Shown here one piece after another: positions 1-64,000 of a stretch of 64,000 nucleotides of DNA. The position numbers were made by a program, and so were the translations under genes. Every line of letters begins with the position of its first letter. The stretch's first letter is position 1. The notes beneath the pieces were generated by a model. The model did no database searches. It was given only the letters and a program-made list of their open reading frames with translations, and was not told the origin of the DNA. Source of the stretch: Halichondria panicea (lineage: Eukaryota; Porifera; Demospongiae; Suberitida; Halichondriidae); assembly GCF_963675165.1 (NCBI RefSeq), contig NC_087391.1:5010646-5074645 (forward strand), in the 5' to 3' direction.

Positions 1-1270
1 TTGTAATACCGACGGCACTTTCGAAGCCGTGGATACGTGCAATTCGATTGGAGATTGCCCCTGTAAGACAAACGTTATGGGGGCCAAGTGCGATCAGTGC
101 AGACTCGGAACGACTAATTTGACCGCGAGTAATGTGGGCGGATGTGATGCGTGTGGGTGTGACTCTGTGGGATCAGCCAATTTGAACTGTGACCCTATAA
201 CGGGCATGTGCGAGTGTAAGCCTGGTGTGGGGGGTGTGCGATGTGACGCATGTTTGCCGGGCTTTTTTGGCTTCTCGGAGAGTGGGTGTGAGCGTTGTGA
301 GTGTGTGCCTGAGGGCGCTCTCAATAACGTCTGCGACTCAGTCACAGGTGTGTGCTCATGTGCCGATAATGTGTTTGGTGATCGATGTGATGCTTGTGAA
401 GATGGATTTTACAACGTGACAGCCGGATGTATGTCATGTGACTGCGATACAGCTGGAACTGAGAACGAAACAAGTGTATGTGATAAAACGACTGGACTCT
501 GCCCTTGTAAGATTAACGTTGAGGGGGAGAAATGTGATAGCTGTCTACCAGGATTCTCAAATCTGATTGGCTCAAATCCCGACGGATGTTCAGCATGTGA
601 TTGTTTCGGGCCTAATACAAACAATGCGGGTGTTGTATGTAACCCAGTTACGTTGCAGTGTGAGTGCGGTGCTACGGCAACTGGATTGAGATGCGAATCA
701 TGCGTGACCAGTTTTTATCAGACGGACACTGGCTGTGTGTCATGTGACTGTGTATCTGGTGGATCTCTGAGTGATGAGTGTGATGCTGTGACGGGACAGT
801 GTGAGTGTGGGAGTGTGGGCGTGGCTGGACGAAGGTGTGACACCTGCCTACCAGGATTCTTCCAATTCCCAACGTAAGGAGCACCATTTTGTCTTTATTA
901 TAAAAGTTGCACTAAGTCTTACTTATATTTGGCACGAAGTGATATCATGTTTGTTAGCTTTTATAAATGACAGTGAAATTTGTTGGCTATCTTTATTCGG
1001 AAGTTGCATAAAGTGTCTTAGCTTCGAGAATGATAATGCAAAGGTTATATTTCTTTCTTGATTTTTTCCTAACCATGTTCTGCCCCCCCCCCCCCCTCTG
1101 CAGCTGTTCCTCATGTGGGTGTGACCTTGCCGGCTCTGTAGAGGGTACGCTGTGTGACCCTGTCACTGGAGTGTGCAGCTGCAAACAGTACGTCACTGGG
1201 ACGCTCTGTGACAGCTGTGTCCCCGGGTTCCAACAGCTGGAGGCTAGCAACCCCTTCGGATGCTCTGCAC
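1..1270 (+). other. Usherin module: laminin-type EGF repeats
   Basis: Two exons (1-873 and 1104-1270) encode cysteine-rich units of about 45-50 residues with the laminin-EGF rhythm CxC, CDxxTGxCxC, GxxCDxC and PGF. Six are in the first exon, the first cut by the window edge, and one is in the second. The donor at 874 (GTAAGG) and the acceptor ending at 1103 (CTCTGCAG) join in phase 2. The intron between them carries a run of C just before the acceptor. In usherins these repeats follow the laminin N-terminal domain and form a rod outside the cell. Confidence 0.9.
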
Positions 1271-4200
1271 GTGAGTGAAGGATCATCTCTATTCGTGTAC
1301 TGTACCCCCTCAGGCAATACGTGTACTGTACCCCCTCAGGCAATACGTATACTGTACCCCCTCAGGCAATACGTGTTGTGTACCCCCTCAGGCAATACGT
1401 GTTGTGTACCCCCTCAGGCAATACGTGTTGTGTGCCCCCTCAGGCAATATGTATTTTGTACCCCCTCAGGCAATACGTGTTGTGTACCAAGCATAATGTT
1501 AAATAGTAGACACACAGTCCCTTAACCGTTGGAGCATGTCTGTAAAAAACAAGTAGGCTGCTTAACAGAAGGTTAGCTTACGGTGTACACAAGCCACTCA
1601 CCTTCCATTGATATAGGAAGACGAAGACGATATTTTTCTGGGCCTCAGTATTTGTTATACACTGACTAGTAAATGTCATGGTCTTGTTATACACTAACTA
1701 GTAAATGTCATGGTCTTGTTATACACTAACTAGTAAATGTCATGGTCTTGCAAGTGTGTAGATTGTACGAGCTGCCATTTGAATATTACGCAGAATACGT
1801 AATTATGTTTAAACACAATAGATCCCAAACACTTGAAATTTTCTCATATTCAAATGGCAGCTCATACGATACTTAAACGTAAGATTTTATATTATCTGCT
1901 TGCATTCTACAGAGCCTGATGAGCAAGCCCCACCCACTGTGATGCCCTCCTCCGCCACCTCTGTCCTCATCACCTGGCTCGAGCCCGAGGCACCGAATGG
2001 ACTCATTATTAGCTACACTGTCTATCGTGACGGCTCTCCGGTTGCCACGGTTACCACCCTCAACTATACCGATAATAATCTCATCCCAAATACCCGATAT
2101 CGATATTCCATTGAAGCGGCCAACTCTGTGGGTGCTACAGCCAGCGTAGAGGTCGAAGTTCAAACGCTCGAAGGTATCCCTGAGGGAATAGATCCTCCTA
2201 CGCTCACTGTATTGTCACCATATAGTGTACGAGTATTGTGGGTGGAGCCAGCCACGCCCAATGGGGGTGTGGTCCGTTATGAAGGCGTCATTGTGCAATT
2301 AGGATCTGAGCAAATTATCATCGAGGAGACTAGCGTGTTTAACACGACAGGAGATGTTTTTTCAACTGTTGTTTCTGAGCTAACTCCTTTCACTGTTTAT
2401 TACTTCATCATTCGAGCGTGTACATCCGGTGGGTGTGGCTCAAGTGAACTTTTTGCAGAAGTTCAGACCTTGCAAGCCCCTCCCACCTTTCAACCTGCAC
2501 CGAATGTGACGACCATCTCCTCGCAAGAATTGCTTGTAAATTGGGTGGTTCCCCCAATCCCCAACGGTGTAGTGTCCCACTACGAAGTGTTCCTGAGGGA
2601 TTTCCCCTTTAGCGGAGAGGGAGTGTCCCTAACCAATACCTCTGAGCTGTCGTTCCTGGCTCAAGGCCTGAGGCCGTTTGCAGCGTACGAGTTCAGTGTC
2701 GCTTCGTTCACAGCTGGAGGAGGTGTGCTCAGCGACTGGGTGCAAGGGACTACTGCCGAGGATGGTGAGTGTGTGTGTGTGTGGGTATGTGTGTGTGGGC
2801 GTGTGTGTGTGTGTATATGTGTGTGTGGAGGGTGTACAGATTATAGCATCGAATTTAGTTCAGTGAACTCATAGCAGGTACATGTAGTATAGCCTTGATG
2901 ATTTTTCCGCTGAATGAGTTCCTATTTAGTAGTTATGATGTGATGTGAATTCTGATCATGCATTCATTTTTCCCTCCAGCTCCAGAGGGTGTAGTCCCCC
3001 CCACGATCACCCCCCACAGTGCTACATCTCTGCAGCTCTCATGGAGGGAGCCTACCTCTCCCAATGGCATCATCCGTCGCTATGGCATCTATCAAGTTAC
3101 CATGGGAGTCAACCAACTAGTTGGCGATTACGCGACAGACCCTGGGACTATCATACTGAACAATCTTTCATCATTTACTGAGTACAGCTTCTTACTGGAG
3201 GTCTGTACGGCTATTGGCTGCACTAACAGTGACGTAGTTACTATGGCAACCCTAGAAGGAGGTGAGTATTAATCGTAGAAATGAAAATTTAGATATTGCA
3301 ACCGTCGTATTGTATATTGTAATTATAACCATTATACAAATTGTGAACTAGTAGAAACTATACAACTTTAGATAGCAACAATTAATACGAGATCAGTTGT
3401 TCAATTCCTCCGCTTTGATCTCCAGTCATGATATATAGACCGCTGAGCATACGTCAGTATGTACGTACGTAGGTCGGTAATTAACTGCACATGGTCTTTC
3501 TTCCACAGATCCGATTGGTCAATCTGATCCCACTGTCGTCAACGTGACCTCCACCTCTGTCTCCTTTTCGTGGGCGGGGCCTAATCAACCGAACGGCATC
3601 ATCACCGAATATTCTGTTAGTAGAAGGCGCTCCTCTGCCACCCCCCTTGAACAAGATGTGGGTGTGGCTTTCTACGGCACTGGACTTGCCAGCTTTGCAG
3701 CTGGAGTTGCCAATTTGGGCAGTTTTTCCAACGAGATTCGATTGACGTTTCGCACGCTTGTCCCTCAAGGCGTTATACTCTACTACATCAACCAGGCTGG
3801 ATCTGACCTCCTAGCGATTGAACTGAGAGGTGGTGTCCCATATTTCATCTTTGATGCCGGCACTGGTAGTGCGGAGATTGCGCCTGTTGTACAGTCGGGC
3901 ATGACATTCAGTGATGGCGAATGGCATAGTCTGATCGCAACTCAGAATGGCAGGACTGGTTCCATTCTAGTAGATGGTATGTACAGCGGGACTGGAATGT
4001 CCCCCGGCCAGGACAGTGTCATCGCAAGTTCACAGGCCCTACACATTGGGGGAATCCCCTCCGCGGCACCCCTGAGCACCATAGAAGGTGGGGCCACTCT
4101 GAGCAGAAGTCGTTTTGCCGGCTGTCTGTTTAATGTAGTTCTAAACGGAGAGGAAGTAGATTTAACTCAATCGTCATCTAGCGAAGGAGTAGACGTTGTC

Positions 4201-7200
4201 AACGGATGTCCGGTAGACGTGGGAAGTGGGTGGAGACTTGTGGGGAACGGGTACGTTGCATTGGAGGAGAATTCCATCAGTCACTCTGATTTTTCATTGA
4301 CCTTTGAACTGCACACTTTGGACTCTGACGCTCTAGTTTTATTCGCTTATAGTGCCGATCTTGAAAATGCTCTTGGTATTGAAATCCGAAACTCCTCGCT
4401 CTATGTTGTTGCCCGTGGCAACGGAACCAGATACATTTTGATTGGTCGCCAGCATGCCCCCTGTGCAACGAACAATTTATCCATACGTTTGACTGTAAAT
4501 GGAACGACAGTTTCGATCAGTACGCTCGGAGAAGATAGTTACATCGTGACGAATTTGTGGCCTGTTACCATTCTTACGTCAGCTGTGTATTTTGGGGGTG
4601 TTCCTAGGGGAAGTCCCGGCTATGCTCTGGCTGTGCAGCTGGGCCTCAACGTTGCTACTCGGCTCAGTGGATGTATGAGAAGTGTGGAGCTGGTGTCAGG
4701 TGGTGTGGGCGTGGGCGTGAGTGTGGGTGACTCGTCTCAGGTTAGATTTGATGGGTGTGGCCTCACCAGAGGAAGTGGGTGTGTCTCTCCAGTGGATGTC
4801 AATGTTGGTACAGGAATGTCTTATACTGACGCACCATTGGAGTCGTTCACAGGTAATCAAGTACTGCAATACCATAGATACAATACATCACCGCATTCTG
4901 TACAAAGCCCCAATATTGCAGAATTGTTAATTATTTTTTTGTACACAGATTACCTTCATCGTGTGAGTGCCAGTAACTCTGTTGGAACAGCTGTGAGTGG
5001 GTGGGTTGCTACGACAACACTCCCCGGAGGTTAGTAAGATCACACAATTCATGCATTCATTGTTTGTAGTGAAGTAAGTTATGTAAGGTACCAGTAGGTT
5101 GTAATTAATTAAGATGAGCGTTTGTAGCAGTGTTCTCCCTGTATATATATAGCGTTGGTGATTGCACAATAAGGCTTGCCGTAAATTGTTAGCTACAGTA
5201 CTGTACCAGCACGCACACGTCATTCATACACCCACTCCACACACCCCACACGCACACTTCATTCATACACCCACTCCACACACACACACACACAGTGCCG
5301 GCTCTGGTGACTGTTTCCCTGGTAGCTAATACAACTGACTCTCTCTCCGTCACGTGGACAAGACCCAGTGTCACCAGAGGCTTGATTACATCATATGACA
5401 TCACAGCCCTCCCTACGAGCACAGTTGGTCTCCCTTCTCCCCTCGGCAGTGTATCTGTGAGCTCATTGGTCGTATCGTCACCAGAGATGGTTCTCGTGGC
5501 AACGCTGAGTGGTCTGGAGCCTGCTACTACTTACGAGGTCACAGCTACAGCCTTCACCCGTGGGGGGGCTAGTACAGGACCCCCCACCAAGCTCAGCACT
5601 GGGGAAGCAGGTATGTCAACATACAGGATCCAGTTAGTGACAATGGAAAAGGCTTGTTAAATAGACTTATGTAATTCCCTGTAAAGCCTACGGTAGAAGT
5701 TCATTCTAGCTGATCGAGCAATTCGGTATAATATAGTGAATTTATTTGCACAACATTTTGACAATTACATTATTGTCTTAGTGAAAATTCTACTTGCGTG
5801 TACAACTATTAAACTCATGAGCTCAATCTTTTGTTCCATGCGCAGTACCGGTTGGTGTTCAAGCTCCAATGGTAACCCTTGTGGAGTCACGGCAACTCGG
5901 TATCGCTTGGCAACAGCCCACCATCCCCAACGGCATCATCGTGCGTTTCGACTTGTTTTTAGATGGTGAAATTCGATTCTCTGGCCCCAATAACTCCACA
6001 ATCATCAGTTCTCTATCTCCTTTCACTGAGTACTCACTTCTCCTACAAGCGTGCACTAGTGTGGGGTGCTCCAGCAGCGCCATGGTAACCGGACAGACAC
6101 TACCAGATCAACCAATGGGATTGGCTGCTCCTAATCTCACCGCTCTCAGTCCGAGCTCGATAGAGGCCGTATGGGACTTTCCCCAAGAACCGAACGGAGC
6201 CATTTTAAGGTTCGAACTTCGACAACTTTTCGGCCCAGAGCAATCCCAGTTCATTGTTGTATTTAACGGATTGGGACTTGAGACCACTCTTACTGGTTTA
6301 ACCCCGAACACACTGTATACTTACCAGCTGGTGGTATTCAATGCAGGGGGTAATGGGGTCAGCGATACCGCGAGTGTGGTGACTCTAGAGGGGGTCCCTG
6401 ATGGCGTTATACCCCCCACAGTGCTCGTTGTCAACTCAACCACTCTTAATATCACATGGTTCGAACCGACCATCCCTAATGGCGTTATCACCGAGTACAT
6501 TTTATTACAAAATGGGACAACTATTTTCTCCGGACTCACCTTCTATTTCGTCGTTTCCGACCTTCAACCCTTCAGCTTCTACTCGTACTCTATCATGGCG
6601 TGTACTGTACGTAACTGCAGCTCTAGCGCACCCACGGTTACCATGACGCCAGAAGCCCGTCCAACCGGTTATATACCCCCCACAGTCGTAACCATCACGC
6701 CCACATCTATCCAACTCCTCATTAATCCCGTCATCTCCCCCAACGGAATTGTTACGTACATCCTCACACTTAGTGATTCGCCTGACCCGCTGTACAATAG
6801 TTCCGTCCCCTCGACTGTCACTATTGACAACCTGAGACCGTTCACCGAGTACAGCTTGGTCCTGGTGGTTAGTAACAGTGCTGGATCACTCATTGGTCCC
6901 TCGTTTTCCCTCACTACGCAGCCCTCAGGTGAGTGCCTGTTGCTATAGCTAAATGTACACACTTACGTATGGTATGGTTGCCCCCCAGTTAAAATATATT
7001 TTTGCCTCCATTATTATTTTGATGAGCAATTGTAAAATGGATTTATTCTGAATTATTCATTAAACTGAATATACGTTGTGTTTTGTGTGTGCGTGTATGT
7101 TGTGATTTTTCCCCTCTATTTTTGCAGTCCCCGAAGATCTAGCTCCATCCACTGTCACTGCTCTCAATGCTACCACCTTCCGAGTGGACTGGACTCCGCC

Positions 7201-10200
7201 CACCTCACCAAACGGGTTGATCCAGTCATACGAGATCATCCTCAGCGGTGATGGTGCAACAGAGGTGTTGGAACAAGGCTTGTCGTTAGCGAGTGTTCTC
7301 AATGGACTACGACCTTTCACTGTCTACTATGTAATCATCAGAGCAAACAACACGGTGGGTAGCGTCGTCTCTATGGCAACCAACTTTACAACAGGCGAAA
7401 CAGGTATGTCAAGACATTGTATGTTGTGTATATGATATGTACGGCAGAGTATCCAAAACAGACTAAAATTAAAGTTGAAGAAGAAAAAGTGAAAGAGAAT
7501 GGAACCCATCACCCATGATCCTAACTTATGTTCCCCAACCACTAAGCCACTAATTAGTTTGATACTGATGCCATTAAACCTGTTTCACACAATGCATTCA
7601 CAAGTGTATGTACTGTATGTATATACAGACAATGCATCCACTGTACATGTACACACACAGCACCTGCTGGGTTTGATCGCATTGTTCCCCTGGAGATCAG
7701 CTCCCGCTACATTCTCCTCTCCTGGGACGAGCCGGCCGCTACTAACGGGATCCTCGTCAACTACACTGTCCTCGTAGGGGGTGTGGTCTTAACCACCAGG
7801 CCTCCCTCCGTGCTGGTGTACAATGTGACGTCCCTGAGTCCATTCACTGGCTACAGCTTCACGGTGCAGGCCTGTACTTCAGTGGGCTGTGTGGAGAGTC
7901 CAGTGCTGTCTCTAGTCACCGACCAAGACAGTGAGTTATTGTTGTCTGTATATCTGAACACGCCTAACTATAGTCTCTTCCGAGCTTTTAAAAATGAAAT
8001 TGGACCAAGGGGACATTAGTTACGGCCTGTGCCATTATACAATTATTATGCATACCGTCAGTGGAAGCTGTACAACTTCGAGAGCCATGACTTTAGTTTG
8101 TACAATTATTTTATGAAAGCTTGAAAAGACACTTTTCATGGTGTGCTCCAATGTTAATTTTAGTCCTGACCATAATTTTGTCATTTTCGCCATTGGACCA
8201 TGGGCTATAATCCGTGGTGCAAGGCCAAATTCTGGTATCTGTACATGCAAAATTGAAGACACCATTTGAAAGATCTGATTGTAACCATTCAGAAAATCAG
8301 AAATTGGATCCACGGAACTCAAGTTTATGGCAACTGAAAGAGTTCTCGAGCCATTGATTACACGGGGGACAGTGTACATGTAGTTGAACATCTTTCAGCA
8401 GCCATAACTATTGTATTATTGATCCAATTTCAAATTTTTTTTGATTTTCTGAAAGCTTAAACAGATAGCTTTCAAATGATGTGTTTAAATCCAAAAATTG
8501 GTTAGGGCCATAATTTGGCATTTTTCGCCTTTGGACCATGGGCTATAATCCATGGTATTTGGCCGAAACTGACAAATTCTGTTATTTCCCAAATATGAAC
8601 ATTAATTACGCCATTTGAAAGGTCTCTTTCTAAGCTTTCAGAAAATCAGAAAATTGTTGAAATCAGATCGATAGAACTCAAGTTATGGCTGCTGAAATCC
8701 CACTTCCCAACCATGCAATTATAGGGAGGAGTTGCTACTTTATACTTTTTGTTGATATGAAATGTAGTCGCTCTCATAATCCCACCATGCACACGTACAC
8801 GCACACAGTTCCCGAGGGACTATCAGAGCTGTCCGTCACCTTTGTCAGTGGGCGTGTTCTCATCACTTGGACCACACCCACAAGTCCCAATGGGATCATA
8901 AGTGAATACCGTGTTGAGAGGACCACCCCCTCTGTTGCTAACATCTCATTGGTCGGAACACTAACGGTGGAGCCATTTGTGGTTGCTGACATCAACGTTC
9001 GTCCGTTCACAATGTACATGTATCGACTGGTGGTCGAGAATGGAGGGGGCATGGCTGTGGGGGCGTTCACGAGCGTCACAACTCCACAAACTGGTGAGTG
9101 TGTGTGAGGGGGCGGTGTGGTGTCGTACTGGTCTGTTTCAGTATAGCTTTCAGAGTCGCAATAAAAGTATAAAGTAACGTGGGATTGTATTGTACAGTCT
9201 GTTTGCGTTCAGAATAGCTGTGGAAGTTCTGTGGTAAATTATGGCTTCATTAATGCTTTGTGTGATGGAAAATGGTAATTTTTAGCTGGTAGGAGATTAC
9301 CACTTCTAGATATAGAAAAGCGCTTTTTAACAAGGAATCCAATAGTATATGCAGTTGAGTAAACCATGACAAAGTTATGGCAATTAAGAGCGCCATTCTG
9401 AATGCTTAGTCTAACCATGTATGTTCCTGCAGCTCCTGAAGGTGTTCTCTCTCCTGCCCTTGAGGCGATATTGTCCACAGCTGTCACTGTGACCTTTAAC
9501 CCTCCTCTCACACCTAACGGCATTGTCACCATGTACACCATCACACGCCTCACACCTCTCACAACCTTCTCCTTCACACCGCAATCACTTCCCAACGACA
9601 CAAACCAATTCACCTTCAACGACAACACCCTCACACCTTACACTACTTACACGTACACACTGGAGGTGTGCACTATGGGAGGCTGTGCTGTTAGTGACCC
9701 CTCATCTGTACGGACGCTGGAGGACACACCTACTGGTGTTGCTATGCCGACTGTTGTCATGGTGAGCTCCGAGGAGTTAGAAGTGACATGGATGGATCCA
9801 AATATGCCAAATGGTATTATTCTGAGTTTTGATCTTCTGAGGAAATTTGTCGGCTTTGAAATATCACCTAGTCCAATAAACTGTTGCGAGGAGTACTTGT
9901 CAAACCGGTTGAACCAGTCAGACAAGTGTGATTATGTGACCTCTACAGACTTTAACGATACCTCCTTTACGGACTCTGAACTTCGACCTTTCACCTACTA
10001 TCAATACTGTATCATCGTCACCAATAGTGCTGGCTCAGCATTTAGTGAAGAGACCACACCCACTCGTACTGACCCTGCCCCCATGCCACTACGAGGTCCG
10101 ACACTCAATGCCACCACTCTCAATAGTACGGCCATCGAGCTTCGCTGGACCTCAGTCAATGTGGACACTCTCCTAGGACCTTTAGAAGGGTACTCAGTTT

Positions 10201-13200
10201 TCGGGGGGATTTCAGGTTCTCCTGGTTTTGGGGTGGAGCTATTTTCGGGACTGGAGTTGAGTTTTGTGGCCACTGGACTTATTGCGAGTACTGAGTACGT
10301 ATTTGTGGTTTCCGTTAGCAACGGCGAGGGAGTGGCTTTCAGTAACAACAACACAGCCATCACTGAGGAAGGAAGTGAGTAGTGCGTGTGTATGTGTATA
10401 TATTACATGTACGTAACTTTGACTGCCCATATTAACTCGAGATGAACAGAACTAAAGGATGCGTGTTATAGTAAGCCCTATCCAAGAGTGTACTTACATT
10501 TTGGGCCCATTTTTCCCAAATTTTGGAGCTCCTTAAAAATGTAATAAATTATGTGCATACAGTGATTGTAGAGCTTTTTTTTTACTGTGTCTTGTGCAAA
10601 ATAAAGTCAGAATTATAATGCAAATTGCATGTACAGTAATCAATTTTGGAACTACATGTAGTACACTACACTGTACTTGGACTTGTCGCTGGTAACTTAT
10701 TTAATGTACCTCTCCACTCCCACAGTCCCGGCTGAGCTGAGTGCTCCTGTGGTGACAGCTGTGTCGGACACCTCCCTCTCCGTCACCTTCTCAGAGCCAG
10801 CTGAGCCAAACGGTGTCATCATCCTCTACACAATCTATCTGTGAGTACCCGTATATACACTAGCTCCCACAGTACAGAACAGTGTACGTATTATAATTAT
10901 ATATAGTTACAATCGTGTTTATGGTGTCTCAGGCATTTCTGTCAATAATTAACGGCACGTGTAGAGTCTTAGTGTATCTAACAACAATAGATGCAATAAT
11001 TATGGTGATACAAATTGGAGCATTCATTGTCAGTTTGTTGACTCAATGGCTTAGTGGTTTAACTCATCTTATTTCTAGGGAGGAGTTAGTAGAGTGGGCC
11101 AGGGGTTCATTTACCACTCTTTTAGTATTATAGAGTACATAATTATGTTAGATTTTCCCACTGATAACCCCCCCACACACACACACAGTGACACCATGGT
11201 AGTGGCCAATGCAACGGCCCCAGGCACACTCTTCCTCACTAGCCTCACACCTTACACACTCTACATTGTACAAGTGGAGGCGTGCACACAGTTCGGATGC
11301 ACTGCCAGCGATCTGGTTGCCATGAGAACACTAGAAGGAGGTGAGTAGTTACAAAAGCCTCTCAAATAATAGTGTATACTTTTGTGAACATCTCCTTGTG
11401 ATACACTGTGACAGTCATGTACACGTGATCATGAGTGACAGACCACCCCCTCTCCCCCCCCGTACAGCTCCGTCTGGTCTGGCCTCCCCCTTTGTCACCA
11501 TCACTGGGCCCACCTCCGCCAACATCACATGGGGTAAGTACCGCACTATCACACCCACTAAATATATACGTAGAACTGAAATTGCTTTAATTTCAATTTA
11601 CTCAAAATTTGTTCATGGACACTATAAAGGTGTATCAGAAAACTATCTGCCTACTTTAATTGATAGTTATTTTTGTGAAATGCTGTACTTTGAACCCCCC
11701 TCCCCTCTGCAGGTGCTCCTAACCAGCCCAATGGCGTGATTACTGAGTATCAAGTGCTACTCTTCACACAAGGCTCGACTGAAGCCACGTTGTTATTCTC
11801 TGGACTTGATTTCGCTGTGTCGGTGTCGACTCTTGCTCCATTCACAACATACAACTTTCAAGTCGTGACCTTTAACCAAGCCGGAAACGTATCTAGTGTA
11901 TTTACCAGAAGGATCACAGATGAAGCCCCACCCACTTTTGTGCCACCCCCCACGGTGAGCGTGCAATCGTCCAATGAGATCGTTCTAACTTGGTCCGAAC
12001 CCATCGAATTGAACGGCATTTTGATTAGCTATCGAGTCTATCGCGATAACGAAGCTCTAATATCGACCACCCTCCTGACCACCTATTCTGACAACCGTCT
12101 GGAGCCTGCCACTACCTACACCTTCACTCTAGAGGCTTGCACTAATGGCGGATGTACGAACAGCTCACAAGTATCAAATACAACATTTGAAGCACTCCCT
12201 GAGGGCGTCTCGGACCCAGAACTCGTTAATATCGGACCTCGCTCTGCAACTATCAGATGGGAAGCTCCAACCATACCGAATGGAATTATCACAAACTATA
12301 TCTTCACTCTTTTGACAAACGACACTCAGTTATTTAACGGACTCGCGTTGTCTTTTGAACTTGATAATCTGACGCCATATACGAACTATTCGTTGTTATT
12401 GGAGACCTGTAACAGTATTGGATGTGTAGCAGGTGCTCGTCTCGAGGTACCCACTCTTCAGGATATTCCCGAGGGTTTGGACGCCCCCTCACTAAGAGAT
12501 CTAACCTCTACGGAAGTAGCTATTGAATGGAGCGCACCTACTGCTCCTAATGGTGATATCATCACGTACATACTTCGCCGTGGAAATGAATCATTTCCAA
12601 GCGACCCTGAGGTCATCTTCCGAGGTCTGGCGTTCTCATTCAACGATGGTGGACTACTAGCAGCCACTCTCTATTTCTACACAATCGAAGCCGTCAACGG
12701 GGCTGGCAGTTTAACAAGCACTCGTAGTGATTTCCAAACCGTTCCAGACCTCCCAGGGGGTATTTCACCCCCTACAGTCGAGGTTCGCGGAGCTAACGAG
12801 ATATTCGTGTCATGGTCCGAGCCTACCCTTCCGAATGGCGATATTTCTCGCTACACACTGTTCATTAATGGAAATGGGATACCGTTGGGAATTTCGTTTG
12901 CATATACTGCCAGAGAACTGACTCCGTTTACCGTGTACTCATTTTACTTTGAGGTCTGTAATCAAGCTGGATGTGCAAGTAGCGTGTCTGTCACTGTGGT
13001 AACCGAGCAAGCACTTGCCGAGGGAGTAACTCCGCCCACTCTCACCGTCCTGGGTCCTACGTCACTCCGAGTCTCTTGGACACCTCCTCTCTCCCCCAAT
13101 GGAGTTATATCGAGATACGAAATTCGGCGTCGACTTTTCGAGAACATTTTCACCGAGACCATTCAACACAGTGGGGACTCTTCTGATCTCAGCTTCACAA

Positions 13201-16200
13201 ACATCGGACTTAGTCCTTTCACTAATTATGAGTACAGACTGAACGTTTTTAATGGTGCTGGTAACGTATTTAGTGACTGGATTTCGGCCATGACGACTGA
13301 AGATGTACCGGCTGGTGTTTCAATACCCATGATTGCAGATGAGGACATCTTTGCGAGAAATGTTACAGCTAGTTGGCTCCCACCCTCTGCACTTAATGGA
13401 ATCCTGTTGAACTATCGTTTAGAGTATCGTCCTCTTATTGACCCTACTACAAACTTACCTGGAAGCATTGTCATCGTGGGTACTTACCCTACCGATGTTA
13501 CCATGGCTACTGCTGTCGGACTGTTGCCCGTGACAACGTACCAGTTTAGAGTGGTGGCTATTAATAGTGCTGGAGAGGGGACGAGTGATTTTGAGACAAT
13601 AATGTCGAGAGAGGATGCTCCTGAAGAAATACAACCAATTATTGTGTCTGCCCGAACGGGCACTAGTCTTTCGTTGTCATGGAATCCACCTTTAACCCCT
13701 AATGGACAGATACGAGATTACATGTTGTACCTGAACGACGAGCTTGTATATGATAACAGTATCACCATGACTACCATTCAAAACCTTCAACCATTCACCA
13801 CTTATTCTATTCAGTTAGTTGCCTGCACTTTTGTGGCTTGTGGCTTCGGTGACGTACAGTCCATAGCAACGGCTACGATTGCCCCTGCCGACCAACCAGC
13901 ACCCAGTGTTATTGCCCTGTCAGCAAGAAGTGTGGAGGTGGTGTGGGACGCTACTAATCGACCCAATGGAATCATTACATTGTACGAGATTCTACGACAA
14001 AACGACGGCAATCCTAACACCATGGCTACCATCGCTAGTACATCAGATCTCCTAAATAGACGGTATATTGATACGACTGTTCAACCCGATACAAGTTATG
14101 AGTATGCAATTCGAGCTATCAACATTATTGGTAACACTGTCAGTGACTTCCGTCCAATCAGAACTCCTGAAGCAGCCCCTGAGGGCGTGTCAGCTCCCAG
14201 TCTGAGCGTGCTCAGTAGCACCTCCATCCTCGTAACATGGACTCCGCCCTCTCTACCCAATGGGATTATACAAACTTACCGTGTTTTCCGAAGTGGAGGA
14301 GGCGTCTTTAATGTATCCGTGTACGATGATCTAGGCACAACTTTCACTGATGCTCTGCTTTCCCCGTTTAACGAGTACTCGTATTTTGTCCAAACCTGTA
14401 CTCTCGCTGGTTGCACATCAGGACCACCCTCCTCTGCTACCACGGACGAAGACACACCCACTAACTTACGATCCCCTCTCCTTTCAGCCGTGTCTGCAAC
14501 AAGTATCTCAATCTCATGGTCTCCTCCGGACAATCCAAACGGAGTTATAATATCATACACAATCGTTACAACGCCGGGAAACATTCAATTGACCACTACT
14601 GCTGATCTGAGTAGAGTCATCACCAATCTCTTACCGTTCACAATATATGCCGTCAGTCTTGAGGCTTGCAATTCTGTAGGCTGTACGCAATCGGATGCTG
14701 ATGTACGGACGCAAGAGTCTACCCCGCAGTTCCTACGGCCCCCCACACTGAGTGCAATCAATGCCACAGCTGTAGAGGCGACATGGTCGGAACCATCTCG
14801 TCCAAATGGTATCATCATTCGCTATATCCTCAGAAGAGATGGGATTACGATTTTCGACGGAAATATGCTAATGTATGTGGAGGCTGTTTTGAATCCGGAC
14901 ACTTCGTATTCGTACACACTCCAAGCCTTCACTGGAGCAGGGTCTGGGGAGGAGACTAATCCGACCACTATCCAAACCCCCAGAGACACGCCAGACGATA
15001 TCCGCCCACCCCTTGCCATGGCAACCAGCTCATCTTCAATACAAGTATCCTGGACTCCTCCTGGACAACCGAATGGTGTGATTCAACGCTATGTCCTGCT
15101 ACAAGATGGAACAGAAGTGTTTACTGGATTAGGTTTCATATACGTTGCTAACGGGCTCCAGTCGTTCACCCAATATGTCTTCCAACTGATGGTGTGTACT
15201 AGTACTTGCGGAGAGAGTTCAGAAGTCACTGAGCAGACATTGGAAGCTCCGCCCACTGGACAAGCACCCCCCACCCTGATTCGTTATCGCAACACCACGG
15301 TAGCGATCACCTGGTCACCCCCATCGTCCCCTAACGGTGTCATCATCAGTTACCTCGTAGAGAGAAGACTTGTACCAAGCAGTGACTTCACGCTTATCTC
15401 GAGCCAATCTGTGTTGAGCTTCCTCGATCAAGATGACATCCTAGTTCCAGCTATGTCTTACGAGTATAGGATCACTGCAATCAACACTGCCGGACAAGTA
15501 GCTAGTGCTCCAATCAGTGTGACGCTATTTGAAGCAGCCCCTGAGGGCATACCTGACATCCTGGTTACAGAAGTGACTGCTAATGTCATCAGTGTGTCCA
15601 CCACGCCTCCAGCCTCTCCCAATGGTGCTCTGACTAACTACACACTTTATAGAAATGGACGAATCGAGAATTCAATTGCGGCTAATTTTCAGGCTACTAT
15701 TTCGTTCACATCTTCCAATCTGGATCCGTTCACTTCCTATGCACTCCATGTAGAGGTGTGTACGAATGGTGGGTGTGGTCAGAGTGGTGTGATGAACGTG
15801 AGGACGCTGGAAGCCCCGCCCACTGGACAAGCCCCTCCCCAAGCGACTGTACTCTCTGCAATGTCTATTAATCTCTCTTGGTCACCACCCATCAGTCCCA
15901 ATGGACTCATTGCAGGGTAAGTACTGTGATTGAACACTTGCGTAGTTTGTGTACATTTATTAATTAACTATCTCTTCTCTGTTAAGTATCATGCGAGATC
16001 TCTTTAATTATGTGTCTGCCTATATATTGTAATAAACTTACAACCTATCCCCCCAGATACACACTGTGGTATCGTACGGCCTGCCCTGCCCCCCCTCAAG
16101 CCCTCCTCTCTCTGCCACCCTGCACCGTTGGACCTCGTTCTCTCATTGTTGCCAACTTCTCCTCCTTTGTCTTCATGTTCAGTGGGAGTGGCCTAGCCCA

Positions 16201-16549
16201 CCCCCTCCCCTACACTGCTTACCAGTTCATAGTGGGAGCGGTCAACAGCGTTGGGTCCGTGGAGTCAGCTTACTCAACAGCTGTCAGCACACAAACCAGT
16301 CGTAAGTGGATGATTTCTATATCCGCAGTTATTGTCATACAATCACACTTTTATGGGAGCCAGCTGGTTTATCTTTATCTTTCATTTTCAGCACATTTAA
16401 TGGACTGTTGTGTGTGCAGTTTTAATTGAATTGTAGTATATACATCTTGAACACACACACACACTCCCCCCCACACACACACACACACACACACTCCCCC
16501 ACACACGCCCATACACACACACGCCCCCACACCACACACACACACCACA

Positions 16550-16594
<45 letters not shown>

Positions 16595-16947
16595 CAGCTC
16601 CTGAGGCTGTCCCTGGAGGCCTGGTCTTCATGAAAGACGATGTGTCTGGAGTGATATTCATGGATTGGTTGAGAGCGTTCCAGTTCAACGGACCCTTCCT
16701 GACCTCCAGTGTGGAGAGGAACGGAATCTTGCTAGTCCAGCGTCCAATCACATCGTTGAATCTCACCAACGAACCCAGGGGAATATGTAAGTTATATAAA
16801 AGTTGAACACTTCGAGTTCATTTGTTGACTCAGCACACTAGAAAATCAATTCGCTGTGCATATACATAGTCTTTAGGGAGTTTTTTGAGTATATATGTCA
16901 TTGTACTGAAACCAACAATACAATCGAACACTGTTTTCATATCAAAA

Positions 16948-16978
<31 letters not shown>

Positions 16979-19902
16979 TACTATCTATTTAATGCCTGTT
17001 GCTAATTCTAAGAACCAAAATTTGAGGTTAATGTTTGTTTTGTGCTTGCTTCAGCTTAACCACATAGAAGAACCCACATTGCCCCAACCCCTATCAACTA
17101 CATGTACCACAAAACCTGGCCCAGACAATACAGTGTTGTACTTTATACCTATATAAGCCCCCCTCAGAAGTTTTCTTTTAAAATCCAATTAACTTGAAAT
17201 ATCACAGCAACCAATATTAAGTCAGCTTGATTTACAGCTTTACAATAATTATTCAGCATGGCCCCAATGTGAATAGATGTACAATAACTATTGAGTGTTA
17301 TATACCACTGTAGTTGCATGTGTATGTGACTGAATGCAACAGATGAATGGGGAGGGTTGGTGCACCGTTAAAGACTCTTTAACCCATCATTCTCGGCTCT
17401 CCAGGCCGAGCATCTGTTTGCTTTTCTGTTTCTGTCTGTTCTCTGCCTTGTGGTGTTTGCCTTTCTGTTGTTAACCTACCTTAATTGTGCATACTTTAAT
17501 TAAATTAAGCACATATTCCAAATTTAACAGATCAGCATGGCCACCCCCAGTAACATAATGTGGATATGGACATACATGTAGATAGCTAATTATGACATAA
17601 TCTATACTATACTTCCAACCATTGGTGTGTTTAATAATTTAAAGAAACGAAGGCGTTGGCAGCATTTTTCTTAGCCTCTAAAGAAAGACACAGAAAGTAA
17701 AATCCTTATCAATTACTACATCTACATAATTACCCAAACCCCCCTCCCCCTGACCTCCCCTGAGAGTATTAAAAACCAGTAAAAAAACACAATTCAAGTA
17801 AAAAGACTAGATTACAAGAACTGAAGGTAAACTACATAGTAAATTACATATTATTAGAAGCATGAATACAATAATTATAACTTATAGTAGTTATTCCTGC
17901 AGCCATTCATGTCTCATAAGCAATTTAATATGTAAGTGCATTATGGAAATAGGAGAGGTGGCACCCTCTTCTCTGGTCAGATAAGGCAGTTCCTCACAAT
18001 TTTTGTTTCAACCCCTCAAACACACACACACACATGCAGCTCTGACGTACGTGGTCCGAGTGGTGACACAGGCTGGCCAAGCCAGTATTACCAGAACCAC
18101 ACAACTAGCTATAGGTAAGGTCATGCGATGCTAAACTCCAGTCCTAGTTGGCAACTTGCTTTCACTACATGTATATCCACCAATAGTGCGGACTCTTGCT
18201 ATATACAATTTAGTGGCCGGTGCAAAATCTTTAAGTAGTGTCTACGTACGTGTTGTGTTGTTCTATTCTTGCCACACCTATTATTGTGATTATAGCAGCT
18301 CAAAAGTGATTATAGTTGTTTCATTCTCTTTCACTCTCAGTCGATACAGTCACTCCCACACCTGATTCGAGTACGACCACACCGCCCCCTGTAGCCACGG
18401 AAACACCGTTCTACCAACAAGCCGCCTTCATCATAGGCATGATTGTGCTTGGTGTTGTTTTAGTGTTCCTAGTTATCGCTGTGATTGTCTTCCTATTGGT
18501 GAGGCCTAAGGGTGACTCCGCCTACAAGGTCCGACCCTCCACGGCACTAAAGGACATGACGGGTCCCAGTCAGGAGTACAGTAGGATGGAGCACTCCCCC
18601 TCACCTAAACGACTCACACCCTCCCCGATACCAGTCACCCCCTCCCCCAACCACACATCAGGCAGCTGGAGCCCAGGGGACCCCTACAATGTAAGTTCCT
18701 TCACTTTATTAATTAAGCTAATTAAAGGTGATTAGCGCGGCTTTACTCTTGGGGAAATTCAGTTGTGTAGACAGACTAATTGCTTTGGTTCCGAATACTA
18801 CTAAGCAACAGCCAGTGCATTTGTTTTTGGTTTGCGTTGGTTTAGAGTTAGTAATATCTTAGTGAGTGTGTGTGGCCAAATGAAAACTGATTTGTCTATG
18901 TCGAGATGTTAGCGTTGTTGTGTTTGGTCTAAGTAACCATACCTTAATAACACTGGTCAAGTGTCTGCACAATGTCCTAACTGTTGTCACTGTAACACTG
19001 ACAAATAGAGCACCTCCTCTGTCGTCATGTGATCATGTACAAACTTAGTTAGCAGTCACAACCCCCCCCCCCAAATTAGCTGTGCAATATTGATCAATGT
19101 GTATGAACTTCTGTTTGCCTGCTGCAGGGTGACATCCCAGACTATGCCTCCGAAGATCAGGGTGTGGTCGTCACTCCACGGAGGAAGAAGTACACTCCTC
19201 GCAGAATGGAGTCAGCCTCGCTCATTGAGAACGAGCATCTACAGCTGCCAGACACTGTGAGTGCATGCACGTCTCTGTGGTAATGTGTGTAAACACCTTG
19301 TTTGGAAGCCTCTTTAGAGTTTCCTACAGAAACGGTTTCCTACTTGTCAGTTTGTGTGTACACACTTGACAATATACGTACATGTATGTAGATGGGCCAA
19401 AACGAAGCCATTTTCTTGAATCCCCTGTTTCAAATGTGGTCTGCAGCTACCTACCGCAGTGTGAGGGAGTTTTCCTAGTTCTATTTGCATCCAAATTCTT
19501 AAGACTATGATTATGACTTAGTACCAAGGGCGTATAAAAGAAGAGGGCACATTCAACTAGTACATTCAACTAGTACACGTAGCGAGCAGAATTTACGACG
19601 TGAGTGGATGAGTGTGAATTTGCATGAAATGCTAAAAATATAATTATATTCTATTTTTAGCACATTTATCCGCTGTGAATTTCTGGCATGCCCTCTCTTT
19701 GCACTACTAATTGTTCACATTGTGTACATTTGTTTGTATTGTCTGTATCCACAATGAAGCGTCTATTGACCGTGTGTGTGTTCACCTATGCATGCAGACC
19801 ATTTCCAGTCATGTGTCCCCCGGACAGTTTGTTCCTGCCAGTGATGATTTCGGCTCATTCAAAGCACAACAACACACAACTTTCACAGACACCAAAGTTT
19901 AG
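1..19902 (+). CDS. USH2A-like: Usherin-like giant transmembrane protein, 5' end missing
   Basis: Coding is open at the left edge (codons start at base 2). Exons by GT/AG joins: 1-873, 1104-1270, 1913-2764, 2980-3261, 3509-4852, 4949-5029, 5296-5610, 5846-6928, 7128-7403, 7661-7930, 8809-9093, 9433-10374, 10726-10840, 11189-11340, 11468-11533, 11713-15916, 16057-16301, 16598-16786, 18040-18114, 18341-18690, 19128-19256, 19798-19902. The join gives 4132 residues with no stop. Order: about seven laminin-EGF repeats, four FN3, two laminin G placed inside a fifth FN3, about 29 more FN3, one TM helix, a cytoplasmic tail ending DTKV. This order is that of usherin, the basement-membrane and stereocilia/periciliary protein whose tail binds PDZ scaffolds. 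The laminin N-terminal region expected in the family must lie left of the window. Most introns are phase 1 between FN3 units. A laminin or receptor phosphatase is excluded by the domain order and the lack of a cytoplasmic enzyme. Confidence 0.9.
1295..1490 (+). repeat. 26-bp minisatellite in usherin intron
   Basis: About 7.5 head-to-tail units of 26 bases with core CCCCCTCAGGCAATACGT begin 24 bases after the donor at 1271. Units differ at one to four bases. Because 26 is not a multiple of three and units lack stops, all three frames are open; these are not genes. Confidence 0.95.
1653..1748 (+). repeat. 32-bp tandem repeat, three copies
   Basis: Three adjacent 32-base units beginning TGTTATACACT. 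The first differs from the others by one base. Same intron as the 26-bp array. Confidence 0.95.
1766..1867. repeat. Short inverted repeat in usherin intron
   Basis: Arms of about 20 bases (GAGCTGCCATTTGAATA at 1771 and its complement near 1849) flank about 60 bases of AT-rich DNA. It may be a small foldback element; no terminal signature beyond the arms. Confidence 0.7.
1913..3261 (+). other. Usherin module: first four FN3 domains
   Basis: Exon 1913-2764 holds three FN3 units and exon 2980-3261 a fourth. Each has the early Trp, a PNG-type turn and a Tyr-containing F strand. The second and fourth carry a CTxxGC motif, the first and third a Cys-free version. Four FN3 before the laminin G pair matches the usherin family layout. 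Confidence 0.85.
3509..5029 (+). other. Usherin module: two laminin G domains inside a split FN3
   Basis: Exon 3509-4852 starts with the first half of an FN3 (Trp and QPNGII turn), then two laminin G domains. The first begins near 3655 with a SFSNEIRLTFRT strand, the second near 4225 with a HSDFSLTFELHT strand, and each ends in a Cys-containing SGC/AGC strand. The 81-base exon 4949-5029 supplies the second half of an FN3 (YLHRVSASNSVG). Laminin G domains bind glycans and matrix partners. The joins are in frame. Confidence 0.8.
5296..11533 (+). other. Usherin module: FN3 array, multi-exon part
   Basis: Nine exons from 5296 to 11340 plus a 66-base exon at 11468-11533 encode about 12 FN3 units and the start of another. 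Exon 5846-6928 has four FN3, exon 9433-10374 three. Exons 10726-10840 and 11189-11340 share one FN3, and the 66-base exon carries only the first strands of the next. In the fourth FN3 of exon 5846-6928 the usual early Trp is absent. The region acts as an extracellular stalk. Confidence 0.85.
8060..8700. repeat. Interspersed repeat in usherin intron, two tandem partial copies
   Basis: The phrase GGACCATGGGCTATAATCC occurs near 8195 and again near 8533, each within longer similar blocks (TTTCAGAAAATCAG, AACTCAAGTTATGGC). A third copy in the opposite orientation lies at about 45440-45680. No coding potential or terminal repeats were seen, so the class is unknown. Confidence 0.75.
11713..15916 (+). 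other. Usherin module: single 4.2-kb exon with about 15 FN3 domains
   Basis: One uninterrupted exon from an acceptor (CCCCTCTGCAG, ending 11712) to a donor (GTAAGT at 15917) encodes most of one FN3, 14 complete FN3 and the start of another. The PNG turn recurs about every 90-95 residues. It contrasts with neighbouring exons that hold one to four FN3, so introns were either lost here or never gained. Confidence 0.9.
16446..16592 (+). repeat. CA-rich microsatellite before a usherin acceptor
   Basis: Imperfect CA repeat with CCCC interruptions running to the acceptor CATGCAG that ends at 16597. Antisense CVCVCV reading frames here are artefacts. Confidence 0.95.
16787..18039 (+). other. Usherin intron of 1.25 kb, no gene
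   Basis: Holds a CA tract (about 16949-16977), AT-rich DNA and a short hairpin (CTCGGCTCTCCAGGCCGAG near 17393) beside a palindrome GTTAAAGACTCTTTAAC near 17368. No supported coding sequence. Confidence 0.6.
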
Positions 19903-21508
19903 GCATTCTTATAGTTTAGGTACACACATGTATGTAGTTATAATTACTGCTTTTCAGTTCATTACTTTATATTAAGTGGGTGTGTCTAGGTGCAGCTGCT
20001 GTAGCACTGCCAAGATTGTGCCACGTTATAGCCAAGTTTGTAACCATTGATTTGTTCACCCAACCCGTCAGTGCACCATAACCATTATTATCTTTCTATT
20101 ATAAATCACGTCAAGTAACATGTTAACTATTAATTAAATACTATAAGTTTAATTGGGGCTAGAGAGGTACATAAACCAGATGTGACCTGCTGTATAATAA
20201 TAATTCATGGCATTCTAAAAGTACAACAGTTATTTAAGACATGCAACACACATGTACAACTATCACAGACGCTATAGTTAGGTGCATATATGTATGTAGT
20301 TCTTGCTCTTCGGTTCACTACTTTATAAGCACTGGGTGTGTGTGTGTAGCTATAGTGCTGCCAAGATAAGGTTATGATCTATTCAGATTATGTAGTTGTG
20401 ACACATGCACGAGTGCCACATGGGATATATTGACTCAGTAGTGACTTAGACCCGAGGGCCGTATCAGTGCAATTGTATATATGTGACAGGCTCTGGGAAA
20501 ACCAGACTATTGGAGCAGACTAAAATTTTGGTGATTAATGTACCAAGTGATAGAGCAGAGCATTGCCTACACAATGATATGCTTAGTGTTCACATACCTA
20601 GTTTCATACCCGAGTCATGCGCGTTGGAAACTCGAAGCCGTAAAATGTAGTATCGAGAAAAACGGCTCTCAAAGATTGCTTAATTAGGAAAAATAAGGTA
20701 ATAGCAAAAGTTTGGACGAAGCGTTTCGATGGAAAGAGTTGGATTTAGAGCATCAGATTTTACAGAGAGGTAGTAGAAGGACTGTAGATACTTATACATC
20801 AATAACATTTTATTTGAGATTTTATAGTGTAGGCATAAATGTAGCTGTAGCTCAATACTAAATTCTGCTCCAATAGTCTGGTTTTCCCAGAGCCTGTCAC
20901 ATATTATAAAGCAACATTGGTTAACCATAATCAATTTAGGGTTAGAGATAGATACAAAAACCAGCTGAGACGTGCTGTAATAATTATACGTGATTCGTCA
21001 ATATAAAACTACACAGTTTAAGTACGATTTATTCGATCCATTCAGCGTGTAGCTAGGCTCAGCATCCATGGATACAGCACATACATATCCAGATAACGAT
21101 CCACCAAGGACAGAACAGAGTGATGATACAATGCAAGATGTGAGAAGGCTTGTCATCTTTGACCAGAATAACCATCTTTCCTTCGGATCCCATATTGCAG
21201 CTGTACTTTAGACACCTATGGGCATGAAATATCACTGATCACACTGGTAGAACAAGCAATATAAACTCACCGAACAGTTAGCAAAGTAGAAAGATATTTT
21301 AATCAATCAAGAGTCTGAGTCGCACAAGTACGCCCCAAAGATTGTGGTTGCGGTTAGCCTCGAGTATAGCTACCGTTATTTTAGAAAAAAATTGAGGAAG
21401 CTAGTATTTTGTATACGCATGCGCAATCTCTTTTGGAATGTGAAACCATAACACAGTCACTAGATCTACACACAAAAACAAACAAAATTCATGTAAAAGA
21501 TAACTAGT
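19903..21508. other. Spacer between usherin and the amidase gene
   Basis: The 3' ends of the two genes converge here. The stretch contains the usherin 3' UTR, a decayed copy of its last coding exon and 3' UTR (about 20240-20362) and a TIR element (20482-20901). No gene was recognised in the rest. Confidence 0.6.
20482..20901. mobile_element. Short TIR element (MITE-like), 420 bp
   Basis: Ends begin TGTGACAGGCTCTGGGAAAA on the left and are matched in inverted orientation on the right over about 40 bases, with AT-rich flanks. There is no transposase frame inside. This fits a non-autonomous DNA transposon; the exact target duplication is unclear because the flanks are AT repeats. Confidence 0.75.
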
Positions 21509-23637
21509 CTAGGTATACACATCAAAAGACTCCATGTCAAATTCTCCTGGCATCATAACAGCAGTGTAAGAGGTGTAAGAGTTAGTGAGTGGCCAGGTGG
21601 AGAGGACAGAGAGAAGGCCATCAAACTGAGCTGCAGCTTCCTGACCGACAGACTCCATGTACAGGTGTCCATAGACACGACGATTATCATTAGCATCAGG
21701 CTGCTTCCAGCGGTCCTGAAAACACGGAATCAGAAATAGTATAAAATTTGTCGGAGATTTTAACAGTAGATCTACATTGGTTCAATTGACTATAACCATA
21801 ATTTATACTAAAGTCTATCTCGGCAACGAGTGTGTGTACATGGTCTTACGTAGTTAGTTTGCAGGAGATACCAGGTGTCAGCAGGTTCCTGCTGGAGGTC
21901 AGGGGCATTGAGGGTGACCACATCGGCCAGTGCGTTCCTATCCCGAGTGAGCACAGCTCCCTGGTTGGGTAGGGAGCCGGCTGTGATGTAGTACACTGGA
22001 GCAGTGACCGGTTTTGTCCCCAGCATGGCCACAGCTTCATCATAGCTTGTAGCACTAGTGAGAACCTGTAATAGGAAAAATAATTATGCTTTGGGGTAAA
22101 AAAGTACTCAAAAATGTTCTATAACTACTCTCTTGTGAGCCAAAAATTAATTCTCTAACTAGGCATTTTATTGTTTCGGTCGCCTCAGGTTACTTGGGAG
22201 TACAAGCAGCTGTATTGTTATGTACTCACCTGTCTTGTTAAGTGTGTGGGGCTACTGGAGTGTTTGAGAAGAGCCTCCAAGGCATCCTCCACAATATTGC
22301 CACCTAGGTCTCTCTCGTTCACAGATATGGAGAAGCCATGGACACTCATTCCAGTCAAAATTCCCTAGGGGGGTGGGGTTAGAGTCCACGCACAGTACAC
22401 TTTTGTACATAATAACGAGTCTATCATCAAGGACATGTTTACCAAATTCTCTCATAATTATTATCACTAGCACTTACAACAAAGCCAGCAGTGACATCAG
22501 CTGTGAACAATGGCTCTCCGTTCTTGACGAAATCAGCCTGAATTAATATGATAATAAAAATGCATTCACCAATGTAGTACACCTATCTTATCTTTACCTG
22601 AACTGTGAGGTTCCTAAGATAGTCTGGTATGTCCCAGTCCAGGTTACGGCCGTGATATATGTTTCCCGTCGCGTCCTGTGCAACGATTGATGTACAGGCC
22701 ATCTCTCCAAACCCTGCCCCATAGCTCTGACTGTTGGTAACATTACCAGTAGTGTTCGGGTGGCCCCCTCCAAGCTGAAGAATTGAGAATATCACAGTAC
22801 TCACTTTAATTATTATAATTATACCATTACATTGTAGTTATAAAAATCGAAAACAATATCTACAAAATACAGCAAGTAATTTTGTAATTGGACAATCTGA
22901 ACACAAATTACGGGCTCTCAAAGATAGCTACTAAAAACGGCAAGTATTTTTTTAACACTTATCTTCAAGTTGCTAGCTTTTTTATATGACTGTGCAGGTT
23001 TACTTAGCTACACATACAAACAGGCACACACTGATTTCCTAGACAGGGAACAATGCACTCTTACTCTGCGCGCACACACTGATTTCCTAGACAGGGAACA
23101 ATGCACTCTTACTCTGCGCAGCACGTATGCTAAGTTGAGAGACACCACAATTCCCAAGTCCACCTCCCAGTAGTCTGCAATGGCCTTCATCTCTTGACCA
23201 AGCTCACCAAAGTAGCCATCGAGGTCTGCCATTAGAACCTTCAGAAGATCATTGACAATTTTTGGAGCCTGCAAAAACATGCACACACAATACGAATCCT
23301 TCTTCTTTGGCATTTGATTTAAATACAAGAATCTATGTATGTATACATATGGAATCGTCATTGGCTTGGAAATAAACAGTTACAGTAGCTTCTAAGTCCA
23401 CCATTCTCCTAGCTACTAAGCTTATCAAATATTGTTGTAGTCTACCTGCTGGTAGAAATATTTCACGACCAGAGGTGCTGAAGACTTGAAGTCTCTCAGC
23501 AGAGGAAGCCATCTTTGCTCTGGTGGCAGGTCCAGGTTTATGGTGTACAGGGCCATTGGAAGCTGCTTTTCTCCATGTGTCTGCCCCAGACAGAGCAGAG
23601 ATACAGCTAAGAGCAAACACAGCTTGGCAAGTAACAT
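21509..23637 (-). CDS. NAAA-like: N-acylethanolamine acid amidase / acid ceramidase family hydrolase
   Basis: Seven exons (transcript order): 23637-23446, 23268-23113, 22774-22598, 22537-22478, 22364-22230, 22065-21850, 21715-21509; 380 residues, stop TAG at 21509-21511. A signal peptide of about 22 residues ([16 protein letters not shown] start) sends it to the lysosomal/secretory route. The family nucleophile is the Cys in ACTSIVAQD (about residue 143), which becomes the N-terminus of the beta subunit after self-cleavage. [16 protein letters not shown] and LLQTNYDRW are further family blocks with Arg, Asp and Asn active-site residues. These enzymes hydrolyse fatty-acid amides (N-acylethanolamines or ceramide). 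The HGRNLDW form and length lean towards NAAA, but substrate is not decidable. Exon 2 ends in a duplicated donor. The start codon lies 104 bases from that of the divergent coiled-coil gene. Confidence 0.92.
23024..23119 (-). repeat. 48-bp tandem duplication spanning a splice donor
   Basis: Two 48-base copies (23024-23071 and 23072-23119) are almost identical. The right copy contains the end of amidase exon 2 and its GTAAGAG donor; the left repeats both 48 bases into the intron. Confidence 0.95.
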
Positions 23638-23741
23638 ACTGCTTCAAGAGGATGCAAACATTAAAGTGGGTGGGGCTAATTGCTGCTGGAAACACAAAAA
23701 TATACAAAAAACCTTGTGTGAAACTTTTGGCCGTGAAAACA
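23638..23741. promoter_or_regulatory. Probable bidirectional promoter
   Basis: Only 104 bases separate the divergent start codons at 23637 (-) and 23742 (+). Both 5' UTRs and core promoters must lie here or overlap the neighbours. No TATA box stands out. Inferred from spacing only. Confidence 0.45.
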
Positions 23742-26700
23742 ATGTGGAGCACTGTAAAGGAGAGGTAAGCGCTCTATTATCCTGTGTACTATACCTACCC
23801 TCAATATTCCTAACCTTCCCCTTTGTCACACTTGCAGGTCATCCATTTCCCACGTTCCTTCCTTGCCTGCCATCAGCAATGTTGGTAACCATAGTGTTGA
23901 GGTACCCAGCCCCACCCCCTTCAAAGGTAGCAGCATGGAGAAGAGAATGATGACACTGGAACTCTCCAACAAAGCTCTACTGGAGGAAATGATGCACGTC
24001 CATGCAGCTTTGCGCAAAGAGAAGGAGGAAACGAAACAATCGCTTTCTGAATTGCTGCACGAGACGAGTCGACAGTTGCAGGCCAACTGGCAGGGCACGT
24101 ACGAGGATACAATATCACAGAGCCGGAGAGTGGCAGACCGACTAGCCAGACTGGAGCGATCACTCCTCAGTGTGGAGGGGATAGTCGCACTGGAGAGAAC
24201 AGGGAAAGAAAAACAAGAGGTCTGGCTCAAAGATAGGTAAGTGATCACTCCTCATGGGATATTTATTTAGGACATCACTGCATTAACTTTTGTACACAAA
24301 ATGTATCCTTTTCGTTCAATTTAGAGTATGTATTTTTTCCACATAAAATTACGAGGTTGTGTACTTATTAATTGTTGCTCTCCAGTTTCTCCAGTCTCCA
24401 CGAGCATGTCTCCTGGCTGACCAAGAAGATAGACAGCAGTGTCAGTGAGCTCAGTAACACACTCAAGAGTTTGGACGACTCTTCCACTAGCAAACACGCC
24501 AAGCTTGTCACCATGGTTACCACCACCCTTGAGAGTAGACAGGCACCATTGGAAATAAGAGTTATACAATTAGAAAAAGTAGTGAAATTTTCATTTTGTT
24601 AGACTTTGTGTGTGTGATTTTATAATTATATAGGTGGTGTTTGAAGACCGAAATTCTTCTAAGCAGCTGTCTGCAACTGTTGGTCAAACGAAGGACAAAC
24701 TAAATGCTCTCTCTGAATCCTATAGTGTGAGCTTTTTATATAGTAATGCCAATTTTTTGGGAGGTGGAAAATACAACTTTTTAGACAACTCATTGACACT
24801 GTACGACTTCGTACGTATTTCATGTTCATTGTACCATACGTGCGTATGTAGGTTGATCACAGGGAGTGTCAGGTGGAGCTGGACTCACTGAGGGATTCTC
24901 TCAAAGGCTTGGCCAGAGAGGACCATACTAACCACCAGGAGTTGTCGACCGTCCTCCAAGCTGAGATCAAAACAAGGTATGTGTGTATACACGTAGAACT
25001 TTATAGGGCCGACTATAATTCAAGATGATTATGACTACAACGGCAACACTTAATTACTAGCCTTATTATTGGTAATCGGTTACAAGCCCAAGCATATGGA
25101 GTGGGAAAACCCCTAGCTCTACAATATCTTGTGATTGGCCCAGACGAAGACATACTTACTTGTTCAACAATAAACAATAAACATCTGCTCTTCCTCTGTT
25201 CACTGTTGATGTTTTGTGTACTTACGCTCTCGTTACAGACAGAAGGCCCTGAGTCATGTGACGGCCCAGTGTGCTCAGGTGCAGGAGTTGTGTCGTGGCT
25301 CGGTGCATGCTCTCAGAGAGGGGGTGCTCTCCCTGGAGGAGAGGATGAGCTCACTGAGAAAGGAGGTATGTGAGAGTGTGCTAGATTTCTGACAGAATCA
25401 TCATTTAACTTTTGCTCCCTACCACAATCGATGCTTTGTTGTAGTTGCGTGTGTACTATGGATGTTTATACCACACTTACGCCATCACTAATTGATCTCA
25501 TTGGTCAACAGCTGTAGGATATATAGAATATTAGCATACAGCCCCAGGCATGCACAGTTTTCAAGTTGTTTTTTTAGTTTTTTCATTTGTTCAAGAAAGT
25601 AAGCAAAGAGAAAAGAGCCATGCTTGACGGTACTATGACTCAAAGCGACGGCAAAAACACAGAAGCTACTCTCCAACAAGATGGCTAAGCTTCTATGGGT
25701 CCATGGGCGTGGTTTAGATACATTTTATCCGAGAAGAGCTTGCAACTCCAGTAAGGGACGTTGAATGGTCAACACTTGGACCAAGGAAGCTCTTGAGCAT
25801 CTGTAGGAGTCGACGTGTTGCTCAACTAGCTCTTTGACGGCTGCAAAATCCGGCATAGTCTTGTTCTTTTTTACAGTCTGCATCGTGGATTGAATTGTTG
25901 CTAGGGGGAGGTCTTTTTATAGTGCTACGGTCACGTGGTATAAGTCAGATATACCACACCTACTCGGAGGATATGCCCCCGTATATCCTCCGCTACCGTG
26001 GTTACATACCCCTCAGCTCTGCCTCGGAGTAACCACGGTAATGGAGGATATATGGGTGCATATCCTCCTCTTAGGTGTGGTATATATATTCTATACTTAT
26101 TGTGTGCAAGAGATCTGTCCTGCCCACGCAAATCCTTTACATCAAGGTGGTGTATGTGGAAGTGGTCTGGATCATCATTTAACTTTTTGCTCCCTACCAT
26201 AATCAATGCTTTGTTGTAGTTACATGTGTACTATGGATGTTTATTGTGTGCAAGAGATCTGTCCTGCCCACTCAAATCCTTTACATCAAGGTGGTGTATG
26301 TGGAAGTACAGTATAATAGCATAGTACACACGCAACTACAACAAAGCGGTAGAGAGCAAAACGTTAAATGATGATCCTGACCACTTCCACATACACCACC
26401 TTGATGTAAAGGATTTGAGTGGGCAGGACAGATCTCTTGCACACGACACCCACCCACCCACCCCCCCACACACACACACACACACACACACCACACACAC
26501 ATATACAGGTACACATTGGGCATGAACAGCAAGTGGCTTACTGTCAGGAGATTGGGCAGAGATTACAAGCTGACCTCAACATTCAATTGAGCTCCCTCCA
26601 ACACCACCACCAGCAAGTTACCAAGGAACTCACCAAAGTTCACTCAACTGGAACCTTTCTAACCACCATTGCCGAAGAAGACACCATCAACGGAAGTCCT

Positions 26701-27774
26701 CAGAGAATAATGACCACTCAACCTAGTCGGGGGACCGAAGAGAGTCTACAAACAGTTGAGCAGAGTCAAAAATTGCTCGCTCAGAGTAAGCTATTGCTGG
26801 ATCGAACTGAGGATTTGGAAACGAGTCGTGATGTAAACAAACAAGTGCTTGAACAGTTGCAATCGAATTTAAAGCAAAGTGAACAGTTACTCGACGATAG
26901 TAAACTAGTACAGTCTCATCTTGAGCAGAGCCAACAAATGCGTACACGTACAAACCTTGATCAAAGTAGCCAAGTGCTGGAACAAGTACAGACAAAACTG
27001 ACTCAAAGCAAAGACGTGCTCGATCAAGTGCAGTCTACACTCAATCAAAGCAAGCAAGTTCTCGATCAGTTAAAATCACAATTAGATGAAACAAAGCAAG
27101 CATCAAGTCAAGTACAGTTGAACCTGAATCACAGCAAAGCGGTTCTCCAACAGCTACAGTCAAATGTGGACCAAGATGAAACAACCTCAAATCTTAATCG
27201 AGATAACTCTGAACAAAAAGAGACAAACACTCAATCAGACAGTATGGAGGCACCAGAATCGGAGAATGACCATCTATCACATTCAGAACCAGATGAAATT
27301 GGTATAAAAACTCTTGAATTGGAAACTGAGCCAACTGACCATGAGGCTAAGGAGGCACCCGATGGCCTAGTCTCCTCCACAGGAGGAAGTGGGCGTGGGG
27401 ACGAGGCTACCAATGACCAGTCTCTCTCAGAGCTAGAGAAGAGCTCAACTCCTGAGGCTACACCACCAGATGATGATGATGACATACCACCATCGTCTCT
27501 CAGCCGTACACACTTGTGGCTCTCCTCAACTAAACCCACCCTCTCCACACCCACACCCTCACATACCCCACCCACACAGCTCACACCCTCACAAACCCCA
27601 CCCACCTCGGACCAACTTATCGACGATACGCATGAAACAAGAACAATTTATAGTGATCAAGCTGAAGATAATGGTGACAACATCACCCAAGCTAAAAGTA
27701 ACTCTGAGACTAGCTCAACTTCTGATGACAATTTAGTGTTCACTGAACAGGAGATAGCTAGAGGAAATATCTAA
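23742..27774 (+). CDS. Coiled-coil protein with 14-residue C-terminal repeats
   Basis: Exons 23742-23764, 23838-24236, 24386-24578, 24634-24726, 24852-24976, 25239-25365, 26509-27774 join to one frame of 741 residues ending TAA. The start ATG gives MWSTVKERSSISH; the first exon is only 23 bases. Residues about 40-320 are rich in heptad-like Leu/Glu/Lys/Gln. In the last exon, residues about 420-540 repeat a 14-residue unit of the form LDQVQSTLNQSKQV. The rest is acidic and Ser/Thr/Pro-rich with no domain. No signal peptide or TM segment. It is probably a cytoplasmic or cytoskeletal coiled-coil protein; I do not recognise the family. Intron 6 is crowded with repeats and ends in a CA tract. Confidence 0.8.
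25394..26440. repeat. Nested direct and inverted repeats in coiled-coil gene intron
   Basis: A block running from GTGTGCAAGAGATCTGTCC to GTGTACTATGGATGTTT occurs at about 26105-26241. Its right part also lies at 25394-25472, its left part at about 26247-26306, and a nearly complete inverted copy at about 26321-26440. Copies are over 90 percent alike by eye. No coding sense. Confidence 0.85.
25949..26084. repeat. Hairpin (foldback) element of about 136 bp
   Basis: Arms from TATACCACACCTACTCGGAGG on the left and its complement on the right are nearly self-complementary for about 55 bases, with a loop of about 23 bases around 26015. Likely a small foldback transposon remnant. Confidence 0.85.
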
Positions 27775-27956
27775 TTAAATGACTGGTGTATGATAATTAT
27801 ATAATACTACCTTGTTGCTATTCAAACTTATAATTATTGTACAAAAAACATAATTATATTAACATAATTATATTAACATAATTATAAGTGTGATAGAGTA
27901 AATGATTGTACTACAATATGAGCTAGTAGCAACAAAATACACACAGTTTCAGTTTT

Positions 27957-30900
27957 CTAGTCTTGTTCAGTATTCCCTCCAGCACTTTTCCTGGTCAGCC
28001 GTGGCCTCTTTGGAGGGGAAGCCCCTGATTCTTTCTCTCGTTTATTACTGCCTTCACCCTCGGCCTTTTTCCCCTCAGTCTTAATCAAAGCAGCTACCAC
28101 TGCAGACGGTTTCGGCAAACTCGGAGAAATCTGTGGTGTAAGCAAACTTCCGAGGTTGCTGAGCAGGGGCTTAACTCCACCAGACGAGCTGGCAGACAAG
28201 CTCAGCTGCTGTCGTCCTGCAGCAGTGACCAGCTGTTGTGCGTACTGGAGATGAAGAGCATTTCGTGAGGCACCACTCAGGCGAGGGTCACGGAGTACAA
28301 TCGGCTTGGAAGGCGGCTTGGAAGGTTCAATCTTCTTAGGGGAGGGATTTTCGGGTGCTTCTTTCGATTTTTTGGTCGTATCGGTGGCACTGGTTTTTGG
28401 AGGAGGAGGAGGAGGAGGTGCAGGTTCGGCCGTGGGTGTACTCTTTCCAGAGGTGGGCGGAGATTGTCCGAGGGAGAGTCCGACATCAACGGTAGGAGAT
28501 GTGACGATGGAGAGGGGAGTGAGCATAGAGGAGGGGATCATGACACGAGGGGAGGGGGGCTTTGGCTTGGAGGGGGCAGCTGGTTGAGACGAAGGATTTT
28601 CTGCATGTGTGTGTGTGTGTGTGGGGGTGGTTAAATACATGTAACATAATCATGCATTCTGTAATCCAGTAACTAAGCACAAAAAATGTGTAAGTCTGTG
28701 TTTTTGTGTGTGGCTAAGTGAATATGGCACAAGTGTGTGTGTGTGTGTGTGTGGTGTACAAAGTACCAGCAGGCCAGACTACATGTGCCGTGGTTCATAT
28801 CAAGTATTTCCTGTGCACTTTAATTGTTTGTGGAGACATTCCATATATAGCCCTAGAAAGGAGCAGTGTCTGACCATGCACACGTCTGAGGCTAGCTCCC
28901 ACAGCCCACAGCTAGGAAATACGAGACTGAAATATGAATACTACACTTCACTATCATCCAGGGATGAGCTAAGAATTGTTTTAATTGGTGGTGGCTTTTC
29001 AATCCTCATCATCAACATAATTACAACATGCGGTAAACTACGTACAAGAGGTGATGACCACTGATCACCTACCAGTGTGGGCACATCCCTGCACTACAAC
29101 AAAAAGCTACTGTAGGTGTACCTTTGGAGTCCTGAGTTTCTGTCCCGGCCTCTTGGTCACCTCCAGTTTCAGATCTCCTGAGGAGAGAACATTTCTCCAT
29201 TACAAGCCATTGTAATTATTTAGGCAGAAGCATAAATACTTAGTGGATGATAATATAATCATAGATTTTAGAAGCACAGTGAAGAGATTTAAGAGACACA
29301 GGACTCTCTATAATTAAGGTAGACAGAAAAGTTAACAGATAAAAGTAGCTTGGGGAGTAGTTTCAGTATCCTCTCACTACTTATGGGCGGTCATAACTTC
29401 ACTAAAAAGCACTCAATATCAAAACTAAGAGATGCATTCTGTAGCTCTTTGAAAGGCCTATCACATGGTACGCTCAGATCAAAGTTCTATGAGGCCAAAA
29501 ACTCTATCAAAACTTACTTGTGGGTACGAGCAAAGGTATTGAGAACAGCGTCTACCTCACCAGGGTTGGGGATGGTGGTCTGCCTACAGGGAAACAAGAT
29601 CATATAACAAGCGATAGATTTTGCCCTATAAAGTATCACTGAGTGATCTATAGCACAAAATGCACTTGAATTATGGAACGCTCTAAACTCAATTCAGAGT
29701 TAGGTAGCAAATATGGAATTTCATGGTATTCATGATTGGACACGATTTGGAAAATTGGACAAAATTATATGGAGCTCACACACATTATGTATATGTGCCC
29801 ACCCATAGACTACCGCAGGCTCACCTGGCTTTGATTAGCGTGGAGGCAGCCAGCTGAGTGGACTTGCCAAAGCGACAACGCAGTTTATATGTCGAGGCCA
29901 GTTTAGACAACTCTGCCCTTTCCTCACTACCCATAGGAGGCAGTATGAGCCTGCATGGGGAGGTTAGAAAGATAACAAGAAGACAAATACGTGATCTCGT
30001 TAGCATAAACTTTTGTTTAATATACAAAGGTGGTCTTTGTTGATGGGGATATACCGGACATGAAATGGCCTCTAAAAGCATTTCGTTGAATGTTTGTGTG
30101 TTGACTGCTAACCGGAAGCCACGCCTTTAATCTTTGTACGTTATAGATTCTAATTAAAAAACAATTTTCGTTGAATTAATTTTTGTGTAGGATTGCTAAC
30201 CCACGAAAACTAAGCCCCTCGAAATGTTCGAACATACGGTAATACATGTACACTGGGACCGGGGAGCCTGGCCTTATACATTTATCACTAGCTGTGGCTG
30301 GTAAGAGTGGTTTCAGTGTACTCACTCACTCTTGGCGGTCGGTGTCTTTGACAAAGTCTACGAGGATCTGATTAATCCTGAGCATGAACTCGAGGTCAGG
30401 TGATCCGCATCCCTGGGGGGGTGTGGTTGTGGGGAGTGTGTAAAAATGACAGGGGCTTACTCTTGAGAGATAGGAGAAAGTGTCATAGTCAGTTGCATTG
30501 ACCTTCACGTCCCACCATTGCTCAGTCTTCCTTCTCTGTACTGTCTCATACGCTGTGTGAGTAAGGAGGTATTGTGCAAATAGTCTGTAACTATAGGAAC
30601 TACACGCAAACTTGACATGTCCAAAAATTGTATGCAGTGAAAAACATAGGTCGAGTACAAATCTACCCAGAAATGGTTTTTTAACATTGTATCAGTGTGC
30701 ATGGAGATATATCAGTGGGAGATATATCAGTGTGGAGATATTGAGGACAAATGGGTGAAGAGAGAGTGGGGGTAGAGAGTGGGGAAGGGGGGTAGTGGGG
30801 AGGGGGTAGTGGAAAAGGGGGGTAGTGGAGAAGGGGGTAGTGGAGAAGGGGGTAATGGGGAAGACACCTGTGTTATGTGTATGTGGAAGACATTACTTGA

Positions 30901-31935
30901 TAGTTTCTTTCCTAGTCTCTTCACTTGCTTCTTAGTTGTCTTGTGGCTCAGTTCAACTTGTGCTACCTTCCTGTCTGAAAGTCAACAATAAAGCCTTTAT
31001 TCCACACATCACAAACACACCAGTGCTCTTGACTGCTTCTGTTTGGTATCGTGTTAGTAGCTCCATACGGCTTGCAAGGAGGCCATTCTCTGAAGGAAGA
31101 GGAAGTTAAAGGTCGGATACACCCTATCAACTTGTGCCTTGTTTAATAGTCCGTATTGAAAATGACCAATTTTCAAAACTAAAATTGGTATACAGGTAGG
31201 ATACACTTTACTCCTGCCGTAAATAGCTCTTTCGTGACAGTGGTAAAATAATACGTTGTGACAGAAATTTTTCTCAAGCTGGAAACTAGGCCCTGGCAAA
31301 TTCTGCTCCTTTTTCTGCCTATTATGCTTTTGAGCAGTGCCCCAAATTCAGCCTATTATGCTTGTCGAAAGAACCCATTATGCCCGACATTGACGTCCTT
31401 TTTTCAGCAGTAGTAGTAGCCAAAAAATTATCTTTTGTTGTATTGTACATTTGTAACATAACTGAAGATTCAACATAATCTTCTAGATGTGAAAGAGTCA
31501 TTTAAAAGAGAAAAAAAACACGTTCAGCAACAGTAGAGGACCGTTGTATTTGTACCAAATTGACCAAATTCAAAATTTTAACCCTATTATGCCCTAATCA
31601 TGCCAGCATAATGACCTAACCTATTATGCCCCAAATTATGCCGGCATAATTTGCCAGGGCCTACTGGAAACACACCAATAAAAGCCAGTTTCAGGAGCGT
31701 CTGCATTTCCTGACACACAGTGACTAATCCGAGCAGAGGACCGTCCCCTGAACCCTTCAGTGAGCATAGTTGGAGGGTGGACTCCAGTCGACTGTCGAGA
31801 GCTCTGAATGAATCTGGGAGAGCCAGTCCAGGAAGGATAAGCTCAGCTGAGAAAAGGAATAATAGGATCACGCATTACATGTTAGAGGATCAAGCGCTTA
31901 CATTTCTCTAGTCTCAGAGTGTTAGAAGATGCCAT
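27957..31935 (-). CDS. R3H-like domain protein with Pro-rich nuclear-type tail
   Basis: Ten exons (transcript order): 31935-31902, 31846-31676, 31089-31021, 30974-30897, 30552-30461, 30412-30330, 29950-29825, 29583-29518, 29177-29122, 28600-27957; 472 residues, frame kept at all nine joins, stop TAG. It starts MASSNTLRLEK. Residues about 1-145 look helical and contain a Lys-rich stretch. Residues about 150-218 resemble an R3H single-strand nucleic-acid-binding fold, with the conserved LPPM-SEER turn. The Arg of the R-x3-H signature is present (R187), but the His is Ser (S191). The tail is Pro/Ser/Lys-rich with RDPRLSG and a basic PPKRPRLTRK signal, which suggests a nuclear protein. The paralogue or human counterpart is unknown to me. 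Confidence 0.75.
30050..30240 (-). mobile_element. MITE copy B, truncated
   Basis: Read on the minus strand it starts ACCGTATGTTCGAACATTTC and then matches copy A at 61215-61491 over most of its length, including TCGAGGGGCTTA, TAGCAATCCTACA, GTGGCTTCCGGT and ATGCTTTTAGA. The distal terminal repeat has decayed. It lies in an intron of the R3H-like gene. Confidence 0.85.
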
Positions 31936-32197
31936 CATTAGCCTCAGTGACCTTTGACCCCAGATAATTCTTTTGCGCATGCGCAATGCCATTATTACTA
32001 CATGTACATTAATATTTTTTTGTTATAAGGTGATTTGATTCATGCATAATTGTAGAGAATATTAATTAAGGGTTGACCAGCAATTGTTATCTTTAAGACA
32101 GGAAAACATGACTGTAGTCTGCAATATGGGTGTTGTAGTAAGAGACACAGACTGAATAATGATTAATGTGTGATGATGCAACCAAAAAACGAGCAAA

Positions 32198-33624
32198 CTA
32201 TCTACAAATACACGAAGTTATGGTGATTTTATCTAGTTTTTCTAGGTGAGTTCCATCTGGTCCAAAGAGGGGTGCTAATGATAATGTAGCAGACTCGAAA
32301 GAGTTCGGAATACAGCATGGTTCTGAGGCACCCACGGGGTTAGAGAGAATAGTAGCTCTTCGAGCGAGAAACTCCGAATGTTGGTTTTCTGCATTTGCTC
32401 GGCCACACAAACCCTTGCAATAGTTCAATGTCAGTACTTCAGGATGGAGAACCCAGGTCCAATTAAAATCTTTTCTAAAGTTTATAGACAGCGGTTGCAA
32501 TGCACAGTCAATTATTCCAGTATTGTAGCTCTCAGCATTTCGTTTGTGCAATGAGTCTACTTCTGTTGGGTCATACATAGATCTAGTTTCCGGTTCGTTC
32601 AAAATTGTTCTGATGACTAGTTGAGTTGTTGCATTATCAGAAGCAAACTGAATTTTCGGAGGTAGGGAGAATCCTTCTATGCCTGTTCTTATCTCAACTT
32701 GTAGGATTAGTTCTCCTTTGAGTGATGGAGTTTTGACTTTCCAAGTATTAATGGCTTCGGCTGCGTTGAAGATAGTGTATCCATTTTTGTCTGTTTTAAC
32801 ATTTCCAGCTACAGCGTGAATTTTTTGACTCTCTCCATAGTAGTTTTCCCCACCCGGCAACCAGTTGTAAATGTCGACTCTTTCTTCTGCTACTGCGCTG
32901 CTGTCGTCAACAACAAGTTTGTACAGTCTTAGGTCCGCCTCGGTTACGTCTTGGTGGCCATTGAGGTCAATATTGAACTTGAAACGAAGAGTATCCACGA
33001 GATAATTGCCATCAGTTGCAGCTGTAGGATAATGCAGATATATGTGAATGCAAAGTAAAGTAACAAAGCGATATCGTCAGTAAATGTACGACTAAAATGT
33101 ACACATACTACCACATGCATACGCTCAGGGAGTTACTCAATTGCACTTCCACTTAAAGGGATCTTTTGAAATCAGTAGCCATGCAAGTTCTTAGCTCTAT
33201 AGATGAGGTAATAGTTTGCATATACTGTACCTGATTGTGAGTGTTCAGTTTCCACTTCCTCAGGAAAGTACACCACTAGCCTGCTTGTCCTCTTGTCCAC
33301 CTCCACACAGGGCTTGACCTCTTTGTCCTGCAGCAGGTGACCAGCTCTAATGGCACCATAATCCCTGCTAATTTGTTCCTTGTAGGAAGTGATTGGCACT
33401 TCAAAAGAGGGATTCTCAGGCTCTTTGTCTAGGCCCAATCTCAGCAAAATTTCTTTCTTGAAAATATTTAAACGGAGTTTCTTTATTTCTTCTGGATTAC
33501 TGCTTTTTAGACAGCCTATCAATTCAGACTCTGAATCAGGTTTATAGTCTGCAGATCTAATTTCATGTCCACAGATCCATCCAAAATTCAGGAGCAATAA
33601 AGAGGTAGTCACTAGCCAATGCAT
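32198..33624 (-). CDS. TGF-beta superfamily ligand, seven-cysteine type
   Basis: Two exons, 33624-33231 and 33021-32198, join in phase 1 to 405 residues. A signal peptide (MHWLVTTSLLLLNFGWICG) is followed by a latency-type propeptide. A dibasic site after SLHKR precedes a 113-residue mature domain with Cys at mature positions 12, 41, 45, 75, 76, 110 and 112, the classic seven-Cys knot with YCKGLCG, EPCCIP and SCICR. The segment INFRKDFNWTWVLHPE is close to the TGF-beta subclass. A secreted dimeric signal for type I/II Ser/Thr kinase receptors is expected. Its neighbour upstream has the same exon layout, so the two are tandem duplicates. The processing site lacks Arg at P4, unlike the neighbour. 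Confidence 0.93.
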
Positions 33625-34187
33625 GCTCTGCAGCTTAGTTGAGCTAATTCACACACAGGAAACTTGAAACTTCTAAAGTGGCTAATTGTATAGCAAGGCA
33701 TCTATTTATGCTTGCCCTGATTCAGTGCAATCTGAGCTGCTTTATAAAACTGAGCACTTGTATGGTTTTGTGGTAAAATGGCTTCTACTCACATCTTTAC
33801 CTTAATTAATTGCTTTTGTTTCTAAATTATTAAATTAAGCAGAATGAAGAGGAGTATTGGTGGAGGAGGACTAATTAGTTCCACCTGCTTACCGTTGCTG
33901 TGGCGAATCCAAACACCTCATTGAATTTCGCATAATTTCCTCCCTCCCTCCCTTTTATATTATTTTGGTCAGGTTATAGCCAATAGTTTTCCATTCAATG
34001 AGCAATAAAAAGTGTGCACGGTAAATATAAAGTACTAAGTGCTTGCAATGTCAATACACAAGGCAGTGGGACAATACCTGGAATTAGCAGTAATTAAACA
34101 AGTCCCCACTTCAAAAGCTAACAGTAAACTTCTATGGATTTGGGAAAATAGGAAATCAATGCAAATTAAATTAAGGATGACCAGCTC
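33625..34187. other. Spacer between the two TGF-beta genes
   Basis: About 560 bases hold the 3' UTR of the upstream ligand and the promoter of the downstream one. A TATAAA on the minus strand at 33741-33746, about 117 bases from the start codon, is a possible TATA box. No other gene was seen. Confidence 0.45.
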
Positions 34188-35887
34188 TTATCTACATTGA
34201 CACGAGTCTACTACCATTCCAGTTAGCTTATGCAATTCTAGATTTTGACCCTCCCCAACGAGGAGTACAGTTAACGAGCTGGTGTCATGAGGCACACAAC
34301 ACGGCTCAGGTGATGCAGTTGGGTTCATTGTTCTGAGTTGTCCTCGAAGTTCAAAGTTTGTAGTACCTGATGGCCAAATCCTGGGACATAATCCAGCACA
34401 GTATGTAAATTGAAATGTTTTAGGTGCTAAGATCCACGTAAAATTCAAGTCTTTGTGAAAGTTCACAGTAGTTTGCTTTATGCAACAGTTCTCCTCTTCT
34501 GGATTTGCTAAGCAAAATTCCCTACTGATTCCAACAGTTGACAGGCGCTTAGTTCTTGTGCTATTTCTCTTGTGATTCTCCGCAATAACTTTAATAACCA
34601 AATTAGCGTCCTTCGAACCCTTACCTCGTGAAGAATTGGGGACATCAAATTGCACAGTTGGTAGGTACAAGAGACCTGTATCTACAGTTTCTGAACAACG
34701 AATAACCACTTCAAAATCTAATGGGACGCTTAATCCGTCACTAAGCCATCTTCTCACGCCTTCTGTAACGTCGAATGATATGTACTGATCTTCTTCTGTT
34801 CTGACGTCTTGTGATTTTATTAACACTGGGTAGCTAATGTAGTTCCCATTTTCATCAATAAAAGTCGACTTCCAATAGATTTCAATATTTTCCGTCGGAT
34901 TAGGTGTTCTTTTAACTGATTCGCTATCGAAGATAATTTTGCGTTTGTATAGCTGCAAAGTTGCGGACCAGACCTCGGTTTGTGTTGGCAAGTGTACATC
35001 ATTGAAGCTCAGAGTATATCGAATTGGAGCGAGGAGCTCAGATAAGTGCTTCATTTCGGCACTGAGGAGGTCCTCAGGCAGAGGGGGGGTGGGGCTGGTG
35101 GGTTCGTATACAGCAGTGGTGGTTGCAGGTTTGAGTCTAGGATCTGTTTTAATAACAACGTCTTTATCGTCTTTATCGTCTTTGTTGTCTTTGTCTCGTC
35201 TGTATCTCTTGGCAATTAGAATTGAATCTGTTGGTGACATAGTGTGCGCGTGTGCATGGAGAAACAACGTTAGGGAATGCGATTAATTTCGCTATCAATA
35301 CAGCAGTTAAGGGAATTAAATGATTACCAGCCTATCAAAGGGTTCGAGTTACAGTTTGTTAGTTGAGTAGGTGATTATCAAGTGAAAAATGCATTTCAGA
35401 TAATTGCCATGGTGTTAACTTAACTGCTAAGCAACTCACCCCAATCAAATATATTCACAGAGGGGAGGTCCCCATAAAAATGGGATGGAAAGAAGAGTTT
35501 AACCTCTTTTGCGTAAAACGTCTCTTTCTCTTTACAACCATCCATCGTCTCTTGAGCCCTTTGCCCAACTACAATGGTTTCGTCTAATGCAACTGCAGCA
35601 GTGTAACTAGCAAAGTCCTCTTCACTGATCATCAGATCGTTTGGAGGATCTTCTGGTGGCTGCTCATAGCCCAGTTTATACAGTATCTCCTCTCTCAGAA
35701 CCTCCTTCCTTCTTTGCTCATGATCAGCCAGTTGTTCCCCCGGGGTCTCCTCCTCCTCGTCGCAGAGCTGGAGGGGAGCTTCTTGTGGTGAGTTGTGGTC
35801 CGGTATTGCAGCTCCTGATGCAGGCTTGCATAATGAGTGCGGCCAGAGTATGATTACAAGACACAGGGTTACAACTGGAGCTCGCAT
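34188..35887 (-). CDS. TGFB-like: TGF-beta-type ligand with nine-cysteine mature domain
   Basis: Exons 35887-35440 and 35227-34188 join in phase 1 to 495 residues. It starts MRAPVVTLCLVIILWPHSLC (signal peptide). The propeptide includes an acidic/basic KDNKDDKDDKD run. A furin site RTKR precedes a 118-residue mature domain with Cys at mature positions 11, 20, 21, 49, 53, 82, 83, 115 and 117. The extra early Cys and the CC pair, with CCIKQ, FHKDLNFTWI, CPRIW and SCQCR, match the TGF-beta subclass proper rather than BMP. It should act as a secreted, probably latent, dimer. It is same-strand and tandem with the seven-Cys paralogue. Which receptors it uses cannot be read here. Confidence 0.94.
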
Positions 35888-36508
35888 TCCTCACAAATTG
35901 CTCGGTCACACACGGTTTCCCAACTACAAATAAATAGCTCAAAACTAGTACTCTATAGCTATTTGCTTTGCATTAGTGCTAGCTAAAACTTATATTATAT
36001 TCACTGGCTAAGTCTTTGATTCATTCACTGCAAACAATGGGTTTATTCATAGCCAATTTGCCATGCACATGAAAGCAAATTCCTGTAGGCATGATTGTCA
36101 GTCACGGTTAGACAGTGCTGGAAGCTTAATAAATCCCTGGTTGTCATGACAGGACACTTGTTGATGCATATTTGTTCAACCGAAGCAGACAGTATTGCCC
36201 AAGGCCATACGAAAATGCCCGGAAGCTATAGCATAGCACGTCTGGATTTAGGGGTGCATGCATATAATATATGAATAATAAAGTTGCTGGGTGTGATAAG
36301 ATGGGCGAGGGTATACAGTAAATGGTAGTTAAGGATCACCTTGGAAATTGAGAAACAATATTAATTATTACATTAAACAAACAAAGTCATGGCCAGGAAA
36401 AACAAGTAAATAATGTTCTAATTATATAAAAGTGGCACCAACACACCACACTGAAACACAGCTATAATTGGTGAAAATGACATACAAAATAAATGCACTG
36501 TATCTCTA
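35888..36508. other. Spacer upstream of nine-Cys TGF-beta gene
   Basis: Holds the promoter side of the ligand gene and the 3' UTR of the KCTD3-like gene (both minus). AT-rich; no clear TATA box, repeat or gene. Confidence 0.4.
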
Positions 36509-47131
<10,623 letters not shown>

Positions 47132-47242
47132 GGCTTGGTTTGATAGCGAGCTATCTCAGCTCATACGCTAGATCAACTACACTACACTAAATTTAATGTA
47201 AACATTAATTAAATTTGACCTTTATACCCTATTGCTCGACAG

Positions 47243-47248
47243 TTTATT
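47243..47248 (-). terminator. Candidate polyadenylation signal of HSP90 gene
   Basis: AATAAA on the minus strand about 190 bases after the HSP90 stop codon and before the start of the KCTD3-like gene. Confidence 0.5.
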
Positions 47249-47437
47249 TATAGAACAAGCCACGTGCGACCATCTATGTTACTAAAATTAGTAACACTTT
47301 ATAAGCGAGCCCCACCCCCCTTTTGCAAAGTCCTGATTATTCACGGCAAAAGCATTCAAATATATAAGTAACTAAACAAAACAAACTGGAGTGCAAATTC
47401 AGCAAACAACAGTTAGCAAAGTTGTAATGTTTCAGTT

Positions 47438-50769
<3,332 letters not shown>

Positions 50770-50858
50770 TATGGCCTCTAATGATCACAGGCTGTAAATA
50801 ACAAGTATATTAACAATGCAGGCAAGTAAAGAATTAAGTAACAGTACTCACCAATCCA

Positions 50859-50871
50859 GAAAGTTCTAGAA
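50859..50871 (-). promoter_or_regulatory. Heat-shock element
   Basis: GAAAGTTCTAGAA gives three alternating pentamers nGAAn/nTTCn, the HSF trimer site. It lies about 90 bases before the HSP90 start codon and about 7 bases before the donor of the 5' UTR intron, and 230 bases from the WDR20-like start codon. Confidence 0.85.
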
Positions 50872-51103
50872 CAGTGGCGAGACACTAAGAAATACACGTG
50901 GAATGACTTTAGCGCATGCCCATTATTACGGCAAGTGTGTGGGTGGTGGGTATGGGTGGCCGAATTGAGTTTAGGGGTGTGGTTATTTGACAACATTTTC
51001 TCATCTTGTCCTGCCTTCAGTTACACCCCAAGTTGCCAACCGGATATAGCTTCCCTCCTAGTTCCTGTTTTACCGGAAGCCAGCACAAAAATAGCAAGCC
51101 AAG
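50872..51103. promoter_or_regulatory. Shared upstream region of HSP90 and WDR20-like genes
   Basis: Divergent genes separated by 334 bases between start codons. It contains a CACGTG E-box near 50896 and no clear TATA box. A two-way promoter is inferred from spacing. Confidence 0.4.
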
Positions 51104-51871
51104 ATGTCTGTAAGATCAAGTTATACTGCTCCTGAATACAGGACAGAGTTCTCAACGAGAGAAGGTGTGTACAGGAACGTGCGTCTATCAGAGCACTGTA
51201 GACCCAGCCGACAGGCATTGTTTGGCAAAGAGCTGTCTCCTGTCAGAGTATCCTTTGTGAACTGCAAAGATAAAGATGGGGTTGTGGAATGGATAGTCTT
51301 CAATGCTGGCAAGGAGTTGTACGTCTATTCTTTTGACGGAGTCGGAAAGGTAAGACGTTACAATAGTTATACGTACTTGTCTCTTTACTTTCTTATCGTT
51401 TAAATACAGGCTCCTGATCTGAAACACTATGTGGACAAACGTATCTACAAGACTCCGACTATCCCGGTGTGTCATGATTTCAATCAGATGACTCGAAGTC
51501 GATCTCACCTCGACCTGATCATAGGCTTCTCTACAGGCCCAGTGCAACTTCTCAGTCCCATCGATCGACAAGCAGTCAGCTCCTTCAATGAAGATGTGAG
51601 TACATATATAAATTTAGAATAATTATTTAATTATAAGTAGAATTATAATTAAAATAAAAGCCTGTACGTTCTACATCATCTATTTAGATCAGACGTGTAC
51701 ATGTGAGAGCTTAGTATTATTAGTACTCTGTAATGTTTCGTCCACACTTCTAATGGTAATGCTTTGTGGGATGTCTGTTATGTATTGAATCGTTTGATAT
51801 TATGTGTGTCAACATCACTAGAATGTTATACCCCTATTCATTCAACCATTTCACACACACACACTCACACA

Positions 51872-51947
<76 letters not shown>

Positions 51948-53856
51948 ACTCCACACAGGGCTCTATAGACAACACGAGAGTGACTTGCATCAAATGGGTG
52001 CCTGGATCAGAACATCATTTCGTTTCTTCGCATCGCAGTGGATATCTGTACGTATGGGACTCAGAGCAAACCTCTAAAACCACTGGCCAACAAAATTTCT
52101 CCCTCGACATTGAGATTCAAGATGCTAAAATCCACACAGTCAAACCAAAAAACAAGTCCCCCATTCTCCATCGATGGGCTGTCGGGCACGGTGCTATCAA
52201 TGCATTCGCTTTCTCTCCCGATTCAATTCATATTGCCATTGCAAGTCAAGACGGTTTTACGAGGATATACGATTTCCACAAGCATGTGATCTACGGTCGA
52301 ATGAGGAGCTATTTCGGAGGGTTCCTGTGTGTGTGTTGGAGCCCTGATGGCAAGTATCTAGCAACCGGAGGAGAAGACGATCTCATCACATTGTGGTCGT
52401 TTGAGCATAAGAAAGTTGTTTCACGCGGTGAGGGTCACAAGTCATACGTGAACGCAGTTGCATTTGATCCGTATACGACTATACTACCGGATTCTGACGA
52501 TTCCCTGAGTGCCGACAAACCTACTAGTATTTCTAACTCCCCTACCCTCACGTCCCAAAGTGCTTCCACTCTCGGACGATCGCTAACCGAGCTTGGAGGA
52601 GGGGACAGAGATATCACTGCATACAGACTGGGCTCGGTCGGACAAGACACTCAACTTTGTCTGTGGGATTTGTCGGGAGATGCTTTGAAACTAAGACGAC
52701 CATTTGCTCGTACAAGATCTAGAGTGGCTAGTCGACATGCTGGACATCAATCACATTCTGAAGCAGCTACTACTAAGTCAACAGTACCTCAAGAAGACCC
52801 AACAGAATTGAACTCTGTACCACAAAACAATACTAAGGAAGTTGTGTCAAATCATGTTGATAAAAGCCAGGGTGCCTCAAGCAAGAAAAGAAGTTCTGTA
52901 GTCAGCAACGGAGCGGAGTCAACCCCTTCAATCTCCTCCCAATCATCAGCAGACAAAACCTCGGGCAAAAAAGACAAAAAGAAAAAGAACAAAGACAAAG
53001 AGAACAAAGACAAGAGTGAAGAGTCTGTGAACAGTGACGGTAGTAAACGCAAGGGCTCTCAGTGGAAGGACCCAATGAAGAAAGTTCTACAGTTTGTAGG
53101 AGTGAGCTCATCACCCCACCACAATGTCGGAGCTATGAGGTGCCAAGTATTTGAATCATGTAACAGTGATGATATTGCTCCCAAGATGGAGGAAGTGAAC
53201 TTAATCGAGCCGTTAGTGGCCAAGAAAATCTCCCAAGAGAGGATCACTTGTCTTGTGTTTCGAGAGGACTGTATAGTGACTGCCACGCAGGAGGGATTCA
53301 TCAACACATGGGCTAGACCAGACACTGACCTGCCCCCTGAGGCACTGGGGGAGAGGAATATATCTGAGGCCATGGCATTACCTAGCAACCCTGGGGTAAG
53401 TGTGTGTATGTGTATAGTTAGCCTATAGCTATATCCTGTAATTCAGTGTTAATAGACAAAGTATTTCCTGAGTATGCGAGTAAGACCGTTGTGAAGGACA
53501 TTCTTGAGTGTATAATACACTGCTACTATAATAATCATTATAAGAGCATCAAATAATTAATTATTGCTGATATCTATGACATTAAATTAAAGTTATTGTC
53601 ACAATTTTCTGCTGATTTGGCTCATTCGTTCATAAGTTTTTTCACTCGCAATAGTAATGAATATGATAGGAATTAGTAGGTGGTGTACATGCACATGACC
53701 ATTTCCAGTGTATGATCGCAAAGCACGACATGATAACCATTTCCATATTTAGCCTGTGTACATTACCTTTCTGTTTTCTTTCCCCTGCAGATCAACAGCC
53801 CCAAGCCTGGTCAACCAGATCATGGCACAACACCAGTCAAGAGCACAGCTATTTAG
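51104..53856 (+). CDS. WDR20-like: WDR20/DMWD-type WD-repeat protein
   Basis: Exons 51104-51349, 51410-51595, 51959-53395 and 53791-53856 join to 644 residues ending TAG. Family blocks: EFSTREGVYR, PVRVSFVNCKD, DKRIYKTPTIPVCHDFNQ, RVTCIKWVPGSEHHFV, SYFGGFLCVCWSPDGKY, TGGEDDLITLWSF, GHKSYVNAVAFDPYTT, GSVGQDTQLCLWDL and ITCLVFREDCIVTATQEGF. A long Ser/Lys-rich linker (about residues 345-480) interrupts the propeller. WDR20 with WDR48 activates the deubiquitinases USP12 and USP46. The third exon follows a CA microsatellite. Convergent with the 230-residue gene; its AATAAA at 54070 falls only about 10 bases from that gene's stop. Confidence 0.95.
51853..51945 (+). repeat. CA microsatellite before WDR20-like exon 3
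   Basis: CA units with a few TC/TA changes run almost to the acceptor CCACACAG that ends at 51958. Confidence 0.95.
53396..53790 (+). other. Last intron of WDR20-like gene
   Basis: AT-rich intron, normal GTAAGT donor and pyrimidine-rich acceptor (TTTCCCCTGCAG). Nothing else seen. Confidence 0.6.
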
Positions 53857-54069
53857 TACATATCATGTGACTATTCGTGTGTTAGGGTAACGTGTACGTG
53901 TGTTCTGTTTTTCCTTGAAATCTAATCTTGTGTGAGCTTGTGTGAGCTTGTGTTGTATAGCAGCAATGGTAACCGTGTTTTTATCTGAGTTTGATTTATA
54001 CAACAATTTTCCCTCATGCGTGTACTTGTTGTATACAAAATAGGTACTATATAGTGGTCATTGATAAAC

Positions 54070-54075
54070 AATAAA
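54070..54075 (+). terminator. Candidate polyadenylation signal of WDR20-like gene
   Basis: AATAAA 214 bases after the stop codon; the transcript end would overlap the 3' end of the convergent gene. Confidence 0.5.
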
Positions 54076-54082
54076 CTACTCC

Positions 54083-55066
54083 TTAATTAGTGACAGTGTA
54101 TTCAGCTCTCTGTAAGCTGCTAGTTATGGTTGCAGCACACATCTGTAGTTTGATGAGACATTCATTGATGACAGTGCCCTCCTCTTGCTCTACGCCATGG
54201 CCACCAGACACACCAGAGTCAACACTATAGCGGGATGAATGGTATAATTATATAGTCGTACTGAATCCTTTACCTTGATTGGTTAGTACACACGGAGTCA
54301 CATGATCTCTCTACATCTTCACACTGGGAATACAAACATAATTTGATTAAAAATTTGCGAACCTGTTACCACACAATAAACAAAATAGTATCATTACGAC
54401 AAATAATGTTAACATATACTGTACCGTTACCATGGGTTGGTCGCTTCTTGCTTCCTCTCGGGCCATCATTGATTGCCGATAGAGACCAAACTCCTCATAG
54501 AAGACATGTTGAAGATCTGCTCTGAAGTCTTCTATACTCACATTCACTTTATGTCTCAGTCGATCTTCGAGCACTGCATGGGTGCACATGCAATCACATT
54601 ACAACACCCTAATGCACTAATTACATACCATAAAGAACATTATTCCCTGAACACCCTTCAAAGCCAGAATCCACAACACTCTGCGGAGGTTTAGGGTACC
54701 CTAATGGAGGGAGGAGCTCTGGGAGGCAATTGTCTGGTTCCTTCACTTCATTGTCGTTGTACCCTAATGTATTGTACGGTTGTGTGTTGGCACAGAGCTC
54801 GTCTCCTGGTAGCGGACCACACAACTCCCCCCCAACTGAAATATCTGCAGGCACAGCAGCTGTGTCCTCATAACCTAGTGGTGTGCACGCCTCATCTCCA
54901 GCTTGCCTGTATTTAATAATTATTTATAAAGCTGGTGAAACGTAAACTAGTCCTTGCATCTATGTTGCAGCTAACAAAACTCTTACCTTGCAGCCCAGGA
55001 GTTGCCCATATACTGCTCTTCATAGGTGACATTGAGAGATGAAATCCTTCTCCCACTATTCGCCAT
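54083..55066 (-). CDS. Unrecognised 230-residue protein with LGY motifs
   Basis: Five exons (transcript order): 55066-54987, 54906-54629, 54573-54431, 54323-54274, 54224-54083. All GT/AG joins keep frame and end at TAA, which argues for a real gene although each exon is small. It starts MANSGRRISSLNVTYEEQY. Residues about 30-120 are acidic and Pro-rich with PLGYED, NTLGYN and PPLGYPKP. Residues about 120-168 form a charged probable helix (LEDRLRHKVNVSIEDFRADL). No signal peptide or TM helix. I know no family for it. It starts 174 bases from the divergent ZFYVE19-like gene. Confidence 0.6.
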
Positions 55067-55240
55067 TAGGCCCAGGAAAGTCTTTGATCTTGCAACTTGT
55101 GGTTAGGCTTGCAGCCACCTGGACCTAATTATCTAATTATAAGAATAACAAGCGTGTATGAAATTTTAGAATAAATAAAATTAATCACAGAAAAGCTAAC
55201 AATATTTTATTTATAGTGACAAGATAGACCAAGTGAGGAC
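55067..55240. promoter_or_regulatory. Probable bidirectional promoter
   Basis: 174 bases separate the divergent start codons at 55066 and 55241. AT-rich, with TTTATTTATAG just upstream of the plus-strand gene. Inferred from spacing. Confidence 0.4.
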
Positions 55241-56698
55241 ATGTCAGGACGGTGCACTGGATGTACTAACAAGTATACATACTTTGAGCACCCCAGATTG
55301 TGTCCAGAGTGTAGAAGACAATTCTGTAAAACCTGTTTACCTAATCTTGCTCCTGGCAGCAAAAAGAAGAAGAAATCAGAGCCTTTGTACTCAGTGAACC
55401 CTTGTGTGTACTGCAATAAACAGAAGGACATCAGTGAAGTGGAGGAGGCTGAGATTTTGGAGAATTTTCAGGAGAGATTTTATAAACACTCACATACGGA
55501 ACCACCAATCCAATCACATATCGATCAAGAGCTTCGTAAAGGCCTACCTAAAGATGATGGTGGGGCTATTAGACTCTCAGAAAAAGATCGAGCCCTTGAA
55601 GAGCGATTGAAGAAGCTTAAAGAGTCCAACAACCCTCGGTCTAATTCGGGCGATATACACGACAGACTTGCACGATTGACAGGAGAAGAGGGCCCAAAAC
55701 CATTGCATTCTCCACCCAAAACTGGAGGGACCACTCAAGTCGACCAGACCAATGAACTGATCGAGAGAACTATCGAAGAAGCTAAACTTGACGAAAAACT
55801 TGAAGAGACTAGAGCCAAAGAAGACGACAATTTGCTACAGAGGCTTCAAGCTCTAAAAGGAGTCAAAACAACCAACACCCAAGCAAAGAAAGACGTAAAA
55901 AAAACAAACATTGATGTTAACATGTTTCTAGAAGATTTTGACATTGAGATTCCGGATGAAGACCCTGATAAGCTACTCGACGACTTACAAAAGTTTCAAG
56001 CCCGAGAAGAGCAAGCCGCACTTGCTGAAGCTAGCCATGAAGATATGCAGGCACTCATAAATACTGCCAAGGAACTAGCCAAAGAAGACGATAACACTGT
56101 TGCATCCAAAATATCTAATATCAAGTACCCAGATCTCGATGAAAAGGAGGAAGGAAAAGAAGTTTCTAAACTGATCAGTGATGTCCTAAACGAGATTGGT
56201 GAGGAGAAAGGCAGCAAAGAACAGCAAGAAGTAGATGACGGAGATATTGTTCGAAGTAAACTGGACCACCCCCCTCAAGATCTCAATATATCTTGGGACT
56301 ATTTTGGTCAGCAGCCATCAACTTCACAAGACGATCTCCCTGCTGCTCGGCAATTAGGAACGCAGTCAAGCGGGGAAGAGGATGACCCTGAATTACAAGC
56401 ACTAATAGAGAAGTTGAAAATTGAAGCAGAGCTGGACAGGAATTTGGAAGCGAGTGGGTTGAGTGTACGACCACTCGTACCTGAGGGGGAGAAGCAGTCT
56501 GAGGGAGCAAAAGCGTGGCCGGCAGCCTCAGGGAGTGATGAGGATTGCCCCTGGTGTTGTATCTGTAACGCAGATGCTGCAATCCGTTGTCGTGACTGTG
56601 ATGACGATCTGTATTGTACTCGATGTTTCTCTGATGGTCATGAACAGTTTGGATTGTTTGATCATCGCTATGCTTCATATGAACCACATAGATCTTAG
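55241..56698 (+). CDS. ZFYVE19-like: Abscission/NoCut checkpoint regulator-like protein
   Basis: Single exon, 485 residues. The N-terminal FYVE-related zinc finger has four CxxC pairs (C5/C8, C21/C24, C29/C32 and one near 55), RCTGC and RRQFCKTCL. The middle is charged and helical (ERLKKLKESN, VNMFLEDFDIEIPDEDPDKL). The C-terminal B-box-like finger has CCICN, IRCRDCDDDLYCTRCF and GHEQFG. This is the ANCHR layout, the protein that holds VPS4 at the midbody with CHMP4C to delay abscission and that binds phosphoinositides. An intronless form beside an intronless oxidase gene is of note; no poly-A tail or other sign of retrocopying was seen. Confidence 0.92.
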   Translation: MSGRCTGCTNKYTYFEHPRLCPECRRQFCKTCLPNLAPGSKKKKKSEPLYSVNPCVYCNKQKDISEVEEAEILENFQERFYKHSHTEPPIQSHIDQELRKGLPKDDGGAIRLSEKDRALEERLKKLKESNNPRSNSGDIHDRLARLTGEEGPKPLHSPPKTGGTTQVDQTNELIERTIEEAKLDEKLEETRAKEDDNLLQRLQALKGVKTTNTQAKKDVKKTNIDVNMFLEDFDIEIPDEDPDKLLDDLQKFQAREEQAALAEASHEDMQALINTAKELAKEDDNTVASKISNIKYPDLDEKEEGKEVSKLISDVLNEIGEEKGSKEQQEVDDGDIVRSKLDHPPQDLNISWDYFGQQPSTSQDDLPAARQLGTQSSGEEDDPELQALIEKLKIEAELDRNLEASGLSVRPLVPEGEKQSEGAKAWPAASGSDEDCPWCCICNADAAIRCRDCDDDLYCTRCFSDGHEQFGLFDHRYASYEPHRS

Positions 56699-57521
56699 TT
56701 TAGCATTTTTAATCTATGTTATAGATCTAACTAGCTAGTATTATTATTGTGAACATTGAGTGCATGCTGTGTACATGCTGTAATTGTGTGTACTATGTGG
56801 TATTTCATGCTGTTTTTTTTCCATCTTAGTTTCAGTTTTTACTATTAATGCAAGGATCGATGAAATGCAAGTAAGAGTTTCTATAGGATTCTAGTCATGT
56901 TTTCTTGGATTTCAATTCGTTAAATAATGCTTCGTTCTCGAGTTCTAACATGCCATTGGCAATGGCATTGCAGAAGAGTGCGTAGCCAAACTTGTCCACT
57001 GAGTATTGCTACTCTACTTAGTAGTTAGCTCTGCACTAGAACGCTAGCTATTGGTAGCTGGAAGAGTGAGAAGAGAGCTAGCGCATTGCATTATGGCTGC
57101 GTGCACAGCACACCAAGGCTTGCTGATGCAGCCATAATAATTTTAGACTGGCATTGATTGTTTTTAACAACAATCATGGTAGATCATTACCCACTCCTGA
57201 GTTTCCTGGATTCTGCTAGCCTCGATTCCAGGCCGCGAATCGAGGCTAGGTTCTGCCTGCATGCAAAAAATGATGGCTTTATGTTATGTAGCTTTGGCAC
57301 CTCCATCGCGGTGCTTTCATTATACAACAGTGATGCAGCAAAAGTTCTTAATTATAAAATTATAGATATCTACAATGCAATGCAGGCTTGTTCGTTCTTG
57401 TGTTCTATATAGGTCTAGATCTACCCTGCACAATAAGTATAATACTTATGGGTACTGAAGCTTCTAACAGCTAGTGTATCATCAAACGAAAGAATAAAGG
57501 CCTATAATTATAACAATATCT
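56699..57521. other. Spacer with repeat copy, no gene
   Basis: Holds the 3' UTR of the ZFYVE19-like gene and, from about 56851, a repeat that recurs inverted at 60608-61085. A perfect hairpin CTAGCCTCGATTC / GAATCGAGGCTAG lies at about 57217-57250. Confidence 0.6.
56851..57323 (+). repeat. Interspersed repeat, left copy flanking the oxidase gene
   Basis: Shares long blocks with the reverse complement of 60608-61085: GCAAGTAAGAGTTTCTATAG, CTACTCTACTTAGTAGTTAG, AGAACGCTAGCTATTGGTAG, TTTTTAACAACAATCA and GATCATTACCCACTC. The left copy also has a private insert with the CTAGCCTCGATTC hairpin. Confidence 0.9.
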
Positions 57522-59804
57522 CTATAGTGAGATCTGTACTATGGCTACACCCAGAATGGTTGCTCCAATATATAAGCTGACAGCACCCCCTGGGGAGAAT
57601 GTTGTCGCTCCATTGGCAATTATTCGTTTATAATCCTCAACACTCCACACAAAATCCCCGACCTTGTTAATACCATCCGGTGCCTCAACGTGTGCACTCT
57701 CATTGTACTCTCGAATGATGACACCCATCCCCTCGAGCTGATGAGACTCAATGTGGCAGTGCATGAACCAGTAGCCGGGATTGTCGGCTTGGAAGGCAAT
57801 CACAACATAACCTCCAGCCGGGACGATCACAGTGTCCTTTTGGATTCTCACATTAGCATTGTTAAAAATAGGTGCCGAAGAATTCCATCTTAGGTCACGA
57901 CACGTCGATACGTTATAGCAGACTACATCAGGGTTGTTATCCTTAAGCATACCGTCGTCACCGTAATTCCCATGCTGTACACTAAGTACATTGAATGAAT
58001 GGCCATGAAGATGAACAGGATGTGAGAAATTTCTATTTGGAACGGTTCCCACTGCGCTTAGAATGAATACGATGGCTGGTATGCTTGTAGCATCAAACGA
58101 ATTGCTTCCAATTTCCTTAACGTAAGTGCATTCACATTCATTAAAAGAACCATCACATTTACAACGCCTGGGTGTGTTCCTTTTATCAACATCATAAGCT
58201 CCCATGTAAGTTTGATATGGAGTTACTGGAAGTTTGAAATTTCGACCATTAATTGCACTAGTGCTTCTCTTTCCCTCAAAGCCGAAATTGAAAAACATGC
58301 TCGATTGAGCATTAATGTTCTGTGAGACATTAGAGGGAAAGAGAGCAATTAGTTCATGGAGATGGGTACAGTTCATGCCTGGAGCTTCCCTAAATGGGCA
58401 GTTAACTACTTTGCATTTATTGCTGTCAGTGCATGTTCGTGGTTGACTTGAAACACTGCCATACTCGGAGAGACCTTCAACATCAACCACACCTGATGCA
58501 TTATAGTGAAGAATGGCTTCTGCGGCATTTTCAACACCAGTTTCCAATGTTTCTGCTCTAATCCAGTAATTATTTGTAGGTTGATCAGCAGTTACGATCA
58601 CATCGTAGCGTTCTCCAGTATGCACAATGACATAATCGACATCTTCTACAGGCTGAAAAAAGTGTCCATCTGAAGCTATTACAACGAGTTTATGTCCATC
58701 GATAGAAAATCTGTATGCAAACAAACTTTGTGCACCAATCAATCGAAAACGATATGGTTGATCAGTGACAACATTGAAAATACTAAGTTTACTAGGTGCG
58801 AAACTTGAGTCTACATTGCGGTGTCTCCCTCTTCCATTTATCAACCCAGACCAATATGGTTGTGGGCCAACTTCAATATCATCAGAGCTTCTTGTACGGC
58901 TATACAAATCATTGCTGCGTATGGGAATATCACCAACTGGTTTGTTTGGATAAAATCCAAGAGTGGAATGGAGTTGAACAAACAAATTAAGAGAAGATTC
59001 CCGTTGCCAGTCAAGAAAAGTCAAAGTGTGTTCGTTTGTCAAATCAGGGAGTGGCATGCCTAATAGGGCTGAAACACGCTCTCTTCTACCGACACTCTCT
59101 TGTACAATAAGTGCTCCAAACAAACCATCAGTCCTCTGAGGACCAGCATGTGAGTGGTACCAATGTGTCCCAGCTGGAGTGGCCTCAAATATGTATGTAA
59201 ACTCTGCACCGGGAACAATGGGAGGCTGCGAAACAAAGGCAACACCATCCATCCAGGGAGATTTTCTTTGATGCATTCCATGCCAATGGATTGTAATTCC
59301 TTCACTTGTCAATTTATTGGTAACCTTGACAACAACAATTTGTCCTTCTGTAACTACGAGGTCTGGTCCCGGGATACGTCCATTTAGAGCAATGAAGAGA
59401 CGGTAGGTACTGCCATCCACAGTCATTGGGAGGCTGCAGCTGGGTAGTGTTTGAGAAGTATAGGTATAGAAGGATTGAAACGATATCTGCGAGCAGTCTC
59501 CACATTCAGGGACATCAGCAGTAGGGCAGTTAATCGATGAAGTGAGCTCATTCCCTTCCCAGTAGTAGGTGTCTCCTGGTGTGCCCCGAGTCACAATATC
59601 TCCCTGTGTGTCGAGCTTGTAACTGGTGAACGTTTGCAATTCTTCAACATCTAGTTCAAAGTAACACTCAGTGGCATTGCTCCTGCAGACACACTTCTCT
59701 TGTTGGTGCGCACAAGTGACATAATGACGACCGGGTTGACTTTGAGCAAATTTTGATAGCATAAACAGAGTACAAACAGCAAAAAGAAAATGCTTAGACT
59801 CCAT
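57522..59804 (-). CDS. Laccase-like multicopper oxidase, probably membrane-anchored
   Basis: Single exon, 760 residues from the ATG at 59804; an upstream ATG at 59819 is less likely because a TATA box lies only 27 bases before it and the signal peptide (ESKHFLFAVCTLFMLSKF) starts best at 59804. Three cupredoxin domains are present with all four copper motifs: HWHGMH, HWYHSH, HPVHLHGHSF and HCHIESHQLEGM, which give the trinuclear cluster, the type 1 Cys-His pair and an axial Met. A Cys-rich pre-domain with CAHQQEKCVCRS follows the signal peptide, a layout seen in animal laccase-like oxidases. The C-terminus is a 20-residue hydrophobic tail without a cytoplasmic part, so a GPI anchor is likely. 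It would oxidise phenols, metals or similar reductants at the cell surface; the substrate is not readable. Confidence 0.95.
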   Translation of the reverse strand: MESKHFLFAVCTLFMLSKFAQSQPGRHYVTCAHQQEKCVCRSNATECYFELDVEELQTFTSYKLDTQGDIVTRGTPGDTYYWEGNELTSSINCPTADVPECGDCSQISFQSFYTYTSQTLPSCSLPMTVDGSTYRLFIALNGRIPGPDLVVTEGQIVVVKVTNKLTSEGITIHWHGMHQRKSPWMDGVAFVSQPPIVPGAEFTYIFEATPAGTHWYHSHAGPQRTDGLFGALIVQESVGRRERVSALLGMPLPDLTNEHTLTFLDWQRESSLNLFVQLHSTLGFYPNKPVGDIPIRSNDLYSRTRSSDDIEVGPQPYWSGLINGRGRHRNVDSSFAPSKLSIFNVVTDQPYRFRLIGAQSLFAYRFSIDGHKLVVIASDGHFFQPVEDVDYVIVHTGERYDVIVTADQPTNNYWIRAETLETGVENAAEAILHYNASGVVDVEGLSEYGSVSSQPRTCTDSNKCKVVNCPFREAPGMNCTHLHELIALFPSNVSQNINAQSSMFFNFGFEGKRSTSAINGRNFKLPVTPYQTYMGAYDVDKRNTPRRCKCDGSFNECECTYVKEIGSNSFDATSIPAIVFILSAVGTVPNRNFSHPVHLHGHSFNVLSVQHGNYGDDGMLKDNNPDVVCYNVSTCRDLRWNSSAPIFNNANVRIQKDTVIVPAGGYVVIAFQADNPGYWFMHCHIESHQLEGMGVIIREYNESAHVEAPDGINKVGDFVWSVEDYKRIIANGATTFSPGGAVSLYIGATILGVAIVQISL

Positions 59805-59845
59805 CCTGTGTATATGCATGTATTGTGAATGAGAGTAAGAAAAAA

Positions 59846-59854
59846 CTATTTATA
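59846..59854 (-). promoter_or_regulatory. TATA box of the multicopper oxidase gene
   Basis: TATAAATAG on the minus strand, 42 bases before the ATG at 59804, followed by AGTTTTTTCTTACTC. GCATGC repeats lie just upstream. Confidence 0.75.
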
Positions 59855-60607
59855 CCCCATGCATGCATGCATGTACTTGAATTTCCAGGAATTCTAAGGC
59901 CGGCTATAATATCAGTGGAAAAATAAGCTTTAATTTACGATTGAAACTACGTAGATACCAACATGAACCTATAATAACCTCCGAGAGACATATATTTATT
60001 GGAAATACCTATATATAGCTGAAGGTATATAACTGTTTATATAATATGCAACCAAAACCAATTATAACTATAGCATGACACTGTGTCATGCTAGTTAATT
60101 GGCTGTCACTGGCTATACAGTTTATGGAGCAGAAAAACAACAGACTCTTGCAAGCCACTATACACACACAAGATACTCCTGTTTAATATTTTTGATCAGC
60201 GGGGCATTGAGTCACAGGTCACTAAAGCTTGTTGGTGAATGATTTCTCAGCATTGAAACACGAATGAATACAACCGCGATCATTTTTTCTGAGGCGCTCT
60301 CCAGCTATTTAGCAAAAATTTGCACCAAAAATTCCTATATATACGATACTATATAAACCATCTGGTATGTCTATCAACAATGCATGATCATGCACTGCAA
60401 TGGAAAAAGACAATCTGGCTAAACAGCAACATATCCGCTACATAAGCAATGGTTTATGCATAATTAATGGACATGCAGCTGCACCTATACATATATAGAT
60501 GACATGTACAGTAGCGTTATGTGCCTCTATTGAAAAATAATTTTCTGCATGCCCGATTATCTAATATAAGCTTAACATCAGTCCGTGACAAACTCATTAT
60601 TATAATA

Positions 60608-61085
60608 GCTAAGATAATGAAAGTACCGCGGGTGCTGATGCCTCGGTGGAAATGCTAACATAAAACTACTAATAGCTATGCTGCTTTTATACGCAGTCAT
60701 GATGAACATTAATTTTTGTTTGCTGCATGCAAACTCAAAGAGTGGGTAATGATCGACCTGATTGTTGTTAAAAACTATCGATACCAAAAGTTCAAGTCTA
60801 AAATTAATGGTTGCCAATAGTGCAGCAGAGCCTTGCAGCTTTCTTCTCACTCTTGCAGCTACCAATAGCTAGCGTTCTAGTCCAGAGCTAACTACTAAGT
60901 AGAGTAGCAACACTGGTAAACAAGTTATTTGGCTACGTGCTCTTCTGAAAAGGCTGCAATGGCATCAAGTAAGCAAAACTAGGCATAACTCGAGAATGAA
61001 GCATTATTTTGCAAATTCACGAATTAAGATCCAAGAAAACATGACTAGAAGCCTATAGAAACTCTTACTTGCACTTCATTGATCC
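60608..61085 (-). repeat. Interspersed repeat, right copy flanking the oxidase gene
   Basis: Inverted partner of 56851-57323; about 75-85 percent alike by eye with small indels. Confidence 0.9.
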
Positions 61086-61214
61086 TTAAGCAGCTGTAGC
61101 AGTCTACACACACACACACGGACACACAAACACACTACTGTATATATATACCTCGCTTGCATATGCGCACCGAGGCATAATCATGCAAGTTCACATGCAT
61201 GCAGCTATAATTAT

Positions 61215-61491
61215 ACCGTATAGCGCGAAATTTTCGAGGGGCTTAATTTTCGCGGATAGCAATCCTACATGTCCACGAAAAATTCAATTACCTGCTTAGC
61301 CTCGATCCCAGGCCGAGCGTTCAATTGCATGGAGACGGATCGGATCTGGGGCTATTACCTGCTATACATGCAAAGATTTAAAGGTGTGGCTTCCGGTAAG
61401 CAGTCGTTCCGCAAACATTGTGCAACAAAAATGCTTTTAGAAGCCAATCCACGAAATATAAGTGCCTCGAAAATTTCGCGCTATATACGGT
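61215..61491. mobile_element. MITE copy A, 277 bp with intact terminal repeats
   Basis: Left end ACCGTATAGCGCGAAATTTT, right end the complement of ACCGTATATAGCGCGAAATT, flanked by TA-rich DNA. There is no coding capacity. A truncated copy lies at 30050-30240. The ends and TA flanks suggest mobilisation by a Tc1/mariner- or Harbinger-type transposase. Confidence 0.85.
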
Positions 61492-62716
61492 ATATATAGA
61501 TAGAGAGAGCAAAGGAAGAGAACTGCATGCGTGAGGAAGACCATACATAGGTGCCAACTGTCCCAGGAAAATCCCGGATTCGGAGGCTCTGTCCCGTCTG
61601 GAAATTGCTATTTACTTGAAATGTCATGGATTTTCAAGGTTGCTGCTCCTGAGCCAGGGTAATACAGTCCAAAAAAGCGCTGGCTTGAAAGCTTAAACTA
61701 TGAGTTTCTTGACTATAATTATGCTGTCTGTCTATATCCAGAAATTAACTTTTTAAGACTATGAAAAGTTGATTAGATCCCACTTGAGACTGCATGGAGT
61801 GTGTTAAGCGGCTAGGGAATTATATAGATCCCACTTGAGATGACCTCATGCAAAGTTGCTCTGGTAAGAATTGATCTGGTGGGAGTTGATCTCATGAAAG
61901 TTGATCTCCTGTGCACACACCATACAGACTGACCACATGCATGCAGTAACAATATATGCCATGATATTGGGACTGCTATTCTTTTGATCTCAAAGGCAAC
62001 AAATATCATTACAGTTTTGATCAGCATATTAAAACCGGCATTTATAGAGACATAATTATAATTATATATCACATGGTTAGTTTACATCTGGAACACTCCA
62101 GCCAGCATGCAGTTTATGTTGCAAAAACAATGAAAATGACAGACACACGCGCACACACACAAACACTGAACTTCATTCTTCTTCATGCATGCACTTATTA
62201 TATATACATGCATGCATGATTGATAATTATAATTATATACTATATTTTAGATATTGTATACTCACCTAGCTTAGATGATGAAAATGTATCACAAGGTTCA
62301 ATTAATATTATAGATTATAGATACTCCTTTATATACTAGATCAGGAGGTATAATCATGCACCCACAATTATGCTTTCTCATGCATGCATGAAGTTTCCAA
62401 GCAGTATACAGTGCAGACATACAGTATCCTGCCAGTATTGGCTGAGTTTTGGCGAGGCAATAGGACAATCTTGATTTGCGCATGCGCACAAGGGCAATTC
62501 TAGCTGGGATACAATCCGGGACAATAACTGAGCCAACAAGTGAGCCAGTAACTGAGCCACATGGGGCCATTTCCTGGGACACAATCTAGGGCACATGTGT
62601 ATTGTATAGTATTTTGGTTGCGTACTCTGGACTATAGGCTTCAAAGGTAAGGAACAAAAGGGTGCTTTCCCAGGGAAGTTTCCAAGCAATAATATAAGCA
62701 AGAGTTCATAATGTAT

Positions 62717-63007
62717 GAACTCGTATGCAAGATCAAAGAGAGTCAGTAGTAAGTAATTGTCTTTATAGTCTGAATGGCACTTACAATAGTTTCACTATAA
62801 TTATTGCTTGAAAACTTCCCTATAGCCATGCACCCTTATACTATATGCAAGAGTTTATAATGCATATAATAGTATAAGGGTGCATGGCTATATACATGTA
62901 TAGGGAAGTTTCCAAGCAATAATTATAGTGAAACTATTGTAAGTGTGCCATTCAGACTATGAATACAATTAATTACTACTGACTCTCTTTAATCTTGCAT
63001 ATGAGTT
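62717..63007. repeat. Long near-perfect palindrome, arms about 140 bp
   Basis: Left arm 62717-62849 and right arm 62861-63007 are complementary through TATGCAAGAT, GAGAGTCAGTAGTAA, TAGTCTGAATGGCAC, ACAATAGTTTCACTATAATT and GCCATGCACCCTTATACTAT, with a loop of about 11 bases. Likely a foldback transposon. Confidence 0.9.
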
Positions 63008-63116
63008 AATAATTCTGTTTCAGGAGTCCCATGCAGGGCTTCATTTATGGAGGGGGAAAGTGCCCCTGCATGCATGCATTGGCCATGCGTGCATGTATAT
63101 GCATGGCATTGCATTA

Positions 63117-63650
63117 TGGTGGGCCGTTTGTTTCAAAATTCAAATGTTATATTTTCATTCAGATTACAATACATTCATTCAAGACCTGCAATTGTCATTC
63201 AAGATTTTAATGCATTCAAGTCGACAATAATTATTCAAGATATTCATGCATGCATGCATATACAGTCATTAAAACACAACATTTAAGAGATGTCCTTTGC
63301 TTAATGCTCAAAACTCGGAGGTCAGCAACGAACCCTGACCTCTTGTTAATTTTCGTCAATCAATGTCATGTTTCTGGTTTGGGAATCACCTTACCACTAC
63401 TGAGGGAGGGAGTTGATTATTGTGAACCCCATTTCCTGTTAATTAAAACAACTACACCATGCAATAAAACCACAAAGTGTGGCTATTAGTAAAGTCATCT
63501 GAAATTATGCATGTTTATGCATCCATCAAAATCTTGAATCTTGAATGAATAATCTTGAATGCTCTTCAATGAAAATTGCACATCTTGAATGAATGTATTG
63601 TGATCTGAATGAAAATGTAACATTTAAATTTTGAAACAAACGGCCCACCA
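63117..63650. mobile_element. TIR element of 534 bp with long terminal repeats
   Basis: Ends TGGTGGGCCGTTTGTTTCAA and the matching complement, terminal repeats of about 85 bases each. The inner 360 bases carry no protein signal. A non-autonomous DNA transposon. Confidence 0.85.
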
Positions 63651-64000
63651 TATTGCATGGCCCTTTTGTTTTACCTCCTTTGATTCCACAAAACATTGGT
63701 CTGTTCTTCAACTTACCATACAGTCAGGTGTGATCAAACAATCTGCATGAGGAGCATGCATATTGTATGCCCCCATGCAGAAGGCCATGCATGTATACTA
63801 TATCGCACACGAATATCCGGCTTTCCCCTATTTATAGTCTGCTTTCTCCCACCCCCTTGAAAAATGCCGTTTTCAGTCTTGTATTCTTTAGAACACACCT
63901 ATATAGCCAAGATAATCTGTGTGCCGAGCGCGAGCGAGGTGCAGCCGAGTGCATTATGTAACCGAAAGCCCATCCGAATGATTATTATTAAAACATGTGA

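Follow-up and report, generated by a model that had tools for sequence, protein, structure and literature searches.

A TGF-beta-type ligand precursor (gene A) is encoded in the window, by which we mean the whole stretch of 64,000 nucleotides that was analysed. Gene A is probably a sponge ligand of the TGF-beta sensu stricto type that goes back to an early animal ancestor and has a LAP-like prodomain that would keep it latent, rather than an activin or BMP that came to nine cysteines by convergence. Its mature domain has the cysteine pattern of vertebrate TGF-beta3, and mature domain and prodomain each resemble their TGF-beta counterparts in separate searches. The features of gene A and of its tandem paralogue (gene B) are listed below in window coordinates.

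34188-35887, minus strand: gene A, TGF-beta-type ligand precursor, two predicted exons, about 495 aa (preferred model)
35440-35887, minus strand: gene A exon 1, straitjacket part of the prodomain
35762-35764, minus strand: Cys 42, N-terminal to straitjacket helix one, in the MAFFT column of the LTBP-bonding Cys of TGF-beta1-3
35477-35716, minus strand: straitjacket/latency-lasso region through FYAKEV, from the HMMER alignment to the TGF-beta2 proprotein
35228-35439, minus strand: predicted intron of gene A, its acceptor (ACAG/ATTCAA) weak and one of several possible in frame
34188-35227, minus strand: gene A exon 2, with charged linker (may be partly intron), prodomain arm, furin site and mature ligand
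34689-34820, minus strand: block of the arm domain containing YISFDVTEGVRRWL and the Cys of the bow-tie region (VVIRC), from PDB and prodomain searches
34545-34556, minus strand: RTKR furin-type cleavage site of gene A, from the sequence
34191-34544, minus strand: gene A mature domain, 118 aa, nine Cys, from Pfam, PDB search and alignment
32198-33624, minus strand: gene B, tandem paralogue, 405 aa, predicted exon 1 at 33231-33624 and exon 2 at 32198-33021

Gene model and domain organization

Gene A is an intact predicted gene that reads from an ATG at 35887 to a stop at 34188 on the minus strand. Exon 1 starts with a hydrophobic, signal-peptide-like stretch (by eye) and ends, after FYAKEV...IFDW, at a good phase 1 donor (GTGAGT at 35439), while exon 2 lies within one open frame of 364 codons that ends at 34188. 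The acceptor at 35227 is uncertain; it matches the phase of the donor and gives the 495 aa product, and because other in-phase acceptors exist the charged linker (KDDKDDKD) may belong either to the coding sequence or to the intron. An acceptor near 35061 (CTCAG/T), favoured by eye, was rejected for its phase mismatch with the GTGAGT donor. In Pfam the exon-2 frame matches TGF_beta at E 2.2e-20 and also TGFb_propeptide, at E 2.7e-8, each above its curated cut-off; exon 1 has no Pfam match at E<=1. The predicted structure of exon 2, for which gene B was the sole alignment partner, has a mean pLDDT of 39.

Gene B shares this two-exon plan. Exon 1 is 448 nucleotides long in gene A, 394 in gene B and 340 in L007, a second nine-cysteine gene on another contig, and all three have phase 1 introns in the same stretch. 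Phase 1 introns are also common to BMP, myostatin and inhibin genes, so that intron phase does not discriminate between subfamilies. Those exon-1 sizes of vertebrate TGF-beta genes that were compared likewise correspond to phase 1 (PMC2881917).

Cysteine pattern and similarity of the mature domain

The earlier note had described a TGF-beta-proper-like ligand whose nine mature cysteines include an early Cys and a CC pair, and had picked out KDLNFTWI, CPRIW, SCQCR and RTKR. All four motifs are present, the cysteine count is exactly nine, and 9/9 align with Cys columns of TGF-beta3. The proposed kinship agrees with the ranking of PDB matches (177,635 distinct sequences): the best 19 of the 60 matches listed (65 matched) to the exon-2 frame are TGF-beta1-3 (E 1.2e-26 to 1.5e-20), followed by BMP3 (E 3.8e-14) and GDF11 (E 4e-14), and mature-only TGF-beta3 scores 86.8 bits vs 55.6 bits for BMP3. 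When the genome is searched in reverse with TGFB3, gene A comes first among six places (89.4 bits; gene B 55.5, L007 52.4). With BMP2 as the query, gene A is second (40.6 bits) among four places, behind L001 (G000:C2:2847806-2848102; 64.7 bits, 35% identity), the most BMP2-like ligand of the genome. Separation by identity in the alignment is slight (37.5% to TGFB3 vs 35.7% to BMP3), and gene A keeps 2/19 residues private to TGFB1-3, 1/3 private to INHBA/GDF8 and 0/4 private to BMPs. Taken as a whole, the sequence comparisons support a mature domain closer in type to TGF-beta proper than to activin or BMP.

Phylogenetic placement

The mature-domain phylogeny that the earlier note had proposed as a check places gene A with TGFB1-3 in a reduced tree and gives little resolution in a full one. 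The full tree has 24 rows, 12 from this genome (L001 without its start) and 12 human; a thirteenth TGF-beta domain match, the partial copy L012, was kept out of the trees. It is poorly resolved, with long branches meeting and a support of 41/79 for the branch of interest. L001 groups with GDF15 in this tree, a placement that carries a long-branch warning. Dropping the nine other rows from this genome and AMH leaves an unrooted 14-row tree with human references only and no invertebrate reference, in which gene A, gene B, L007 and TGFB1-3 are joined with support of 98/97.

AU tests were set up for eight groups; the tree already contained one of them, which left seven to test, and p values are uncorrected. 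The tests disfavour a grouping of gene A with INHBA and GDF8 (p 0.029; 0.009 for genes A, B and L007 together) and one with the BMPs (p 0.032; three genes 0.016), and placing gene A alone with TGFB1-3 is compatible with the data (p 0.116). Gene A groups with INHBA/GDF8 neither in the mature domain nor in the prodomain, and in the mature domain it neither groups with BMPs nor has their seven-Cys pattern.

Nine cysteines also occur in GDF15/Maverick-type and activin-type ligands, and the AU test does not reject placing gene A with GDF15 (p 0.074; 0.068 for the three genes). We nevertheless consider it very improbable that gene A is a ligand of either type: GDF15 is a long branch and has the lowest similarity among the 11 aligned references (24.5%; PDB match to the exon-2 frame at E 7.6e-10), and the activin placement is disfavoured by the uncorrected p values given above.

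Gene B, L007 and the other ligands of the genome

Thirteen TGF-beta domain matches were counted in the genome (39 contigs, 131 Mb), and nine cysteines are found in 2 of the 12 mature domains put in the tree (L001 without its start); most of the others have seven. In L007 the first Cys lies two columns off in the alignment, and the PDB matches of its frame are led by TGF-beta1-3 (22 of 25), with inhibin beta chains as the remaining three. Gene B has a TGF-beta-like mature domain with seven cysteines, in which Cys 1 and the second Cys of the CC pair are missing.

The extra Cys pair thus comes and goes among these ligands, as would be expected if gene A were a sponge-specific BMP-like or unclassified ligand that had gained the pair by convergence. 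We regard such an origin as highly unlikely. The likeness of gene A to TGF-beta extends over the entire mature domain and is found separately in the straitjacket exon, the BMP placement is disfavoured by the AU test (uncorrected), and the pattern in gene B, whose sequence is still TGF-beta-like, is more simply explained as loss in a tandem duplicate.

Several other ligand loci were noticed. L012 (G000:C9:5180308-5180448) is an open fragment of 60 codons whose sequence is close to that of the start of the gene B mature domain and diverges after about 40 residues; it is a truncated gene B copy, located on a different contig. Close ligand duplicates also lie far apart on G000:C1 (L010, L011) and on C15 and C4 (L008, L009), and L009 carries an extra Cys. 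As to BMPs in sponges at large, glass sponges are credited with three BMP-like ligands (PMC5684314), and according to a 2024 review the sequenced sponges other than Oscarella seemingly lack BMPs (PMC11226491).

The prodomain

Searched alone, the prodomain of gene A matches TGF-beta proproteins and not pro-activin or pro-GDF8. With exon 1 as the query (35435-35887), the TGF-beta2 proprotein is the sole PDB match at E<=10 (E 0.049). It is the straitjacket half that is TGF-beta-like in particular; the arm half is common to BMP9/10, and the arm part of a three-gene prodomain profile also finds BMP10 (2.2e-8) and BMP9 (1.8e-6 and 3.2e-6). Gene A has a LAP-type straitjacket prodomain, as expected of a TGF-beta sensu stricto ligand. 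Cysteines of gene A, gene B and L007 align in the column of the LTBP-bonding Cys, with a spacing from Cys 42 to the straitjacket helix about 6 residues longer than in TGFB1; this LAP Cys column is not TGF-beta-specific, since INHBA and GDF8 have a Cys there too. Of the bow-tie Cys pair that links the LAP chains, gene A has 1/2. We saw no RGD in gene A, and TGF-beta2 is also described as being without one (PMC8931421).

Because the prodomain independently resembles TGF-beta LAP, an ancient nine-Cys form is favoured over a convergent one, these being the two options that the earlier note had offered.

A further alternative is that gene A is a slowly changed descendant of the ancestor of the entire TGF-beta/activin branch, not a strict orthologue of TGF-beta1-3, with TGF-beta sensu stricto having kept the same nine-Cys ligand and LAP-type prodomain. 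In precursor trees, which are unrooted, the three sponge genes do fall outside TGFB plus activin/GDF8 (93/93), the share of TGF-beta-private residues in gene A is small, and the nine cysteines and the N-terminal prodomain Cys column are common to activins and GDF8. The mature-domain tree points the other way in splitting the sponge genes and TGFB1-3 from activin/GDF8 and the BMPs, although the root could still be on the branch that splits them, and there is little or no prodomain likeness to pro-activin or pro-GDF8. We judge this alternative unlikely on balance. It overlaps with the reading that we prefer, an origin as a TGF-beta sensu stricto-type ligand, which needs only an ancient TGF-beta-type ligand.

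A candidate latent complex and its possible receptors

By analogy with TGF-beta, a furin-like protease would cut the gene A precursor, which we infer to be expressed, at RTKR, and the mature chain would dimerise as a cystine-knot protein whose extra N-terminal Cys pair is closed in the TGF-beta fashion. The prodomain may then stay bound and hold the ligand latent in the manner of the LAP straitjacket, leaving the N-terminal Cys available for tying the complex to a covalent partner. Once released, the ligand would presumably signal through the type I and type II receptor kinases of the genome, in which GS-box type I genes are present.

There are two GS-box matches, at G000:C6:1744054 (L027) and C6:1757536 (L026), about 13 kb apart on opposite strands. 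L027 has a GS box and a kinase by Pfam, with an ectodomain and membrane span recognised by eye only; its Cys-rich stretch looks like a three-finger ectodomain by eye and does not match PF01064. Searches of the genome for TB (PF00683), Activin_recp (PF01064) and ecTbetaR2 (PF08917) found no match and, having no positive control, do not show absence. Gene A keeps 3/10 of the TbetaRII contacts of TGF-beta3 (W32, K37, G93; contact list from PMC2881917), so that the details of TbetaRII binding as known from vertebrates are probably not retained. TGF-beta2 keeps 7/10, and we treat these contacts as a functional trait, not a defining one.

The host and the surroundings of gene A

That the DNA comes from a probable early-branching animal, as first suggested, fits indirectly with the gene content. 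We counted at least 28 homeodomain matches in the genome (44 candidates scored), among which we recognised by eye what we take to be NK2, Msx, Bar and LIM types, and no Hox-like homeodomain was seen by eye among 8 sequences from 12 loci. No clear BMP2/4 was found in the genome, where the best BMP2 match has 35% identity. This combination is presumably what a sponge would show, unlike a tunicate, cnidarian or ctenophore. No mitochondrial contig was recognised in the first 800 bases of contigs C20-C39 (20 of the 39) or in tRNA scans of 8 of them.

Other loci of the window include a large, usherin-like gene at 1837-18735 (plus strand) with laminin G domains (Pfam) and, by eye, many fibronectin-III-like repeats and what is probably a membrane span towards its end; HSP90-family exons at 47628-49162 (minus strand), by eye of the GRP94-like ER form; an open frame at 55220-56698 (plus strand) with an ANCHR-like B-box, by name an abscission-checkpoint protein; and a 775-codon open frame for a multicopper oxidase (laccase-like) at 57522-59849 (minus strand), in which Pfam finds three Cu-oxidase domains. 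At L021:1459-2079 there is a cathepsin L-like exon in which, by eye, Ser replaces the active-site Cys (SSWAF) and the usual His is missing. In this respect it is silicatein-like, but its best matches are ordinary cathepsins L and the silicatein entry scores lower, and it was set aside as a taxonomic marker.

Comparison with known ligands

Gene A shares with the vertebrate TGF-beta1, -2 and -3 proproteins the nine Cys columns, the RxxR site, the straitjacket helix and the Cys upstream of it, as well as FYAKEV/YYAKEV and the SFDVT..WL arm block. It differs from them in its mature sequence (34-38% identity), its few TbetaRII contacts, its long charged linker and in having the ligand within one exon.

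The earlier view of TGF-beta proper as mostly a deuterostome group is not fully borne out. A 2022 paper still places the subfamily in deuterostomes only (PMC8931421), whereas three ligands of the demosponge Halisarca dujardinii (HduTGFbA-C) were assigned to TGF-beta sensu stricto in 2021 (PMC8235796), and glass sponge and Amphimedon ligands have been classed as TGF-beta-like by a C-Xn-CC motif (PMC5684314). HduTGFbA stayed in the TGF-beta sensu stricto clade when the full precursor was used, and HduTGFbB/C form a tandem pair, like genes A and B; the Halisarca propeptides are suggested to be missing or undetected (PMC8235796). Going by that description, gene A differs from the Halisarca ligands in its detected LAP-type prodomain. 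The C-Xn-CC pattern of gene A is found also in glass sponge TGFbLa and two Amphimedon ligands, for which the published class is TGF-beta-like and the prodomain does not figure as a link to TGF-beta proper in the accounts concerned (PMC5684314, PMC3169577). An Amphimedon ligand with six of the seven cysteines has been described as well (PMC2000352). The ctenophore candidates MlTGFbA/B were doubted by their own authors, use of the full precursor having shifted them beside activin and myostatin (PMC3169577), and another source gives low support for ctenophore TGF-beta (PMC11184263).

Gene A is not the first such sponge ligand, and judging from its sequence what it adds is a detectable LAP-type prodomain, which argues against convergence. 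Our searches of open-licence PMC papers listed no title on a latency-type prodomain in sponges.

Implications

A reasonable, if tentative, possibility is that the ancestor shared by sponges and bilaterians already had the whole latent architecture, consisting of a nine-Cys ligand, a LAP straitjacket and a tethering Cys, at a time when LTBPs and RGD-integrin release had yet to appear. Protostomes and cnidarians would later have lost or remodelled this architecture, and the Cys may first have bound another matrix partner. LTBP is described as having arisen after the fibrillin organisation, which is itself older than the cnidarian-bilaterian split (PMC3306419). If our reading of the prodomain is true, a subfamily called deuterostome-only in 2022 (PMC8931421) would date to the base of the animals, and the latency-type prodomain would predate LTBP (PMC3306419). 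Sponges would then be a place to ask what role latent TGF-beta had when LTBP, integrin activation and TbetaRII binding of the vertebrate type did not yet exist, and a detectable LAP-type prodomain turns the age of latency into a testable question.
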